Source: Lentzea waywayandensis
Lineage (GTDB): Bacteria; Actinomycetota; Actinomycetes; Mycobacteriales; Pseudonocardiaceae
Assembly: GCF_900115955.1 (NCBI RefSeq)
Contig: NZ_FOYL01000001.1
Span: 1,054,001-1,118,000 of the forward strand
DNA length: 64,000 nt
Reading direction: 5' to 3'
Shown: in pieces, positions 1 to 64,000 of the stretch
Layout: each line of letters opens with the position of its first letter
Position numbering within the stretch: the stretch's first letter is position 1
Made by a program: the position numbers and the translations under genes
The notes under the pieces: generated by a model
Told to the model about the DNA's origin: nothing
What the model saw: the letters and a program-made list of their open reading frames with translations, nothing else
Databases searched by the model: none

Positions 1-634
1 GCAGCAACCGGTCCGACCCGGCGGCGTCGGCGGTGCCCGCGATGATCGACGGCGAGTAGTACCGCAGCGAGCTGAAGTCGTTGTCCGCCAGCACGCCGTC
101 CCAGCCCTCGCGCAGCACCTCGCCGACCACGGCGTCCGCCCACGCCTTCTGGTAGGCCGGGTCCCACACCGTCATCTGCCAGTGCTTCGGGTAGCCGTCC
201 CACTCGATGCGCTGGCCGAGCGTGCTGATCGCGAACCACCCCGGCTGCTTCTGCTCGGCCGCGACGTAGCCGACCCCGGTGGGCAGGTATCGGGCGTCCC
301 GGTCGCCCTCGACCGCGCCGTAGTAGTTGCGGGTGCTGGAGAAGTCCTTGTACACCAGCACTTTGACCCTGGGGTTCAGCTCGTGCAGCTTGCGCATGGC
401 CGAGGTCTCCCACGCGTTGAGCACGACGACGTCGTAGTGCTTCGCGGCGGCCCGGATCTCCCACGGCGAGGGCGAGTCGCCGATGCCGTACCACCACGCG
501 CAGGGCGCCAGCGGTCTCGGCACCGGCCCGGTGATGATCGGGTCCGACTCGGCGGCACTCACCGCACATGCACTCGAAAGAAGTACGAGAGCAACAGCGG
601 CGAATCGACGTATCAGCGATTTCTCCGACAACAC
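1..634 (-). CDS. Putative secreted glycoside hydrolase (C-terminus beyond window)
   Basis: About 211 codons are visible; the C-terminus lies beyond base 1. The GTG at 634 sits 22 bp inside the upstream sugar transferase gene and follows a GCGGGTGAG ribosome-site-like stretch, so the two are probably translationally coupled. The first 30 residues form a signal peptide, either Sec type or a weak lipobox ending in L-S-S-A-C. The mature part has a TIM-barrel flavour (WYGIGDSPS, then DVVVLNAW, VKVLVYKDF and DGVLADND) as in hypothetical glycosyl hydrolases of the GHL15/GH114 kind, which often sit in exopolysaccharide loci. The acidic pair in VLADND is a candidate catalytic site. Likely role, inferred from context: trimming or remodelling the exported polysaccharide. 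The family assignment comes from recalled motifs only. Confidence 0.72.
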   Translation of the reverse strand, partial: MLSEKSLIRRFAAVALVLLSSACAVSAAESDPIITGPVPRPLAPCAWWYGIGDSPSPWEIRAAAKHYDVVVLNAWETSAMRKLHELNPRVKVLVYKDFSSTRNYYGAVEGDRDARYLPTGVGYVAAEQKQPGWFAISTLGQRIEWDGYPKHWQMTVWDPAYQKAWADAVVGEVLREGWDGVLADNDFSSLRYYSPSIIAGTADAAGSDRLL

Positions 635-2055
635 AACTCACCCGCTGTCATCAGTAGAATCCTCAGGTCGAGCCACAACGACCAATTCGCGATGTAGTAG
701 TTGTCGTATCGAGACCTGTCGGCGATTGAAGTGTCACCTCGCAGACCGTGCACCTGGGCTAGTCCAGTCAAGCCGGTCGGGACGCGATGGCGGGCCCAAT
801 ATAGCTCGTGAATAGCGGAAAACTCGCGAACGAAACCGGGACGCTCCGGGCGTGGCCCCACCACGCACATGTCGCCGCGCAGGACGTTCCACAGCTGGGG
901 CAGCTCGTCGAGCGACGTCCTGCGCAGGAACCGGCCGACCGGACCGACCCGCGAGTCGCCGACGACGGACCACTTGACCTGCGAGTCGTCCTCACCGGAC
1001 TGCCGGACGCTGCGGATCTTGTAGAGGGTGAACGTGCGGTCGTCCATGCCGACGCGGACCTGCCGGAAGAACAGCGGCCGGCCGCTCTCGACCAGCACCG
1101 CGAGCGCGCACAACCCGATCACCGGGGACAGCACGACCAGCGCGAACGCCGCCAGCAGCAGGTCGGCGGCGCGCTTGATCCACCAGGTCGGCCTGCTGGT
1201 CGGCGCCGTGCCCAGGCGCATCAGCGGGTAGCTGCGCAGCCGTTCGATGCCGGGGCCGTCCGGGTGCAGCTCGTACATGCGGGGCACCACGAGCGTCGAG
1301 CAGCCGAGCCGGTGGGCCGTGATCGCGGCCTCGACCAGCGGCGAGTCGCGGGTGTGCGAGAACGCCAGCACGACGGTGCCCGCCTTGAGCCGGACGATCG
1401 CGTCGGCCAGGTCGCCGTCGATGACCTCCAGCAACGGCGGCTGGCGGTCCGGATCGGGGCCGGAGTCGGCGAACGCGACAGGCCGCAGGCCGAACTGGGG
1501 GTGCTCCAGCATGGTCCGCGCGAGGTTCACGCCGACCTCGCCCGCGCCGACGATGATCGTGCGGTCGCAGCGGTCGAACTTGCGCCGGCACCACCGGCCG
1601 AACGCGAACACGCACCACCGGACCGGCTCGATGACCAGCGCGAACACGATCATCGCCCACTGGGCCGCGGCGAGGTCGGCCGCGTCGGAGCCGCTGACCA
1701 GGCCGATGCCGGACAGCAGCGCGAACGCCAGCGCCGTGCTCGCCGCGGACCGGGGCAGGTCCTGCAGCCACGACAGCCACAGCCGCCGCCGGTAGAGCCG
1801 CCAGGCTCCCCTGATCGTGACCACCGCGGCCACGACCGCGCCGCTCCAGCCCCACCCGAGACCGCGCTGCACGCACACCGCGGCGAGCGTCACGGCGTCG
1901 GCGAGGACGAGCAGGACCGCGACCGCGTTCACCCGGCTGAGCAGGTCCCGGCGGACCGACGACGGCTTGAGAGGGCGCTGCGGAGGGCGTCTGGGATCAG
2001 CCTCGCGCGCGTGGAGTGGAGCCGCTGGAACGGCAACCGCCGAGAATCGCCTCAT
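613..2055 (-). CDS. Exopolysaccharide polyprenyl glycosylphosphotransferase (WbaP/CpsE type)
   Basis: A 480-aa integral membrane protein expected to move a sugar-1-phosphate from a nucleotide sugar to undecaprenyl phosphate, the first committed step of capsule or EPS repeat-unit assembly. The N-terminal third has about four hydrophobic segments; a Rossmann-like CoA-binding-like segment follows (IIVGAGEVG). After a further hydrophobic hairpin comes the C-terminal bacterial sugar transferase domain, with K-R-A-A-D, the basic FFRQVRVG strand, LYKIRS, and the signature SLDELPQLWNVL...VGPRP. Length and order match the family. The ATG at 2055 is the farthest upstream start and has only a weak ribosome site, so a start slightly inside is possible. 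It is divergent from the GT2 gene at 2294 and overlaps the downstream hydrolase. Confidence 0.93.
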   Translation of the reverse strand: MRRFSAVAVPAAPLHAREADPRRPPQRPLKPSSVRRDLLSRVNAVAVLLVLADAVTLAAVCVQRGLGWGWSGAVVAAVVTIRGAWRLYRRRLWLSWLQDLPRSAASTALAFALLSGIGLVSGSDAADLAAAQWAMIVFALVIEPVRWCVFAFGRWCRRKFDRCDRTIIVGAGEVGVNLARTMLEHPQFGLRPVAFADSGPDPDRQPPLLEVIDGDLADAIVRLKAGTVVLAFSHTRDSPLVEAAITAHRLGCSTLVVPRMYELHPDGPGIERLRSYPLMRLGTAPTSRPTWWIKRAADLLLAAFALVVLSPVIGLCALAVLVESGRPLFFRQVRVGMDDRTFTLYKIRSVRQSGEDDSQVKWSVVGDSRVGPVGRFLRRTSLDELPQLWNVLRGDMCVVGPRPERPGFVREFSAIHELYWARHRVPTGLTGLAQVHGLRGDTSIADRSRYDNYYIANWSLWLDLRILLMTAGELCCRRNR

Positions 2056-2293
2056 GGAAGATCATCCGATCGAAGGAGTTTGGGCCGCAGGAGTGCACGA
2101 AAGAGTGAATGAGCTCTGAGAAATCATCTCTTCGGGTATCAATATCCCTCTTCTGTGTCCCGCGTGAACGCAGTTAGTGAGGTTTCGACGTTGTTCCTGC
2201 CCTGAACTCACCCAGGGCCGCCTCAAAGCTTTAGCACGCCGTGTCAATAATTCACGCCACCAACCACGAGCCACCGAAGAGGGGGCATTGAGC
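2056..2293. promoter_or_regulatory. Divergent promoter region of the EPS cluster
   Basis: About 240 bp lie between two divergent EPS genes. The part from 2100 to 2180 is noticeably richer in A/T than its surroundings (for example TATCAATATCCC near 2137), as expected for a promoter, but no convincing -35/-10 pair can be assigned. A GAGGGGG ribosome site at 2279-2285 belongs to the plus-strand GT2 gene. Confidence 0.4.
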
Positions 2294-3118
2294 GTGAGAG
2301 TCGACGAACACGGCATCCGGCATTCCGCCGGCGAACCGGTCGCGATCGTGCAGAAGCCGATCCGCACGTGCGGCGATGTGCACGTCGTCCTGCCCGCCTA
2401 CAACGAGGCGGTGGCGCTCCCGTCGCTGCTGGCGCGCATCGCCGGCACCGATCTCGCCGACCGGATCACCGTGTGGGTGGTCGACGACGGTTCGTCGGAC
2501 GGCACCGGCGACTGCGTCGGCGACGTGCGCGGGCTCGACGTCCGCCTGGTGACCCACCCGGTCAACCTCGGGCTCGGCCAGGCCGTCCAGTCAGGACTGC
2601 GGGCCGTGCTCGCGGAGGCCTCGCCGGAACACGTCCTGATCGTCATGGACGCCGACGACACGCACGACCCCGGCGTGTTCCCCGCGATGCTGGCCGAGAT
2701 CAAGGCCGGCGCGGACGTCGTCATCTGCTCCCGTTTCGTCTCGGGCGGCGACGACTCGACGGCACCGCAGTGGCGCAGGCTGCTCTCGCGCGGCGCTCGC
2801 GTCGTGTTCGGCAAGATCCTGCACTTCGACGGCGTCCGCGACTTCACCAGCGGCTTCCGCGCCTACCGGGTGAGCCTGCTGCGCCGCGCCACCGCGCACT
2901 GGGGCGAGCGCCTCGTCGAGGAACGCGGTTTCGCCTGCATGGTCGAGCTCCTGCTCAAGCTGCGGCACTGCGGGCCGATCGTCAGCGAGATCCCGCTGCA
3001 CCTGCGCTACGACCGCAAGCCCGGCGCCAGCAAGCTCCGGCTCGGCCGCACGCTCAAGCAGTACCTGCTCCTGCTCACGCGTGACCGCCTCGCGCCCGTC
3101 CCGTTCCGGAAGCTCTGA
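2294..3118 (+). CDS. GT2-family (DPM1-like) glycosyltransferase
   Basis: A 274-aa glycosyltransferase of the GT-A fold, like dolichol- or polyprenyl-phosphate mannosyltransferases. VVLPAYNEAVALP opens the nucleotide-sugar site, VVDDGSSDGT follows, and MDADDTHDP supplies the metal-binding D-x-D-like acidic cluster. LRYDRKPGASKL near the end is the typical basic C-terminal motif of DPM1-like enzymes. There is no membrane tail. I chose GTG 2294 because GAGGGGG lies 9-10 bp upstream; TTG 2288 is too close to it and the longer frame from 2177 begins in non-coding sequence. Its TGA overlaps the ATG of the next gene by one base (TGATG). The donor and acceptor sugars cannot be told from sequence. Confidence 0.9.
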   Translation: MRVDEHGIRHSAGEPVAIVQKPIRTCGDVHVVLPAYNEAVALPSLLARIAGTDLADRITVWVVDDGSSDGTGDCVGDVRGLDVRLVTHPVNLGLGQAVQSGLRAVLAEASPEHVLIVMDADDTHDPGVFPAMLAEIKAGADVVICSRFVSGGDDSTAPQWRRLLSRGARVVFGKILHFDGVRDFTSGFRAYRVSLLRRATAHWGERLVEERGFACMVELLLKLRHCGPIVSEIPLHLRYDRKPGASKLRLGRTLKQYLLLLTRDRLAPVPFRKL

Positions 3119-4452
3119 TGGCCGCGCGGGTCGTCGTGATCGGCGGGGGCATCTGCGGCCTCGCCACCGCGCACCGCCTCGCCCGCGAGGGCATGGCCGT
3201 GACGCTGCTGGAGGCGAGCGACCAGCTCGGTGGCCTCGGCACGTTCTTCACGTCGCAGGGCCGGTCGGTGGAACGCTTCTACCACTGCGTGATGCCGACC
3301 GACGCGGCGTTGCTGGCACTGCTGGACGAGGTCGGCCTGCGCGAGAGCGTCGGCTGGAACCCGACCACGATGGGCATGATCGTCGAGGGCGAGCACCGCT
3401 CGTTCAACTCCGCGCTGGACCTGTTGCGGTTCAAGCCGCTCAGTCTCGTGAACCGGATCCGCTTCGGCGTGGTCTCGTTGCTGCTGCGCAGGCTGGGCAA
3501 GGGCAAGGACCTCGACAACCTGCGCACCGAGGACTGGTTGCGCGGCCTGTACGGCGACAAGATCTGGGAGATGCTGCTCGCCCCGATGTTCGGCGCCAAG
3601 TTCGGCTCCGCGTTCGGTGACGTGCCCGCGCTGTACGTGTGGCAGCGCCTGGGCCGCGAGAGCAACGAGGCGGTCCGCGGCTACCCGGCGGGTGGCTACA
3701 AGAGCGTCATCGACGCGCTGAGGGCGTCCATCGAGGCGCACGGCGGCGAGGTCCGCGTCTCGGCTCCCGTCGGCAGGCTTGAGGCCTCAGCGGACCGAGT
3801 GGTGGTCACCCTGGCCGACGGCGAGACGATCGAGGCGGACCACGCGGTCTCCACGGTCCCGCTGCCGGCGTTGCGGGCCATCGCCGACGCCGAACTGGCG
3901 CCGCGGCTGCCCGAGGTCCAGCTGCCGTACCAGGGCGTCGTCAACACCTTGTTCTTCCTGCGCAAGCCGTTGTCCGGGCACTACTGGGCGCCGGTGCTGC
4001 GCTGCGGCACGGACTTCGACGGCGTGATCGAGATGACCCCGCTGACCGGTTCGCAGCGCTACGGCGACCGGCATCTCGTGTACGTCATGCACTACACCGA
4101 TCGCGAGTCCGCGCTGTACCGCGAGGACTCGGACAGCATCGCCCGCCGCTGGACCGAACAGCTGCTGAGCATCCACAAAGGACTCACACCGGACGACGTC
4201 GACGAGGTGCGCGTGTTCAAGGCGCCGTTCGTCGAACCGGTGTACCCGCTGGGATATCTCACGAAGCGGCCGGCCGTCGAGGTGCCCGGCACACGGCTGC
4301 TGCTCGCCACCACGGCCCACGTCTACCCCAACGTCACGAGCTGGAACTCCAGCGTCGAGCTCTCCAACTCCGTGACGGACACGCTCCTGCGCGCCGCCAG
4401 GAGCTCCTCGACCCAGGAGAACGCCGCATGGTCAGCAGAATCGGCGCGGTGA
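3118..4452 (+). CDS. FAD-dependent oxidoreductase (protoporphyrinogen oxidase/amine oxidase-like)
   Basis: A 444-aa flavoprotein. The N-terminus carries the dinucleotide-binding motif VVVIGGGICGLATAHRL, followed by the acidic second strand LLEASDQLGG, as in the flavin amine oxidase/HemY and UDP-galactopyranose mutase superfamily. The C-terminal region around HVYPNVTSWNSSV fits the FAD-closing motif. It is translationally coupled to the GT2 gene, a pairing known from polysaccharide and lipid-sugar clusters, so a sugar- or polyprenol-linked redox step is more likely than haem synthesis. The substrate is unknown. Its 3' end overlaps the lysyl oxidase-like gene by 25 bp. Confidence 0.85.
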   Translation: MAARVVVIGGGICGLATAHRLAREGMAVTLLEASDQLGGLGTFFTSQGRSVERFYHCVMPTDAALLALLDEVGLRESVGWNPTTMGMIVEGEHRSFNSALDLLRFKPLSLVNRIRFGVVSLLLRRLGKGKDLDNLRTEDWLRGLYGDKIWEMLLAPMFGAKFGSAFGDVPALYVWQRLGRESNEAVRGYPAGGYKSVIDALRASIEAHGGEVRVSAPVGRLEASADRVVVTLADGETIEADHAVSTVPLPALRAIADAELAPRLPEVQLPYQGVVNTLFFLRKPLSGHYWAPVLRCGTDFDGVIEMTPLTGSQRYGDRHLVYVMHYTDRESALYREDSDSIARRWTEQLLSIHKGLTPDDVDEVRVFKAPFVEPVYPLGYLTKRPAVEVPGTRLLLATTAHVYPNVTSWNSSVELSNSVTDTLLRAARSSSTQENAAWSAESAR

Positions 4453-5384
4453 TCGCAGCACTCACGATCACCGCGGTCAACCTAGTCTCCTCGCAGCACG
4501 TCCAGGCCGACCCCGCGCCGCTGCTGCCCGATCTCCGCCAGGCGCCCATCGGCTGTCCCGGTGGCCACGACGGCTCCCCGCTGTTGTGCCGCGCCTGGGA
4601 CGTGTGCCTGGTGGAGGACGCCTCGGCGCCACGGGGCAAGTGCATGTACCGCGGCGGCACCGCCCAGGCCGTCCGCCTGCGGTTCACCACCTCGATCGAC
4701 AACGTCGGCGACGGCCCGTTGTTGCTGCACGCGCATCGCGACAGCACGGCCACGCCGACGATGAACGTCCGCCAGGCCGTCCAGTCCGGTGTGGACGGTT
4801 CGATCGCGGGCTCGTACAACGAGGCGCGGCGCGAGACGAACTCCAGCGCGTACTACGAGCCCGCTCCCACGCACACGCACTGGCACCTGCTCAACTTCGA
4901 GTACTTCCAGTTGCGCACCCCGGACGGCGGCGTGGTCGTCACCGACCGCAAGAACGGGTTCTGCATCGGCGACCGCTACACGGTCTCCGACTACCTGGAG
5001 CACCGGCCGGCGGACCTGGAAAGCCCCGCGGGCAAGCTCGCGCAGCGACTGGACGGTCACATGTGCGAGCACCACAACCCGTCCGCAGTGGACGTCATGT
5101 TCGGCATCTCGGTCGGCTCCGGCGACGACTACAAGCACGACGTCGACTTCCAGTGGCTGGACCTCACCCACGTGAAGTCCGGAATCTACGACGTGGTCAA
5201 CGTCGTGAACTCCGACCGTGCGCTGCTGGAGAAGAACTACGACAACAACACGTCGTCGATCGCGATCTCCGTGCAGTGGCCGGACGGGGCGGCGAACCCG
5301 CCCGACACGATCGCCGAGGCACCTTCGGTGCGCATGATCCGCAGTTGTCCCGGTAAAGCGCGGTGCGCGAAGACGCACGGCTGA
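4428..5384 (+). CDS. Secreted lysyl oxidase-like copper amine oxidase
   Basis: A 318-aa protein with a cleavable signal peptide (residues 1-27, cut after A-x-A). It carries the lysyl oxidase core: a copper-ligand cluster H149-T-H151-W-H153, then the R-K-N-G-F-C block with Lys175, and DDYKHDVDFQWLDLT with Tyr235. Compared with the animal LOX pattern (H-x-H-x-H, K-x-x-F-C, D-x-Y-x-x-D-x-D-x-Q-W), Lys175 and Tyr235 match the two residues that form the lysine tyrosylquinone cofactor, so the protein looks catalytically complete. NYDNNTSSIAI matches the end of the LOX domain. ATG 4428 follows CAGGAG and lies 25 bp inside the preceding gene. The context suggests an extracellular enzyme that oxidises amines in a matrix polymer or protein; this is inference. 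Confidence 0.87.
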   Translation: MVSRIGAVIAALTITAVNLVSSQHVQADPAPLLPDLRQAPIGCPGGHDGSPLLCRAWDVCLVEDASAPRGKCMYRGGTAQAVRLRFTTSIDNVGDGPLLLHAHRDSTATPTMNVRQAVQSGVDGSIAGSYNEARRETNSSAYYEPAPTHTHWHLLNFEYFQLRTPDGGVVVTDRKNGFCIGDRYTVSDYLEHRPADLESPAGKLAQRLDGHMCEHHNPSAVDVMFGISVGSGDDYKHDVDFQWLDLTHVKSGIYDVVNVVNSDRALLEKNYDNNTSSIAISVQWPDGAANPPDTIAEAPSVRMIRSCPGKARCAKTHG

Positions 5385-5406
5385 GAAGTATCGAAACAAG
5401 CCCCGA

Positions 5407-5447
5407 ACGGGGGTGTTCCGCACTGCGGAGCACCCCCGTTTTCTTTT
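5407..5447 (+). terminator. Strong intrinsic terminator of the EPS operon
   Basis: Perfect 15-bp arms (ACGGGGGTGTTCCGC at 5407-5421 and its reverse complement at 5425-5439) flank a three-base ACT loop. They are followed by TTTCTTTT, a T-rich tail that is rare in this GC-rich genome. It lies 23 bp after the lysyl oxidase stop codon. Confidence 0.93.
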
Positions 5448-5763
5448 GTACCGAGACAAAACGGGCAACAAACGAACGCAATACCACGCCACCCGCTATT
5501 AGCACAAACCTTCACTCTGCGACACCATTGGCGATCACGCATAGCACACTCATACCCGCAGACACAATTGTGCACGCGAACAGCAGGGAGCGATCAAGTC
5601 AATAGACCGAGCGGTGCAATCTTGATCACAGCGCAGAGTGTCGCACGCAACCCCCTTGGCTCTTGACCTGGGCATGTGGCTGGTTGAGAGAATTCACGTT
5701 GCGATTCCACCCCGTCAGGATTGCAACCGACCGGATTACCGGCCCGATCAGGAGTGCCCCATC
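5448..5763 (+). promoter_or_regulatory. Upstream region of the prenyltransferase/tryptophanase operon
   Basis: About 315 bp without a convincing gene and with a lower GC content than the flanks, so probably the promoter region of the indole cassette. It holds a 7-bp inverted repeat, GATCAAG at 5592-5598 and CTTGATC at 5621-5627, which could be an operator. A TTGACC at about 5663 resembles a -35 box, but no good -10 is spaced correctly behind it. The prenyltransferase frame stays open back to ATG 5638. That stretch does not read like the family, and AGGAG at 5750-5754 points to the TTG at 5764. Confidence 0.45.
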
Positions 5764-6870
5764 TTGAGCGCGCCAGCAGTCTCCCTGCACGATTTCGCCA
5801 TTGGACAACTACGCGACCTCCTTCGCGCCGTCGGTTTAGCGGACTCGGCGCAAAGCGCGACAAAACTGCTGGGTGAGGCATTAGGCCCTGGTTGCAGGCT
5901 GCCTCTCGCCGCGGTTCCCCATTGGACCTCCAATGTCGCCGACGACCACACCCCGGTCGAATTCTCGGTGGCTTTGGCCCAAAACGAACGCCCCGTCGTC
6001 CGCATGATCGTCGAGCCGCTCGCCGAACAACCCGGCCCGCGCGCGAACCTCACCGCGGCGCTCGGCGTGCTCGACTGGCTGGCGCGGCGGCACCGGCTGA
6101 ACCTCGGGCAGCTCGACCGGGTGCGGGACCTGTTCCTGCCGGACGACCCGCAGGGCGCGTTCGCGTTCTGGTACTCGCTGATCGTCGGGCCGGTCGCGCC
6201 GCCCGCGATCAAGGTCTACCTCAACCCCGACGTGCGCGGCCGTGAGAGCGCGACCGCACTCGTCGGCGAAGGACTGTCCCGGCTCGGCCTGAGCGCGGCG
6301 CTCCCGGCCATCTCGGAGCACGGGTTGCGGCGCGCCGGTCTGGACCGGTTCTCCTTCTTCGCCCTCGACCTCATGGACGAGAACCGGGCACGGGTGAAGA
6401 CCTACGTGTCCCACGACGACGCGGTGATCGCGGACGTGGTGGCGGCAGCGGCGGCGGTCCCCGACGTCGACACGGTGCTCCTGGCGGACGTCTGCGAGCT
6501 CGCCTGCGGCGGCGCGGGCCCGTTCTCCCGGCGCCCGCTGATGTCGAGCTACACCTTCCTGTCCGGCGACACCGTGCGGCCCAGCGGCTACTCCCTCTAC
6601 ATCCCGGTGCGCGACTACGTGCAGGACGACCTCGAGGCCTGCGAGCGCGTCCTGGCGATCATGGCCCGGTGCGGGTTCGACCCGGCGCCGTTCGTCATGG
6701 CGCTCGCGAGCCTCGTCCAGCGCCCGCTCGGTGACGGCGTGGGCCTGATCGCCCACGTGTCGCTGCGGCTGGGCAGGCCGAAGCCGGGAGTCTCGGTCTA
6801 CCTGTCGTCCGAGGCGTACGACGTCACCCCACCCCGCACCAAAGCACTGTCGCTTCAGCCGCCGCACTGA
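5764..6870 (+). CDS. DMATS-type indole/tryptophan prenyltransferase
   Basis: A 368-aa aromatic prenyltransferase of the ABBA (DMATS/CymD/IptA) family that would transfer dimethylallyl from DMAPP to an indole ring. Family marks are the P-V-E-F-S strand with the conserved Glu that contacts the indole NH, VVRMIVEP (pyrophosphate-binding Arg), IKVYLNP (Lys/Tyr shield), and paired strand motifs near the C-terminus (AHVSLRLGRPKPGVSVYLS). I chose TTG 5764 because AGGAG lies nine bases upstream and the resulting length matches bacterial homologues; ATG 5638 would add 42 untypical residues. It is followed after 12 bp by a tryptophanase gene, the arrangement known from Streptomyces 6-dimethylallylindole loci (iptA/tnaA). 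The position prenylated on the ring cannot be told from sequence. Confidence 0.9.
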   Translation: MSAPAVSLHDFAIGQLRDLLRAVGLADSAQSATKLLGEALGPGCRLPLAAVPHWTSNVADDHTPVEFSVALAQNERPVVRMIVEPLAEQPGPRANLTAALGVLDWLARRHRLNLGQLDRVRDLFLPDDPQGAFAFWYSLIVGPVAPPAIKVYLNPDVRGRESATALVGEGLSRLGLSAALPAISEHGLRRAGLDRFSFFALDLMDENRARVKTYVSHDDAVIADVVAAAAAVPDVDTVLLADVCELACGGAGPFSRRPLMSSYTFLSGDTVRPSGYSLYIPVRDYVQDDLEACERVLAIMARCGFDPAPFVMALASLVQRPLGDGVGLIAHVSLRLGRPKPGVSVYLSSEAYDVTPPRTKALSLQPPH

Positions 6871-6882
6871 GAAAGGCCCGCC

Positions 6883-8244
6883 GTGGAGCCGTACCGCATC
6901 AAGGTCGTCGAGCCCATTCCCATCACCACCCGCGAGTTCCGGGAACGCCGCTACGCCGAGGCCGGGTACAACCAGTTCAACCTCACGGCGGAAGACGTCA
7001 CGATCGACCTGCTCAGCGATTCCGGCACCGGCGCGTTGTCCGCGGAACAGCAGGCCGCGGGCATGCGCGGCGACGAGACCTACGCGGGATCCCGGTCCTG
7101 GTTCCGGTTCCGCGAGGTGGCCGGGGAACTCACGGGATACGAGCACATCCTCCCCGTGCACCAGGGCCGGGCGGCCGAACGGATCCTGTTCGGCTCGCTG
7201 CTGAAACCGGGACAGATCTCGGTCAGCAACACGCACTTCGACACCACCCGTGCGAACGTCGAACTGGCGGGCGGCGTGGTGCGGGACCTCCCGTCGCCGG
7301 CCTTCGCGGACCTCGACAGCGACGAGCCGTTCAAGGGCAACATCGACCTCGTCGCACTCGAGGAGTTGCTGGAGGGACCCGAGGACGTCGGCCTGGTGCT
7401 CATGACGATCACCAACAACGGTGGCGGCGGGCAGCCGGTGTCGATGGCGAACCTCAAGGCCGTGAAGAAGTTGTGCCGCAGGCACGGCGTGCCGTTCATC
7501 CTCGACGCGGCCCGGTTCGCCGAGAACGCGTGGCTCGTGACGCAGCGGGAGGAGAAGTACCGCGACCACAGTCCGCGCGAGGTCGCGAAAAAGGCGTTCC
7601 GGATGGCCGACGGATGCGTGCTGAGCCTGAAGAAGGACGGCATCGTCCACATCGGAGGGTTGCTCGCGCTGCAGGACAAGGATCTGGCCAAGCAGTGCGA
7701 GCTCCTGCTGATCGCCACCGAGGGGTTCAGCACGTACGGCGGGCTTTCCGGCCGGGACCTGGACATGTGCGCGCAGGGCCTGATCGAGGTCACCGACCCG
7801 CTGTACCTGCGCGAGCGGGCCGAGGCGACCGCGTACCTCGCCGACTGCGCGCGAGAGGCCGGTGTGGACAGTGTGCGACCGGCCGGCGTGCACGCGGTCT
7901 ACCTCAACGCGGGCAGGCTGCTGCCGCACATCCCGCCGAGCAGGTTCACCGGGCACGCGCTCGCGTCGGAGCTGTACCTCGCGGGCGGAATCCGGTGCGC
8001 CGAGGTGGGTTCGCTCTACCTCGGGGACATCGACCCCGCCGGCGACCTGATCACGCCGGCGCCGTTCGAACTGGTGCGGCTCGCGATCCCACGCCGCGTC
8101 TACACCCGTAGCCACCTGGAGTACGTGGCGGAGACCCTGGCGCGCATCGCCAAGGACCCCGAACGGGTGCCCGGCTATCGGCTCACCGAGGTGCCACCGA
8201 TCCTCAGGCCGTTCCGCTGCCGGCTGGAGCAGGTCCGCCCGTAG
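6883..8244 (+). CDS. tnaA: Tryptophanase (tryptophan indole-lyase)
   Basis: A 453-aa PLP enzyme of the beta-eliminating lyase family that cleaves L-tryptophan to indole, pyruvate and ammonia. The PLP lysine motif reads S-L-K250-K251-D-G, matching the S-x-K-K-D of tryptophanase and tyrosine phenol-lyase; the second Lys (K251) should hold the cofactor. Also visible are the N-terminal YNQFNL and LLSDSGTGALS motifs, TNNGGGGQP, and the PLP-binding Asp in FILDAARFAENAW. GTG 6883 follows GAGAAAGG. The neighbour prenyltransferase makes tryptophanase much more likely than tyrosine phenol-lyase. Together they would convert tryptophan or indole to a prenylated indole, as substrate flow in IptA-type loci. 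It ends just before a strong hairpin. Confidence 0.93.
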   Translation: MEPYRIKVVEPIPITTREFRERRYAEAGYNQFNLTAEDVTIDLLSDSGTGALSAEQQAAGMRGDETYAGSRSWFRFREVAGELTGYEHILPVHQGRAAERILFGSLLKPGQISVSNTHFDTTRANVELAGGVVRDLPSPAFADLDSDEPFKGNIDLVALEELLEGPEDVGLVLMTITNNGGGGQPVSMANLKAVKKLCRRHGVPFILDAARFAENAWLVTQREEKYRDHSPREVAKKAFRMADGCVLSLKKDGIVHIGGLLALQDKDLAKQCELLLIATEGFSTYGGLSGRDLDMCAQGLIEVTDPLYLRERAEATAYLADCAREAGVDSVRPAGVHAVYLNAGRLLPHIPPSRFTGHALASELYLAGGIRCAEVGSLYLGDIDPAGDLITPAPFELVRLAIPRRVYTRSHLEYVAETLARIAKDPERVPGYRLTEVPPILRPFRCRLEQVRP

Positions 8245-8251
8245 CAACAGC

Positions 8252-8284
8252 TGAAGCCCTTGGCGCACAACGCCAAGGGCTTCA
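8252..8284. terminator. Bidirectional terminator between tnaA and cvnD
   Basis: Perfect 13-bp arms, GAAGCCCTTGGCG at 8253-8265 and its complement at 8271-8283, extended by one T/A pair, flank a CACAA loop. The hairpin lies 8 bp after the tryptophanase stop and 12 bp beyond the cvnD stop on the other strand, so it can serve both convergent operons. Confidence 0.88.
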
Positions 8285-8296
8285 ACGAGGGTCAGG

Positions 8297-8905
8297 TCAG
8301 GCCATCACGTCGAGCCGGTTCATCGCGTGCTCGATCACGCGGACCAGCACCGACTTGCACGACTCGCGGTCACGGGCGTCGCACAGCACCAGCGGCACCG
8401 TCTCCGCGACGTCCAGCGCCACGCGCATCTCCTCCGCCGTGTAGGAGTGGCTGCCCTGGAAGCAGTTCACCGCCACGACGAACGGGATTCCCCTGCGCTC
8501 GAAGAAGTCGATCGCGCCGAAGCCCGCGTCGAGCCTGCGGGTGTCGACCAGGACGACCGCGCCGATCGAACCGATGGCGAGCTCGTCCCACAGGAACCAG
8601 AAGCGGTCCTGGCCCGGCGTGCCGAACAGGTAGAGCACCAGTTCGGGGTTGATCGTGATGCGGCCGAAGTCCAGGGCGACCGTGGTCGTGGTCTTGCCCT
8701 CGACGCCGTAGAGGTCGTCGATCTCCTCGCCGGCCTCGGTGAGCAGCTCCTCGGTCCGCAGCGGGGTGATCTCGCTGACCGCGCCGACCATGGTGGTCTT
8801 GCCCACGCCGAAACCGCCGGCGATGACGATCTTGACGGAGGAGGGGATGGTGAGTTCTTCTCGCCCCTGCCCGGAATCAGGCCGATCAGATTGCACGGAC
8901 ACCAT
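8297..8905 (-). CDS. cvnD: Conservon small GTPase-like protein CvnD
   Basis: A 202-aa P-loop protein of the actinobacterial conservon GTP-binding family. The Walker A motif is G30-G-F-G-V-G-K36-T37. GTPGQ forms the G3 motif, and VVAVNCF sits where N-K-x-D would be, so base recognition is non-canonical, as usual in this family. It is the last gene of cvnABCD and overlaps cvnC by 20 bp. In Streptomyces conservons these four proteins form a membrane-associated complex reminiscent of eukaryotic G-protein signalling and affect development and antibiotic production. No cytochrome P450 (cvnE) follows here. Confidence 0.93.
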   Translation of the reverse strand: MVSVQSDRPDSGQGREELTIPSSVKIVIAGGFGVGKTTMVGAVSEITPLRTEELLTEAGEEIDDLYGVEGKTTTTVALDFGRITINPELVLYLFGTPGQDRFWFLWDELAIGSIGAVVLVDTRRLDAGFGAIDFFERRGIPFVVAVNCFQGSHSYTAEEMRVALDVAETVPLVLCDARDRESCKSVLVRVIEHAMNRLDVMA

Positions 8906-9263
8906 CGAGCACCTTCTGGAGTAGGTTCATGTCGACCGGGGCCACCGTGGTGGCCGGGCCGCTGGTGATGACGTCACCGCGCTGGATGAGGTCGCTCAGC
9001 AGCACCTTCACCACGACGAGCGGTGCGTGCAGGTAGGCGGCGACCTCCGCGACGGAAAGCGGTTTCCGGCAGAGCTTGATGATCTCCAGGTGCTCCACCG
9101 ACAGCGTGGCCTGGTCGGTCGTCGTGCGCAGCGCCCGGACCTGGGTCGTGAGGGTCAGGTCCTCACCCGCGGGCTTGGGCCTGGTGCGGCCGCTCACCAT
9201 CGCGTACGGGCGGACCATGGGGCCCGCCGCCTCGTCGTACCACCAGTCGGAGGAGTTGCTCAT
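8886..9263 (-). CDS. cvnC: Conservon DUF742 protein CvnC
   Basis: A 125-aa DUF742 protein. The typical start is visible (WWYDEAAGPMVRPYAMVSGRTRP), then a winged-helix-like half ending in ISGPATT-like strands (LHAPLVVVKVLLSDLIQRGDV). Conservon CvnC proteins bind CvnB and link the sensor complex to the GTPase. The ATG overlaps the cvnB stop (ATGA) and the 3' end overlaps cvnD, so co-translation is expected. Confidence 0.93.
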   Translation of the reverse strand: MSNSSDWWYDEAAGPMVRPYAMVSGRTRPKPAGEDLTLTTQVRALRTTTDQATLSVEHLEIIKLCRKPLSVAEVAAYLHAPLVVVKVLLSDLIQRGDVITSGPATTVAPVDMNLLQKVLDGVRAI

Positions 9264-9697
9264 GACAACCCGAGGGGGTTGGGCATCCTCGGCGACGCCA
9301 GTGTTCGAGGTGCCGACGAGAGGTAGGCGCCGACGCGCTTCACGAGCATGTTCATCTCGTAGGCGATCATGCCCATGTCGGCGTCCTCGTCGCCCACCAC
9401 CGCGAGACAGGCGCCCTGGCCCGCCGCGGTGACGAACAGGTGCGCGCGCTCCATCTCCACGATGGTCTGGCGGACCTGGCCACCTCCGAAGTGGCGTCCG
9501 GTGCCGCGCGCGAGGCTCTGGAAGGCCGACGCCATCGCCGAGAGGTGATCGGAGTCGTCCTTGGAGAGCTCGGGAGAGTGGGCGAGCAGCAGGCCGTCCG
9601 CGGAGAGCACCACCGCGTGCCGGGCACCGACCACTCTCGCGACGAGGTCCTCCAGCAGCCAGTTGAGCTCGGGGTGCCCGCCGGTCAGGTCGTCCAC
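9260..9697 (-). CDS. cvnB: Conservon roadblock/LC7 protein CvnB
   Basis: A 145-aa roadblock/LC7-fold protein (LNWLLEDLVARVVGARHAVVLSADGLLLA, then the central ACLAVVGDEDADMGMIAYEMNMLVKRV). In related systems such proteins dimerise and act as GTPase regulators or scaffolds. I chose GTG 9697, preceded by GAAAGGG; the frame continues 81 codons upstream, but that part is antisense-like sequence overlapping the end of cvnA. It lies 25 bp after cvnA and overlaps cvnC by 4 bp. Confidence 0.92.
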   Translation of the reverse strand: MDDLTGGHPELNWLLEDLVARVVGARHAVVLSADGLLLAHSPELSKDDSDHLSAMASAFQSLARGTGRHFGGGQVRQTIVEMERAHLFVTAAGQGACLAVVGDEDADMGMIAYEMNMLVKRVGAYLSSAPRTLASPRMPNPLGLS

Positions 9698-9722
9698 GGA
9701 AATAGCCCTTTCAGTTTCGTGA

Positions 9723-12197
9723 TCACGGTTCCACGACGTCGTCGGCCTGGCGGGCGTTGCGCGTGCCCTGCTGGAAGGCGGACATTCCGTCGCGGGTGCG
9801 TTCCGCCCGTTCCTCGGGGTTGAACTCCGCGAGTTCGGGCATCGGCCGGGGTTCGTCGTTGGCCAGCTGAGGTACGAGGTGCTGCTGCCGCCGCCGGCGC
9901 GGCAGCTCCGGCCGGGCGTTCTGACGCGTCGTCTCCTCACCTTCCCCCGGGTCGTCTGTCGGCCAGACGCCTGCCAGGCGGTCTTCCCGGGGCAGCTCGA
10001 TCTGTCCGCTGCTGCTGTCCAGGTCCCGTTCCGGGCCTGGGCTCAGGTCGTTTCCCACTGCCCTCCCGGCCCAGAACTCGTCCAGGTGGAAGGTCTCGGT
10101 GGGGCGTTCGCCGGGCCGGGGGTCGCCGGGCCGGGGCTCGCGCGTCAGGTCGCCCTGCATCGGGACCGCGGCCCCCAGGGCCTCCGGTGACCGCGAGGCC
10201 TGCTGGAGGGCCTGCTGGCGGAACGTCGGCTTGGGCATCTGGACCGAGTCCGCGGGGTCCACCGCGCCCGCCTCGCCGACGATCAGCTCGGACGGGATGA
10301 GGACCAGCGCGATGGTGCCGCCGGAGGGGCAGTCGCGCAGCTCGACGTGGATGTGGCGACGTGCGGCCAGCCGGGCGACGACGAACAGGCCCAGGCGGGA
10401 CTCGCCGCGCAGCCTCATCGCCTCGAAGTCGGGCGGCGCCTCCAGCATCTTGTTGTGCAGCTCGCGGTCCTCGGGCTTGATGCCGAGGCCGTGGTCCTCG
10501 ATCTCGATGACCAGACCCTGCGGCACCTCGCTGCTGTGGATCTCGACCTGCGAGCGCGGCGAGGAGAACGAGGTCGCGTTGTCGACGAGCTCGGCGATCA
10601 GGTGGATGGTGTCCGCGACGGCGGCGCCGACCAGCGCGACCTCCGGCACCGGGTTGACCTTCACGCGGGCGTACTGCTCGGTCTCCGCGACGGCGGCGCG
10701 CACGACGTCGAGCATGCGCACGGGCTTGCGCCACTGCCGGCCGGGCTGCTCGCCGGTCAGGATGATCAGGTTCTCGGCGTTGCGGCGCGCACGGGTGGCG
10801 AGGTGGTCGAGCTGGAAGAACGCGTCGAGGTGGTCGGGGTTCTCCTCCTCGCGCTCCAGCTTGTCGAGGATCTTGAGCTGGCGGTGCACCAGGCCCTGGT
10901 TGCGGCGCGCGATGTCGAGGAAGACCCGGTTCACGCCTTCACGGGTCTGGCTCTCCTTCACGGCCGCGGCGACGGCGGTGTACTGCGCGGCGTTGAACGC
11001 GTCGGCCACCTGCCCGATCTCGTCGTTGCCGTAGTCGAGCGCGGGAACCTCGGCGGCGACGTCGACGTGCTTGCCCTCGCGCAGCCGCTCGACGATGCTC
11101 GGCAGCCGTTCGTGCGCGAGCTTGAGCGAGTCGCTCTTCAGGGCGATCAGACGGACGATCAACGCCTTGTTGACGAGGCGGTTCGAGACGCGGACGGCGA
11201 CGAAGATGCCGGCGATGACCGCGATGAGGGCGATGAGGCTGCCGATCAGGACGGTGGTGAACTTGTCCTTGCCGTTGGCCATGGCGATGTTGACCGCGCC
11301 GGTGGACTGCTCCTGCACCATCGTGGTCAGCTCGGTGGACACGGCGCGGGTGGCGTTCTCGTAGTCCGCCAGCGTGACCTGCTGCGCGACGGGCCGTTCC
11401 GCGTTCTGGAGCAGGCGGTTCTCGATGGTCACCAGCTGCTGGTACGGCGCGCTTCCGGTGAGCCGCTTGAAGTGTTCCCGCACGTCCGGCAGAGCCGTGG
11501 GCTCGATGACGTTGAGCGTGAAGTGGTAGGCGCCGACGAGGTTCGCGAACTCGCGGTGCTCGTCCGGGGTGAACTTGCCCGACGCCAGCGCACCCGCGGC
11601 GACCGAGCTGGACCGCGACATCGCGTCGGAGGCCTGGAAGTACTGCAACGCACCGAGTGCGCCCTGCACGGTCTCGGCGTCGGGCACGATGCGGGCCTGC
11701 GTGCCGAACAGCGAGCCACCGGCGTCGAGCACGCTGTTGTAGTAGCGGTAGATCTCGTCCTTGGACGCGTTGCCGGACTCCAGGCGCTCGCGCTGGTCCG
11801 GCAGCTGGTCGAGCAGCCCGTTGAGCTTGTTGATGCCGTCGACGATCTCCTGCGGCGCCTGGGAAGCGAGCTCGGCGAACGCCGACTTCATCTTCTCGAC
11901 GTCCTTGTCGGTGTCCTGCTGCTGCTTGAGCAACGCCGACGTGCTGGAGCCGGTGCGGCTCAGGCTCGTCATGCTGAGCTCGCGTTCCTTCTGCAGCGAC
12001 GCGAACGACTGGACCGCGGGGATCGAGGCGTCCCGCGCGCCGGAGGCGACCAGCTGGAGGTAGAGACCCTCGAACACCGTGTAGGACGAGAACAGCGCCC
12101 ACATGGCCAGAAGGACGACGCTGGGAACCACCACGACACCAGTGAGCCGCGAACGAATTGTCTTGTAATTCGTCTCAGGCACGTTCTTCAGCTTCAC
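9723..12197 (-). CDS. cvnA: Conservon sensor histidine kinase-like protein CvnA
   Basis: An 824-aa membrane sensor. A first membrane segment (about residues 18-40) leads to an extracellular nitrate-sensing-like domain (LQKERELS motif). A second membrane segment near 310-330 is followed by a HAMP-like linker and a HATPase_c domain with N-box ELVDNATSFS, G1 EDHGLGI and G2 GLFVVARLA. No phospho-acceptor His motif is obvious, which is usual in this family. A Pro/Arg-rich tail of about 180 residues follows. The start is uncertain: GTG 12197 has GGAG just upstream and gives a normal K-L-K-N N-terminus, while the frame stays open to GTG 12242. It is the first gene of the conservon. Confidence 0.9.
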   Translation of the reverse strand: MKLKNVPETNYKTIRSRLTGVVVVPSVVLLAMWALFSSYTVFEGLYLQLVASGARDASIPAVQSFASLQKERELSMTSLSRTGSSTSALLKQQQDTDKDVEKMKSAFAELASQAPQEIVDGINKLNGLLDQLPDQRERLESGNASKDEIYRYYNSVLDAGGSLFGTQARIVPDAETVQGALGALQYFQASDAMSRSSSVAAGALASGKFTPDEHREFANLVGAYHFTLNVIEPTALPDVREHFKRLTGSAPYQQLVTIENRLLQNAERPVAQQVTLADYENATRAVSTELTTMVQEQSTGAVNIAMANGKDKFTTVLIGSLIALIAVIAGIFVAVRVSNRLVNKALIVRLIALKSDSLKLAHERLPSIVERLREGKHVDVAAEVPALDYGNDEIGQVADAFNAAQYTAVAAAVKESQTREGVNRVFLDIARRNQGLVHRQLKILDKLEREEENPDHLDAFFQLDHLATRARRNAENLIILTGEQPGRQWRKPVRMLDVVRAAVAETEQYARVKVNPVPEVALVGAAVADTIHLIAELVDNATSFSSPRSQVEIHSSEVPQGLVIEIEDHGLGIKPEDRELHNKMLEAPPDFEAMRLRGESRLGLFVVARLAARRHIHVELRDCPSGGTIALVLIPSELIVGEAGAVDPADSVQMPKPTFRQQALQQASRSPEALGAAVPMQGDLTREPRPGDPRPGERPTETFHLDEFWAGRAVGNDLSPGPERDLDSSSGQIELPREDRLAGVWPTDDPGEGEETTRQNARPELPRRRRQQHLVPQLANDEPRPMPELAEFNPEERAERTRDGMSAFQQGTRNARQADDVVEP

Positions 12198-12244
12198 AAC
12201 GCTCCACGACCACCCGAATTGGCGACGGAAAGATAACACCACAT

Positions 12245-12587
12245 GATCAACATGACCAACAGCGATGATCTTGAGGGGGTGAGTGCAGACTACTCAGTCA
12301 GATGCGCAACGCAACACCCCCGTTCTCAGGTTCGATCCCCAGCTGTTGCAGTGATGTACACGCTCTCGCAGGGAGGCCGCGCTGCCGCGGCCGAGTGAGC
12401 GAAAGGACGCGAGCTGGGCTTTCGCTAACTGAACAGTGGAAACATGGCGGCTATTGCCCCGAACTTGACAGCGGCGTGCGGCATCTTCTAAGCGAGAACG
12501 GAGCGCAACCAAGCGTCGCTTTCCGTTACCAGCTCTTATTCGCGAATTCGCATGCGGATCACCGCACCCCATCGTGATCAACACAGG
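12245..12587. other. Intergenic stretch without recognisable gene
   Basis: About 340 bp between cvnA and the permease remnant. Its GC content is lower than the flanks. A 91-codon frame at 12302-12577 has no ribosome site and no coding character. It must contain the cvnA promoter (minus strand), but I cannot place it. The stretch ends near two CGTGATCAAC copies, at about 12572 and 12600, which could be a small direct-repeat site. Confidence 0.4.
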
Positions 12588-13400
12588 TCATTCCTTGGTC
12601 GTGATCAACGAGACCGGCCGCTCCCGCGCCGTCAAGAACGCGGCAATACCGCTGGTCACCGCCACGACCGGCGACAGATCCGGCCGCGACCACCGCGAGG
12701 TGGGTCCAAGGAACGTGCACGACGGTGACCCCGATCGCGGCGCGGACGGAACCGCCGATGCCCGCCAATCCGGCGGCCGCGCATCCGAGCACGAGACCGA
12801 TGATCGCCACCGCAGTGGCCTGGGCCACAGCGGTCGGGACGACCTGGGGCCGGCTCAGCCCGGACACCCGGAAGACGGCGAACTCGCGGCGGCGTTCCGT
12901 GCCCGCGATGACGACCGAGTTCACGACGGCCATCAGGGCGCAGAGCCCGGCCAATCCCATCAGCACACTAAGGATCTGCACGTTTCCTGCCTGATTTCTG
13001 CCCGCACGCGCCGCCGCCCAATCCTGCACGGTGTGCACCTGCCCGATACCGGCTCGCTGGATCCGTTCGGCGACAACAGGCGGGTTTTTGTTCCGTTGCC
13101 ACCTGGATGACCGTCTCGGTCGGCGCGTTCGCCCACACCCGCCTCGGCAGAATCGGGCGGGGGACCAAAAAGGCTCTCGCCCGGTTCCAGGGTCTCCGGA
13201 AGTCCTTCGACGACCGTGAGGCTCAGCCGTTTTCCTTCTGCGTCCGCGGTGAGTGCGTTCAAGTCGCCGATCGCCGGAAAGAGGTTGTGCGTTCGCATGT
13301 GGTCGGCCGCGATGATCCTGGAGTGGGCGCGATGGCGAACCCCGAGCAGCAGGGCGAGGTCGCGCGGGTGAACGGCGTGCAACCGCGCCGCGACACGGCG
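12588..13400 (-). pseudogene. Decayed FtsX-like ABC permease (C-terminal remnant)
   Basis: Three reading frames on the minus strand join into one FtsX-type permease C-terminus. Roughly 13400-13190 reads GKRLSLTVVEGLPETLEPG, like an extracellular loop. Near 13165-13080 another frame reads VWANAPTETVIQVATEQ. From about 13040 to 12680 a third frame reads ILSVLMGLAGLCALMAVVN, TERRREFAVFRVSG and further membrane segments. After another one-base shift near 12670 it ends VVAVTSGIAAFLTARERPVS...TKE and TGA at 12588. At least three frameshifts and a missing N-terminal half show it is dead. Permeases of this kind normally have a partner ATPase, which is not adjacent on this strand. Confidence 0.75.
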
Positions 13401-13442
13401 AATCAGTCCACGACGGACAGTGACTACCGCTACGGTGGGTAG

Positions 13443-14321
13443 GTGCTTGCAGCGTGGGGGCTGACCAAGGCCTACGAAGGTCGCGTCGTCGTCGATCAGG
13501 TGGGCTTCGAGCTCCAGCCCGGTACCGTGACCGCCTTTCTCGGGCCGAACGGCGCGGGCAAGTCGACGACGTTGCGCATGATCACCGGACTGACCCGGCC
13601 CGATCGCGGCCAGGCGACGATCGCGGGGCGCGCGTTCACCGCGTGGCCCAACCCTTCTCACGTGGCGGGCGTGCTGCTCGACGCGGCGGCCGTCCATCCT
13701 GGACGGAGCGGACGTGGTCATTTGCGGATGGCCGCGACGCTGTCCGGTGTGCCCGTGCGCAGGGCCGACGAGGTGCTGGAGCTGCTGGGGCTGGCCGACG
13801 CCGCCACCCGCAAGATCGGCAAGTACAGCCTCGGCATGCGGCAGCGGCTCGGCATCGCGCACGCGCTGCTCACCGATCCGCCGTTGCTCGTGCTCGACGA
13901 ACCCATCAACGGCCTCGACCCCGAAGGCATCCGCGCGGTGCGCAACCTGTTGCGGGGGCATGCTTCCCGGGGCGGCACCGTGCTGCTGTCCAGCCACGTG
14001 CTGTCCGAAGTGGACCAGACGGCCGACCGCGTGCTGGTGATCGGCGGCGGGCGCATCGTGGCGGACGGGCCGCTGGCGAGCCTGACCACGTCCTCCCGCT
14101 CCCTGGTGCGCGCCAAGGACATGAACCGCCTGGCGGAGTCGTTGCAGCGGGGCGGGATCGCCGTTCAGCCGGCGCCGGACGGTTTCCTGGCCGCGCACGC
14201 GCCGGTCGAGCAGGTCTCGTCCGTCACGTTCGCCGCGGGAGTCCCGTTGCTGGGACTGCGCGAGGAGCAGATGAGCCTGGAAGACCTGTTCTTCCGCCTG
14301 ACCAGTGGAGGTAGGTCGTGA
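13443..14321 (+). CDS. ABC transporter ATP-binding protein (drug/bacteriocin export type)
   Basis: A 292-aa ABC ATPase. Walker A is GPNGAGKST, the signature motif is YSLGMRQRLGIA, Walker B is LLVLDEPINGLDP, and the switch His is in LLSSHVLSEV. The C-terminal extension of about 80 residues and overall form resemble the BcrA/NosF and DrrA-like export ATPases. GTG 13443 has only a weak GGTGGG upstream. It overlaps the permease start by 4 bp (GTGA). Together they form a simple two-component exporter; the substrate cannot be inferred. The decayed permease upstream lies on the opposite strand and is of a different family. Confidence 0.9.
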   Translation: MLAAWGLTKAYEGRVVVDQVGFELQPGTVTAFLGPNGAGKSTTLRMITGLTRPDRGQATIAGRAFTAWPNPSHVAGVLLDAAAVHPGRSGRGHLRMAATLSGVPVRRADEVLELLGLADAATRKIGKYSLGMRQRLGIAHALLTDPPLLVLDEPINGLDPEGIRAVRNLLRGHASRGGTVLLSSHVLSEVDQTADRVLVIGGGRIVADGPLASLTTSSRSLVRAKDMNRLAESLQRGGIAVQPAPDGFLAAHAPVEQVSSVTFAAGVPLLGLREEQMSLEDLFFRLTSGGRS

Positions 14322-15124
14322 CCGTCGGTCATCCACCAGCGTGGCAACAGCAGGCCGCGCCCGTACCGGCGCCTGGCCCGTGGGCCACCCGCGCCTCCCG
14401 GTCGTCGTCGTTCTGGCGGCTGGTGGCGGTGGAGGCGCGCAAGCTCGTCGGCACGCGGTCGGACAAGATCGTGATGGCCTGCGCGCCGGTGTTCCTGATC
14501 GGGCTGATGGCGCTGTTCACGTTGCCGCAGACGAACCTCGCGAGCGCGGGCAGGCAGCTCCAGCCGATGCTGCTGGTGATCCAGCTCGGCCTGCTGCTGG
14601 TCTTCGCGACCGTGATCAAGCTCGTCGCGGGCGAGTGGCAGTACAAGAGCGTGCAGCCCACGCTGCTGGTGCAGCCCTCGCGCATGCGCTACCTGCTGGC
14701 TCAGGGCACGGTGCTCGCCGGGGTGTGGCTGGTGTGCTCGCTGGTCACGTTCGTCCTGTACCCGTTGCTGATCAAGAGCGCGGCGCAGGGGCTGGGCCAC
14801 AACTACCTGCTCGGCTCACGGCCGGGCTGGGTGCTCGGCGTGACGATGCTGGCCACCGCGCAGGTGCTGCTCACGGCGTTGATCGTCTCGCTGCTCATCC
14901 CGAACACGGGCGGTTCGCTGACGGTGTTCTTCGTCGTCGTACCGATGCTGGCGGTGGCCCGTCTGGCGCTGCCGGAGGTGTTCGGGCTGATCTACCCGCT
15001 CGAAGCGGCCTGGCACATGGCCGGTGACGGCGCGGGGTGGCCGCAGACGATCTCGTCGCTGCTGGTGTGGCTGACGCTGCTCGCCGTCTCGCTCGTGGTG
15101 CTCAGCCGGCGCGACGCGGGCTGA
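14318..15124 (+). CDS. ABC-2 type transporter permease
   Basis: A 268-aa membrane protein with six hydrophobic segments: VMACAPVFLIGLMALF, LLVIQLGLLLVFATVI, a pair around GVWLVCSLVTFVLYPLL, VLGVTMLATAQVLLTALIV, TVFFVVVPMLAVARL and LLVWLTLLAVSLVVL. The loop EWQYKSVQPTLLVQPSR is typical of ABC-2 permeases paired with BcrA-like ATPases. A Pro/Ala-rich cytoplasmic N-terminus of about 30 residues precedes the first segment. The GTG start has GGAGGT ten bases upstream and overlaps the ATPase stop. It ends 3 bp from the convergent lipoprotein gene. Confidence 0.88.
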   Translation: MTVGHPPAWQQQAAPVPAPGPWATRASRSSSFWRLVAVEARKLVGTRSDKIVMACAPVFLIGLMALFTLPQTNLASAGRQLQPMLLVIQLGLLLVFATVIKLVAGEWQYKSVQPTLLVQPSRMRYLLAQGTVLAGVWLVCSLVTFVLYPLLIKSAAQGLGHNYLLGSRPGWVLGVTMLATAQVLLTALIVSLLIPNTGGSLTVFFVVVPMLAVARLALPEVFGLIYPLEAAWHMAGDGAGWPQTISSLLVWLTLLAVSLVVLSRRDAG

Positions 15125-15127
15125 GGC

Positions 15128-15775
15128 TCAGCGCGCCCGGCTGCCGCCGTTCTCGTCGATCAGCGGCAGCAGCTTCTCCGCCGCCTGTGTGGCCCTGGGG
15201 CAGAAGTCGCGCATCGCGCGGTCGATCGGCTGGTCGACGTCCTGGGCCGACAGGGCGATGCTCTCGTCGAAGTCCATCGAGGCCGTGACCTCGAACGGCT
15301 GCTCGGAGCCGGTGTCGACGGTGACCGTGCAGTTGTCGTTGACCGAACCGGCGATCTTGGTGATGGCGTAGTAGCGGTCCAGCAGGATCGACCGCTGGAA
15401 GTAGCCGCCCGCGCCGAGGTCGCCGTTCCAGGCGTCGGAGAAGTACTGGGCCTGCGACTTGCGGTTCGACATCGGGCTGAACAGGTGGATCGAGAGGTTC
15501 CCCCACGACTCCCGCGCGTTGCAGCCGCCACCCATGCCGTCGGCGGGCTTCGACTCGAGCCCCAGCAACGACTGGAGGTCACGCGGAAGCGTGCCGCACT
15601 TGTTGTCGAAGACCGACGGCCGTGACTTCACGAAGTCCAGGTTGTCGTAGTTGACCGCCTGCGGGTCCAGCTCCGGTCCCGGCGAGGCCACCGGCGGTTC
15701 GGGCGGCGCGGTGCAGGCCGTGAGAGCCGCGATGCAGGCCAGTAGTGCGGTGTAACGGATCGTGCGCGTGCCCAT
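15128..15775 (-). CDS. DUF3558-family lipoprotein
   Basis: A 215-aa secreted lipoprotein: hydrophobic signal and lipobox L-T-A-C21, then a Pro-rich linker. The globular part has the DUF3558 features common in Pseudonocardiales (a paired cysteine pattern including DNKCGTLP and GGGCNARESWGNL, later DNCTVTVD and DFCPRA). The function of DUF3558 is unknown; these proteins are cell-envelope lipoproteins often found in many copies. It is convergent with the ABC permease and divergent from the XRE regulator. Confidence 0.85.
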   Translation of the reverse strand: MGTRTIRYTALLACIAALTACTAPPEPPVASPGPELDPQAVNYDNLDFVKSRPSVFDNKCGTLPRDLQSLLGLESKPADGMGGGCNARESWGNLSIHLFSPMSNRKSQAQYFSDAWNGDLGAGGYFQRSILLDRYYAITKIAGSVNDNCTVTVDTGSEQPFEVTASMDFDESIALSAQDVDQPIDRAMRDFCPRATQAAEKLLPLIDENGGSRAR

Positions 15776-16226
15776 GCCGTTAGTTCAGCACATCCGTGAT
15801 CTTCCGGCGCCGATTCGGCGCAGTTGACCGGGTGCACGACCGGGTGACGCGTGGTCAGGAGGGCGCGCCCGTCCAGTCCCTGTTCACTCCTCGGTTCCCC
15901 TTCTCCCCGTTTTGTCTGTGGCGGCAGGACTGAGCCCCCAGCCCCGGCCTGCCGCCACATCCCCCCAGAAACCGGCCGGCGTCTTGCGTGCCGTCCGGAA
16001 CCAGCATGTCCCGCAACGACTTCCCTGGGCAGGGGTCTCCCGTCTCCCGATCACGCAGGCGACGGGAGACGCCTGGGATTGCGCGGGGCGGCGGATCAGA
16101 CTCGGAGACAGCCAGGCGTCCGCCGACGCCGGCGCTCCGGGGGGACTGGGCCTACGACCAGCGGCTCAGTAGTCTGCAACGGTCGATTCACCGGCCGCGG
16201 GGAGCGGCGGTCGAGGGCGGGGACGA
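15776..16226. promoter_or_regulatory. Intergenic region between DUF3558 lipoprotein and XRE regulator, with inverted repeat
   Basis: About 450 bp without a convincing gene, holding divergent promoters. A perfect 10-bp inverted repeat, GTCTCCCGTC at 16035-16044 and GACGGGAGAC at 16061-16070, is separated by 16 bp. Three further outer base pairs (AGG/CCT) extend it after one mismatch. No T-run follows, so it is more likely an operator or an RNA leader stem than a terminator. Confidence 0.5.
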
Positions 16227-17528
16227 ATGGCTGAGCAGTCGGATGTCTTTGGAGTGGAACTGCGGCGCCTGCGCACCGCGGCGGGCCTGTCGCTGGCGGC
16301 GCTGGCGCAGCAGGTCCACTACAGCAAGGGCTATCTGGGCAAGATCGAGACTGGCTTCAAGCAACCAGGTGTTGATCTGGCCCGGCGCTGCGACGCGGTT
16401 CTCGGAGCCGGTGGACGTCTGGCAGCCCTGGTGGACCAGCCCGCCCCCGCGAGCCCGCTCGCTGCCGTCGCGGCCGACGGCGACGGCGAAGTGTGGGTGA
16501 TGAGCATGGCTCCGGACGGGTCGAGCTGGATGGTTCCGATGCCTCGGCGCGAGGCGATCGCGACGGGCGCCGCGTCGTTGCTCGGGCTGACGCTGGGGGC
16601 TCCCCGCGCCGCCTCCGCGAGTGCGGCGCACGACGGCACGCTGACGGCGTTCCGCTCGCTGTTCGCCGAGGTCAGGAAGCTGGGACAGACGACGAGCCCG
16701 AGCGTGGTGCTGCCGATGGTGACGGTGCACACCCACACGTTGCGCGGCATGGCCAACGGCGCGCCCACGCCCGTTCGCGAGCAGCTGCTGGGCCTCGCCG
16801 CCCGCTACAGCGAGTACGCCGGGTGGATGGCCCAGGAGGCCGGCGACGACAGGGCCGCGATGTGGTGGACCCGCAACGCCGTCGAGATGGGCGCCGCGGC
16901 CGGTGACACCGAGATGGCCACGTACTCGCTGATCCGGCAGGCGTTGATCACGCTCTACCGCGACGACGCCGGCGGCACCGTCGACCTGGCCCAGCAGGCG
17001 CAGGCCGCACCGGGCACCTCCCCTCGCGTCCAGGGGCTCGCCGCGTTGCGCGAAGCCCAGGGCCACGCGCTGGCCTGCGACTACGACGCCTGCCGGCGGG
17101 CGCTCGACCGCGCCGCCGTCCTGCTCGCCAGGGCGGGCACCGCCGACGGCATGGTCATGGGTTCGGGCTCGGTCAGCGGCGCCGACCTGAACAGCCTGGT
17201 CGAGGCCTGGTGCCTGCACGACCTCGGCCAGTCCCGCCAGGCGGCAGACGTCTTCGACCGGCAGCTGGCCCTCGTGCCCGACAGCGCCCACCGCACCCAC
17301 GCGCGCTTCGGCGCCCGCCGGGCCCTCGCCTACGCCTCCGCGGGCGACATCGACCACGCCAGCGCGTTGACCGCGAAGGTCCTCGACGCCGCCGACCTGG
17401 TCGACTCGGCCACCGTGCGCCAGGACCTCAAGCAGCTGGCCCGCCTCCTCGGCCGCGAGCGCAAGCAGGCCGCGGTCAGCGAGGTCTACCCCCGCCTCAA
17501 CGCGGCTTTGCGCAGTCAGCTCCACTAA
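16227..17528 (+). CDS. XRE-family helix-turn-helix regulator with TPR-like C-terminus
   Basis: A 433-aa regulator. Residues 8-65 are an XRE helix-turn-helix (FGVELRRLRTAAGLSLAALA, recognition helix around SKGYLGKIE). Residues from about 140 onward form helical TPR-like repeats (YSEYAGWMAQEAGDD, AMWWTRNAVEMG, LAALREAQGHALA and similar), the common actinobacterial layout for peptide- or metabolite-sensing regulators. It precedes the MoxR operon by 35 bp on the same strand, so it may be its regulator or share its transcript. The inverted repeat at 16035-16070, some 160 bp upstream, is a candidate binding site. Confidence 0.88.
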   Translation: MAEQSDVFGVELRRLRTAAGLSLAALAQQVHYSKGYLGKIETGFKQPGVDLARRCDAVLGAGGRLAALVDQPAPASPLAAVAADGDGEVWVMSMAPDGSSWMVPMPRREAIATGAASLLGLTLGAPRAASASAAHDGTLTAFRSLFAEVRKLGQTTSPSVVLPMVTVHTHTLRGMANGAPTPVREQLLGLAARYSEYAGWMAQEAGDDRAAMWWTRNAVEMGAAAGDTEMATYSLIRQALITLYRDDAGGTVDLAQQAQAAPGTSPRVQGLAALREAQGHALACDYDACRRALDRAAVLLARAGTADGMVMGSGSVSGADLNSLVEAWCLHDLGQSRQAADVFDRQLALVPDSAHRTHARFGARRALAYASAGDIDHASALTAKVLDAADLVDSATVRQDLKQLARLLGRERKQAAVSEVYPRLNAALRSQLH

Positions 17529-17563
17529 CGATTCACCGAACACAGCACGATGGGGGCGTCGAA

Positions 17564-18520
17564 GTGTCCGATGCGGCGATTTTCCAGCGCAGGTTCGAGG
17601 CGCTGGCCGCGAACGTCGAGGACTTCATCCGCGGCAAGCCCGAGGTGGTCAGGCTGGCACTCGTGTGCCTGCTCGCCGAGGGACACCTGCTGATCGAGGA
17701 CGTACCGGGCGTGGCGAAGACCTCGCTCGCCAAGGCGATCGCGCGCTCGATCGCGGGCGCGGAGGTCAAGCGGATCCAGTTCACCCCCGACCTGCTCCCG
17801 TCCGACGTGACCGGCGTGCAGGTGTACGACCAGGGCCGCTCGCGCTTCGAGTTCCGCCAGGGCCCCGTCTTCACCCACATCCTGCTCGGCGACGAGATCA
17901 ACCGGGCCTCCCCCAAGACCCAGTCGGCACTGCTGGAGGTCATGGCCGAGGGCCAGGTCACCGTCGACGGCCGCCCGATCCCGGTGCCGTACCCGTTCCT
18001 GTGCATCGCCACCCAGAACCCGGTGGAGCACCAGGGCACCTACGCCCTGCCCGAGGCGCAGCTGGACAGGTTCATGATGCGCATCAGCATCGGCTACCCC
18101 GAGAACCTGGCCGACGAGATCAGCATCCTGTCCTACGGCGTGACCCGCCGCCGCCCGGACGAGCTCAAGTCCGTGATGGAACTCGACGACCTCCGCCTGA
18201 TGATCCGAGCGGTCCGCGAGCAACGAGTGGCCGACGACCTCCGCGAGTACGTCGCCCGCCTGGTCCGCGCCACCCGAGTGCACCCGGACGTCGAACTGGG
18301 CGTGAGCCCGCGCGGCGGCATCGCCATGATCACCGCCGCGCAGGCCTACGCGCTGGCCGCCGGCCGTCCGTACGTGACGGCGGACGACGTGAAGGCCGTG
18401 GCCGTGCCCGTGCTGAACCACCGGCTGCTGCTGACCCCGGAGGCCCGCATCCAGCAACGCACCGCGGAATCGGTGCTCGGCGACGTCCTGGCGACAGCGC
18501 CGGTGCCGGCCGGCCGGTGA
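17564..18520 (+). CDS. MoxR-family AAA+ ATPase (locus A)
   Basis: A 318-aa MoxR ATPase. Walker A is D46-V-P-G-V-A-K52-T53 (the G-x-A-K-T form is common in MoxR). Walker B is ILLGDEINRASPKTQSALLE, sensor 1 is IATQNPVEHQGTY, the arginine motif is LPEAQLDRFMM, and SPRGGIAM lies in the lid. MoxR proteins act as chaperone-like ATPases that mature partner complexes, often with DUF58/VWA proteins. I chose GTG 17564, which follows GGGGG at 8 bp; the frame runs farther upstream but there it is antisense-like to the XRE gene. Its TGA overlaps the DUF58 start (GTGA). Confidence 0.93.
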   Translation: MSDAAIFQRRFEALAANVEDFIRGKPEVVRLALVCLLAEGHLLIEDVPGVAKTSLAKAIARSIAGAEVKRIQFTPDLLPSDVTGVQVYDQGRSRFEFRQGPVFTHILLGDEINRASPKTQSALLEVMAEGQVTVDGRPIPVPYPFLCIATQNPVEHQGTYALPEAQLDRFMMRISIGYPENLADEISILSYGVTRRRPDELKSVMELDDLRLMIRAVREQRVADDLREYVARLVRATRVHPDVELGVSPRGGIAMITAAQAYALAAGRPYVTADDVKAVAVPVLNHRLLLTPEARIQQRTAESVLGDVLATAPVPAGR

Positions 18521-19665
18521 GTGCCGTGCTGACCAGGTCCGGGGCCTGGATGACGGCCGCCGCCACCGGGCTGGTCGCCCTCGGCTGGTGGACGGACTAC
18601 CCGGAACTGGTGACGCTCGGCCTCGCCGCGGCGGGCTCCCTGCTGGTGGCCGCCGCCTGGCTGGCGGTGGCACCCCGGCTGACGGCCGTGCGGGAGGTGC
18701 GGCCGAGGCGGGTGTTCGAGGGCAGCGCCGCCCAGGGCACGCTGACCGTGACGAACGTGGGCGGGCGCGGCAGCCCGCCGCTGATGGTCACCGAGACCGT
18801 CGGGGGGAACCGCACCACCGTCACGGTGCCCGCGCTGGGCGCCGGCCACAGCTGCACGGTCGGCTACCCGCTTCCGGTCGGGCGGCGCGGACGCTACGTG
18901 ATCCCGCCGGTGGAGCTCGGCCACTCGGACCCGCTGCGCCTGCTGCACCGCGGCCGCGCGTCCGGGAGCGAACTGGTCGTGCACGTCTACCCGCGGGTGC
19001 ACCTGCTCGCCACGATCGCCCTCGGCGGGGCGCAGGACGCCGAAGGCCAGACGACCAGCAGTGCTCCGCTGGGCGGGGCCGCGTTCCACAGCCTGCGGGA
19101 GTACGCGCCCGGCGACGACTGGCGGCGCATCCACTGGGGCGCGACGGCCCGGACCGGGACGGTGATGGCCCGCCACGTGGTGACGCCCGACGAGCCACGT
19201 CAGCTGATCGTGCTCGACACCGGTTCCGCGCCCTACCGCGGCTCGTCGTTCGAGGACGCGGTCCGCGTCGCCGCGTCGTTCTGCGTCGCCGCGGAGCGCT
19301 CAGGGCTGGCGCTTCGCCTGCGCACCACCGGCGGTGCCGACCGGGAGTCGACCGCAACCGCTCTGGAGTTCCTGTCCACCGTGGACCACGGTGACGCCGA
19401 TCGAGGGCTCGCCGCGTTGCCCGGTCTGGTGCGGGACGTGGTCACCGACACCCAGGGCGTCGCGCTCGTCGTCGTCACCGGTCGCGTGGACGCCGAGGCC
19501 GCTCAGCTGCTCATGTCGCTGCGTCCCCGGTTCCTCTCGGTCAGCCTCGCCCAGCTGGTCTCGCCGGACGCCGCGGTGCCGGCCAGGCCGCGCGGTGTGC
19601 TCGCGGTCGCCGCGCCGAGCAGCGAACAGTTCGCCACGAACTGGAACCGGCTGGTGCTGCGATGA
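18517..19665 (+). CDS. DUF58 membrane protein (locus A)
   Basis: A 382-aa protein with two N-terminal membrane segments (about 8-50), a beta-rich middle, and the DUF58 signature SLREYAPGDDWRRIHWGATARTG (about residues 190-212), which leads into a VWA-like half (RQLIVLDTG). DUF58 proteins are the usual partner of MoxR ATPases. GTG 18517 overlaps the moxR stop by 4 bp and the TGA overlaps the tgpA start, so the three genes are translationally coupled. The role is inferred from operon conservation only. Confidence 0.9.
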   Translation: MSAVLTRSGAWMTAAATGLVALGWWTDYPELVTLGLAAAGSLLVAAAWLAVAPRLTAVREVRPRRVFEGSAAQGTLTVTNVGGRGSPPLMVTETVGGNRTTVTVPALGAGHSCTVGYPLPVGRRGRYVIPPVELGHSDPLRLLHRGRASGSELVVHVYPRVHLLATIALGGAQDAEGQTTSSAPLGGAAFHSLREYAPGDDWRRIHWGATARTGTVMARHVVTPDEPRQLIVLDTGSAPYRGSSFEDAVRVAASFCVAAERSGLALRLRTTGGADRESTATALEFLSTVDHGDADRGLAALPGLVRDVVTDTQGVALVVVTGRVDAEAAQLLMSLRPRFLSVSLAQLVSPDAAVPARPRGVLAVAAPSSEQFATNWNRLVLR

Positions 19666-21890
19666 CCTCGCGGAGGTTCACGCCGGGCAGCGCGGCCGAG
19701 GTGGCACTCGCGGTGACGGCCTGCGCGGCCGGAGCACTCGTGTACCTCCGGTTCTTCGCCACACCCGGCTATCTTCCGGTGCTCATGCTCGCGTGCCTGG
19801 TCGGCGCGGCGACCGCGGCGCTGGGTCATCGGCGCACGTGGGCCGCGCTGGCACTGGCGGTCTCGGGGCTGGCCCTGGTCATGGTCTACGGCGTGTTCGG
19901 TGGCGCCGCCTCCGCCGTCTTCGACGGCCTGCGCGGCAGCTGGAACCGCCTTCTCACGGTGACCGCGCCCGTCGACACCTGGGGCGAACTGCTCGCGGCA
20001 CCGGCACTGGTGACGTGGGCGGCGGCGTTCTCGTCGGTCCTGCTCGTGCTGCGGACGCGAAACCCGCTGGCACCGCTCGTGCCACCGTTGGCCGGCTTCC
20101 TGTTCGCTCTCTTCGCCGTCGGCAACCAGGCAGGTGGACACCTGGTCGCGACCGTCGTGTTCCTGGTCGCGGCACTGGCCCTGATCGCGATCCGCACCCA
20201 CCAGGGCGGCACGACTGGCACGGTTCGCGTCGAACGCCGGTCGTCGAGACCGGGCGTCGCGCTCGCCCTCGTGGCCACGATGGTCGCCGCCAGCGCGTTG
20301 TTCGGCGTGGCGGGCGGGCAGGTGCTGCCCCTGGCGTCCGGTGATCACCGGTTCGACCCGCGTGACGTGCTCGCGCCGCCGGTCCTGAACACCGACGCGC
20401 TCACTCCGCTGGCAGAGCTGAAGAAGCAGCTCAACGAAAGCCCTCCGCGTGCCTTGTTCACCGTGCGAACGCCCTTCAAGGCCGCCTGGCCTCCCCAGAG
20501 GATCCGCACCTCCGCGCTGGACACGTTCGACGGCACCACGTGGACCGCGAACGACACCTACCGCGTGGCGGGGAGCCGGCTCACGGTCGACCCCGAACTG
20601 GTGCACAGCAGTGCGGTGACGGCGCACATCGAACTCCAGGAGCTCGCTGGTCCGTACCTGCCGGTCCTCGGCTGGCCGTCCCGCTTGGACGTGCCCGGCG
20701 AGAGCAGGGGCCGGTTCGGGTTCGACCCGGACTCGGGCGTGGTGGTGAGAACCGGCCCGGCCTCAGCGGGGTTCAGCTACGACGTCACGAGCGAGACCTA
20801 CGTGCGGGACGGCAACCTGTCGCAGGCCACCCCTGCGACGACCCGCTCGTCTCCTCTCCCCGCCGGCGTCCCGCAAGCCCTGCACACGGTCGCGGCGAAC
20901 GCCTTGCGACGCGGCGATGCCGTGCGTCCCCGCGACCGGCTCGACCTCCTGGAGACCGAGCTGCGCAAGAGGGACTACAGGCTGGACAGGCCGCCGGGGC
21001 ACTCCTACGCGGCCCTCGACCGCGTGCTGGCGGAGGGGAGCACCGGCGGCGGGTACGCCGAGCAGTACGCCGCGGCGTTCACGGTGATCGCCAGGATGTG
21101 GGGGTACCCGGCCAGGGTCGCGGTCGGTTACCGCCTGCACGACCCGAAGGACGGCGTCTTCCACGTCACCACCGCCGACGCTCACGCGTGGTCCGAGGTG
21201 CACTTCGCGGGATACGGCTGGATCGAGTACGACCCCAGCAGCATCAGCGACACGAACACGCCGAACCCGCCGCAGGAGGCACCCCGCGTCGTCCCGCCGC
21301 AACCAGCCCCGCCCACGGCCACGCCGGAGCTCGCACCGCCGGCGCGGCCTCAGCCCTCCGACGCACCCGACGAGTGGGCCTTCCGCTGGAGCGACGTCCT
21401 GAACGGCACCTTCGTGCTGGTGCCGTCGGTCGTTCTGCTCCTGCTTCTCGCGGGCGGACTCGTGGTGCTCGGGAAAGCCCGTCGCCGCAGGCGCCGGCGC
21501 CGCGATCCCGACCACGCGGCGCAGGTTCTCGGCGCCTGGCACGAGCAGCTCGACCGGCTGACCGAACGCGGCGTCTCACCGCCCGTCTCACTCACGTTCC
21601 ACGAGGTGGCCCAGCACGTGCGTGGCAGCCTCGGTGACGCGGCGGACCCGATCGCCGCGACCGCTGGACTTGCGACCACGGCGATCTACGCACCGGAGCA
21701 CCTCGACCGTCCGGAAGCCGAGCAGGCCTGGGAACAGGTGGCACGACTGACCGCCGAGCTCTACCCGGGACGCATGTCCGCGGGACGCGTTCGCGCGGCG
21801 CTGGACCCGCGTCCGCTGTGGACCTCGTGGAGCGTCGCGCGGCGCAGGCGACGGGCTGGGGAAAGCCTGGAAATGGGACGATATCGATGA
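19662..21890 (+). CDS. TgpA-like transglutaminase-domain membrane protein lacking the catalytic Cys (locus A)
   Basis: A 742-aa protein: five or six N-terminal membrane segments, an extracytoplasmic DUF3488-like region, a transglutaminase-like core, a Pro-rich linker, one more membrane helix (VLVPSVVLLLLLAGGLVVL) and a cytoplasmic DUF4129-like tail. In the core the usual C-x-x-[YF]-A reads A466-E-Q-Y-A, so the nucleophilic cysteine is replaced by Ala, while the His (DAH508AWSEV) and Asp (EYD524P) positions are kept. An enzyme of the classical type is therefore unlikely; a binding or scaffold role fits better. It overlaps DUF58 upstream and the RCC1 protein downstream by 4 bp each. Confidence 0.9.
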   Translation: MTSRRFTPGSAAEVALAVTACAAGALVYLRFFATPGYLPVLMLACLVGAATAALGHRRTWAALALAVSGLALVMVYGVFGGAASAVFDGLRGSWNRLLTVTAPVDTWGELLAAPALVTWAAAFSSVLLVLRTRNPLAPLVPPLAGFLFALFAVGNQAGGHLVATVVFLVAALALIAIRTHQGGTTGTVRVERRSSRPGVALALVATMVAASALFGVAGGQVLPLASGDHRFDPRDVLAPPVLNTDALTPLAELKKQLNESPPRALFTVRTPFKAAWPPQRIRTSALDTFDGTTWTANDTYRVAGSRLTVDPELVHSSAVTAHIELQELAGPYLPVLGWPSRLDVPGESRGRFGFDPDSGVVVRTGPASAGFSYDVTSETYVRDGNLSQATPATTRSSPLPAGVPQALHTVAANALRRGDAVRPRDRLDLLETELRKRDYRLDRPPGHSYAALDRVLAEGSTGGGYAEQYAAAFTVIARMWGYPARVAVGYRLHDPKDGVFHVTTADAHAWSEVHFAGYGWIEYDPSSISDTNTPNPPQEAPRVVPPQPAPPTATPELAPPARPQPSDAPDEWAFRWSDVLNGTFVLVPSVVLLLLLAGGLVVLGKARRRRRRRRDPDHAAQVLGAWHEQLDRLTERGVSPPVSLTFHEVAQHVRGSLGDAADPIAATAGLATTAIYAPEHLDRPEAEQAWEQVARLTAELYPGRMSAGRVRAALDPRPLWTSWSVARRRRRAGESLEMGRYR

Positions 21891-24472
21891 AACCGAGGCA
21901 CGTCCGGGTCGCGCTCGCCGTCGTCGCCGTGCTGGCCGGCGCTGTTCTGGTGGTGGGGCCGGGTTATGAGACCTCCCAGGCGCGGATGTACTCCGGCGCG
22001 GTCTGGCTGGCATCGGGACGAGTCGGCCAGGCGACGCTGGTGGACGGCGCCTCCGCCGAGGTGAAGGCCCAGGTGTCGGTCGACAGACCGAGCACGGCGC
22101 TGAGCGTGACCCAGCAGGGTGGCGGCGCGCTGGTCCTGAACGAGAAGACCGGCTTGCTGCGCCGCGTCGACGGCCCCACCGAACAGGTCTCCCCACAGGT
22201 GTCCGTTCTCCCCGCCAGCGACGGCCTGGTCGTGCTGCCGTCACCGGACGCGCCGCGGGTGATCGACGTCCACAGTGGAGTGGTCGCCGTGGTCGACCCC
22301 GTGACGCTGGCGCCGCGAGGCGAGCCGGAGCGCCTGGCTGAGACGATCCGGCCGGGCAGCGCCGTCGTCGACGGCGAGGGCCGGGTGTGGGCGATCGACG
22401 ACACGACCGGTGAAGTCGTCTGGCTCAGCGAGGGCAAGCGGCGAAACCGTGCCACGACGACCAAGAACGGTCTCCTCACGATCACGCGGGGTCTGCCCGC
22501 ACTGGTGGATCCCGAGCACGGCACGGCCCAACTGCTCCACACCGGGACCGGCGGCGTCAGCCGATCACTGCGGCCGGACCTCCGTGCCGACGACGAGGTG
22601 GTCGTCAGCGGCTCCGCGGACCGGTCACGGCTGCTGATCGCTGTTCCCTCTCGCGGCGAGCTGATCTCGTGCACGTTCGACACCGGCTCCTGTGCCGCGC
22701 CCGTGAAGGTCAGTGCCGCCGGCGCCGAACTCGGGTCCCCGGTCGAGGTCGACGACCACGCGGTGGTGCCCGACCACTCCACGGGGCAGGCGACGATCGT
22801 CGATCTCGGCACCTCGCGAGTGGTGGCTCAGCGCCGGCTGTTCGACCGGCCCGCGCCGTTCGAGCTGATCGTCCGCGACGGCATCGTCTTCTTCAACGAC
22901 CCGGAGAGCAACAAGGCCGGCGTGCTCGACCTGGGGGGCGAGGTACGAACGATCACCAAGTACACCGAGGACCCCGCCACGCCCGAACTCCCGCAGGTGC
23001 CCGAGGCCAAGCGGTCGGACGAGGTGAAGAAGACGGGGCACGAGAAGTCGGACCCCGGGCTGGGGCTGCCCGGCCGGACGGGCAAGCCCGATCCGACGGC
23101 TCAGGGCCCCACAGCGTCCATCCTGGTCAAGCCCGGCAACCGCGGTGTGGTCGGCGACGAGTTCGAGCTGACCTTCGTGCTCCAGCCCGCCACCGCCGCC
23201 AGCGTCCGATGGTCGTTCGGCGACGGGGCCGGCATGACCGGCTCCTCGGTCCGGCACAGCTGGGACGAGCCTGGCGTCTTCACCGTCCGCGCCACCGCCA
23301 CCTTCGGCGCCGGAGAGCGGGCCGAGGCCGAGACCACGGTGACCGTGGACCCGCCGGACGCCCCGCCGGCCATCACCTCACTCGGCATCAGGCGGCCGAA
23401 GCCGGTGATCGGGGAGCCGGTGCACTTCAGCGCGGACACCACCCGCGATCCGGACAAGTGGGAGTGGACCGTCACCAGGCCGGGCCGGCCGACACCCGAG
23501 GTGACCGCGCAGACGGCCGAGTTCGACCACGCGTTCACCACAGCCGGCCGCTACGTCGTCGCGCTCACCGTCACCAAGGGATCCCGGACCGCGCGGGCGA
23601 CACGGCAGTTCACCGTGGGACGAGGCGCGGTGAGGGCTTGGGGTGGCGACAACTTCTACCACGTGCTGGACGTTCCACCGGAGGCCGGGAGCGGCGTGAT
23701 CGCGATCGACGCGGCGAGTCAGCACGCGCTGGCGTTGAAAGCGAACGGCCGCGTGATCGCCTGGGGCGACGACGACTACGGGCAGCTGGCCGTGCCGCCG
23801 CAGGCGCTGAGCGGGGTGACCGCGATCTCCGCCATGGGCCTCTTCAGCCTGGCGTTGAGGGCCGACGGCTCCGTCATCGCCTGGGGCGACCACAGTTGGG
23901 GGAAGACGGACGTGCCGAAACTCGCCCAGCACGGAGTGGTCGCGATCGCCGCGGGGATGGACCACGGCATGGCGTTGAAATCGGACGGCTCCGTCGTCGC
24001 CTGGGGCTCCAACGACCAGGGGCAGGCGTCCGTGCCCGAGGAGGCGCTGACCGGTGTGGTCGCGATCGCTGCGGGGCACTACACCAGCCTGGCGTGGAAG
24101 GCCGACGGCTCCGTCCTCGTCTGGGGCAGGGAGCTCCCTTCGTCACCGGCGCCGATGCCGGGCCACATCGCCGGCCTGCGCACGATCGCCATGGGCTTCG
24201 ACGTCGGCCTGGCGCTGCGAGACGGCTCGCTCATCAGCTGGGGCTACGCGAAGTCCCACGTGTACCGGTTGCCGGACGAGGTGAAGAGCGGCGTCGCCGC
24301 GGTGGACTTCAGCTTCCAGCACGCCATCGTGGTGAAAACCGACGGCACCGCGTTCGCGTGGGGTCTGGTCGACGAGGACACGTCTGTTGTTCCACATGAG
24401 TACAACCGTGGCGTGCTGGCCGCCATGGCGGGCATGAACTACAACCTGGTCCTGCTGGAAGAGATCGACTGA
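21887..24472 (+). CDS. Membrane-anchored PKD/RCC1-propeller surface protein, first copy
   Basis: An 861-aa protein with a single N-terminal membrane anchor (about 8-28) and a large outside part. Residues 30-360 look like a beta-propeller with short repeats (VWLASGRVGQATLVDG, VWAIDDTTGEVVWLS, ATIVDLGTSRVV). A Lys/Asp/Pro linker follows, then a PKD domain (VRWSFGDG, about 408-495), a second PKD-like domain (497-582) and seven RCC1-type repeats (VIAWGDDDYGQ and six other W-G strands), enough for a complete seven-bladed propeller. ATG 21887 overlaps the tgpA stop. The next gene is a close paralogue. It is probably the surface effector or ligand-binding component of the MoxR locus; this is inference. 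Confidence 0.87.
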   Translation: MKPRHVRVALAVVAVLAGAVLVVGPGYETSQARMYSGAVWLASGRVGQATLVDGASAEVKAQVSVDRPSTALSVTQQGGGALVLNEKTGLLRRVDGPTEQVSPQVSVLPASDGLVVLPSPDAPRVIDVHSGVVAVVDPVTLAPRGEPERLAETIRPGSAVVDGEGRVWAIDDTTGEVVWLSEGKRRNRATTTKNGLLTITRGLPALVDPEHGTAQLLHTGTGGVSRSLRPDLRADDEVVVSGSADRSRLLIAVPSRGELISCTFDTGSCAAPVKVSAAGAELGSPVEVDDHAVVPDHSTGQATIVDLGTSRVVAQRRLFDRPAPFELIVRDGIVFFNDPESNKAGVLDLGGEVRTITKYTEDPATPELPQVPEAKRSDEVKKTGHEKSDPGLGLPGRTGKPDPTAQGPTASILVKPGNRGVVGDEFELTFVLQPATAASVRWSFGDGAGMTGSSVRHSWDEPGVFTVRATATFGAGERAEAETTVTVDPPDAPPAITSLGIRRPKPVIGEPVHFSADTTRDPDKWEWTVTRPGRPTPEVTAQTAEFDHAFTTAGRYVVALTVTKGSRTARATRQFTVGRGAVRAWGGDNFYHVLDVPPEAGSGVIAIDAASQHALALKANGRVIAWGDDDYGQLAVPPQALSGVTAISAMGLFSLALRADGSVIAWGDHSWGKTDVPKLAQHGVVAIAAGMDHGMALKSDGSVVAWGSNDQGQASVPEEALTGVVAIAAGHYTSLAWKADGSVLVWGRELPSSPAPMPGHIAGLRTIAMGFDVGLALRDGSLISWGYAKSHVYRLPDEVKSGVAAVDFSFQHAIVVKTDGTAFAWGLVDEDTSVVPHEYNRGVLAAMAGMNYNLVLLEEID

Positions 24473-24475
24473 CCG

Positions 24476-27076
24476 ATGAGACCGCTGAAGCGACGCACCC
24501 GGCTCCTGACCGCGCTCGCCGCCGTCGCCGCGACCACCGCGGCCGTTCTCGTGGTGGGGCCGGGCTATCACTCCGCACAGGTGCGCATGCACTCCGGCAC
24601 GGTCTGGCTGGCGTCCGGGCGGGCCGGCGAGGTGACCCTGGTGGACGGCGCCGCCGCCGAGGTGATGGCCCACGTGCCCGTCGCCGCTCCGGACACGGCG
24701 CTGACCGTCGCCCAGAGGGCTGGCGCGGTCGTGGTGCTCGACCGGGAGACCGGCCGGTTGAGCGGTGTCGACAGCGCCACCGAACGGGTCACGCCCGCGG
24801 CGTCGGTCCTCCCCCCGAGCGACGGGCTGGTCGTCCTGCCCGCCCCGGACGCGCTGCACGTGGTCGACGTCCACAGTGGAATGGCGGCCGCCGTCGACCC
24901 CGAGACGCTGGCACCGAGAGGCGAACCTCGGCGGCTGGCGGACTCGATCAGACCGGACGGCGTCGCCGTCGACGACCGCGGCCGGTTGTGGGCGATCGAC
25001 GACAGGACCGGCGATCTGGTCTGGCTGAGCGACGGGCACCGACGGACCCGTTCCGCCGCGGCGGAGAACGGCCGTCTGACGATCATCGGGGGCCGGCCGG
25101 CGCTGGTGGATCCCGGCCGCGGCACGGCCGAGCTGCTCGACCCCGAGACCGGTGCGGTCACGCGGTCCACCCGGATCGACGCGCCGGCCGACGACACGAC
25201 GGCGATCGGAAGGTCCGCCGACCAGGAGCGGCTGCTCATCGCGATCGGCAGCCGGGGCGAGCTGGTCTCCTGCACCTTCGACGCCGGCTGCGCCGCGCCC
25301 GTGAAGGTCGGTTCCGCGGGCGCCGACCTCGGGAACCCGATCGAGGTAGGCGACCACGCGGTGGTGCCCGACCGCTCCACCGGGCAGGCCACGATCGTCG
25401 ACCTGGCCCGCTCCAGGGTGGTCGCACAGCGCCAGCTGTTCGACAAGCCGGTCCGGTTCGAGTTGATCGCCCACGACGACGTCGTCTTCTTCAACGACCC
25501 GAACGGCGACACGGCCGGGGTGCTGGACCTGACCGGTGACGTCCGGACGATCACCAAGCACACCGGGGAACCCGTCGAGGGCGACGTCCGGCCCGCACCC
25601 GACCCCCGCGCGCAGGCGGACCAGGTGACGAAGATCGATCGCCGGAAGGACGAGCGCGGTCTGGGGCTCCCCGCCCAGACCGGACGGGCCACCCGGCCGA
25701 CACCGGGGCCGGCACCCACGGCGTCCATCGAGATCAGTCCAGACGACCACGGCGTGGTCGGCGAGGAGTTCGAGCTGACGATGGTGGTGCGGCAGGCGAC
25801 CGCCACGTCGGCCGACTGGTCCTTCGGTGACGAGACCCCGGCGGTGGCGGGCACCACCGTCCGGCACCGGTGGCAGCGGCCCGGCACCTTCACCGTCCGT
25901 GCCACCGCGATCCTCGGGAACGGGGGCACCGCGCGGTCGGAGGCCACCGTGACCGTGACCGAGCCGGGGGCGCCGCCGAGCATCATCGGGATCGCCTTCC
26001 AGCGGCCGCGGCCGGTGATCGGCGAGTCGGTCCACTTCGGCGCGGACACCACCGGGCAGCCGGACAGCTGGTCGTGGACCGTCACCAAGGACGGCACGGC
26101 CGAACCCGAGGCCACCGCGGACACCGCGGAGTTCGACCACAGGTTCGCCACCGCCGGCACCTACACCGTCTCCCTCACCATCACGACCGGCACCACGACC
26201 GCGCGGTCGTCCCGGCAGGTCAAGGTCGCTCGCGGTGCGGTCAAGTTCTGGGGTCGCACCATCGACGGCGACCTGACCCCGCCGGAGTCGGTCGCCAGTG
26301 GAGTGATCGCGATCGACGCCGGCGGCGAGCACGCCCTGGCGTTGAAGGCGGACGGCTCGGTGATCGCCTGGGGCGACAACTACTCCGGCCAGTCGAGTGT
26401 GCCGCAGGAGGCTCTCAGCGGCGTGGTCGCCATCGCCGCCGGCTACCAGCACAGCCTGGCGCTGAAAGCCGACGGCTCCGTCATCGCCTGGGGTCTCGAC
26501 ATGGAGGGGGTCACGACCGTCCCGCCGGAGGCCAAGCACGACGTGGTCGCCATCTCGACGGTCGGCACGCACAGCCTGGCGTTGAAGAAGGACGGGAGCG
26601 TGATCTCCTGGGGCTTCATCTGCTGCCCCTACTACTGGGGGCCCGGGCCGGCGCTCACCGGCGCCACCGCCATCGCCGCCGGCGCCAGTCACAGCATGGC
26701 GGTGAAGGCGGACGGCACCATCGTCAGCTGGGGTGACACCAGGGAGTACAGCTGTGACCCCGTCGAGCCGGTGCACGACGTACGCGCCGTCGCCGGGGGG
26801 TACGGCCCCTGTCTGGCACTGCTGACGGACGGCACGCTCCTGGGCTGGGGAGCGGACCACCTGGGTCCGTTCTCCGTTCCCCCTGCCGCGCGACACGATG
26901 TCGTCGCGATGGACGTCAACCTCTGGAACGCGTTGGTCCTGAAAGCGGACGGCTCGGTCATCGGCTGGGGAATCGACGGCATGGCCAAGCCTTCCGCGCC
27001 TGTACCGCCGGAGTTCGACCGCGGCGTCTTGGCCATCGCCGCCGGCGCCACCTACGGTCTGGCCGTGGTGGAATGA
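24476..27076 (+). CDS. Membrane-anchored PKD/RCC1-propeller surface protein, second copy
   Basis: An 866-aa tandem paralogue of the preceding gene, starting 3 bp after it. The layout is the same: membrane anchor (about 12-30, ending VLVVGPGY in both), N-terminal propeller (VWLASGRAGEVTLVDG, GQATIVDLARS), linker, PKD domain (about 415-498, WSFGDE), second PKD-like domain, and seven RCC1-type W-G repeats from about residue 587. The RCC1 blades differ most, including an insert with a Cys pair (GFICCPYYWG) and another Cys in REYSCDP. This fits a recent duplication with divergence of the binding face. It ends 12 bp from the convergent TIR gene. Confidence 0.87.
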   Translation: MRPLKRRTRLLTALAAVAATTAAVLVVGPGYHSAQVRMHSGTVWLASGRAGEVTLVDGAAAEVMAHVPVAAPDTALTVAQRAGAVVVLDRETGRLSGVDSATERVTPAASVLPPSDGLVVLPAPDALHVVDVHSGMAAAVDPETLAPRGEPRRLADSIRPDGVAVDDRGRLWAIDDRTGDLVWLSDGHRRTRSAAAENGRLTIIGGRPALVDPGRGTAELLDPETGAVTRSTRIDAPADDTTAIGRSADQERLLIAIGSRGELVSCTFDAGCAAPVKVGSAGADLGNPIEVGDHAVVPDRSTGQATIVDLARSRVVAQRQLFDKPVRFELIAHDDVVFFNDPNGDTAGVLDLTGDVRTITKHTGEPVEGDVRPAPDPRAQADQVTKIDRRKDERGLGLPAQTGRATRPTPGPAPTASIEISPDDHGVVGEEFELTMVVRQATATSADWSFGDETPAVAGTTVRHRWQRPGTFTVRATAILGNGGTARSEATVTVTEPGAPPSIIGIAFQRPRPVIGESVHFGADTTGQPDSWSWTVTKDGTAEPEATADTAEFDHRFATAGTYTVSLTITTGTTTARSSRQVKVARGAVKFWGRTIDGDLTPPESVASGVIAIDAGGEHALALKADGSVIAWGDNYSGQSSVPQEALSGVVAIAAGYQHSLALKADGSVIAWGLDMEGVTTVPPEAKHDVVAISTVGTHSLALKKDGSVISWGFICCPYYWGPGPALTGATAIAAGASHSMAVKADGTIVSWGDTREYSCDPVEPVHDVRAVAGGYGPCLALLTDGTLLGWGADHLGPFSVPPAARHDVVAMDVNLWNALVLKADGSVIGWGIDGMAKPSAPVPPEFDRGVLAIAAGATYGLAVVE

Positions 27077-27088
27077 TCCCGCCGACGG

Positions 27089-28477
27089 CTACGAGTAGCG
27101 GGCGCGGGTGGCCTGGCGCAGCTCGCGCCAGGCGCCGGCCACGTTGCCGGGATCTCCCCCGAACGCCCCGGCGCGCAGCAGTGCCGACTCGGCGTCCAGC
27201 CGTGCGGCGTTGCGCTGGTAGATGACCGAGTCGTCGTGGTCGAGCCGCACAGCGAACTCACCCAGCGACGAGAAGGGCGCGTCGTGCAGTTCCAGCAGGC
27301 TGCGCAGGAACTCGTAGTCGGCGAACGCCCAGTCGAACGAGGCTCCGTCCACGACGTTGAAGAACACGCGGCTGAGCACCTGCCTCAGTTGCACACTCAG
27401 CGCCTGATGAGGAGGCGCGCCGCCCCACGCGGGAAGCGCTGCCGCGAGTCGCGGGTCGACCACGTTGCGCAGCGCCAGTTCCCGCAGCACCGGCGTCGAC
27501 CGGCCGTCGGCGGAGGTGGCCGAGGTCCGGCACAGCAGGCGGTGCAGGAGCTCCTCCCGTCCCGCGGCGACGGCGGCCACGCCGATCACGCAGGTCAGCA
27601 GCAACGCCGGGTACGACGAGGCGTTGACCCACACGTCCTGCGCGCCGCGGCGCTGTGGCCCTGGGCGCAGGAAGCGTTCGACCAGGGCGGTCCACAGCTC
27701 GTCGTGCCGCCGGTCGCCGGACCGCACGCCGATGGCGACCAGTCTCAGCAGCGGCGCCATGTCGTGCTCGTAGGCGGTGAGCCGCTTTTCCAGCGCCGCG
27801 GGAAGCTCGCTGTCGTCCAGGTGGCCGGAGGTGGGGTAACGCGACTCCGTCAGCAGTTCGAGCGCCGCGGCTGCCGTCGCCTGGACGCGCTCGTGCACGG
27901 ACAGTCCCAGCGGCTCGGACAAGGCCTGGCGGAACTCGGTGATCGGGCTGCGCAGTTCGCCCTCGGCCGGGCGGTCGGGGCGCGGGGCGGACGGGGCGGG
28001 CCTGGGCGTGACGAGTTCCGGCACCAGCTCGACCAGTTCGTCGACCAGGCGCGGGAGGTCCAGGTCGTCGCTGCGGTGGTGGATGCGCAGGTACTGGCAG
28101 CGGGCGACGCGCTTCAACGCGTCGGGCAGGTCGGCCTCGCGCAACGGGTCGATGCCGTCCATCAGCACCGGGATGACGCGCAGGCCGCAGTCGAAGGCCT
28201 CGAGGATCTCCCGGCGCACCCAGTCGTCGGGCTTGTCGAGGCGGTGGACGCCCTCGCGGTCGACGGCGTTCACCCAGCGGGGGCCGATGAGGGCCAGGAG
28301 GACCTCGCACCGGCGCAGGCCGCTCAGGATCTCGCGGGAGAAGTCCTCGCCGAGGCGGATCGACTGGCTCGCGTAGAAGACCTGGTCAGCTCCGAAGCGC
28401 GCGCTCAACTCCCGCTTGACCAGGGCAGCCGCCCATTCACCGTCGCCGGTGCGGTAGTTGACGAACACGCCAGGCAT
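27089..28477 (-). CDS. TIR-domain protein with helical C-terminal extension
   Basis: A 462-aa protein. Residues 1-150 are a TIR domain: VFVNYRTGDGEWAAALVKREL, VFYASQSIRLGEDFSREI, CEVLLALIGPRW, and the helix WVRRE90ILEAFD followed by VIPVLMDG. Glu90 is where TIR NADases carry the catalytic glutamate, so NAD cleavage is possible. Residues from about 190 are all-helical with no repeat that I recognise, perhaps a sensor. I chose ATG 28477 (GAGAGGGTTAGGG upstream); the frame stays open for 18 more codons. The stop of a membrane coiled-coil gene lies 37 bp upstream, so the three genes at 27089-30019 form one operon. An abortive-infection type immune role is a plausible inference, not shown. Confidence 0.82.
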   Translation of the reverse strand: MPGVFVNYRTGDGEWAAALVKRELSARFGADQVFYASQSIRLGEDFSREILSGLRRCEVLLALIGPRWVNAVDREGVHRLDKPDDWVRREILEAFDCGLRVIPVLMDGIDPLREADLPDALKRVARCQYLRIHHRSDDLDLPRLVDELVELVPELVTPRPAPSAPRPDRPAEGELRSPITEFRQALSEPLGLSVHERVQATAAAALELLTESRYPTSGHLDDSELPAALEKRLTAYEHDMAPLLRLVAIGVRSGDRRHDELWTALVERFLRPGPQRRGAQDVWVNASSYPALLLTCVIGVAAVAAGREELLHRLLCRTSATSADGRSTPVLRELALRNVVDPRLAAALPAWGGAPPHQALSVQLRQVLSRVFFNVVDGASFDWAFADYEFLRSLLELHDAPFSSLGEFAVRLDHDDSVIYQRNAARLDAESALLRAGAFGGDPGNVAGAWRELRQATRARYS

Positions 28478-28514
28478 CGCCCTAACCCTCTCACGTGAGG
28501 CTGTGGCGAGGAGA

Positions 28515-29510
28515 TTACTGACCGCCTCCAAAGCGATTTGCCACCCGGCGCTCTTCGCGGGCCTGTTCGACGCGTTCCTCCAGTGCCTCGAACCACTCGC
28601 GGCCCTGCCGGCCGCAGTTGTCGCGGATCTCGTGTTTGAGGTCGGAGGTGTTGGCGTTCAGGGTGCGGACCATGTCCAGTCCCTGGTCGACCTGCGTCCG
28701 GAGCTCGCTCTGCGACCTCTGCAGATGTGCCGCAGCCGCGCGCATCTCGGCGCGGGCCCGCTTGCTCACCACCAGCTGTAGCGGTGCGACTCGGGCGTGG
28801 CGGACGACGAACGCCATTGTGCGCAGTGAGGTCTGCGCGGATCCGTAGGCCAGGTGTGCGGTGTCGGCGCACTGGTACGACTCGCGGTGGAAGACGCGCA
28901 GGGAGTGGAACTCGACGTCGGGGCGCGCGGGGTTCCTGGCCTGGAGCTTCACCAGGCGGGCCTGCACCTGCTCGGCCTGGCGGCGCACTCGGGCGTTCTC
29001 GGCACGGACGCGTTTCAGCGTGCGGTCGGCCTCGGCGGCCGCGGCGCGCACTTCCTCGACGGTGACCCTGCGGGGGCGGCGGTCCCACCACGCCATCGCG
29101 CCGAGCACGACGACACCGGTCAGCGCCGCGCCGACGAAGAGCGACATGCCGTCGTCGATGACGTGGTCACCGGGGACGGAGGGCTTCTTCCCCAGGAAGA
29201 CGAAGGCGTTCATGGCGGCCAGCAGCACGACGCCGCGCAGGAGGAAGCCCGGCCAGCGCTTCGGAATCGGTGAGCGGCGCAGCCGGCCGTTCCTGTTCAG
29301 CGCGAACCGGGCCAGCAGCACGCCCAGCGGCAGCGACACGGCCGCGCCCCACAGCCACTCCCGCAGGTAGACCGCGTGTTCAGGGATGTCGTCGACGATG
29401 ATGCGCGCCGCGATCGCCGGTGACACCAGCACCATCGCCAGTGGCAGCCCGAAGAACAGGGCGAGGAACGCGAGCGCGCAGCCGCCGCAGCCGCTCCGGT
29501 TGCGGCTCAC
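28515..29510 (-). CDS. Unrecognised membrane protein with coiled-coil cytoplasmic domain (TIR operon)
   Basis: A 331-aa protein I cannot assign. A Cys/Gly-rich start (CGGC) is followed by four membrane segments: ALAFLALFFGLPLAMVLV, WGAAVSLPLGVLLARF, LLRGVVLLAAMNAFVFL and LFVGAALTGVVVLGAM. Then comes a long charged helical part from about residue 150 (VEEVRAAAAEADRTLKRVRAENARVRRQAEQ), typical coiled coil, and again helical sequence to the C-terminus. GTG 29510 overlaps the upstream stop (GTGA). The position next to a TIR gene suggests a membrane partner, either anchor or pore. Confidence 0.75.
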   Translation of the reverse strand: MSRNRSGCGGCALAFLALFFGLPLAMVLVSPAIAARIIVDDIPEHAVYLREWLWGAAVSLPLGVLLARFALNRNGRLRRSPIPKRWPGFLLRGVVLLAAMNAFVFLGKKPSVPGDHVIDDGMSLFVGAALTGVVVLGAMAWWDRRPRRVTVEEVRAAAAEADRTLKRVRAENARVRRQAEQVQARLVKLQARNPARPDVEFHSLRVFHRESYQCADTAHLAYGSAQTSLRTMAFVVRHARVAPLQLVVSKRARAEMRAAAAHLQRSQSELRTQVDQGLDMVRTLNANTSDLKHEIRDNCGRQGREWFEALEERVEQAREERRVANRFGGGQ

Positions 29511-30019
29511 CGGCGGCGGCGGCCGGGCTTGCGGCCCGCGGGTGCGAGAGCGGCCGCGCCGGAACCGTTGAGCACCTTGTCGATGACGTTCGCGACGCCG
29601 CCGGTGAGGTCGGAGTGATGCTGGACGAGCATCGTGGTGAAGTGCGAGGTCAGGTCGATGTAGGCACGGCGTTCGTCCAGCGCCAGCCCCGGTTTCACGG
29701 TCTCGCGCTGCATGTTGACCATGCACTCCCGCAGTGCCACCGCACTGCGGTCCGCCCTGCCCAGGTGCTTCTGCATCTGGCGCAGCGTGGTGGAGGACTC
29801 GCGGCGGCGCTGGTCCAGCAACGCCAGCGTGATCTCCTTGTCGTGCGCGGACTTCGACTCACCGACCCGGCGCATCTCGGTGTTCAGCGCGTACGACTCG
29901 GCGACGCACCGCCCGGCGGGCCCGAGCGGGCTCAGCGAGTCGGCGATGCGTGCCACCGTCTCGCTGAACCTGACGTCGTTTCCCTCGACCGTGACCAAAC
30001 CCATGGCAGGTTCATCCAC
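29507..30019 (-). CDS. Unrecognised helical protein (first gene of TIR operon)
   Basis: A 170-aa mostly helical, charged protein with no family I recognise. Segments such as ESKSAHDKEITLALLDQRRRESSTTLRQM suggest a helical bundle or coiled coil. The C-terminus is Lys/Arg-rich. The start is GTG 30019 or ATG 30004 (MGLVTVEG); neither has a strong ribosome site. It lies 37 bp downstream of the alcohol dehydrogenase on the same strand and overlaps the membrane coiled-coil gene by 4 bp. TGTAACGCT near 30030 on the minus strand could be its own -10 box. Confidence 0.72.
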   Translation of the reverse strand: MDEPAMGLVTVEGNDVRFSETVARIADSLSPLGPAGRCVAESYALNTEMRRVGESKSAHDKEITLALLDQRRRESSTTLRQMQKHLGRADRSAVALRECMVNMQRETVKPGLALDERRAYIDLTSHFTTMLVQHHSDLTGGVANVIDKVLNGSGAAALAPAGRKPGRRRR

Positions 30020-30056
30020 CCCGCCGGGCAGAGCGTTACAGCCCGAACGAACCGTC

Positions 30057-31082
30057 TCAGGGCGTCAGGATCGCCCGGCCGCGCACCCGTCCGTTGTCCA
30101 GGTCGTCGATCGCGTCCTGGAACCGGTCGAGCGGGTACTTCTGCGTGTGCAGCGTGACCTTTCCCTGTGCTGCCAGCACCATCAGCTCGCACAGGTCGTT
30201 GTAGGAGCCGACCAGGTTGCCGATCAGGTTGATCTCGGTGGAGATGATGTCGATCGTGGGGACGTCGATGTTCTCGCCGTAGCCCACGACGTGGTAGTCG
30301 CCCGCACGGCGCAGCATCGCGATGCCGTCGCGCGTCGCGCCGCCCTCGCCCACGAAGTCGATCACGGTCTCGGCGCCGTCGCCGCCGGTGAGGTCCAGCA
30401 CCGCCGCGACGTGGGAGCCGTCCGCGACGACGCCGTGATCGGCGCCGATCGTCTCGGCTAGCTTCACCGCGTCCGGGTTGCGGTCCACGACGACGATCTC
30501 GGCCGCTGTCAGCGCTTTGAGCACCTGCACGCCGATGTGCCCGAGGCCGCCCGCGCCGATCACCACGCACCGGTCCCCCGGCCGCAGCCTGCGCGCCGCC
30601 TTGGCCGCCGCGTGGTACGCCGTGAGGCCCGCGTCGGCGAGCGCGGCCACGTCGGAGGGTTCCAGGGCGTCGTCGATCTTCACGACGCTGCGCGCCGAGG
30701 TCTTCAGGTACTCGGCGTAGCCGCCGGCGGTGTCGATGCCGGGGAACCGCGAGGCGGCGCAGTGCACGTCGTCGCCGCTGCGGCAGGCCCGGCACAGGCC
30801 GCACGTGATCAGCGGGTGCACGATCACCTTGTCGCCCTCCGCGACGTTCGTGACGGCCGCGCCGACCGCGTGCACCCAGCCCGCGTTCTCGTGGCCGATC
30901 GTGTACGGCAGCGTCACGCCGGACTTCTCCGCCCACTGCCCTTCGAGGATGTGCAGGTCCGTGCGGCACACGCCCGCGCCACCGATGCGCACGACGACGT
31001 CGAACGGGCCGGTCACCGTCGGTTCGCTGACCTCGGTGAGCTCCAACGGCCTGTGGTAGCCGACTACCTGGACGGCCTTCAT
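30057..31082 (-). CDS. NAD(P)-dependent zinc alcohol dehydrogenase
   Basis: A 341-aa medium-chain dehydrogenase. The catalytic zinc Cys is in GVCRTDLHILEGQ with the His in IGHENAG. The structural zinc lobe has four cysteines (CGLCRACRSGDDVHC). The Rossmann motif is GAGGLGHIG with the ribose-binding acid in VVVDRNPDA. It belongs with the alcohol dehydrogenases that close propane/acetone-type binuclear monooxygenase operons, where it oxidises 2-propanol or related alcohols. Its ATG overlaps the DUF59 stop and DUF59 overlaps the amidohydrolase, as in those operons, but no monooxygenase genes are present in this window. Confidence 0.9.
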   Translation of the reverse strand: MKAVQVVGYHRPLELTEVSEPTVTGPFDVVVRIGGAGVCRTDLHILEGQWAEKSGVTLPYTIGHENAGWVHAVGAAVTNVAEGDKVIVHPLITCGLCRACRSGDDVHCAASRFPGIDTAGGYAEYLKTSARSVVKIDDALEPSDVAALADAGLTAYHAAAKAARRLRPGDRCVVIGAGGLGHIGVQVLKALTAAEIVVVDRNPDAVKLAETIGADHGVVADGSHVAAVLDLTGGDGAETVIDFVGEGGATRDGIAMLRRAGDYHVVGYGENIDVPTIDIISTEINLIGNLVGSYNDLCELMVLAAQGKVTLHTQKYPLDRFQDAIDDLDNGRVRGRAILTP

Positions 31083-31732
31083 GCCGTTCCCTCCATTGCG
31101 TAACGGGTGCGGAGCAGGCCACGGCAGAAGTGCGCGTTGCCCTCGATGGAAATACCGACCGACCTCGCGAACCGCAGCCGCAACGGCAGTTCGCCCGGCG
31201 GCAGCGGAACTCCGTTGTCACCGACGAGCACCAGCGCGTCCGGGCCGGTGTCGAAACCGAGGGCGGATCGTCTGCGCCGCAACGCCTCGGTGGCTTTCGA
31301 GTCAGGAAGATCCTTGAGCGTCAGCGACCTCAGGCGGTCCGGCGGCACGTCGCGCACGGCTCGTTCCATCGCCGCCGCGTGAGCCTTGCGCTGGAACGTC
31401 AGCCGCAGCTCGGCCAGGTCCCGTGACGCCTCATCGCCGTACGTGCCAACGAATCCGGAGTCGGCGGCGATACCGCGGTTGATCACGTCCGAGTCGTGGT
31501 GGTCGTCCAGCACCACGACCACGTGCGGTGCCAGCCCGCGCAACACGTCCTTCGCGTCCGATGCCATGAGATACGCGAAGTTCGGTGAGCAGAACGCCGT
31601 CGGCAGTCGCAAGTGGACGGTCAGCACCTCTCCTTCCGCCGCAACGGATCGCACGAACCCGAGCGTGGTGATCGGCTCGTCCAGTTCGGGATCCATCACC
31701 TCGTCCAGCGCCTTCCAGGCCGCGTCGATCAT
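31079..31732 (-). CDS. DUF59/MIP18-type iron-sulphur assembly-like protein
   Basis: A 217-aa protein whose first about 90 residues form a DUF59 (metal-sulphur cluster biosynthesis) domain: ALDEVMDPELDEPITTLGFV, then LRLPTAFCSPNFAYLM with a conserved Cys as in the SufT/PaaD-like group. The remainder is charged and specific to the monooxygenase-associated version of the protein. I chose ATG 31732, which overlaps the amidohydrolase stop (ATGA). In propane and related monooxygenase loci this gene sits next to the amidohydrolase and is thought to help metal-site maturation. Confidence 0.83.
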   Translation of the reverse strand: MIDAAWKALDEVMDPELDEPITTLGFVRSVAAEGEVLTVHLRLPTAFCSPNFAYLMASDAKDVLRGLAPHVVVVLDDHHDSDVINRGIAADSGFVGTYGDEASRDLAELRLTFQRKAHAAAMERAVRDVPPDRLRSLTLKDLPDSKATEALRRRRSALGFDTGPDALVLVGDNGVPLPPGELPLRLRFARSVGISIEGNAHFCRGLLRTRYAMEGTA

Positions 31733-32742
31733 GCGACCGACACCGCCTCCTGCTGGACGGGCGCAATGTCGAGGCCGGCGGGCACGGGGATGTCGTACAT
31801 GCGTGCAGCGTTCAAGCCGAGGATCTTCTTCTTCTGCGCCAAGGTGAGCGGCGCGTACTCGGTCATGTCGGCGGGGATCTGGAAGTCGACGAACCGCTCG
31901 ATCAGCCAGCGCGGCGTCCACAGCGCGTAGTCGCTGGAGAACTGGATCCTGTCCTCGTTGAGCCAGTACAGCAGCTCGCCGATGATCTGCGCGAAGTAGC
32001 GCGGCCGGGTGTGGATGAACGGCATCGCGACCGCGAGACCCGCGTGCACGTTCGGTTCCTGCGTGGCGATCCAGCAGAAGTCCTCCAGGCGCGGCAGGCC
32101 GCAGTGCTCGATCACGAAGTTCAGCTCGGGGAAGTCCGTTGCCGCGTGATCGACGTCCGCCACGTCGAACGCGTCGCGGTCGAGCGGCCGGATCGTCGGC
32201 CCCTTGTGGATGTGGATGTTGCGGATGCCCAGCTCCTGCGCGGTCTCCAGGTACCGGTAGTTCCACGGGTCGTCCAGGCGCCAGCCGCGCGAGTCGCCGT
32301 ACCACTCGGCGGTGTAGAGCTTCACGCCCTTGAGCCCGAACCGTTCCGCGTCGCGCTTGAGCTCGTCGAGGCCCTGCTGCTCGCGGCGCGGGTCCCAGCA
32401 GTGGTTGTAGGTGAGCTTGTCCGGGTGCTTGGAGGTGAGCGCGAACGCTTCCTCGGTCTGCCCGAAACCGTTGTGGTAGAAGGCACCCAGGTGCGCGGGC
32501 TGGAAGATCGCGTGGTCCACGTACCCGTCGTCGAACAGGTCCTTCATCAGGCGTTCGCCGCCCTGGTACAGGTACTCCTCGTACGACCAGACCTCCTCCT
32601 CTGGTGAGAGGTTGCGGTGGTAGTCGTAGAAGCAGTCGATGAACTGCTTGCCGTGGATGTTGCGCTGGTTCTCCGGGCGGGCGTCCCAGAGAGCGATGTG
32701 CGCGTCGACGATGAAGTACTGCTCGCCGTCCTTCGAGTACAT
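31729..32742 (-). CDS. Amidohydrolase-2 family protein of monooxygenase loci
   Basis: A 337-aa TIM-barrel metal hydrolase of amidohydrolase family 2. The metal-site starts are visible as IVDAHIALWD near the N-terminus, NIHIHKGPT in the middle, VIEHCGLPR and FSSDYALWTPR near the end. Its N-terminus (MYSKDGEQYFIVDAHIALWD) matches what I recall of the amidohydrolase in actinobacterial propane monooxygenase (prm/mim) operons. It is the first gene of the minus-strand operon and lies opposite the activator, with a perfect palindrome between them. Confidence 0.85.
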   Translation of the reverse strand: MYSKDGEQYFIVDAHIALWDARPENQRNIHGKQFIDCFYDYHRNLSPEEEVWSYEEYLYQGGERLMKDLFDDGYVDHAIFQPAHLGAFYHNGFGQTEEAFALTSKHPDKLTYNHCWDPRREQQGLDELKRDAERFGLKGVKLYTAEWYGDSRGWRLDDPWNYRYLETAQELGIRNIHIHKGPTIRPLDRDAFDVADVDHAATDFPELNFVIEHCGLPRLEDFCWIATQEPNVHAGLAVAMPFIHTRPRYFAQIIGELLYWLNEDRIQFSSDYALWTPRWLIERFVDFQIPADMTEYAPLTLAQKKKILGLNAARMYDIPVPAGLDIAPVQQEAVSVA

Positions 32743-32801
32743 GGATGCCTCCAGTGGTTGCGACCGACCGTAGGAAGATCGGCGCAGCTCAGGGACCCAC
32801 C

Positions 32802-32824
32802 CGGTGTCTCACTTTGAGACAGCG
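32802..32824. promoter_or_regulatory. Palindromic operator between amidohydrolase and activator genes
   Basis: A perfect palindrome TGTCTCA-CTT-TGAGACA at 32805-32821, extended outward by CCG/CGG after one mismatched pair. It lies 63 bp upstream of the amidohydrolase start and 67 bp before the activator start. Size and position fit the binding site of a Fis-type dimeric activator such as the AcoR/MimR-like protein encoded here. It also shows that the activator does not start at the GTG at 32804. Confidence 0.72.
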
Positions 32825-32887
32825 GCATCTACGCCGGACGAAGCCGCGAGTCGTACATTGGGTGGAACGCGCGACGAGGAGGTCGAC

Positions 32888-34288
32888 GTGGACGACCGGC
32901 AGCTGGCCGCGATCCCGCAGCGCCTGCGGGCGTCGTGGCTGCGCAGCGAGCGGTACGGCGTACCCGAGGACGAGGTCCGGCCGGTCTTCACCGGCACGGT
33001 CGACACCACTTCGCTGTTCTACGAGTGCGGCCACGAGGTGCTGCGCGGCCTGCACGCCACGTTGTCCAACGAGCCCATCAGCCTGATGATCACCGACAGC
33101 GAGGGCCTGGTGCTGACCAGGCTGTGCACGGACCCGGCGATCGTCCGCTCGCTCGACCGCGTCTCGCTGGCCCCCGGCTTCTACTTCGCCGAGAACAACG
33201 CCGGCACGAACGGCCTGGGCCTCGCGCTCGCCGACCGCACCGCGACCCTCGTCCGCGCCGCCGAGCACTACTGCACGGGCCTGCGCGGCTACACGTGCGC
33301 TGCCGTGCCGGTGCTCGACCCGGTGTCCGGCGCGCTGGCGGGCAGTGTGAACCTCACGACCTGGTCCGACCAGTCGTCCGACCTGCTGCTGGCACTCGCC
33401 CAGGCCGCGGCGGGCAACACGGCGGCGTTGATGCTGGCCCGTGCCTCAGGCCGCAGGGCCCGTCCCGCCCCGCGCGGCGAGGTGTTCCGCGTCTACGCCG
33501 GCCGCGTGCGGCCACCACGGCTGTCCGCGGCCTGGACGTCCGCGGTGGCCACGGCGGTCGAGGCCATGCTGGACGACCGCGTCGTGGCCGTCGTCGGCGA
33601 ACCGGGCGCGGGCAAGACGGCGCTCGCCACCCTCGCCCGCCGCACGGTCCGCCCCCGCGAACGCCTGCTCAACGCGCGCCCGCCGGCACCGGACGACGTC
33701 GACTCGTGGTTGCGCCTGTGGACCCCGGAACTCGGCAAGGCCGACACCTGCGTCGTCGTCTCGGACGTCGACGCACTGCCCGCGTGGGCCGCGTCCTCGT
33801 TGGCACCGCTGCTGACCGGCTTCGCCCTGACCGCGACCGCCGCGTTGCCGGACGCGTTGGCGCCGTTGGTGGACGTCGTGGTGGAGGCGCCGGCGCTGCG
33901 GTTCCGCCCGGACGACGTCCTCCCGCTGGCCCACTACTTCGCGCACCGCGACCGGGGCCGCGAGGTCACGTTCACCTCGGCCGCCGTGCGCGCGTTGCTG
34001 TCGTACGAGTGGCCGGAGAACACCAGGCAGCTGCGCCAGGTCGTGCGCGTCGCCGCCGCCCGTTCGGACGTGATCGACGTGCAGCACCTGCCCGCCGAGG
34101 TGTTCACCAGCGTCGGCCACCGGCTGAGCAGGCTCCAGGTCCTGGAACGCGACGAGATCGTGCGCTGCCTGACCGCGCCGGGCGCGACGATCGCGCAGGC
34201 GTCCGCCGAGCTCGGCATCGGGCGGGCGACGATCTACCGCAAGATGGCGCAGTACGGCATCAAGGCCGATCAGCTGCGGGGCTGGTGA
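32888..34288 (+). CDS. AcoR/MimR-like GAF-AAA-Fis transcriptional activator
   Basis: A 466-aa regulator. The N-terminal third is a GAF sensor domain (LRASWLRSERYGV at its start, LMITDSEGLVLTR, GTNGLGLAL, RGYTCAAVPVLD). The middle is a reduced AAA module with Walker A GEPGAGKT and Walker-B-like CVVVSDVDA. The C-terminus has a WPENTRQLRQVV segment and a Fis helix-turn-helix (AQASAELGIGRATIYRKM). The GAFTGA loop that contacts sigma-54 is absent, as in actinobacterial relatives that work with other sigma factors. I chose GTG 32888 (GAGGAGG at 32876-32882); the longer frame from 32804 would run through the operator. It should activate the divergent amidohydrolase operon. The 3' end overlaps the convergent hydrolase by 29 bp. 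Confidence 0.88.
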   Translation: MDDRQLAAIPQRLRASWLRSERYGVPEDEVRPVFTGTVDTTSLFYECGHEVLRGLHATLSNEPISLMITDSEGLVLTRLCTDPAIVRSLDRVSLAPGFYFAENNAGTNGLGLALADRTATLVRAAEHYCTGLRGYTCAAVPVLDPVSGALAGSVNLTTWSDQSSDLLLALAQAAAGNTAALMLARASGRRARPAPRGEVFRVYAGRVRPPRLSAAWTSAVATAVEAMLDDRVVAVVGEPGAGKTALATLARRTVRPRERLLNARPPAPDDVDSWLRLWTPELGKADTCVVVSDVDALPAWAASSLAPLLTGFALTATAALPDALAPLVDVVVEAPALRFRPDDVLPLAHYFAHRDRGREVTFTSAAVRALLSYEWPENTRQLRQVVRVAAARSDVIDVQHLPAEVFTSVGHRLSRLQVLERDEIVRCLTAPGATIAQASAELGIGRATIYRKMAQYGIKADQLRGW

Positions 34289-35354
34289 CGGCGTTCGCGA
34301 TCCGCAGCGTCATCAGCTGCTGTGAGCTGTCGCGGACCGTCGGCGTGAACGAGTACGCGATGCGCCGCTGCCCGTCCCGCGTCGAGAACATGCCCGCGTT
34401 GAAGCCGTACCACTCCCCCGTCTTGCCCCACACCTCGACGCCGTTGATCGTGAAGGTCTGCAAGCCTGTCGCGTACGAGGCGGGCGAACCGTCCACCATG
34501 GACACCTTGGGCACGGTGAACATCTTCTCCAGCAGGTCTTTCCGGACAAGCCTGCCGTAGAACAAGGCGGCGATGAACCTGGTGAGGTCACCGGTCGTCG
34601 AGACCATGTCGCCCTCGCCGTGGGCCCTGGAGGAGTTGTAGTCGCTCACGTCGACCAGCCCCTGACCCGGCACGTTCAGATAACCGTGCACGTGCGAGCC
34701 GCGGATCTTCGTCTCGTTGCGGCCCGGCACGTAGGTCCTGGTGAGCCCGAGCGGCCGGGCGATGCGCTTGTCCACTTCCTGCGCCAGATCGTGGCCGGTG
34801 ACCTTCTCGATGATCATCGTGGCGAGCAGGTAGTTGATGCCCCGGTACTCCTGCTTGGTACCGGCCTCGAACTTCGGTTCGGTCGCGGGGACCAACGCCC
34901 TGAGCTGTTCGGGGGTCCACTGGTCGTAGCGGTGCGCGAGGACCTTCTCCGGCGTGCTCAGGTCGGGGTAGCCGACCTCGTTCGGGATTCCGCTGGTGTG
35001 GTTGAGGAGTTGCCCGACCGTCACCGCGTCGATGGTCTCCGGCAGGTCGGGGAGGTAGTGCCGGACCTTCGTGTCCAGGCCGAGCCTGCGTTCCGCCACC
35101 AGTTGCAACGCGACCGTCGCCACGAACACCTTGGTGACGCTGCCGATCCGGAACCGGTCGTCCGGCCGCACCGGGCGTCCTTGCTCCGCGACACCTTCCG
35201 CGCCGTACCAACGGCCCGCCGGGCCCGCCACCCGCAGTTGTGCCGCCGTCACCACCGGGTGCTCCAGGTCGGCGATGGCCGCGTGCAGCAGTTCTGGCTG
35301 CAGCGGCGGCAGAGGAGTCACCGCGACCAAGGCGGCGATCAGGAGTGATTTCAT
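34260..35354 (-). CDS. Secreted serine hydrolase (class C beta-lactamase/D,D-carboxypeptidase family)
   Basis: A 364-aa protein with a signal peptide (about 1-18). The nucleophile motif is S72-V-T-K75 and the third motif appears as K-T-G in VWGKTGEWYG. The second motif, normally Y-x-N, reads Y-R-G-I-N-Y, so the Asn is displaced or lost. The sequence LLNHTSGIP is typical of the family. It acts outside the cytoplasm on peptide or ester substrates; cell-wall peptides are likely. ATG 35354 is chosen because it starts a clean signal peptide, yet it lies inside a 30-bp palindrome and has only GGTG as a weak ribosome site. The frame is open up to 35429 without a better start. Confidence 0.87.
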   Translation of the reverse strand: MKSLLIAALVAVTPLPPLQPELLHAAIADLEHPVVTAAQLRVAGPAGRWYGAEGVAEQGRPVRPDDRFRIGSVTKVFVATVALQLVAERRLGLDTKVRHYLPDLPETIDAVTVGQLLNHTSGIPNEVGYPDLSTPEKVLAHRYDQWTPEQLRALVPATEPKFEAGTKQEYRGINYLLATMIIEKVTGHDLAQEVDKRIARPLGLTRTYVPGRNETKIRGSHVHGYLNVPGQGLVDVSDYNSSRAHGEGDMVSTTGDLTRFIAALFYGRLVRKDLLEKMFTVPKVSMVDGSPASYATGLQTFTINGVEVWGKTGEWYGFNAGMFSTRDGQRRIAYSFTPTVRDSSQQLMTLRIANAVTSPAADRP

Positions 35355-35381
35355 GATCACCACGGTGCCGTGGTGATCATG
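35352..35381. promoter_or_regulatory. 30-bp palindrome covering the serine hydrolase start codon
   Basis: Two perfect 14-bp arms, CATGATCACCACGG at 35352-35365 and its reverse complement at 35368-35381, are separated by only TG. The ATG start codon of the hydrolase (35354-35352) forms the edge of one arm. As DNA it could bind a dimeric repressor; as RNA it would sequester the start codon. With a 2-bp centre a DNA operator is more likely than a stable hairpin. Confidence 0.7.
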
Positions 35382-35407
35382 TCGCGGAAATGGTGCCGGC
35401 CCCCGCG

Positions 35408-35444
35408 CTCGCGGTAGGGCCAGCACCAAGTCGTTCTACCGCTA
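35408..35444 (-). terminator. Possible weak hairpin after purQ
   Basis: GCGGTAG at 35411-35417 pairs with CTACCGC at 35436-35442 at the purQ stop codon on the minus strand, with an 18-base loop. No T-run follows. It could be a weak terminator or mark the end of the purLQ message; the evidence is thin. Confidence 0.3.
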
Positions 35445-36110
35445 GCGAACCGCGCGCACGCCGTTCTCGAAGAACGCCAGCCGGACCTCGCGGTCCATCG
35501 CCCGCTCCGGGTGGTCCATCAGGCCGAACGCCAGTCCGTCGGCGCTCGTGATGCCCGCGACGTCCTCGAACGACCCGTCCGGGTTGGAGTCCTTCTCGTA
35601 CCGCAGCGCGACGCGGTAGCCCTCGGTCTCACTGCCCGGGTCGAAGCGACCCTCGCCGTGCGCGCACGGGAAGGTGAGGGTCTGGCCGCCCAGGCCGGCG
35701 AGCCACGGGCTGTCGTTGTCGCTGTCGACGACGTGCCGCTGGTTCTCCTCGTTGTGGAACGTGCCGGCGCTGTTGACCTTCAGGCCGACCTTGCCGAAGC
35801 AGCCGCCGCGCACCGCGATCTGGAACCCGTTGCAGATGCCGATCAGCGGACGCTGACGACACGCCTCGAACTGGTCCGCGAGGTGGCTGCGCAGCAACGC
35901 CGCCGCCACCGCGCCACCGCCGAGGTGGTCGCCGAACGAGAACCCGCCGGGAACGCAGAGGATGTCGGCGTCGTCGAGCCGTTCGGTGCCCGCCAGCAGG
36001 TCGGCCGCGAACCTCATCCTCGGCTCGGCACCCACCTCGGCGAACGCTCGGACGGTCTCCTCCTGGCAGTTGGTGCCGGGCAGGTACAGGACGTTGACGG
36101 TCGGCTTCAT
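35442..36110 (-). CDS. purQ: Phosphoribosylformylglycinamidine synthase, glutaminase subunit
   Basis: A 222-aa class I glutamine amidotransferase that supplies ammonia for the fourth step of purine synthesis (FGAR to FGAM). The nucleophile is the Cys in GICNGFQ, the oxyanion region is PGGFSFGDHL, and the His-x-Glu-like pair appears near the end (MDHPERAMD). ATG 36110 overlaps the purL stop by 4 bp. It works with the PurL encoded upstream in the same operon; no separate purS is seen. Confidence 0.93.
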   Translation of the reverse strand: MKPTVNVLYLPGTNCQEETVRAFAEVGAEPRMRFAADLLAGTERLDDADILCVPGGFSFGDHLGGGAVAAALLRSHLADQFEACRQRPLIGICNGFQIAVRGGCFGKVGLKVNSAGTFHNEENQRHVVDSDNDSPWLAGLGGQTLTFPCAHGEGRFDPGSETEGYRVALRYEKDSNPDGSFEDVAGITSADGLAFGLMDHPERAMDREVRLAFFENGVRAVR

Positions 36111-38890
36111 GCGATCCTCGCCGTGAACGAGTTGAGCCAGCCGTCGCGCGCGGCCGGAGCGAACAGGTCGATGCCTTCGAGCACGATTCCGGTGCCCTCC
36201 AGCGTGCCTTCGAGCGTGCCGAGGACGACAGGGCTGAGCTCGGCGGGAAGTCCGGCGACGTCCTCGGGGGCGACCTCGACGACAGCGCCGACGCGGTGCT
36301 CGGCGAAGAGCGACTCGGTGGTCGCGGACTCGAGCTTCACGCCGATGCCACTGGCGAGCACGCCCTGGGTGAGCACACCCGCGACGCCACCGGCGCCGAT
36401 GCGGGCACCGCTGCGCACCAGGTTCCTGCTCGCGGCGAGCGCGGTCAGGTAGCTGTCCACATCGGACAGTGTCAGGTCGTCGAGCGCGCCGACCGGCAGG
36501 CCGAGCTTGCGCGCGGCGACCGTGCCGACCGGGGACGACGTGCTCAGGCCGACGCGCACGAGCACGTTGCCCGGCGTGGTCCACTGCTCGCGCAGCAGGC
36601 CGTCGGTGTGCGGCACCTTGCCCAGCGCGCTCAGGAACACCGCGGGCGGCACGCTGACGAGGCCCTCGTCGGTGTGCACGGAGCCCGCCGAGGAGTCCTT
36701 GCCCGAGATCAGCGGCACGCCGAAGTGGCGGACCAGGACCGCGAGCTCGTCGACCATGCCGACCAGCCACTCACGCCAGTGCGGCGACAGGTGCGGGGTG
36801 TAGAAGTTGTCGCACATGCAGATGTCCTTGACGGCGACGCCCGCGAGCACCTGGCCCGCGATCGCCGCGCAGAACATCTGACGGGTCGCGGCGACCGGGT
36901 CCGCGTCGAACATCCACGGGTTGAACGCGGTGTTGAGCACGGCCGCGGCGGGTGAACCGGCCACCGGCGTGCCCGCCCAGTAGGCCGTGCGGACCGAGTT
37001 CTCGGTGCCGTAGTGCGGGCCGTACCAGGTGTTGCCCTGGACCGTGGAGTCGTACTGCGAGTCGGCGAAGTGCTGCGAGGCGACCTCCGCGTCGGCGACG
37101 ACCTCCTCCAGCAGCCCGGCGAGCTGCGTGGGTGCGAGCTCAGGCCACTCGACCACGTCGGTCGGACGCGGCGGCGGGCCGACCTCGAACCGTTCGACCT
37201 CGATGTCCAGCAGGTCGTACGACACGTCGAAGCCGAGTTCGCCCTGGTGCGCGGGCACGGTGTCCGGCGCGGCGGCGATCAGCGCTTCCTCGGTCAGGTC
37301 CGGGGCGTGGAACACGTGGTAGCGACCCGTGTCCGCGAACCGGCCGATGACCGTCGAACGCACCATGTGGCGGTCGAGGATCTTCTTCGCCCGCTCCTGG
37401 TGCTCCGGCGGCACGGCGAGCAGCATGCGTTCCTGCGACTCGGACAGCAGGATCCGCCACATCGGCAGCGCCGCGGTCTTCAGCGGCACCAGCGCGGTGT
37501 TGATCCACACACCGCACGCCTCGCCGATCTCGCCGACGGCGCTGTTCAGGCCCGCGCCACCGACGTCGGTCAGCGCGCTCATGCAACCCGCCTCGCGCAG
37601 TTCGATCAGCGCCTTGCGGAACTTGACCTGCTCCAGCGGCGCACCGATCTGCACCGCGGCGGTGTCCATCACGGCGCCCGCGGAGCTCGCGGACGCGCCG
37701 TGGATGCCCTCGTTGCCGGTCAGGCCGCCGATCAGCACGACGAAGTCACCCGGCCGCGGGGTGCCGCGCTGCGCCGCCGACACGGGCAGCAGGCCGATGC
37801 TGCCGCCCAGGGCGAACGGCTTGGCGCGGTACGCGGGGTGGAACGTCATGCGCGACGACATCATCGGCACGCCGAACGTGTTGCCGTACTCCTTGATCGC
37901 CCGGATCGTCTCGCCGGCGAGCCTGCGCGCGTCCGGCCGGCCCTTGATCGGCGCGGGCGCCTCGGGCTCACCGATCGCGGTGTACTCGAAGCTGCCGATC
38001 GGGTCGGCGGACAGCCCCGTGCCGAGGATGTCGCGCAGCACGCCGCCGAGCTTGGTCAGCTGGCCGAAGTAGCCGGAGATCGCCGACGGCCCGTTGTGCG
38101 TCTCGGCCTTGATCGCGATGGCGTGGCCGTCGTAGAAGTCCCAGACGCCGGCGTTGTCGTGGAACATGCTCAGCACGTTCGGGTTGCCGACGTCCTTGGC
38201 GGCCTGGACGAGCCGTCCGAGCAGGCTGCCCAGCGACTTCCACGTGGTGTGCGCGCAGTGGTCGCTCCAGCGGGCGTCCAGCGCCTCCAGCAGGACGTCC
38301 GTGACGAACTCGTCGCCGAGCGTCTGCTGGACGTGCTGCACGTGCTTCATCTGGGCGAGCGAGAGGTTGCGGCCCCCGGCCACCCCCAGCTCGGTGAGCC
38401 CGGCGTCGTCGAGCCCGCGCAGGTCGTACTGCGCGGCCGACTCGTAGTGGCCCTGCGGGACGAGGGTGTCGTAGTGCGGTTCCTCGTCGTGCAGCTCTTC
38501 GATCGTCGCGTTGAACCGCGTCGAGGCGATCAGGTCGCGCAGCCGCGGCGACGCCGACCTGTAGCTGGTCGCGACCTTGCCCGCGCGAGCCTTGACGCCG
38601 AGCAGCCCGCACACGGTGATGATCGAGTCGCTCTCGTTGTCGACCACGCCGCGCTTGTAGGCGACCTGCACGGCGCCCGCGTCCAGCGGCTGGTCCATGG
38701 AGACCTCGACGTCGAGCTGGTCACCGAGCACGGCGGCCACCTCGGCCAGCGCGGCCGGGTCCGGCGTGCCCTCGAACTCGACGTAGTAGTCGCGCCACAC
38801 CTCGAGGTCGTCGAGCTCCCACGATCGGCCGAGCTCACGGATGTCGGGCTCCGCGATGCCCGCGGAGCGAACCGAGAACTTGTGGATCAA
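36107..38890 (-). CDS. purL: Phosphoribosylformylglycinamidine synthase, long PurS-PurL type
   Basis: A 927-aa synthase, clearly longer than the roughly 750-aa PurL usual in actinomycetes. The first about 140 residues resemble PurS (VQVAYKRGVVDNESDSI, then KVATSYR). The synthase core has KAETHNGPSAISGYFGQ, where standard PurL reads E-T-H-N-H-P-S, GGLTGNEGIHGA, and the second AIRS-like half VGTVAARKLGLP. It therefore belongs with the clostridial/archaeal long class, here with a separate PurQ. I chose TTG 38890 because AGGAGG lies 5 bp upstream; TTG 38893 is too close. The usual purS-purQ-purL set may exist elsewhere in the genome; this pair stands outside any purine cluster. Confidence 0.88.
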   Translation of the reverse strand: MIHKFSVRSAGIAEPDIRELGRSWELDDLEVWRDYYVEFEGTPDPAALAEVAAVLGDQLDVEVSMDQPLDAGAVQVAYKRGVVDNESDSIITVCGLLGVKARAGKVATSYRSASPRLRDLIASTRFNATIEELHDEEPHYDTLVPQGHYESAAQYDLRGLDDAGLTELGVAGGRNLSLAQMKHVQHVQQTLGDEFVTDVLLEALDARWSDHCAHTTWKSLGSLLGRLVQAAKDVGNPNVLSMFHDNAGVWDFYDGHAIAIKAETHNGPSAISGYFGQLTKLGGVLRDILGTGLSADPIGSFEYTAIGEPEAPAPIKGRPDARRLAGETIRAIKEYGNTFGVPMMSSRMTFHPAYRAKPFALGGSIGLLPVSAAQRGTPRPGDFVVLIGGLTGNEGIHGASASSAGAVMDTAAVQIGAPLEQVKFRKALIELREAGCMSALTDVGGAGLNSAVGEIGEACGVWINTALVPLKTAALPMWRILLSESQERMLLAVPPEHQERAKKILDRHMVRSTVIGRFADTGRYHVFHAPDLTEEALIAAAPDTVPAHQGELGFDVSYDLLDIEVERFEVGPPPRPTDVVEWPELAPTQLAGLLEEVVADAEVASQHFADSQYDSTVQGNTWYGPHYGTENSVRTAYWAGTPVAGSPAAAVLNTAFNPWMFDADPVAATRQMFCAAIAGQVLAGVAVKDICMCDNFYTPHLSPHWREWLVGMVDELAVLVRHFGVPLISGKDSSAGSVHTDEGLVSVPPAVFLSALGKVPHTDGLLREQWTTPGNVLVRVGLSTSSPVGTVAARKLGLPVGALDDLTLSDVDSYLTALAASRNLVRSGARIGAGGVAGVLTQGVLASGIGVKLESATTESLFAEHRVGAVVEVAPEDVAGLPAELSPVVLGTLEGTLEGTGIVLEGIDLFAPAARDGWLNSFTARIA

Positions 38891-39154
38891 CAATCCTCCT
38901 GGAGCTGAACGGTCGGAGCCAATTGTCCTGGGCGGCGATCGCGCTCGTGGAGGCACCCAGGCAACCGGGCGAGGCCGCACTGCGACACATGCAGCACCCT
39001 AGGCGGTGAGCCCGCGCCGACCCGCATCGGCGCAGGGCGACGCGCGTCACTCACACGCGGGAAAAAGGTCACCCACTCGTCGCGGAGTCGTGGGACCCTG
39101 GCGAGCGACGACCACGAGATGATATGGATCGCCGAATTCCGAGTGAACCGGAAT
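38891..39154. other. Intergenic region upstream of purL
   Basis: About 260 bp between purL and the HExxH hydroxylase gene, both on the minus strand. It should hold the purL promoter. The part near 39110-39190 is richer in A/T. I see no purine riboswitch pattern, no tRNA and no clear promoter boxes. Confidence 0.35.
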
Positions 39155-40369
39155 TCAGATTGGCAACTTTTTGTCCATCCATTGGCATTGATCGCGAGAA
39201 TCAGCCCACTCATCGGTCACCAGGCGCATCTGTTCCACGAAAATCTCACCCAACCCGGTGAGCGTCCCGGACGCCGCCAAAGAACGGATCGCGGCGCGGG
39301 TGGCACTACTCCAGCGGTCGAATTCCGTGCGTGCTTCCCGGTCGTCGTACCGACTCCAGAAAGCGGACACGGCAAGATGTGCGTATACACCCTGCAGAAC
39401 GGCCACGGGTGGCCGGGGATCCTTGCGCCAAGCCACCCTCATCCGGCGCGGGGAAAGGCTGTCGACCAAAGGGAACAGGTCCAGCAGCGCGGACAGCTTG
39501 CCGTGCTGCACCTCGTGTGCAAGCGCCACGGCCATCACGCGCGGGTCCTCCGGCAGGGACATCGCGACGCAGCCGAACGCGTTCGCGAACGTCAGCGCGG
39601 CGTGGCCGGAGCCGGACGTGGAGAGCGGGGTGAGGACGGACAGCGTCGCCGCGACCTCCTCGGCCACCTGACGGTGCCGCGTGACGAGCAGGCGCCACGC
39701 CTCGGAGAAGCGCTCCCACCAGCGGTTTTCCTTGCCCGACGGCAGGGTGTCGTGGGCGCGGACCTGGTCGGGGAGATTCTGCTCGCCGGTGCCGTCGACC
39801 GCCAGCGTCAGCCTCAGGCCGTCGTGTTCGGCGTGCAGCCGGCCCACCGGCCGCCAGTGTGCGGTCGCGCCGCCGGACAGGTCGCCGTGCGCCACGCCAT
39901 CGGACGCGAAACTGCCTTCTGCCGTGGTCACGACGCACACCGGGCGTGAGGTCACGGGGCGGAACGTGCCCAGCGACGGCAGCACCACGGCGGCGGCACC
40001 TGGTACCTCCACGACGCCCTCGACGCCGGCGTGGACCCGTGCGGAGGCCAGTACGGCGGCGAGCTGTTCGGGCGCGGCCGCGGCGCCCGCTTGCAGCCGG
40101 GCCGTCGTGCGCACCGCCCACGCACCCACCCTCGGGTAGTCCAGAACGGCCCGCATCGCCGCTGTCGGCACGGCTCTGAGCTGCTCATACGTGGTTCGGG
40201 TCGCCGGGGCGGCAGGGTGGCCGCCCCGTTCGGCCAGGTCGACCATGGCGTGGATGAGCAGGAGGGTCCGGCTGCGGCGCACCTCCGCGAGCAGGGCCAC
40301 GGCGGCCGGTCCGCCGCCCCCGCTCGCCAGCGCGGTGAACATGGCCGGGTCCATCTCGTGCGTGGTCAT
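39155..40369 (-). CDS. HExxH-type putative peptide beta-hydroxylase (FxsBH C-terminal half as a separate gene)
   Basis: A 404-aa protein with the metal motif H285-E-V-Q-H289 (AVALAHEVQHGKLSAL), as in the alpha-ketoglutarate/HExxH peptide beta-hydroxylase family that is often fused to FxsB-type radical SAM enzymes. The N-terminal helical segment and the middle beta-rich domain fit that fold. Here it is a free-standing gene whose ATG overlaps the radical SAM stop (ATGA), so the two halves are made together. The motif is intact, so unlike the annotated inactivated fusions it may be active. The expected substrate is the FxsA-like peptide encoded on the other strand. Confidence 0.82.
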   Translation of the reverse strand: MTTHEMDPAMFTALASGGGGPAAVALLAEVRRSRTLLLIHAMVDLAERGGHPAAPATRTTYEQLRAVPTAAMRAVLDYPRVGAWAVRTTARLQAGAAAAPEQLAAVLASARVHAGVEGVVEVPGAAAVVLPSLGTFRPVTSRPVCVVTTAEGSFASDGVAHGDLSGGATAHWRPVGRLHAEHDGLRLTLAVDGTGEQNLPDQVRAHDTLPSGKENRWWERFSEAWRLLVTRHRQVAEEVAATLSVLTPLSTSGSGHAALTFANAFGCVAMSLPEDPRVMAVALAHEVQHGKLSALLDLFPLVDSLSPRRMRVAWRKDPRPPVAVLQGVYAHLAVSAFWSRYDDREARTEFDRWSSATRAAIRSLAASGTLTGLGEIFVEQMRLVTDEWADSRDQCQWMDKKLPI

Positions 40370-41457
40370 CGCACGGCTCCTGGCAGCGCCGCGACGTCCC
40401 GGGTCAGGCGGTCTCTGACGTGCGAGATCAGGGCGTAGAGGTCCGCGCAGTACACCGACGGGTTCAGGAACGAGCCGGCCCGGTAGCGGTGCGCGTAGAC
40501 CCCGCCTCCGCACACTTCGCGCAGGTCACAGGCCTCGCAGGTCGCGGAGAGGCGGGTGCTCTGCTGGGCGATCACGCCGGGAGCGCGCAACGCGTCGTCG
40601 AGGGACGAGGAGCCGATGACCAGGCCGGTCGCGGCGGCGCCCTCGAACGCCGAGGTCAGCATGTCCGAGACCTCGATGGCGCCGTCGGTCTCGATCACCA
40701 CCGTGGAGGGCGCGGACGTGCCGAAGCCCTCGACCGAGGAACGTCCGCCGAGCAACACGTTGATGATCTCCGCGAAGCCCCTGACCTGCGTTTCACCGCC
40801 CTCGTACCAGCGGTCGAACACCGCGGTCAGCCAGCCCGCGTAGGACCCGGCGGGCGGTGGCGAGGACCAGTTCGCGTTCGGCAGCAGGAAGTCCACGGCC
40901 GGTGGCGCGAACGGCAGCAATGCCTCGTACGTCCGCACCGGGTCGTTCGCGAGGTCGATCGTGCAGAGCAGGCCGCCGTAGATCGACCGTCCGGCGAGCA
41001 GGCGCACGGCCGCGGCCACCGCGTCGTAGCTGCCGCTGCCGTCGGGCCGGCGCCGGTGCCGGTCGTGCGCCTCGCGGTCGCCGTCGATACTCACGCCGAC
41101 ACGAACTCCCAGGTCAGTGAGCACGTCAACGGTCGGTGCGTCGAGCAGGACCCCGTTGGTCTGCATCGCGAACCGCACGGGCGCGGCAGCACCGATGACA
41201 CGTACGGCCTCGGCCACACGGGCCACGCCGGCCAGCAACGGCTCACCGCCGTGGAACACCACCTCGACCTCGTCGAGCCCGTGCGCGCGTACGTGCTCCT
41301 CGATCCGCAGCGCCACCTGACGCACGACCTCTGGCGACATGGTGCGGTCGCGCTGCCGCCAGCGCTGGTCCCGCATCGTGTAGACGTAGCAGTGATCGCA
41401 CGCCAGATCGCACCGCGCGTGCATCTTGAGGATCACCTGCCGGAATGGTCTCCCCAC
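40366..41457 (-). CDS. fxsB: FxsB-type radical SAM/SPASM peptide maturase
   Basis: A 363-aa radical SAM enzyme. The cluster motif is C16-x3-C20-x2-C23 (KMHARCDLACDHCYVYTM), followed by the SAM motif around FHGGEPLL. The C-terminal SPASM-like region has CEACDLREVCGGG and a later Cys (VYCADLY). FxsB enzymes act on FxsA peptides; related three-residue cyclophane enzymes join an aromatic side chain to the beta carbon of the residue two positions on. GTG 41457 has GGAAG upstream. It diverges from the fxsA-like gene at 41670 and is coupled to the HExxH gene. Confidence 0.9.
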   Translation of the reverse strand: MGRPFRQVILKMHARCDLACDHCYVYTMRDQRWRQRDRTMSPEVVRQVALRIEEHVRAHGLDEVEVVFHGGEPLLAGVARVAEAVRVIGAAAPVRFAMQTNGVLLDAPTVDVLTDLGVRVGVSIDGDREAHDRHRRRPDGSGSYDAVAAAVRLLAGRSIYGGLLCTIDLANDPVRTYEALLPFAPPAVDFLLPNANWSSPPPAGSYAGWLTAVFDRWYEGGETQVRGFAEIINVLLGGRSSVEGFGTSAPSTVVIETDGAIEVSDMLTSAFEGAAATGLVIGSSSLDDALRAPGVIAQQSTRLSATCEACDLREVCGGGVYAHRYRAGSFLNPSVYCADLYALISHVRDRLTRDVAALPGAVR

Positions 41458-41669
41458 GTCACACCGCTTCCGCCACGATTGATGGAATCACCGCCCAGGT
41501 GGCCGATCGACACACCTCACGGCTCCCTCGATAATGCCGGACACCAAACTCATCGGAGTGAAGAATCCACCCAATTAGATTGTGCCGTCCGCTAACACGT
41601 CAAGGCCACTCCGAGACTCTACTATTGTGTGGCACCGCAAAGGGGCGGAGATGGGACGGTGCCGGACGC

Positions 41670-41843
41670 ATGATGGAGCAGCACGACGCCAGCCTGAAGT
41701 CGGATCTGGTCGATCTGAGCGGGGTGGATTTTGATCAGCTCGACGCACTGCCCTCGTCGGTTCTGACCAGATCTCTGCACCGGGTGCTGCGGGAAAACGC
41801 GTCGAACATCGACCACTACGCGGCCTTCCAGAACACGATCTGA
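41670..41843 (+). CDS. fxsA: FxsA-like precursor peptide with F-x-N-x-x C-terminus
   Basis: A 57-aa peptide. An acidic leader (DLVDLSGVDFDQL) is followed by a helical recognition part (SSVLTRSLHRVLRE) and a C-terminus A-A-F53-Q-N55-T-I57. FxsA peptides end F-x-S-x-x; here the third residue is Asn instead of Ser, with the same spacing to the carboxyl end. Context is decisive: the gene lies between the divergent FxsB radical SAM gene and an FxsT-like gene 24 bp downstream. ATG 41670 (immediately followed by a second ATG) is the likely start, with a weak ribosome site. Predicted product: a peptide with a Phe-Asn cyclophane, perhaps hydroxylated. Confidence 0.85.
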   Translation: MMEQHDASLKSDLVDLSGVDFDQLDALPSSVLTRSLHRVLRENASNIDHYAAFQNTI

Positions 41844-41867
41844 CGACAGCTCACCCGTGGAGCGAGG

Positions 41868-44800
41868 ATGACCGACGACCGACCACCACCCGGCAAACCG
41901 AGGATCGTCGCGTTCACGTCGCCGACGAACGGGGCCTGGCGCACCGAGGTGGTCGCGAACGTCGCGTGGACGCTCGCCGCGGCGGGCAGGCGCGTGGCGA
42001 TCGCGGACTGGGGCAGCGACGCCCCGCACGTGCACGACTACCTCCAGCCGTTCCAGGCCCGGACGCTGAGCGTCGGGGAACTGCTCGACGAGGTCCTGGA
42101 CGACACGAGGTTCAGCACGCCCGCGCGGCACCTGCTCTTCGACGAGAAGGTGTACCCGCGGATGGAGGCGCGGCGCTACGAGCTGCCGGGCGGCCTCGGG
42201 CGCATCGACGTCCTCGCCTCCCCCGAGCCGGGCACGCCGGTGCGCGGGTTCGATCCGGGGGACCGCGATCTCGGCGAGGTCGAGACGCTGCGGGCGGGCA
42301 TCCAGCGTTCGATCTACGACCACGTGCTGATCGACTCCCCCGCGCCGCTGTCCCCCGGCCTGGCGGCCAAGATGGCGCGCCTGTGCGACGTGGTCGCGCT
42401 CTGCTTCGAGCCGCAGAGCAGCAGCATCCGGCAGTCCGCGTGGTTCGCGGGCGAGGTGTGGGACGCCGCCCCGGTCGGCATCCGGGTGCTCGCCGTGCCG
42501 GTGCGTCACGACGAGACGGACAGGGACCGGGCCGAACGCACGCTCACCCTGGTCGGCGCGGCGTTCCACTCGTTGCTCACGCACGAGACGGACGAGTTCG
42601 GCAGGACCATGTCCGCCGAGGTGGTGGGCGTCCCACCGCACGACGACGGTTCCCCCGCGAAGACGCTCGCCGTGCTGGCCTGCGACGACGCGGCGCAGCC
42701 GGAGGCGTACCAGCGGCTCGTCACGGCCATCGGCGGCAAGGCGGCCGGAACGCCGCGCACGCTCACGGTGGACCTGCTGGAGAGCTATCGGCGCAGCGTC
42801 GGCCTGTTGCCCACCCTCGTCGCGCTGGAGTGGGCGCCGCGGGACCGTCCGTGGGCGGACTGGGTGCGCGCGCAGCTGATCGCCGCCGGGGCGCAGGTGG
42901 CCGACAGCGCGGAGGCTCCCGGCACCACGCTCGTGCGCATCTGTTCACAGCACCCGCTGCCACCAACGGCGGTGACCGGCCGGACGATCGCCATCACCGT
43001 CGACGAGACCGACCTGCCGCCCGAACTGGCGTCGGCGACGCACGTGCCGCTGGCCGGCCTGGGCGAGAGCACCTCCCGCACCCGAGTCCTCGAAGCGCTC
43101 TCGTTCGTGGCGGGCCCGCCGGGTTCGGGCACCCGCTTTCCCGGTGCCGTCACCAGGAACCAGCGCACCCTGCCGCCCAGGCTCGCCCTGTTCGCCGGAC
43201 GGGGTGCCGAGCTGGAGGCGATGCGGAACGACCTCGCCGGGCCGGACAGCCCGCGCACGTGGTGGCTCACCGGGGCCGCCGGCGTGGGCAAGAGCGAGCT
43301 GGTGAAGGAGTACGCCCACCGGTTCGAGTTCGACTACGAGCACGTCTGGTGGATCCCCGCCGCAGACCGCATGACGATCACGGAGAGCCTGGCGAAGCTG
43401 GCGCGCGTGCTCGGCGTCCCGGCGGAGAACCAGGTCGCCCAGAAGGTGCTGGACCTGCTCGGCCGGGCCGACGAGACCAGGCGCTGGCTGCTCGTCTACG
43501 ACGGCGCGGACGAGCCGGGAGTGCTCGACGGACTGGTGCCCACCCGCGGCCGCGGCCACGTCGTCGTCACCTCGCGGTCGCGACCGAGCCACGTGGACGC
43601 GGTCACCCTCGGCCCGTTCACGCCGGACGACAGCATCGAGTACCTGCGCAACTCCCTCAACGACGTGGGGGAGGCAGGTCTTCGCGAGGTCGCGGACCGC
43701 ACCGCGCACCAACCGCTCGCGTTGCGGCTCGCGCGGGCGTGGATCGTGCGGGCCGCGTGGCAGGCGAGGCAGCAGACCGACTCCCGCCAGAACGCCGAGA
43801 TCCGTGCGGCACAGGAGTTCTGCGCGATATCGGACGCGCTCGGCGACGGCCCGGCCATCCCCCGCACGGTCCAGCTGACCGTGAACACCCTGCGACGGAG
43901 CGAGCTCGGGCGCTCGGTGCTGAGGGTCGCCGCGGTGTGCTCGTTCCTCTCCCCTGACGGCATCGCGCTCTCCCTGCTGCACAAGGTCTCCCTGCTCGCT
44001 GCGGTGTCGGACGCGCTGGACGACGTCGAGCTCGACGGCATGCTGTGGCACGGCGTTTGCTACGGGATGTTCCACGTCTCGTGGCGACGGCCGGGCACGG
44101 TGACCGCGCACCCGTTGCTCCTCTCGCACATCGCCGCGCTCGCGTCCGACGAGGAACTCTCCGCCATCCGCACGGCCGTGCAAGAAGGTCTCGCCGTGAT
44201 CGCGCCGTCGGAGAGCGAACTCGACCAGGCGTGCGCCGGTGAGCTTCGGGAGCTGCGCAAGCACATCGTGCCGAGCGGCGCCCCGTCGTCGGACTCCCTG
44301 GCGGTGCGGCGCTGGCTGGTCAGTCAGATGGGCCACTTCCTGCGCGAAGGCGACCACGAGGCGTGGCGGTTCGCGACGTCGTTGTGCGAGCGGTTGCTGG
44401 AGAACTGGCCGGAACAGGACGCACCGGGGCTGCGCATGCGGTTGCGGTTCCACCTCGGCAACCTCCACCGGTACCTCAACCGGCCGATCGACGCGCTCAC
44501 GGTGGACGAGAACCTGCTCGCGGACCAGCGCCGGATCCTCGGCCGCGAACACCCCAGGACGTTGCGCACCGCACGCGGTGTGGCGCACGGGCAACGGGTC
44601 CTCGGCCTGTTCACGGAAGCGCTCGTCGAGGAACAGGCGACCGTGCGGGGACTTCGGCGGGTGCTGGGCGAGAATCACCCGGACACGTTGCGGGCGACCA
44701 ACAACCTGGCGCAGTCGCTGTTCCTCGCGGGTGAGCCAGGCCAGGCGCTGAAGGTGCAGAGCGCCAACAGGGACCGCAGGCGCGAGGTGGTCGGGCCCGA

Positions 44801-45518
44801 CCACCTCGACGTCTGGTGGTCGGCGTGCAGCATCGGCACCTACCTGCGCGAGCTGGGCCGCTACGACGAGGCGTGGAACGAGCTGCAGACGGCCAAGCAG
44901 CGGGTAGCGCAGCTGCCGGGGGCACCCCGGCACCTGCTGCGGATCAAGTGGAACCAGGCGATCATCCAGCGGCACAGGGGTGACAGCGCCACCGCGAAGG
45001 CCATGTCGTGGGAGGTGCTGACCGAGTACCGGCAGACGTTCGGCGAGGACCACCCCGACACGAGGGCGTGCAAGCTCAGCTTCGCCGCCGACCACTTCGC
45101 GGTGGGCGAGTTCGACGTCGCGGTCGACCAGGCGCGCGAATGCCTGAACGGCTACTGGCAGCGCTCCGGCCCGTTCCACGCCTTCTCGCTCATGTGCCAG
45201 CTGGACCACGCGATCTTCCAGCACTGGCTGGGAAACGCTCCGGAGGTGGCGCTGCTGTCGGTCAAGGAGGCTCGCGGCGGACTGGTCACCCGGCTCGGCG
45301 ACGTGCACCCGTGGGCATTGGCCGGACGCCTCGCGCACGCCGTGGTGCTCGGCCGGACCTCGGACACCGACCTCGGCCGGCACCTGCTCGGGGAGGTCCA
45401 CGACGACTGCGTCGAGTACCTCGGGGTGGCGCATCCGACGACGAGGACCGCGGCGGCGAACCTGGACGTGTCCGCGGACGAATGGCAATGCGTAGTGCTC
45501 GACGTACCGGAGATGTGA
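41868..45518 (+). CDS. fxsT: FxsT-like MinD/TIR/NB-ARC/TPR protein
   Basis: A 1216-aa STAND-type protein. Residues 10-270 resemble the MinD/ParA-like domain of FxsT, but where FxsT has K-G-G-T-G-R-T the P-loop reads T20-N-G-A-W-R-T26, so nucleotide binding there is probably lost. Residues about 320-420 look like a degenerate TIR-like domain (LVALEWAPRDRPWADWVRAQL). From about 440 an NB-ARC module follows (LFAGRGAELEAM, intact Walker A GAAGVGKS near 469-476, LLVYDGADEP as Walker B). The last about 350 residues are TPR repeats with NHPDTLRATNNLAQSLF and similar units. GGAG lies 7 bp before the ATG. It is likely the sensor or regulator that reads the modified FxsA-like peptide; its role is unproven in the family. 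Confidence 0.88.
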   Translation: MTDDRPPPGKPRIVAFTSPTNGAWRTEVVANVAWTLAAAGRRVAIADWGSDAPHVHDYLQPFQARTLSVGELLDEVLDDTRFSTPARHLLFDEKVYPRMEARRYELPGGLGRIDVLASPEPGTPVRGFDPGDRDLGEVETLRAGIQRSIYDHVLIDSPAPLSPGLAAKMARLCDVVALCFEPQSSSIRQSAWFAGEVWDAAPVGIRVLAVPVRHDETDRDRAERTLTLVGAAFHSLLTHETDEFGRTMSAEVVGVPPHDDGSPAKTLAVLACDDAAQPEAYQRLVTAIGGKAAGTPRTLTVDLLESYRRSVGLLPTLVALEWAPRDRPWADWVRAQLIAAGAQVADSAEAPGTTLVRICSQHPLPPTAVTGRTIAITVDETDLPPELASATHVPLAGLGESTSRTRVLEALSFVAGPPGSGTRFPGAVTRNQRTLPPRLALFAGRGAELEAMRNDLAGPDSPRTWWLTGAAGVGKSELVKEYAHRFEFDYEHVWWIPAADRMTITESLAKLARVLGVPAENQVAQKVLDLLGRADETRRWLLVYDGADEPGVLDGLVPTRGRGHVVVTSRSRPSHVDAVTLGPFTPDDSIEYLRNSLNDVGEAGLREVADRTAHQPLALRLARAWIVRAAWQARQQTDSRQNAEIRAAQEFCAISDALGDGPAIPRTVQLTVNTLRRSELGRSVLRVAAVCSFLSPDGIALSLLHKVSLLAAVSDALDDVELDGMLWHGVCYGMFHVSWRRPGTVTAHPLLLSHIAALASDEELSAIRTAVQEGLAVIAPSESELDQACAGELRELRKHIVPSGAPSSDSLAVRRWLVSQMGHFLREGDHEAWRFATSLCERLLENWPEQDAPGLRMRLRFHLGNLHRYLNRPIDALTVDENLLADQRRILGREHPRTLRTARGVAHGQRVLGLFTEALVEEQATVRGLRRVLGENHPDTLRATNNLAQSLFLAGEPGQALKVQSANRDRRREVVGPDHLDVWWSACSIGTYLRELGRYDEAWNELQTAKQRVAQLPGAPRHLLRIKWNQAIIQRHRGDSATAKAMSWEVLTEYRQTFGEDHPDTRACKLSFAADHFAVGEFDVAVDQARECLNGYWQRSGPFHAFSLMCQLDHAIFQHWLGNAPEVALLSVKEARGGLVTRLGDVHPWALAGRLAHAVVLGRTSDTDLGRHLLGEVHDDCVEYLGVAHPTTRTAAANLDVSADEWQCVVLDVPEM

Positions 45519-45532
45519 AGGAGGCGGTTGAA

Positions 45533-46510
45533 GTGACTGGACCACATGTGCACAAGGGGCCGCACGTCGACGCCACGTGGGACGACGTCGTGGAAACGAT
45601 GCACGAGGCGATGACCGGTGACCACATGTTGTGCCACCTCGGGCACTACACGGACGGGCAGATGGACGTCGCCGTCGACGTGCTGGGCCGGCGGCCGGAT
45701 CATCCGGAGTGTCACCGCGACGAGTACGTGCGGACCGCGCGCCGCCTCAGCACGTTCGTGAGCGAACTGGAACGCGAGTTGCTCCCGGTGCGCACCGGCT
45801 CGTTGATCAGGGTGGTGCTGCAGGCGGCGACCGGCGCGGTGTACTGCGACGCGGTGGTGCCCGACCAGCACGTGATCGCGTTCATCCGCAACGGCGAGCA
45901 GCCGGAACCGGTGACGTGGAGCGAGGTTCCGCTGGTGCGGCTCGCGGACAGACGCACCACCAAGGTGGCGACCTCGTTGCGGCTCAGGCTGAGCAGGCAG
46001 GCCCTGAACCTGGGCGGCTGGCTCACCGAACGGCTGCCCGACGCGGACGCCGATCCCGCCCTGGTACCCGTCGCGCCACCCGGTGCGGTGCACACCTCCG
46101 GCGACCTCGGCGGCCCGATTCCCGAGCAGTGCCAGAAGGTCGTCGATCCGCGCGACCTGCACCTCGTGTCGTGGTGGGTCGACGACGAACCGGTGTTCAC
46201 CGTCGACGTGTTCGACGATCCCAAGGTGCGCCGGTTCTTCAACAAGAGCATCAGCGTGGCGCAACGACGGCGGTTCTACGACGCGCTGGGCGGCAGGCTG
46301 CCCTCGATCGTCACGCAGTTCGGCCGCATGTGCCGCGAGTCGCTGGGCGGCAGGCTGGAACGCGCGGTGCTGGACGTCGAGCAGGGCGCGATCTACTACC
46401 TGCGCGTGCGAGCACGCCAGTACCTCGTCGGCGTCACGCTGAACCAGAACGAGGTCTCCCCGTCCGACGACAAGATCGCCAGGCTGGGCGTCACCGTCCG
46501 GTCCTTGTGA
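45533..46510 (+). CDS. Unrecognised soluble protein in the Fxs operon
   Basis: A 325-aa protein of no family I recognise. The N-terminus is His-rich (GPHVHKGPHVDATW, then HMLCHLGHY). A helical stretch (EYVRTARRLSTFVSELERELL) and alternating strands follow. It has no signal peptide or membrane segment. I chose GTG 45533, which has AAGGAGG at 8 bp; the frame continues upstream inside fxsT and is not used. It starts 15 bp after fxsT and overlaps the antiporter start (TGATG), so it belongs to the fxsA-fxsT transcript. Confidence 0.75.
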   Translation: MTGPHVHKGPHVDATWDDVVETMHEAMTGDHMLCHLGHYTDGQMDVAVDVLGRRPDHPECHRDEYVRTARRLSTFVSELERELLPVRTGSLIRVVLQAATGAVYCDAVVPDQHVIAFIRNGEQPEPVTWSEVPLVRLADRRTTKVATSLRLRLSRQALNLGGWLTERLPDADADPALVPVAPPGAVHTSGDLGGPIPEQCQKVVDPRDLHLVSWWVDDEPVFTVDVFDDPKVRRFFNKSISVAQRRRFYDALGGRLPSIVTQFGRMCRESLGGRLERAVLDVEQGAIYYLRVRARQYLVGVTLNQNEVSPSDDKIARLGVTVRSL

Positions 46511-47640
46511 TGACGACCGGCGCGTTCAGCGCGACGATGCGGCGCCTGCTGCTGCTCCTGGTGGCCGTGGGCATCGGCTGGGCGCTGGCGCGCGGCACCG
46601 GCATGGACGACCTCCCCTCGTCCGGCTGGTACTTCACCGCGGCCACGGCGTTGCTCGCGATCGGTCTGTACAACAGCACGTTCGGCATCGACATCGCGGA
46701 CGTCCGCCGGCACCTGCGCATCGTCGTCACCGCGGTGACCCTGGGCGTGCTGGTGAAAGCGGCGCTGATCGCGACGGTCATGTGGCTCGCGTTCTCCTCC
46801 CCCGCGTACCTGGTGCTGGGCATCGCGGTCGCGCAGATCGACCCGCTGTCCACGGCGGCGGCGATGGGGTCGTCCCGGTTGTCGAAGCGGGCCAAGAGCG
46901 TGCTGGCGGCGTGGGCGGCGTTCGACGACCCGATCACCATGCTGCTCACCATCTACCTCTCCGCGCTGGCGCTGAGAGCGCAGGGCGCGACGGGCGGGAC
47001 GTTGGCGCAGGGCGGGCTGTTCTCCTTCGGCACCAACGTGATCGCGAACCTGCTGCTCGCCGCCGCCGGTCTCGGCCTGTGGTGGTCGCTGTCGAGGATC
47101 AGGCCGGAACGCGTCCGGCTGGTGGCCCAGCTGGTGCTCGTGGCCGCCGTGCTCGCGGTCGGCGTGTGGCAGTTCCTGATGCTCGGCGTGGCGATCGTCG
47201 GCCTGGTGGCTCGGCCACCGATCGCGGCCGTGCTCGACCGGATCACGCGGGTGGCCTTCCTGACGGCCTCGGTCCTGCTGGGGTTCCTGCTCGTCGGCGG
47301 AGTCCTGGTGCCGCAGGGAGTCGTGCTGGGGCTGGCCGCGTTCGGCGCGCAGGTGCTGGTGGGACTCGTGATCACGGGTGGGCTGGCGCGCAGGGACCGC
47401 ACCTACATCGCGTTCGCGCAGCAGAACGGGATCACCGCGATCATCCTGGTCCTGTTGCTGGAACCGGATTTCCCCGGCACCGCGGCCGTGGTGGCGCCGG
47501 CCGTTCTGGTGATCAACACCCTGCACGGCGTGTTCACCGGGTTCTGCGAGAACTACAGCGACGCGTTGCTGCGCCGGCTCAGCGGCTCTCCGCGACCGAC
47601 TCGAGCACGGCCGCCTGGACTTGGCCGCTCAGAAGGTTGA
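46510..47640 (+). CDS. Cation:proton antiporter-like membrane protein
   Basis: A 376-aa polytopic membrane protein with about ten membrane segments. The CPA-superfamily features are VAQIDPLSTAAAMG (like the T-D-P motif) and AAWAAFDDPITMLLTIYLS (an F-D-D-P site where the transport aspartates lie). A late segment, AFAQQNGITAIILVLLL, also matches sodium/proton antiporters. It is translationally coupled to the unknown Fxs-operon gene. The last about 18 residues (SPRPTRARPPGLGRSEG) look untypical and overlap the convergent ATPase gene by 62 bp, which suggests the original stop was lost. Confidence 0.82.
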   Translation: MTTGAFSATMRRLLLLLVAVGIGWALARGTGMDDLPSSGWYFTAATALLAIGLYNSTFGIDIADVRRHLRIVVTAVTLGVLVKAALIATVMWLAFSSPAYLVLGIAVAQIDPLSTAAAMGSSRLSKRAKSVLAAWAAFDDPITMLLTIYLSALALRAQGATGGTLAQGGLFSFGTNVIANLLLAAAGLGLWWSLSRIRPERVRLVAQLVLVAAVLAVGVWQFLMLGVAIVGLVARPPIAAVLDRITRVAFLTASVLLGFLLVGGVLVPQGVVLGLAAFGAQVLVGLVITGGLARRDRTYIAFAQQNGITAIILVLLLEPDFPGTAAVVAPAVLVINTLHGVFTGFCENYSDALLRRLSGSPRPTRARPPGLGRSEG

Positions 47641-49879
47641 ACACCTCCTGCGCCTCACCGACCTGGGGCGGCAGCAGAACGTTGCCGTCGAGCAGTTGCG
47701 GGCTGAACCCGTCGAGATCTTCCAGCCGGTAGAACGGGACGTACTCGTAGACCGTGTCGTACGCGAGGCACAGGGCGCTCAGCCTGTCCTTGTCCGCCGG
47801 GTACGGGTCGCCGGACGAGCTCGGCACGTACGAGCGGTACCACTCGTTGATGCTGTCCCGGAACGTGACCAGCAACGTGCGCAGCATCGCGCCCACGCCC
47901 ACGGCGGAGAACAGGTGCGGCGACCGCAGTTGTCCTCGTACGGCGACCCGCGCGTCGATGGCGTTCGCGGAGTCACCGGACGCGGCGGCGAACATGGTCC
48001 GCAGCGTCGCGTCGACCTGGTCCAGTCCGTCCAAGAAGGACTGTGCTCTGGTGAACAGCACCATCACCGGGGGAGGCAGGCGCAGTGGCGGGGACTCGGT
48101 CCCGGGGTGGGCCGCCCGGTCCGCGGTGCTGAGCTCGGTGAGCTCGCGCTGGATCTGGCCGAGCGAGCGTTCCGACGAGGAACGCATGGCCGTCAACGTC
48201 TTCAGCGCCTGTTCGAGCATCCGCTGGGTGTTCGCCTGCTGCCTGCCCAGGCGCCGGAACCGTTCCTCGCCCAGCACGAGCGTGTCGTCGCGGTCGAGCG
48301 TCCGCAGCTGCCGTTCCAGCACCGACGACAGCGTCTCGGTGAAGGTCCAGTGGTCGTAGGAGATCGGTTCCTCGCTGAACGCCTCGCCCAGCTCGGACAC
48401 GAAGTCGGCGTTCAGCAGGCCGACGACGACGAGCAGCACCTGCCGCTGCTCGGCGGATGTCTGCAGGAACGTCGCCCTGCTGACGAGCGCGTCGCAGTCG
48501 CCCTGGGTCAGCACGGCGTCGATGAGCACCAGGGCGCAGCCGGCGCCGTCCTCGTCGCCGTAGGGCACCCAGTAGTCGGCGCGCGAGTCGGTCTGCGGGT
48601 CCATCCAGTGATCGCGCTCGTAGCTCAGGCCCAGCGCGGCCAGCACCTGGCGGATCTCGTTGCGCACGTGGTCGGTGCTGCGCGCGCCCGCCTGCTCCCT
48701 GGCCACCTTGCGCACCATGGCCTCGGTGACCAGCGCCCTGGCCGGGTCGCGCGGGCTCAGGTCCATCGCGTGGCGGTAGAGATGGCTGCACAGCCGGATG
48801 ATGCGGCGGGCGTTGCCGTCGGTGAGCTTCACCAGGTACCGCACGGTGTCCTCGGTGAACGGGTGCAGCACCCGGCCGCGGCCGATCGCCTCCTGGCTCT
48901 GCCGGATGTACTCGATGGCGTTCTCGGGGTTCAGCGGCGAGATCAGGATCGTGCGGCCGATGCGTTGCTGCACCGTGCCGCCCAGCTCGTCGAGGTAGTC
49001 GGGCAGTCCGGCGAGCACCAGCAGTGCCTGCGCGCCGGCGAACACCTTGATCAGCTTCTCGAACGCGTCGACGGCGTTCTCGCTCGGTTTCCGGGTGGCC
49101 GACACGACTTTGTTCATCTCGTCGATCGCCAGCACGAACTTCTTCCCACGTGTGCTGTAGAGCAGGGCGATGACGCCCATGGCCTCCAGCGCGAGTTCCT
49201 CCGTGGCGATGGGGGTGTCGACGCCGCGGTCGACCAGCACCGGATCCGGGTAGTGGCCGGACAACCACTCCCAGGCGGCGTCGGCGAAGTCGTGCCGCAG
49301 CAGCAACGGAAGCACGATGCCGAACGCGCGGTTGCGGGTGACCACCTCCAGCCGTTGCCGCAGGCGCGCGAGGTACTTGCTGCCCATGAGGTTCAGCCGG
49401 TCGGAGACCTCGACGGGGTCGACCTCGCCCCGGCGCAACCGGACCGCGATCTCGGCGGTGAGCTCGGACTCCCCCAACGCGTCGGCGAGCACGTCCGCGT
49501 AGAGCTCCCGCACCCGCGCGCAGACGTCGTCACGGCGCAGCTCCGTGCCGATGAGCTGCTTGTAGAGGTCGACGAACGTCGCCGGCCTCGCCTCCAGGAA
49601 CGCGACCCTCGGGCGCCGCTCCTCCGGCACGCTCAGGGCGTGGTGTAGCACCGCGCCGACGAGGTGGCTCTTGCCCGTGCCGTACTCGCCGACGATGGCG
49701 ACCACGGTGCCGGCGGGCAGCGTGGACGGCCGCAGGAAGCTGTCGACGATGCTGATGGCCTCGGTGATGGACGGCGTGGGGATGGAGACCGTGCCGCCGG
49801 AGAACTCGCGCGGCTTCGCGACGGCGGCCATGAGGAACGGATTGTCACTGGGGGCTGGACCCGGATGCTCGCTCATCAC
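47579..49879 (-). CDS. Large P-loop ATPase of an unrecognised three-gene operon
   Basis: A 766-aa ATPase. Walker A is G64-E-Y-G-T-G-K70-S71, Walker B appears as KKFVLAIDEMNKVV near residue 245, and a sensor-like VLAGLPDYLDE follows, as in Orc/AAA or STAND ATPases. After a winged-helix-like segment (ARRIIRLCSHLYRHAM) comes a domain around SYERDHWMDPQTDSRADYWVPYG, then a coiled-coil stretch and a helical C-terminus. I do not recognise the family. It starts with GTG 49879 or ATG 49876, overlapping the upstream NTPase stop. Partners are that smaller NTPase and a membrane lipoprotein. Confidence 0.8.
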   Translation of the reverse strand: MMSEHPGPAPSDNPFLMAAVAKPREFSGGTVSIPTPSITEAISIVDSFLRPSTLPAGTVVAIVGEYGTGKSHLVGAVLHHALSVPEERRPRVAFLEARPATFVDLYKQLIGTELRRDDVCARVRELYADVLADALGESELTAEIAVRLRRGEVDPVEVSDRLNLMGSKYLARLRQRLEVVTRNRAFGIVLPLLLRHDFADAAWEWLSGHYPDPVLVDRGVDTPIATEELALEAMGVIALLYSTRGKKFVLAIDEMNKVVSATRKPSENAVDAFEKLIKVFAGAQALLVLAGLPDYLDELGGTVQQRIGRTILISPLNPENAIEYIRQSQEAIGRGRVLHPFTEDTVRYLVKLTDGNARRIIRLCSHLYRHAMDLSPRDPARALVTEAMVRKVAREQAGARSTDHVRNEIRQVLAALGLSYERDHWMDPQTDSRADYWVPYGDEDGAGCALVLIDAVLTQGDCDALVSRATFLQTSAEQRQVLLVVVGLLNADFVSELGEAFSEEPISYDHWTFTETLSSVLERQLRTLDRDDTLVLGEERFRRLGRQQANTQRMLEQALKTLTAMRSSSERSLGQIQRELTELSTADRAAHPGTESPPLRLPPPVMVLFTRAQSFLDGLDQVDATLRTMFAAASGDSANAIDARVAVRGQLRSPHLFSAVGVGAMLRTLLVTFRDSINEWYRSYVPSSSGDPYPADKDRLSALCLAYDTVYEYVPFYRLEDLDGFSPQLLDGNVLLPPQVGEAQEVFNLLSGQVQAAVLESVAESR

Positions 49880-50796
49880 GTCGTTCCCCGCCTGAAGTAG
49901 AAATCAGTGATGGTGTTGTAGGTCACCTCGTCCGTCAGGCCTGAGCCTATCGGACCCGAATTCGTACGTTCAGCCAGAATCTCCTCGAACAACCGGAAGA
50001 GGAGATTGTGCAGCTCACCGATCGAGAACTCTTTCGCCGCGATCACGGCACGTATCGTTTCCTTTGACACGAACGGGTAAACCACGCCATCCGTTCGGTG
50101 GCCGTTGCGCGCCTGCACGAACGCCCAGCCGTCGTCCGGCTCCAGTTTGCCGACCTCCAGCTGGATCGGCACCGTTCCCTGTTCGGTACTCGCGCTCTTG
50201 ATCTTCGGCCAGTGCGCCCGCACCGCCTCGACCTGGCGGCTCTCCGCGAGGAACACGAGGTTGCGGTGAGTCCAATGCGCGTAGCTCTCGACTTCCTGTT
50301 CGAGTTCGATGCGGGGCAGAAGAATCACGACAGCGGTGTCACCCAGCACGTGGTTGCCCAGATAGCGGTATTTGAGCTTGGGCGCGTACCCGTCCAGCTT
50401 CTTCCGATGTTTCGACGTGAGCATGTCGCGGTCGTCCAGCTCGTCGATCAGACACTGGCAGACCGCTTTCTGCCGTTCTTCGACGGAATCGCTGTCGCGG
50501 CAGGCGTCCGTGAACGAGAACACCAGGCATTGGCCGTCGTCCTGCCGCAGAACGGACTTCAGGTGGGTGGCGCACCGGTTCAGCAACGAACTCTTGCCGC
50601 ACCCGTCCCAGCCGAGCGCCACCACGAGCCTTCCCTTGGCCCGGATCTTCGCCGCGTCCCCGATCGAGGCCTTGAACTGCTCGAACGCGGCCAGGGTGTG
50701 GTCGACCGGCACGTAGAAGTCCTCGTGCGTCGGATCGTCGTGGGGACGGAGCGGGCCGGGGCCGTCGCCGCCGAGCGGAACGAGGTAGGGGTTCAA
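49876..50796 (-). CDS. Second P-loop NTPase of the three-gene operon
   Basis: A 306-aa P-loop protein. Walker A is G62-W-D-G-C-G67-K68-S69 (VVALGWDGCGKSSLLNRC). A later hydrophobic strand, TAVVILLPRIELEQE, may carry Walker B. The rest is charged and helical (SKHRKKLDGYAPKLKYRY). I do not recognise the family. The TTG start has GAGGGGG at about 9 bp and overlaps the lipoprotein stop (TTGA); the stop overlaps the large ATPase start. All three genes are thus coupled at the translation level. Confidence 0.78.
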   Translation of the reverse strand: MNPYLVPLGGDGPGPLRPHDDPTHEDFYVPVDHTLAAFEQFKASIGDAAKIRAKGRLVVALGWDGCGKSSLLNRCATHLKSVLRQDDGQCLVFSFTDACRDSDSVEERQKAVCQCLIDELDDRDMLTSKHRKKLDGYAPKLKYRYLGNHVLGDTAVVILLPRIELEQEVESYAHWTHRNLVFLAESRQVEAVRAHWPKIKSASTEQGTVPIQLEVGKLEPDDGWAFVQARNGHRTDGVVYPFVSKETIRAVIAAKEFSIGELHNLLFRLFEEILAERTNSGPIGSGLTDEVTYNTITDFYFRRGTT

Positions 50797-51611
50797 GCGC
50801 GCGCCCCCTCACCGAACTCGGGCGCGAACAGCTTCTCCGCGTCAGAGGGCCGTTCCAGCGCACGGGCGAGCACTTCGACCCGGCCGTCGAGCTTCGCGGC
50901 CGCCGCGTTCAGTTCAGCGGCACGGGGTCGCAGCTCGGTCCGGTTCCGGTCGAACTGCCAGCCGCTCGCCACGCCGTCGCCGAACGCCATCGCCTCGCCG
51001 CGCAACGTCCTCGGCGCCGTCCAGTCCGGCCACAGCAACGCCGTCACCGCGAACTGGTTGGCGAGCAGGTCCCGTTTGCGCCACAACTCGGCGGCCGACG
51101 GAGGAGTGCCGTCCGTGCTGCCTTTGAGCTGGACGTCGCAGTACTCGCGCACGGCGGCCACGAACTCGTTGCTGGCCGTGCGCAACGAGACCGCGTGCTG
51201 CTTGCCCCGCGTGCGGTCCTCCCGCCGGTTCGCGGTGAACCAGGCCGCCCAGGCACCCGCCCCGGCGACGAGAAGACTCGCCAGCATCGTGAACACCGTG
51301 GACACCCAGACGGGCGACGAACTCGGCGACGCGGGCTTCAGCACCGGTTCCGCGAGAGCGTTGCAGGCCTTGACGAAATCCGCCCGGCGCTGATCGCGCC
51401 ATTCGTCGAACGAGAGCGTTTTACCGCCCACCACCACCCTGTTTCCAAAAGACGTGGAATCCACGAGTTTCAACGAGGCAGCGGCCTCCAGTGTTTCCGA
51501 CTGCCGTCCCTTGGCGGTGCAATAGACCGCGGCGGCATCGGAAACCGTTGGGGCGGAAGCACATCCGGTCAGCAGGAACAGCAGGACGAGGAGCGTCGAC
51601 CGGCCGGCCAT
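50793..51611 (-). CDS. Membrane lipoprotein of the NTPase operon
   Basis: A 272-aa protein. The signal carries a lipobox L-T-G-C17. An outside domain of about 80 residues with one more Cys (AVYCTAK, FVKACNAL) is followed by a membrane helix (about 102-125, VSTVFTMLASLLVAGAGAWAAWF) and a charged helical cytoplasmic part of about 145 residues. This topology links an outer-face lipid anchor to a cytoplasmic domain, as expected for a signal relay to the NTPases. I chose ATG 51611, preceded by GGGGAGGT; the frame continues 27 codons upstream without signal character. The family is not recognised. Confidence 0.77.
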   Translation of the reverse strand: MAGRSTLLVLLFLLTGCASAPTVSDAAAVYCTAKGRQSETLEAAASLKLVDSTSFGNRVVVGGKTLSFDEWRDQRRADFVKACNALAEPVLKPASPSSSPVWVSTVFTMLASLLVAGAGAWAAWFTANRREDRTRGKQHAVSLRTASNEFVAAVREYCDVQLKGSTDGTPPSAAELWRKRDLLANQFAVTALLWPDWTAPRTLRGEAMAFGDGVASGWQFDRNRTELRPRAAELNAAAAKLDGRVEVLARALERPSDAEKLFAPEFGEGARA

Positions 51612-51814
51612 GCGACCTCCCCACGTCCTGAAATCGTCAGCGCACACGCCTTGCATGTCGTTCCCGCTTCCACCCGCGTAACGCCGCGACACCGATCGTG
51701 TACGTCTTTACGCGCAAATTCGATAGGTTCGCCTTGAAGAGACCGTCAATTGACCCCGAACGGACTACCGAAGTAACAGCGGGCGACGCTCGTCCGCTGA
51801 TCTGGGGGACCCAC
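51612..51814. promoter_or_regulatory. Divergent promoter region
   Basis: About 200 bp between the lipoprotein gene (minus) and the DUF6461-like gene (plus). It is richer in A/T around 51690-51780. No boxes can be assigned with confidence. Confidence 0.35.
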
Positions 51815-52753
51815 ATGCAGCAGTACGACCTGTCCTGGGCAGACGCCGGGCACGGCGATCCCGCTTTCCTGAGCGAGATCTTCGGGCTCGCGTTAGTCCG
51901 CGACATCGCCCCGCTGGAGGCGTTGCGCCGCGTCGGCGGCCTGGAGGACACGGTGGCGGACCGCACTCCCGCGCAGATCGTCGACCTGCACAACTTCGAC
52001 GACGGCTACCCGGAAGTGGCCTCGGCGCTCTCGCTGGGCGAGTGGACGGTCCTGGTCCAGCCGAACAGCTTCTGGTTGAGACACCTGGTGGACGCGCTCT
52101 CGCGGGGCACCGAGGCCGTCGCGATCGTGCGACACGACTACGCCTCGCCGAACTTCACCCACGCCGTCGACGGCACGGTCACGACGTCGTTCAACCTCAA
52201 CTACCCCGACCAGCGCGGCGGCACGGACCCCGACCGTCTGCTCCCGCTGATCCGCGAGGCGGGCTTCGACCCCGACACGGTCGACGACGGGGACGACGAT
52301 GACGACGACGAGTCCTGGCTGGACCGCTACGAGAACGTCATGGCCCGCGCCCTGCGGCTGACCGGCCTGATCACCGGTGTTCTGCCCACCTACGAGCAGA
52401 TCACCGAACCCCTGCCCAGCATGCACTTCGACCGCTGGTTCAGCCGCACCAGGCCGTCCGACGTCGAGGACGCCCTCGCCACGGCCACCGGGCTCGTCGC
52501 CGAACTGAACGTGGGCGACACCCCGGGCCTCGCCGCCGCACTGGCAGCCGCCGGCCGCGGCGAACCGGTCGTCGTCACGCCGGACAGCGACCTGGGCCGG
52601 CACGTGCGCGAGTGGTCGACGCTGGCGAGCAGGGCCGGCTGGTCGCTCAACCTCGACCGGGGCCGCCTGACCGACGAGGAAGGCAGGCGCGGCGGTCGTT
52701 TCGGCCACCTGACCCAAGCCCTGGCCGCCGCGTTCCGCGCAGATCTGGCCTGA
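51815..52753 (+). CDS. DUF6461-like protein
   Basis: A 312-aa soluble protein, tentatively DUF6461 by its start (QYDLSWADAGHGDPAFLSEIFGL) and the ALRRVGG segment. An acidic run (DDGDDDDDDESW, about residues 155-166) splits it into two halves. The second half has VVVTPDSDLGRHVREWSTL. Function is unknown. I chose ATG 51815, which has TGGGGGA upstream; the frame is open from 51698, but those 39 codons lie in the promoter region. It is divergent from the NTPase operon and could serve it, for example as an immunity or sensor protein; there is no direct evidence. Confidence 0.7.
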   Translation: MQQYDLSWADAGHGDPAFLSEIFGLALVRDIAPLEALRRVGGLEDTVADRTPAQIVDLHNFDDGYPEVASALSLGEWTVLVQPNSFWLRHLVDALSRGTEAVAIVRHDYASPNFTHAVDGTVTTSFNLNYPDQRGGTDPDRLLPLIREAGFDPDTVDDGDDDDDDESWLDRYENVMARALRLTGLITGVLPTYEQITEPLPSMHFDRWFSRTRPSDVEDALATATGLVAELNVGDTPGLAAALAAAGRGEPVVVTPDSDLGRHVREWSTLASRAGWSLNLDRGRLTDEEGRRGGRFGHLTQALAAAFRADLA

Positions 52754-52950
52754 TCCCCGCGGCCGGGACTGGCTCGGCACCGCCGGACACGGACCCCGCG
52801 ATCGGCCACGGCAGGTCCGTCGCCCCCGTGCCGGCGGCCTGGCTCGCCGCCGCGACACTCGGCCGGCGGAATCGGATCGTCGCGGCAGACAACCATTCGC
52901 CGGGTCCGACTGGTAGAAGCCAGTGACGGACTGAGTCGAAAGGCCGTGAA

Positions 52951-53448
52951 GTGGTGCGCTCACCTGAGGGGTTCGAGGAGTTCGTGGCGACCGCGTCGCC
53001 ACGACTGCTGCGGACGGCTTTTCTGCTGACGCGGGACGCGGGGCACGCGGAGGATCTGCTGCAGACCGCCCTGGCGCGGGCGTGGCGGGCCTGGAACCGC
53101 ATCGACGGCGACCCGGAACCGTACGTCCGGCGGATCATCGTGAACTCCCACGCCACCTGGTGGCGGCGCCGGTGGAGAGGTGAGGAACCGACCGCCGACC
53201 TGCCGGAACGACCTGGCGAGTCCCCGCAGAGCGCGGTGGACGAGCGCGAGTGGCTCTGGCAGGCGCTGGGGCGGTTGCCCCGCAGGCAGCGCACCGTCCT
53301 GGTGCTGCGGTTCTACGAGGACCTCACCGAGGCGCAGGTGGCCGGGCTGCTCGGCTGTTCCGTCGGCACGGTCAAGAGCCAGGCCAGCAAAGCGCTCGCC
53401 AAGCTCCGGCTCGACGACACGATCACGTTCGAAGGGGTGCGGCGATGA
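52951..53448 (+). CDS. ECF sigma factor, SigE family
   Basis: A 165-aa ECF sigma factor. Region 2 reads LLRTAFLLTRDAGHAEDLLQTALARAWRAW and region 4 LPRRQRTVLVLRFYEDLTEAQVAGLLGCSVGTVKSQASKAL, the pattern of the actinobacterial SigE-family ECFs. GTG 52951 has GAAAGG upstream. It overlaps the next gene by 4 bp; that gene is a single-pass membrane protein, the usual position for an anti-sigma factor. It is likely autoregulated from the 196-bp gap upstream, in which I see no clear promoter. Confidence 0.92.
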   Translation: MVRSPEGFEEFVATASPRLLRTAFLLTRDAGHAEDLLQTALARAWRAWNRIDGDPEPYVRRIIVNSHATWWRRRWRGEEPTADLPERPGESPQSAVDEREWLWQALGRLPRRQRTVLVLRFYEDLTEAQVAGLLGCSVGTVKSQASKALAKLRLDDTITFEGVRR

Positions 53449-54401
53449 ACCTGACCGACCTCCGCGAGGTGCTGCGCGACCGCGCCGAGCTCGCCGACTC
53501 CTCGCACGAGGCGCGCATGGCGGGCGTGCGGGCCAGGGTGACGGCCGCCAAGCAGCGCCGTGCCGTCGCCGGTGCCGCCTTCGTCGTGCTCGCGCTCGTC
53601 GGGATCGTCTACGCGCTGCTGCCCCGCCTCGACCAGCCCGAACCCGCTGTCCCTCCGCGCAGCCTGCCGGAGTACCAGTTCGGCACGCGGCTGCTCACCC
53701 AGGCCTGGGGTGATCTGCCCTCGACCAGCGCCACCGTGCGGTTCGTGCCGAGGTCGCTGGACCTCATGCTGTTCATCAAGTGCGACACCGGGCCGACCGA
53801 CAAGCTGCTCATCAGCATCACCGTCAACGGCCACCCTTTCGCCGAAAACCGCACCTGCGGCGGTGCGTCCAGCGCGAACTGGAGCAACCTCGGCGTCGTG
53901 GTGGGACAGCAGTCCGTCATCACGCTGACCGTCGACGGCAAGGAGGGCAGCGGCACCTCCAACCCTCCGCCGGTGTTGCCCTCCCCGGAGAGCGGCTCGT
54001 TCGCCCTCGGTGTCGGTGAGGCCGTGCCGGTGAGCGAGTACCCGTTCCCGCCGCGCCCGCAGACGTTGGAGACGTTCCCGCCGAGCTTGGGGGAGCCGGC
54101 GATCGAGGTGCGGTCCGACGCGGCGGACCCTGCCGGGCGGAAGGAGATCACCGCCGCCTGGCCTGGCGACAACGAACTGCACGCGGAGATGAACACGCCT
54201 GGCAGGATGCGGATTCTCGTCAACGACGTCGAGGTCATCAACTACTCGCACTGGACCTACGGCTTGGGCAGCAGTCACACCTTGCCCGGCAACTGGCCGA
54301 GACGCGGGCTCCAGCTGACCAAGGGTCAGCAGGTCAAGATCACGGTGATCCCCGAACGCACCACGGGCGAGTGGAGGGTGACGCTCACTCCGCGACGGTG
54401 A
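53445..54401 (+). CDS. Single-pass membrane protein, putative anti-sigma partner
   Basis: A 318-aa protein: a 40-residue cytoplasmic part (NLTDLREVLRDRAELADSSHEARMAGVRARV), one membrane helix (about 41-59, AGAAFVVLALVGIVYALLP) and a beta-rich outside domain with two Cys (KCDTGP, NRTCGG) that may form a disulphide. No ZAS zinc motif (H-x3-C-x2-C) is present, so it would be an atypical anti-sigma factor. ATG 53445 overlaps the sigma stop. The opposite strand's tgpA ends 10 bp downstream. Confidence 0.8.
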   Translation: MNLTDLREVLRDRAELADSSHEARMAGVRARVTAAKQRRAVAGAAFVVLALVGIVYALLPRLDQPEPAVPPRSLPEYQFGTRLLTQAWGDLPSTSATVRFVPRSLDLMLFIKCDTGPTDKLLISITVNGHPFAENRTCGGASSANWSNLGVVVGQQSVITLTVDGKEGSGTSNPPPVLPSPESGSFALGVGEAVPVSEYPFPPRPQTLETFPPSLGEPAIEVRSDAADPAGRKEITAAWPGDNELHAEMNTPGRMRILVNDVEVINYSHWTYGLGSSHTLPGNWPRRGLQLTKGQQVKITVIPERTTGEWRVTLTPRR

Positions 54402-54411
54402 ACCGAGAGGG

Positions 54412-56643
54412 TCACTCGTACCGGGGCAGGAACGTCCGCAGGTCCAGCGCCGCGAGCCAGCGGCGCCACCGCGGCACCGTCGCGCGCATCCGGCTCCTGG
54501 TCTCCCGCACGGCCGCCCAGTACGCGTCCACGGCGGCCTGGTCCGGTGTGCCGGGGCCGAACACGTGGTCGTCCGCCCGCACGGCGAGACCGCGCAGGTC
54601 GAACCTTGCCAGCGCGGCCGCCTGCTGGCGCCGGGTCAGTCCCCGCGGCACCGTCGCCCCCAGGTCGCGGGCGTGGTCGACGACCTCGCGCCAGCCGGTG
54701 GCGAACCTCGTCACCGGACTCCCGCGCGTCCGCCTTCGGTGGCGCCGCAGGGACTTCACGCCGACGAGCAGGCCGATCAGCGCGCCGATCGGGAGCAGCA
54801 CCGAGCCGAGGGTGATCAGGAGATCCCTGAGCCACGACGGCAGGAACGGCTGGTCGATCGGGCCGGTGCCGACCCCGGCCGCGTCCGCACGGCTGGCGTC
54901 GACGAGCGAGCTGGGCATCTTCACGGTGTTCGGTGGTGGCACCACCGAGGCGTCGGTGTTCTCGATCTCCTGCGGCGGCTGGTGATCCGGCTTCTTCGAG
55001 CGGTCGGGCATGTACTCGGTGTTCGGGATGACGGCCCAGGTGCCGTCCGCGAGGTGGATCTCCACCCACGCCTGCACGTTCTCGCCGCGCACCACCCCGC
55101 CGGAGCCGGGCAGCGCGCCCAGCACGACTCGCGCCGGCATGCCGATCTCGTTGGCCACCAACGCGTACGCGGCGGCGTACTGCTCGTCGTTGCCAGCCGG
55201 GCGCTTGGCGTTGAAGAACGCCGTGAGCCTGGACGTGCTGTGCCCCGGCAGGTACTCCGTCTCGCCAGGGCCGCCGTCGGTGTAGGCGCCGTTGTCGCGC
55301 AGGTACGCGGCAGCCGTCTTCAGGCGTTCGGCGATCGTCGTCGCGTCACCGGCCCACTTCGCGACCTTGCTCCGCACGAACGCCAGGTCACCGGTGCGCA
55401 CCGACGGCCGTCCGAACGGCTGGGCGTCGTCCGGGATTCCCTGCGCCGCAAGGACTGTGCGCAACGCGTAGGTGTCGCCCGCGCGGAGCCGGTCGGCGAC
55501 GATGCCGGACGCCGTCGCGAGGTTGTAGCGCAGATTCTCGGTGTGGCCCGCCTTCCGCTCGCCGGCGAACGCGATCTCCCGCGCGCGTCCGGCCGTCGGC
55601 AGCCACGCGCTCAGCTCGTCCGCCGTCGCGTAGGCCGCCTCGATCCTGATCGTCACGTCCGCCTCGGCGCCGGAGCCGGTGACCGGGATCCGCGCGCCGA
55701 CGCGTTGGAAGTTGTTGCGCTGCAACGGTCCCGCGATTCCGGAGGGATCGTTGGTCGCACCCCACACCCGGCCGTCGTAGCCGTCGAGCGTGGCGATCCG
55801 GACGCGTTCGCCCTCCGGCAGGCCCTGCACGGTGAAGAGCGTCTGGTCCCACAGCTGGTTGGCGTCCTTGGTGTGCTTGCGATAGCCGACCAACGGGCTC
55901 GCGTACGCGCCGATCTCGAACGGCGGCTCCACGTAGTTGCGCAGCACCAGCCGATCCGCGCTGCCGGTACCGGGCAGCACCGGCGCGGCCAGCAACGCCA
56001 GGCCTGCGGCGGCACCCACCAGCACCACCGCGGTCACCGCTCGCATCCCCCGGACGCGTGCCCCGGTGCGATGCCGTGCCGCCCGCACCGCCAGCCAGCC
56101 GGTGCCGACCGCCGCGAACGCGGCGCCCAGCATCCCGGCCGCCTCTCCGGTGCCGAGCAGGATCACCGCGGCGAGCACGGCGAGCGGCGCGCCGATCGGG
56201 GCCGCGCTGAGCTTCACCCGGCGGGCCAGCGTGAATCCGCCCGCGCCGCAGATCAGGCCGAGGATGTACGGCAGCACCAGCAACGGCCCGGTGCCGTCGA
56301 CCGGCGGCAGCGTTGTGAGCAACTGCTTCCAGCCGTGGACACCGATGTCGGCCAGCCCGGCGAGCGTGTCCGGGGTCGGCACTCCCCCGCTGCCGCGCAT
56401 CGCCACCGCGCCGCCGAGGAGGAAGAACACCGCGACCGTCATCGCGGCGACGGCGATCATCGGGCGCCGCAGCACGGACGCCACGTGCCCGGCGAGAACT
56501 CCGAGCACGAGCCCGGTGCCACCGGCGAGCAGGAAGCCCCAGCCGGTGTAGGTGGTGCGAAAACCCAGTAGCGCCACCACGAACAACGCGCTCAGGAAAG
56601 CGGCGTCGACGAGGTCGTCGCGGCGGGGCACGAGTCCGGTCAC
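54412..56643 (-). CDS. TgpA-like transglutaminase-domain protein with lost catalytic triad (locus B)
   Basis: A 743-aa membrane protein of the same layout as the one at 19662: N-terminal membrane segments, outside domain, transglutaminase-like core, one more membrane helix (LLITLGSVLLPIGALIGLLVGV) and a cytoplasmic tail. The core is more degenerate. The Cys position is Asp486 (G-N-D486-E-Q-Y-A), the His position is Gln524 (ENVQ524AWVEI), and the D-P motif is replaced by I-P-N-T-E-Y. It cannot be a classical transglutaminase or protease. It follows DUF58 with a 4-bp overlap and ends convergently next to the ECF operon. Confidence 0.88.
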   Translation of the reverse strand: MTGLVPRRDDLVDAAFLSALFVVALLGFRTTYTGWGFLLAGGTGLVLGVLAGHVASVLRRPMIAVAAMTVAVFFLLGGAVAMRGSGGVPTPDTLAGLADIGVHGWKQLLTTLPPVDGTGPLLVLPYILGLICGAGGFTLARRVKLSAAPIGAPLAVLAAVILLGTGEAAGMLGAAFAAVGTGWLAVRAARHRTGARVRGMRAVTAVVLVGAAAGLALLAAPVLPGTGSADRLVLRNYVEPPFEIGAYASPLVGYRKHTKDANQLWDQTLFTVQGLPEGERVRIATLDGYDGRVWGATNDPSGIAGPLQRNNFQRVGARIPVTGSGAEADVTIRIEAAYATADELSAWLPTAGRAREIAFAGERKAGHTENLRYNLATASGIVADRLRAGDTYALRTVLAAQGIPDDAQPFGRPSVRTGDLAFVRSKVAKWAGDATTIAERLKTAAAYLRDNGAYTDGGPGETEYLPGHSTSRLTAFFNAKRPAGNDEQYAAAYALVANEIGMPARVVLGALPGSGGVVRGENVQAWVEIHLADGTWAVIPNTEYMPDRSKKPDHQPPQEIENTDASVVPPPNTVKMPSSLVDASRADAAGVGTGPIDQPFLPSWLRDLLITLGSVLLPIGALIGLLVGVKSLRRHRRRTRGSPVTRFATGWREVVDHARDLGATVPRGLTRRQQAAALARFDLRGLAVRADDHVFGPGTPDQAAVDAYWAAVRETRSRMRATVPRWRRWLAALDLRTFLPRYE

Positions 56644-57797
56644 TGCAGAGTCCCTCCCGCCAGCAGCCCCGGCAGGTCGCCGAGCTGCCGCAACGTGAGC
56701 ACGGTGAAAGAGGTGCTCGCCGCTCTTCTGGTGTGCTCGGCCGGATCCACCCGCAGCACGACCTTGCGCACCTCCGGTGAGAACGCGGACGCCGCGACCC
56801 GCAGGTCCGCGTAGCTGTGCCGCGCGCTCGTGATGATCACGACCAGGGTGGCGTCCGGTGCCGCGGCCACCGCGCGGGTGGCAGCTCCGGCGAGGCCGGG
56901 ACCACCGAGTTCCGCGCGGGCGAACACGTCCAGCACGTGTTGTCCGCCGCCGCGGCCGGAGACGTGGCCCGCCGCGACCACGGTGGTGTCGATCTCGTCC
57001 GCCGCCGCCCGTTTCACCACGGAGGCACCGGCCGACAACGCCATCTCGAACACCTCGGGGTCCGAATAGGACCGTTCCGCGCCGTCGACGATCACGACGA
57101 TGTGCGCCCGCCGCGTGTCCAGGTACTGCCGGACCAGGAACCGTCCGTCCTGAGTGGACGCCGCCAGCTTCGCCGTGGAGCGCCAGTGGATGTGCCGGCG
57201 GTCGTCACCCGGCGCGTACTCGCGCAGGGCGTGGAAGGCCAGGTCGCTCATCGAGACGTCGTTGGTGGTGCAGCCTTCCAGGTCGCGCAGCAGCCCGGTG
57301 CCCAGTGGCGCGAGCGGCACGGTCAGCGGGTGCACGAACAGTTCGACGACCTCCGTCATCCCGACCGTCCGCCGCACCAGCCCGAGCGGGTCGCCGCGCA
57401 CCGTCGTCGCGGGACCGACCGCGATCACCCCGCGCTTCAGGCCGGCGATCTCGATTTCCCGGCCGCGGTCGAACACCTCGACGCGGTCCTTGCCGATCGG
57501 GAGCTCGACCTCGGGCGCGAACAACGACCTCCGGCCGTGGTGCTCCACTTCGACGGTGCACCGCGTGGACTCGTCGGGCTGCAGCCGTCGCTTGGTGACG
57601 TCCACCCGGACTCGAACCGCGCCACGACCCAACGTCAGTCCGCACGCCAATGCCAGCAACAACACGCCGGTGGCACCGAGCAGCACGAACTCGTCCCAGC
57701 CGAGCACGGCGCCGAGCACCCAGGTCCCTGCCGCGACCGCGGCGAGCAACCGCCCGGACGGCGAGACGGCCTCCAGCAGCCGCCCCACGTCAGACAC
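56640..57797 (-). CDS. DUF58 membrane protein (locus B)
   Basis: A 385-aa protein with two N-terminal membrane segments (about 15-55) and the DUF58 signature ALREYAPGDDRRHIHWRSTAK (about residues 185-206), followed by a VWA-like half (AHIVVIVDGAE). It overlaps the moxR stop by 8 bp and the tgpA start by 4 bp. It is the paralogue of the gene at 18517. Confidence 0.9.
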   Translation of the reverse strand: MSDVGRLLEAVSPSGRLLAAVAAGTWVLGAVLGWDEFVLLGATGVLLLALACGLTLGRGAVRVRVDVTKRRLQPDESTRCTVEVEHHGRRSLFAPEVELPIGKDRVEVFDRGREIEIAGLKRGVIAVGPATTVRGDPLGLVRRTVGMTEVVELFVHPLTVPLAPLGTGLLRDLEGCTTNDVSMSDLAFHALREYAPGDDRRHIHWRSTAKLAASTQDGRFLVRQYLDTRRAHIVVIVDGAERSYSDPEVFEMALSAGASVVKRAAADEIDTTVVAAGHVSGRGGGQHVLDVFARAELGGPGLAGAATRAVAAAPDATLVVIITSARHSYADLRVAASAFSPEVRKVVLRVDPAEHTRRAASTSFTVLTLRQLGDLPGLLAGGTLQ

Positions 57798-58758
57798 CTC
57801 GCCGGACGGGCGGCTCGATGTCCGCGAACAGCGAGTCGATCACCTTCTCGACCGTCGCGCCGTCGAACTGCGCCTCCGGGTGCAGCAGGATCCGGTGCCC
57901 CAGCACGGGATGCGCGAGTTCCTGGATGTCGTCGGGCACCACGTGACTGCGGCCCTGCGCGAGCGCCCACGTCTTCGCGCACCGCACGTACGCGAGGCAG
58001 CCGCGCACCGAAACCCCGAGCCGCACGGCAGGATGCGCCCGCGACGCCTCGGCGATCCGGCTGACGTACCCGAGCACGGCCGGGTCGACGTGCACGAGGT
58101 CCGCCAGCGCGGTCAGCTGCGACACCGCGTTCGCGGCGATGGCGGCGGGCACGTTCACCGACCGGTCCCGCGTGGCCGCGTCCGCCAGCAACGCCACCGT
58201 GGCGTTGTGGTCCGGGTAGCCGACGCTGGTCTTCATCAGGAACCGGTCGAGCTGCGCCTCCGGCAACCGGTAGGTGCCCGCCTGCTCGATCGGGTTCTGC
58301 GTCGCGATCACCATGAACGGCGACCCGACCGGGTGCGTCTCGCCGTCGACGGTGATCCGCCCCTCCTCCATCACCTCCAGCAACGCCGACTGCGTCTTCG
58401 GCGACGCGCGGTTGATCTCGTCCGCGAGCACGATCGAGCCGAAGATCGGGCCGGGGTGGAAGCGGAACACCCCGCGCTGCTGGTCGTAGATCTGCACCCC
58501 GGTGACGTCCGACGGCAGCAGGTCCGGCGTGAACTGGATGCGGGTGCTCTTGCCCTGCACGGTGTTCGCGAGCGCCTTGGCCAGTGACGTCTTTCCCGTG
58601 CCGGGATAGTCCTCCAGCAGCAGGTGCCCGTCGGAGAGCAGGCAGGTGAGCGCGAGACGGATCACGTGCTCCTTGCCGGAAATGGCACGGGAGATGTTCA
58701 GCACCATCTGCTCGAAGGTCTGCGCGAACAGCCGAGCCTGTTCAGGAGTGGCGGTCAT
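57790..58758 (-). CDS. MoxR-family AAA+ ATPase (locus B)
   Basis: A 322-aa MoxR ATPase with Walker A YPGTGKTS, Walker B IVLADEINRASPKTQSALLEVM, sensor 1 MVIATQNPIEQAGTY, and LPEAQLDRFLM. I chose ATG 58758 because GGAAAGA lies just upstream; ten more codons are open. It starts 27 bp after the giant surface protein and overlaps DUF58, so all four genes are one operon. Walker A is the standard G-T-G-K-T here but G-V-A-K-T in locus A. Confidence 0.93.
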   Translation of the reverse strand: MTATPEQARLFAQTFEQMVLNISRAISGKEHVIRLALTCLLSDGHLLLEDYPGTGKTSLAKALANTVQGKSTRIQFTPDLLPSDVTGVQIYDQQRGVFRFHPGPIFGSIVLADEINRASPKTQSALLEVMEEGRITVDGETHPVGSPFMVIATQNPIEQAGTYRLPEAQLDRFLMKTSVGYPDHNATVALLADAATRDRSVNVPAAIAANAVSQLTALADLVHVDPAVLGYVSRIAEASRAHPAVRLGVSVRGCLAYVRCAKTWALAQGRSHVVPDDIQELAHPVLGHRILLHPEAQFDGATVEKVIDSLFADIEPPVRRGV

Positions 58759-58784
58759 GATTCTTTCCTTTGCTGTTTCGCACG

Positions 58785-61700
58785 TCACCAGACCATTGAT
58801 CCCGATACACCGCCACAGGTGGCTGTGACCGTCTGATTCCTGAATCCGAAGAAGTTCCTCGTTTCCCTGCGCTCATTCGGCCCGAAGCTCTCGTTGAAAA
58901 AGCCGCCGCCGGCACTGCTGCTGAAACTGCAGGTCACCCTGCCGGGGAAATTCGCCGTCTGAACCCCGATGTAGGCACAGTCGTCCGACCTGCAGGACCC
59001 CACCGTGCCCACACACCCTCCCGCAGGGCACGGTCCGCCCTTGAAGACGGTTACCGTCGGTGGCGGTGGTGGTGTCGTCTGCTGCTGGGACTGGCTCAGC
59101 GTCGGCCGGCCCGCATCGGTCACCGTCACCGTCACGCTCACCGTCTGTGAGTGGCCGACGTCCTGGCTGCCCGACCAGCTCCACCCGCCCACACCGGTCG
59201 TGAACGACTGGTTGAAGCCCCGGCTCGTGGTCACCTGGACGTTCGCCGGCTTGCCGTTCGGGTTCACCGACACGGAGAAGTTGACGACCGTGTTGCTCGT
59301 GGACGTGTTCAGCACGAGGTCGCGCATCGGCCCGTACGTCGTCACACCGGCACTCACCGCGCTGTTGCACGGGTTGCCCGCGTAGGCACCGCCGCCGCTG
59401 CCGTTGCACGCCTGGAGGTTGATCGTCACCGGCTGCCCGTTCGGCAACCCGGTGATCGTCTGCGTCGCTCCGCCCTGCCCGCCGGTCGGGTAGGTCCACG
59501 TTCCGCACGAACCGCCGGACCACGTGCAGCTCACGGTGTTCGACTTGCCGTGCGAGGCCGGCGCGTCGAACCGCAGCGTCGCCTGCCCGTCCGACCCGGT
59601 GGGCGTCGCGGTGAACCCGGTGATCGGGTCCGGGGTCGCGGTCGCCTCCATCTGCGCGGGTGCGCTGGCGGGCGAGGTGTGCCCGGCGGGCTCGGACTCG
59701 GCGGCGGCGTTCGCGGCGACGACGGTGTAGCTGTAGATCGTGCCGTCGTTCTGCAGGCCGTCGTCGAGGCAGGTGGTGGCGGTGACCTTGGTGCAGACGG
59801 TCTTGGTGCCACCGCCGGTGCGGGTGAGCGTGTAGGTGGTCGGGCCGGGCCCGTTGGCTCCGACCGCGCCCCACGACACCGTGACGGCACGGGTCTGCGC
59901 GTTCGCGGCGTTCGTCGCGGTGAACGACGGCGCCGCCGGGGCCTGCGGTGCGCCCGCCGACTGTCCTTCGACGGTGACCGCCGGGCCGGGGCCCTGCGAG
60001 TTGACCGCGATGACGGTGAACACGGTCCTCGCGTCGTTGTCGAGCCCGGTCGCGGTCACGCCCGTCGCACCGCCCGGTGCCGTCGTGCGGCCGCCACCGG
60101 ACCACGTGATCTCGTGCCGCAGCACGGGCGTGCCGTCGTTCGGCGCCGCGACCCAGCTCAGTTGCAACGAACCGTCACGCGGCGTGGACGTGCTCAGCCC
60201 GGACACCGCGCCTGGCACCGTGTTCGGCTGTGCGGGTGCGGACGCGCCGCTGGGCTTGCCCCAGCCGACGAGGTTGTGCGCCCGCACGGTGAACGTGTAC
60301 TCCGTGCCGTTGGACAGGCCGTTGATCGTGCACGGCGAGGCGGAACACACCTGCTTGCCGCGGCCGTAGTCGACCTCGTAGGAGTCGATCGGCGCACCGT
60401 TGCCGGACGGCGTGCTCCACGACAGCTCGACGACCTTGCTCAGGACCGTGCGGCCGGGTGCCGGGGTGCCGGGGGCGTCGGGCACGCCGAGCACGTTCAG
60501 CCTGATCCGGCCGGTGACCTTGCGGTCTTCACGGCTGGTGTCGGCGACATCGGTCACGACGACGTTGAAGTCGATGGCGCCGTGCGCGTCGCCATTCGGT
60601 GTGATGCGCACGGTCGAACCGTCGTTGCTCGCGCTCGCCGCCGCACCGCCGATCTGGTTCACGGAGACGACCGAGATCTTCGGGTCACGCAGTTGCGAAC
60701 GCACGTACGAGACGAGGTCGACGGTGGCGGTGTCACCGGCCTTCACGCCGTCCAGCGTCACCGGGGCGACGGTGGGCGGCGGGGCGGCCGCGACCTTGAC
60801 CGCGATCTTGCCCTTCGGCCCGTCGCCCGCGCTGACCTCGATCGTTCCGGTCGTGCCGGGCTTCGCTCCGCCCGCCGCCGTGACGGTCAGCGTGCGTTCG
60901 CCGGAGCCTTCGAGCGAGACGCCGTCCGGTTGTTCCGCCCAGGCCGCCGAGTACCGGACGTCGCCGAGCTTGGAGCGGTCCGCGACCCACACGTGGCACA
61001 CGGCGGTGACGTCGATCTTCACCGGCAGCCCGCCCTCGACGACCGTGAGCGCCGACGCGGGACAGCGCAGCACCGGGGTGTCCGGGCCGACCTGCACCGG
61101 CACCGTGATCAGGGCGAACCTGCCCTCGGGGTCGGTCAGAGAGTTGCCGTCGGTGACCTCGAACGTCACGGCAGCCGGTCCGGTGTAGCCACCGCGAGCG
61201 GTCAGGACCAGCCCGGTGTCGCCCTCGTTGCGGACCTCCAGCCCAGTCGCCGGCGCGGCCGTCACCCTGTCGACGGTCGTGAGCTTCGGCTGCTTGCCGG
61301 ACGGCACCTCGACGTAGTCCTTGACCTGTACGGACGTCGAACCGTCTGCCGGTACGGAGATCAGCTTGTCCGGGATCGCCCTCGGCGCCCCGGTGCCCTT
61401 GGACGGCACGTGGATCAGGCCGGCGGCGGTCGCGCCGGACGCGTCCTTGACCTCGTAGGCGAGGGTGCGCGGGTGGTCGCCGACCGGCACCGTCGCCTTG
61501 CGGCCGGACACCTTGGCCTGGTCGTGGAACACCTTGGTGATCTCCAGCCGGTCCGCAGGGCCGTCCGGGTCGGCGATCGCGGGGCCGAGATCCACCTCGA
61601 TGGTGCTGTCTTCCTTCTTCACCACCGGGAACAGCTCGCCCGCGACCGGCGGGATCGCGTAGTCCTCGCGGCTGCGCACGGTCAGCGTGGCGATGGACGG

Positions 61701-64000
61701 CTGGCCCAGGCCGTTCGTGATGCCGTACGTGATCACCAGCGGCTTGCCGGTCAGGTCCGGCGCGGTCAGCTCGATCCGGCCGTCCTGCCCCTTCACGTCA
61801 CCGGGCAACGACGGGTTGCGCGTGCTCAGCGGCTCGACGGTGACCGTGTCGCCGGGAGCCCGCACGTCGTTGGTCAGCACGTTCACCGCCAGGCGCGCGC
61901 CGGGTGCGGCCGTCACGACGTCGTCCACGGCGACCGGCGGCTGCGGATCTCCCGGCGGCACCACGGCGACGCGGATCAGCGACGTCCCTTCGCGGCCGTA
62001 GGTGTCGGTGACGATGAACCCGAACGAGTCGGTGCCGTTGGACGTCGGGAACGCCTCGTAGGTGAGCGAGGTGCTGGCCATCCCGACGACCCGCCCGAGC
62101 GTGGGCGCGGACGCGATGCCGGTGACCGCGACCGAGTCGCCGTCCGGGTCGGCGCCGCTGGACGGGATGGTGATCGTGACCCGGTCGCCCGCGACGGCCC
62201 GCACCTCGACAGGCTCGGGAGCGGGCGGCTGGTTCGGGTTGGCCGGGGTCGGCGCCGGGTTCACCGTGACGTGCGCGCGGCCGACGGCCTGGTCGCCGTC
62301 CGGGTTCTGCACCACGTAGGAGACCTCGGCGACGAACGGCGTGTCGAGGCGGTCGGGAGCGAGGTAGCGGACGACGTCGCCGGAGACATAGGCGGTGCCG
62401 GGGTCCTGGCGGCCGTCCCGCGCGGTGACGGTCAGCCTGCCGGTGCCCGGCGTGCCCTGCACGTTGGACTGCAGGGAGAGCGGCGCTCCACCGGGCGAGA
62501 TGTCGTTGTCCAGCACCGGGATCGTCGCCGAGTCGCCGGCACGGGCCGTCGCGCGGTCGTCCTTGGGCACCGGGGTGTCGTCGGCGGGCGGCGGGAGCTG
62601 GGTGACGGTGACCTCGCCGGTGATCGGACCGGTCACGCCGTCCGTCACCGTGTAGCGCACGACCTGCGGGTTGCGGTCCAGGGCGGGCGCGGTCGCGTTG
62701 ATCCGCAGCCACCGGCCCTTCACGACTGCCACCTCCAGTTGTCCGGTGGTGCCCTCCGCGTGCTGCACGCCGAGGACCGATCCGGCGGGGCTGAAGTCGT
62801 TGGCCAGCACGTCGGCCACAACCGGTTCCTGGCCGCGCACGACCGCGTTGTCGGGCATCGCGACCGGCGGCAGCGGCGTCTCGGGAGCCGCGGTGACGTC
62901 CACGCGGATCGCGCCCTTGGCGAACGGCGCGTTGCCGAACGCGGCGGTGTAGTCGAGCGGGTAGGTGCCCGGTTTGGTGGCGGTCAGCGTCACCGAACCG
63001 GTCTTGGTGTCGGTGGTGACCGTCGCTCCCGCCAGCGGTGCGACGTCGGCGGCGAGCCGCAGTTCGGCCGACGGATCGACGGGATCGGCGCCGGGAAGGT
63101 CGTTCTCCAGCGGGCGGACGAGCACGGGCGTGCCGACCTGGCCGCGCGCCACGTCCGGACGGGCGACCGGGGGCAACGCGGTGGGGGCGGCCGGGTCGAG
63201 GACGCGTACGCGTTCGGCACCCGCCACGGGGTCCGCGATGCCGTCGGTGGCCTTGTAGTCGATGGTCTGCTGACCCGCCTCGACCGGAGCCGCGTACTCG
63301 ACGAACCCGCTGTTCGTCGTGGTCGCGACGCCTGCCTTGGCACCCGCCTCGACGAGCACGACCGGGTCGCCGTCGAAGTCGCGCCAGTCCGCGAGCACCG
63401 GCAACGTCAACCGGCCGCCCGACGCGACCGACCACTCGTACGGCTCCGCGCCCTTGCGCACGGCCGGTGCCTCGTTCTGCGCCTCGGTGCGCACCTGCAC
63501 GGTGACCGCGGCCGTCGCGTTGAGGCCCTTGCCGTCGTCGACCGTGTACTTGAAGTGCACGTCCTGGGCCTGCTCCGGCAGCGTCACCTCGACGGTCTGG
63601 CCGTCGGGGGCGATCGCGAGCCCGGCCTCCTTGCGGTCTAGGTCGCTCACGGCCGTGACGGACAGGATGTTGCCGGCGGGATCGGAGTCGTTGTCGAGCA
63701 CGTGCAGCACCGTCGTGCGGCCGGGACGCGCGCCGAGCGTGTCGTCGGTGGCTTTCGGCGGCTTGTCCTTCGCCGACTCGGTGGTGTTGTCGTTCTTGTC
63801 CTTGTCGCTGGGCTTCTGCTCGGGCGGGGGCCGCACCGACTGCCAGTCGTCGACCTTGTTCTGGGTGCCCAGGTCCCAGACCGCGCCGGTCGCGACGTCG
63901 TTGAGCACGATCGCTCTGCGGTTCATCCGGAACACCGGCTGGACCAGGGCTTTCGCGTCCTTGAGGTTGCCGGCCGACGCCTTCTGGCCGCCGCACGAGC
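58785..64000 (-). CDS. Giant Ig-like/fibronectin III surface protein (N-terminus beyond window)
   Basis: About 1738 codons are visible and the frame is open at the window end. The visible start (FRMNRRAIVLNDVATGAVWDL) is the tail of an N-terminal propeller region like that of the RCC1 proteins. A charged, Pro/Lys/Asp-rich linker follows, then a long series of Ig-like/cadherin-like repeats with the mark V-x-V-L-x-N-D-x-x-P-x-G (about 63760-60480). Next are fibronectin type III repeats (VELSWSTPSGNGAPIDSYEVDYG, about 60480-59000) and a Cys-rich C-terminal domain (GGPCPAGGCVGTVGSCRSDDCAY). There is no LPXTG. The protein is probably membrane-anchored at the missing N-terminus and forms a long extracellular stalk. 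It leads the MoxR-DUF58-TgpA operon, a link conserved in actinomycetes. Confidence 0.88.
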   Translation of the reverse strand, partial: SCGGQKASAGNLKDAKALVQPVFRMNRRAIVLNDVATGAVWDLGTQNKVDDWQSVRPPPEQKPSDKDKNDNTTESAKDKPPKATDDTLGARPGRTTVLHVLDNDSDPAGNILSVTAVSDLDRKEAGLAIAPDGQTVEVTLPEQAQDVHFKYTVDDGKGLNATAAVTVQVRTEAQNEAPAVRKGAEPYEWSVASGGRLTLPVLADWRDFDGDPVVLVEAGAKAGVATTTNSGFVEYAAPVEAGQQTIDYKATDGIADPVAGAERVRVLDPAAPTALPPVARPDVARGQVGTPVLVRPLENDLPGADPVDPSAELRLAADVAPLAGATVTTDTKTGSVTLTATKPGTYPLDYTAAFGNAPFAKGAIRVDVTAAPETPLPPVAMPDNAVVRGQEPVVADVLANDFSPAGSVLGVQHAEGTTGQLEVAVVKGRWLRINATAPALDRNPQVVRYTVTDGVTGPITGEVTVTQLPPPADDTPVPKDDRATARAGDSATIPVLDNDISPGGAPLSLQSNVQGTPGTGRLTVTARDGRQDPGTAYVSGDVVRYLAPDRLDTPFVAEVSYVVQNPDGDQAVGRAHVTVNPAPTPANPNQPPAPEPVEVRAVAGDRVTITIPSSGADPDGDSVAVTGIASAPTLGRVVGMASTSLTYEAFPTSNGTDSFGFIVTDTYGREGTSLIRVAVVPPGDPQPPVAVDDVVTAAPGARLAVNVLTNDVRAPGDTVTVEPLSTRNPSLPGDVKGQDGRIELTAPDLTGKPLVITYGITNGLGQPSIATLTVRSREDYAIPPVAGELFPVVKKEDSTIEVDLGPAIADPDGPADRLEITKVFHDQAKVSGRKATVPVGDHPRTLAYEVKDASGATAAGLIHVPSKGTGAPRAIPDKLISVPADGSTSVQVKDYVEVPSGKQPKLTTVDRVTAAPATGLEVRNEGDTGLVLTARGGYTGPAAVTFEVTDGNSLTDPEGRFALITVPVQVGPDTPVLRCPASALTVVEGGLPVKIDVTAVCHVWVADRSKLGDVRYSAAWAEQPDGVSLEGSGERTLTVTAAGGAKPGTTGTIEVSAGDGPKGKIAVKVAAAPPPTVAPVTLDGVKAGDTATVDLVSYVRSQLRDPKISVVSVNQIGGAAASASNDGSTVRITPNGDAHGAIDFNVVVTDVADTSREDRKVTGRIRLNVLGVPDAPGTPAPGRTVLSKVVELSWSTPSGNGAPIDSYEVDYGRGKQVCSASPCTINGLSNGTEYTFTVRAHNLVGWGKPSGASAPAQPNTVPGAVSGLSTSTPRDGSLQLSWVAAPNDGTPVLRHEITWSGGGRTTAPGGATGVTATGLDNDARTVFTVIAVNSQGPGPAVTVEGQSAGAPQAPAAPSFTATNAANAQTRAVTVSWGAVGANGPGPTTYTLTRTGGGTKTVCTKVTATTCLDDGLQNDGTIYSYTVVAANAAAESEPAGHTSPASAPAQMEATATPDPITGFTATPTGSDGQATLRFDAPASHGKSNTVSCTWSGGSCGTWTYPTGGQGGATQTITGLPNGQPVTINLQACNGSGGGAYAGNPCNSAVSAGVTTYGPMRDLVLNTSTSNTVVNFSVSVNPNGKPANVQVTTSRGFNQSFTTGVGGWSWSGSQDVGHSQTVSVTVTVTDAGRPTLSQSQQQTTPPPPPTVTVFKGGPCPAGGCVGTVGSCRSDDCAYIGVQTANFPGRVTCSFSSSAGGGFFNESFGPNERRETRNFFGFRNQTVTATCGGVSGSMVW

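Follow-up and report, generated by a model that had tools for sequence, protein, structure and literature searches.

A putative roadblock-associated branch of the Fxs peptide system in Lentzea waywayandensis

What sets this Fxs-type locus apart from its relatives, the asparagine near the end of its precursor peptide or the genes that accompany it, and what might the peptide be for? A preliminary description of the window (the whole 64,000-nucleotide stretch analysed here) proposed a peptide system with a variant precursor and an extended operon, possibly a distinct branch of its family. All the genes that it named are present, with FxsA, FxsB, the HExxH protein and FxsT over NCBIfam cut-offs. 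The operon does continue downstream of FxsT, but its extent was underestimated: 47640 is not the end of the island, the three - strand genes at 47579-51692 are also part of it, and a second FxN-type Fxs locus, likewise missed, is present in the same genome. The nine-gene island, from 39155 to ~51,692, is probably the source of a small, chemically bridged peptide, and is laid out as follows.

39155-40369, - strand: fxsH, stand-alone HExxH protein, 404 aa (TIGR04267, 135.3 bits, cut-off 40; HEVQH motif by eye)
40366-41457, - strand: FxsB, radical SAM/SPASM maturase, 363 aa (TIGR04269, 402.8 bits, cut-off 370)
41458-41669, no strand: divergent fxsB/fxsA intergenic region, presumed promoters (from the sequence)
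41670-41843, + strand: FxsA precursor, 57 aa, C-terminus YAAFQNTI (TIGR04268, 45 bits, cut-off 28)
41868-45518, + strand: FxsT, 1216 aa (NF040586, 584.9 bits, cut-off 300)
45533-46510, + strand: tandem Roadblock/LC7-like protein, 325 aa (predicted fold)
46510-47640, + strand: CPA/NHE-fold cation antiporter-like protein, 376 aa (predicted fold)
47579-49879, - strand: ATP766, AAA/STAND-type P-loop ATPase, 766 aa (weak AAA_16, AAA_22 and nSTAND1 matches below cut-offs)
49876-50796, - strand: P306, P-loop NTPase, 306 aa (Walker A GWDGCGKSS by eye; NACHT 17.6 bits, weak, below cut-off)
50793-51692, - strand: TM299, a probable lipoprotein that has one additional membrane helix (LLTGC lipobox seen by eye; the start codon is uncertain)

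Read from the sequence, 24 bp separate fxsA from fxsT, and the short-gap coupling described for the two downstream genes is there: 14 bp lie between fxsT and the 325-aa ORF, which has one base in common with the antiporter gene (tgATGa). Overlaps of 4 bp occur between the fxsB and HExxH genes and between those for P306 and ATP766, while the ATP766 gene is convergent with the antiporter gene and overlaps it by 62 bp. Further along the window, a MoxR-type AAA gene (57790-58788) occurs with DUF58 and transglutaminase-like genes.

FxsA, FxsB and FxsT all exceed the curated cut-offs of the FxSxx-COOH system (TIGR04268, TIGR04269 and NF040586). This locus differs from that system in having Asn at +2, the HExxH protein as a separate gene and no FxsC in the genome, and in its extra roadblock, antiporter, two-ATPase and lipoprotein-like genes. 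FxsB carries the cluster motif CDLACDHC and the SPASM cysteines (by eye); its nearest solved relative is the radical SAM domain of ChlB (9gm3, 257.6 bits), and family membership predicts a cyclophane-forming maturase. The HExxH protein aligns to PDB 22nu at 118.6 bits and to ChlH (8s5f) at 23.6 bits across the HExxH and WRxDxRPP region, and is a predicted Fe/alpha-ketoglutarate peptide beta-hydroxylase. ChlB and ChlH, fused in ChlBH, combine a cyclophane synthase with an alpha-ketoglutarate HExxH beta-hydroxylase (PMC12636437, available text); both have sequence relatives here, but unfused, with another substrate and with immune-receptor-like neighbours. Kaur et al. (2020) read the HExxH protein as a peptidase (PMC7159879, main text).

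The fxsA start codon is the ATG at 41670 or 41673, and the motif F53-Q-N55-T-I forms the exact C-terminus of the peptide (FxNxx-COOH). The name-giving Ser of F-x-S-x-x is replaced by Asn; because +2 varies within the family itself, we file FxsA as a TIGR04268 member by profile, with a variant motif. The Asn is real and is kept in near relatives. We reject a chance mutation, since FQN is present in eight near-relative FxsAs (AAFQN in near relatives) and the two nearest other FxsBs, both from Saccharopolyspora, have partner peptides ending FQNNI and FQNTI. The preliminary description had made the partners of close FxsB homologues the measure of whether Asn was a single oddity: these two have FxN partners, and the third-nearest FxsB (L176) pairs with FQSSL.

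The same description treated Asn as exceptional and perhaps branch-marking, a view that did not survive wider sampling. Class-wide, the +2 residue is S in 36, N in 8 and A in 3 of 47 assigned tails (59 loci inspected, 52 with a profile match, the window's own FxsA included); in the Pseudonocardiaceae sample it is N in 11, S in 7 and D in 1 of 19 (27 loci, 23 matches, counting two rows from the same genome as the window and L019, a near copy of one of them). Tails were also assigned for 119 of the best 120 of 473 matches in a protein set, mostly Streptomyces and retrieved with a query of mixed N and S tails, and for 38 of 43 matches at FxsB loci. In a first FxsB tree of 59 rows the five FxsBs from Pseudonocardiaceae all fell in a clade with FxN partners only (99/96), a picture undone by 17 added FxsBs of relatives, six being FxS. 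The second tree was built without L083 (distant), L079 (long branch) and L190 (same contig as L040). At +2, N, S, A and D replace one another across the FxsB tree, FxN needing 10 changes, and with FxN and FxS alternating under this denser sampling we reject Asn as the mark of a branch. From these sequences, Asn is one of several residues found at +2 in the family, and is conserved in this lineage. A Phe–Asn bridge here would be no chemical novelty among such maturases, since XncB and OscB are reported to make C4(Phe)-Cbeta(Asn) cyclophanes, and MscB to join Phe C4 to Ser Cbeta (PMC11002830, available text). The i to i+2 cyclophanes of these triceptide maturases resemble the one predicted here, but the three belong to other maturase families with other precursor motifs.

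A lack of FxsC had also been noted, and a TIGR04276 profile search agrees, finding none in this genome, although the search's built-in control matched nowhere either. None of 150 Pseudonocardiaceae genomes has an FxsC match over cut-off, and three weak sub-cut-off matches all fall in genomes without FxsA. Matches over the cut-off in 8 of 16 further genomes that have FxsB loci serve as a positive control. In two of these eight (L036 and L053) FxsC is encoded somewhere in a genome that also has roadblock-type loci; the branch at large may therefore include FxsC, and the absence of FxsC does not hold as a branch mark.

The distribution of the neighbouring genes tells more. Matches to fxsA occur in 23 of the 150 Pseudonocardiaceae genomes (in 2 of 7 from the same genus, this one included) and in 69 of 394 genomes class-wide, 51 of them over the family cut-off. 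Among the 150, all 16 roadblock, all 10 antiporter and 16 of 17 ATP766 matches lie near fxsA, and the genomes with roadblock, ATP766 and antiporter genes (14, 14 and 10) all fall within the 23 fxsA-positive ones (Fisher p 5e-14 for roadblock and 1e-9 for antiporter, the genomes not being independent). The roadblock gene is missing from 9 of the 23 FxsA-positive genomes, and in the class-wide sample 5 of the 23 genomes with a roadblock gene have no FxsA match. We assembled 38 roadblock-type loci, mostly fetched by FxsB or FxsA, so that the presence of these two is largely by choice; ATP766 is present in 34 and convergent in all 34, and a P306-like match in 20. TM299 matches (E 9e-27 to 2e-4) lie beside or overlap the P306 ORF in eight other loci. 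On the FxsB tree, with four loci taken as truncated removed (L047, L055, L058 and L071), the roadblock-type neighbourhood needs 3 changes against 23.6 in shuffles. The proposal of a distinct branch is thereby upheld on another footing: as judged from sequence, gene neighbourhood, not Asn, does mark a distinct roadblock-associated Fxs branch. Its parts may nonetheless act apart, because L184 has fxsA and the HExxH gene with no FxsB match, and L195 has ATP766-P306 without Fxs genes.

Neither the 325-aa nor the 376-aa ORF has a family match at E 0.01. The 325-aa protein, with no Pfam or NCBIfam match over cut-off, is predicted by fold to be a tandem Roadblock/LC7-type protein: the fold (a1-b1-b2-a2-b3-b4-b5-a3) is clear for the first half and scores middling for the second. 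The predicted structure matches the MglB fold; compared with MglB-type proteins it has two domains in one chain and, in the family sample, occurs only at Fxs loci. Roadblock proteins are GTPase partners. The 376-aa protein likewise has no Pfam or NCBIfam match over cut-off and none to PDB sequences, and differs from known CPA/NHE antiporters in lacking a sequence match and, in the family sample, in being confined to Fxs loci. Its model (pLDDT 75.8) has the NHE/NhaP (NhaA/NHE-type) fold, and the motifs IDP, FDDP and QQNGITA are conserved; it is predicted to be antiporter-like by fold, with putative cation/proton exchange. In 34 loci the place between the roadblock and ATPase genes is empty in 14 and holds an antiporter in 14, a KAP NTPase in 3 (two on one contig), a pentapeptide protein in 2 (one inferred) and another gene in 1. 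The antiporter is thus not essential, and an exchangeable cargo place suggests that the output acts at the membrane.

FxsT combines a degenerate MinD/ParA-like (KGGVGR-type) domain, a TIR-like stretch, an AP-ATPase/STAND domain and TPR repeats. The NF040586 match spans residues 435-1203, and a Walker A motif, GAAGVGKS, is visible by eye; TPRs are matched, and AAA_16 and NB-ARC matches fall below cut-off. NF047398 scores 33.3 bits over residues 11-188 (cut-off 90) and TIR_2 19.6 bits over residues 322-355, below its cut-off of 28, which the homologue at L085 just passes (28.3 bits). With a ParA-like domain of degenerate appearance and a TIR-like stretch that stays short of its cut-off, enzymic activity is doubtful. 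The TPRs match kinesin light chain, which binds short peptides. Stand-alone peptide-processing systems of the FxSxx type were described by Kaur et al. (2020, eLife; PMC7159879); they include an AP-ATPase whose MinD/ParA-like domain is inactive, and their peptide is predicted to be a toxin or a signal. An FxsA-like peptide, zincin-like and radical SAM proteins are all present here, and the AP-ATPase/TPR part of their TPR AP-ATPase, which has additional TIR and MinD/ParA-like domains, matches FxsT, whereas the ParA-like and TIR-like stretches here are below cut-off. The main text of that paper contains 0 mentions of ‘roadblock’ and 0 of ‘antiporter’.

The reading that we favour, at a probability of roughly 0.45, is a stand-alone conflict-type Fxs system of the roadblock-associated branch, in which an intracellular cyclophane peptide would serve as a signal. 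FxsB would join the Phe53 ring to the Asn55 beta carbon of FxsA, giving a three-residue cyclophane followed by the last two residues of the peptide, and the HExxH protein, with Fe and alpha-ketoglutarate, would hydroxylate a beta carbon of the bridged peptide. The scan of the neighbours turned up no peptide exporter, so the mature peptide may stay in the cell, where the TPR repeats of FxsT would read it as a ligand; FxsT could act as an NLR-like MinD/ParA-TIR-STAND-TPR protein. For its P-loop partners, namely P306, ATP766 and the ParA-like part of FxsT, the tandem roadblock protein may serve as an adaptor or as a regulator of nucleotide state. The final gene of the fxsA operon would be exchangeable membrane-acting cargo, here an antiporter-like protein that would shift the ion or proton balance once the system is triggered. 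Of the possible roles, a response to conflict or stress is the most likely. PADLOC models, run on eight of the proteins, gave no specific defence match: the radical SAM protein had only viperin-like matches, and ATP766 weak ones to DpdH and mad8. In the partial literature searched, from which several key triceptide papers are absent, we found no modification, interaction or phenotype of the system and no function for the FxsA peptide; on FxsB/FxsA chemistry it yielded Kaur et al. together with reviews and work on other peptides. A more specific and speculative version, which we entertain but doubt, makes the bridged peptide an intracellular guard or alarm ligand of NLR-like FxsT, with the roadblock protein and two ATPases gating the exchangeable membrane cargo, the enzymes setting ligand chemistry, and Asn/Ser/Asp and Phe/Trp at the bridge diversifying that chemistry from lineage to lineage.

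The peptide might instead be the product of an ordinary RiPP cluster, a Phe–Asn cyclophane cut and exported as a natural product or inter-bacterial signal, with neighbours that regulate or resist it. FxsB and the HExxH protein are of enzyme types usual in RiPP pathways, and triceptides are an established class of peptides (PMC11002830, available text). A serine hydrolase of the beta-lactamase/peptidase type (34260-35429) and, at 54412-56643, a transglutaminase-like protein lie close to the island and have putative peptide roles. We nevertheless think the RiPP reading rather unlikely, as no ABC exporter was identified in the genes scanned from 32.8 to 64 kb, the window's FxsA has no export signal recognisable by eye, and the genes alongside encode STAND, roadblock and P-loop proteins.

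Such companions also allow for housekeeping signalling in stress, development or membrane energetics, with the peptide as an internal signal. Roadblock plus P-loop proteins occur in MglA/MglB polarity and in actinobacterial conservons. The MglB fold match, roadblock proteins as GTPase partners, and an antiporter suggestive of pH or ion control fit this idea, but we judge it improbable given the patchy spread of fxsA (23 of 150 genomes, 2 of 7 in the genus), the exchangeable cargo and the TIR/STAND receptor architecture (PMC7159879, main text). That the Asn branch is a distinct catalytic FxsB class with its own specificity, as first suggested, is more improbable still: the FxsBs of the window, S. 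soli and S. rosea form one all-FxN clade (99/95) and FxN and FxS rows differ at some FxsB columns, such as residues 9, 14 and 252 (uncorrected for kinship and multiple tests), but FxN and FxS alternate with 10 changes, the sister rows L178 (FxS) and L188 (FxN) join at 100/99, the wider clade of 17 is mixed (FxN 10, FxS 6, FxD 1), FxN recurs in a separate Streptomyces clade (WGFTNAF), and no column parts all N from all S rows.

The +2 Asn, then, is real but common in relatives; what is newer in this locus is its conserved set of extra genes. Fxs systems are widespread in actinomycetes, and the linked genes give the FxsA peptide concrete candidate partners in the roadblock protein, the antiporter-like protein and the ATPase pair, while the natural Asn/Ser/Asp/Ala and Phe/Trp/His precursor series offers ready substrates for work on maturase specificity.

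The Fxs island of the window belongs to a branch of these systems marked by a predicted tandem roadblock protein, an ATPase pair and an exchangeable membrane cargo. Sequence and family scans delimit nine genes in three transcription-unit-like groups of this 10.15 Mb genome, for which the closest named proteins come from Lentzea:

39155-41457, minus strand: HExxH protein (predicted alpha-KG beta-hydroxylase) and FxsB (predicted radical SAM cyclophane maturase), genes overlapping by 4 bp
41670-47640, plus strand: FxsA, FxsT, the 325-aa protein (predicted tandem Roadblock/LC7-like) and the antiporter-like protein (NHE fold); the first two junctions are gaps of 24 and 14 bp, and at the third the genes share one base
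51692 down to 47579, minus strand: TM299 (probable lipoprotein), P306 (P-loop NTPase) and ATP766 (AAA/STAND-type P-loop ATPase), convergent with the fxsA group, with a 4-bp overlap at each junction

All four Fxs proteins (FxsA, FxsB, FxsT and HExxH) pass their NCBIfam cut-offs, confirming the preliminary description's observation of an Fxs system here; the interpretation offered there gains partial support. The HExxH protein also matches (118.6 bits) PDB entries 22nu and 22ob, whose chain is titled only 'Radical SAM core domain-containing protein'. Further along the window (54412-63935, minus strand), transglutaminase-like, DUF58-like and MoxR-type AAA genes adjoin one for a 1716-aa Ig/cadherin-repeat protein.

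The branch shows in gene linkage. Among 150 Pseudonocardiaceae genomes, 23 have FxsA matches (22 over the cut-off), and the roadblock gene is absent from nine of these 23. The 325-aa protein is matched in 14 genomes at 16 places, every one approximately 3.7-4.1 kb from an FxsA match; ATP766 is matched in the same 14 genomes at 17 places, 16 inside Fxs loci and one solitary (genome G140). Antiporter matches number 10, in 10 genomes, and all lie in Fxs loci. We also counted neighbours in a set of 38 retrieved loci that encode a homologue of the 325-aa protein, the window excluded; in this set L040 and L190 share one contig, and L183 nearly duplicates L008. FxsB and the HExxH gene each occur in 37 of the 38, ATP766 in 34 (convergent in 34/34), a P306-like match in 20 (some loci stop short of its position) and the antiporter in 16. 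When presence of this protein's gene is mapped on an FxsB tree of 70 rows, three changes are needed, compared with 23.6 in shuffles. Class-wide, the profile of the 325-aa protein is found in 23 of 394 genomes, co-occurring by genome with an FxsA match (E <=1e-3) in 18, 11 of them over the cut-off, and lacking one in five.

L184 (8477-17123; Pseudonocardiaceae, G110) carries FxsA ending YAAFQSSL with HExxH, FxsT, roadblock and ATPase genes and no FxsB match beside them; G110 has FxsB at another locus, and either modification in trans or loss is possible. At L195 (12271-16326; G140, same genus), ATP766 (65% identity) and P306 (52%) occur with Fxs genes absent, and DNA similarity runs on across most of TM299; the pair may be a separable module or, alternatively, a relic. 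L067 (5246-17459) has two roadblock-type genes, one adjoining an antiporter gene and the other FxsT.

The preliminary description had drawn attention to Asn at the second position after the aromatic residue of FxsA (here Asn55 after Phe53), and had suggested that the whole gene set may be a distinct branch. AAFQN is kept in all eight proteins 84-98% identical to the window FxsA (two under the Lentzea name), their final two residues being TI in six, NA in one and NS in one; a ninth relative (53% identity) has FQN followed by additional residues. Outside the genus, the FxsBs nearest by path, from Saccharopolyspora soli and S. rosea, are paired with tails FQNNI and FQNTI. Asn is thus conserved in the lineage and is no single odd mutation. 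The next-nearest FxsB (L176) is paired with FQSSL. Asn is also common:

Residue at the +2 position of FxsA
Class sample (n=47): S 36, N 8, A 3
Pseudonocardiaceae sample (n=19): N 11, S 7, D 1
Protein set, best 120 of 473 matches (n=119): S 69, N 46, Q 2, D 1, A 1
Around related FxsBs (n=38; aromatic residue F 29, W 9): S 22, N 10, A 4, Q 1, R 1

It is commoner in Pseudonocardiaceae (N:S 11:7 versus 6:36 elsewhere; p 0.0005, rows not being independent). As a branch-defining character, however, Asn does not hold: its distribution on a 74-row FxsB tree takes 10 changes (mean 17.0 after shuffling), and the FxsBs of L178 (Ser) and L188 (Asn) are sisters with support of 100/99. It is the gene neighbourhood, not Asn, that travels together and marks the branch. 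In seven Micromonospora and Verrucosispora loci (L035, L042, L043, L045, L046, L081 and L084), Trp replaces Phe and an acidic extension is added (WQSAIDGDD and alike), making these natural Trp-x-Ser candidates.

The island broadly fits the stand-alone type of Kaur et al. (2020; PMC7159879, section 24), in whose main text word searches for roadblock and antiporter gave no mentions. A Phe-Asn bridge has chemical precedent in XncB and OscB, as described in PMC11002830. Passages of PMC12636437 describe hydroxylation of Asp and His by a fused radical SAM-HExxH protein, a reaction that depends on the cyclophane being in place beforehand; this alters the earlier view of the HExxH protein as a peptidase. 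Around the observed parts, with their kinship and linkage, we infer every functional step from the stand-alone type and this cyclophane-dependent hydroxylation: FxsB would form a cyclophane at Phe53-Asn55, the HExxH protein would then hydroxylate, the modified FxsA would stay intracellular and be read by FxsT, and NTPases under roadblock control would have a membrane output.

The occupant of the site between the roadblock gene and ATP766 varies among loci. The Lentzea host carries a second, roadblock-type Fxs locus (L008) on this contig, at a distance of approximately 0.9 Mb, in which a pentapeptide-repeat protein takes the place of the antiporter. Positions within L008 and two further loci:

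L008, 1053-9568: FxsA ending YASFQNRL, FxsB, FxsT, HExxH, roadblock and ATP766 genes
L185, 14943-17408, and L190, 14772-17330: KAP-family P-loop NTPases (approximately 820-850 aa) between the roadblock gene and ATP766

Compared across 34 loci, this site is empty in 14 (gaps <=112 bp) and holds the antiporter in 14, L182 having space for one more gene. A KAP-family NTPase occupies it in three (Pfam matches for L185 and L190; L040 shares the L190 contig), and a pentapeptide-repeat protein in two (L008 by Pfam; L183 probably, from gap and kinship); L186 has a 511-bp stretch there. Such a swap of one gene within an otherwise fixed island resembles, by analogy, the effector exchange of conflict systems.
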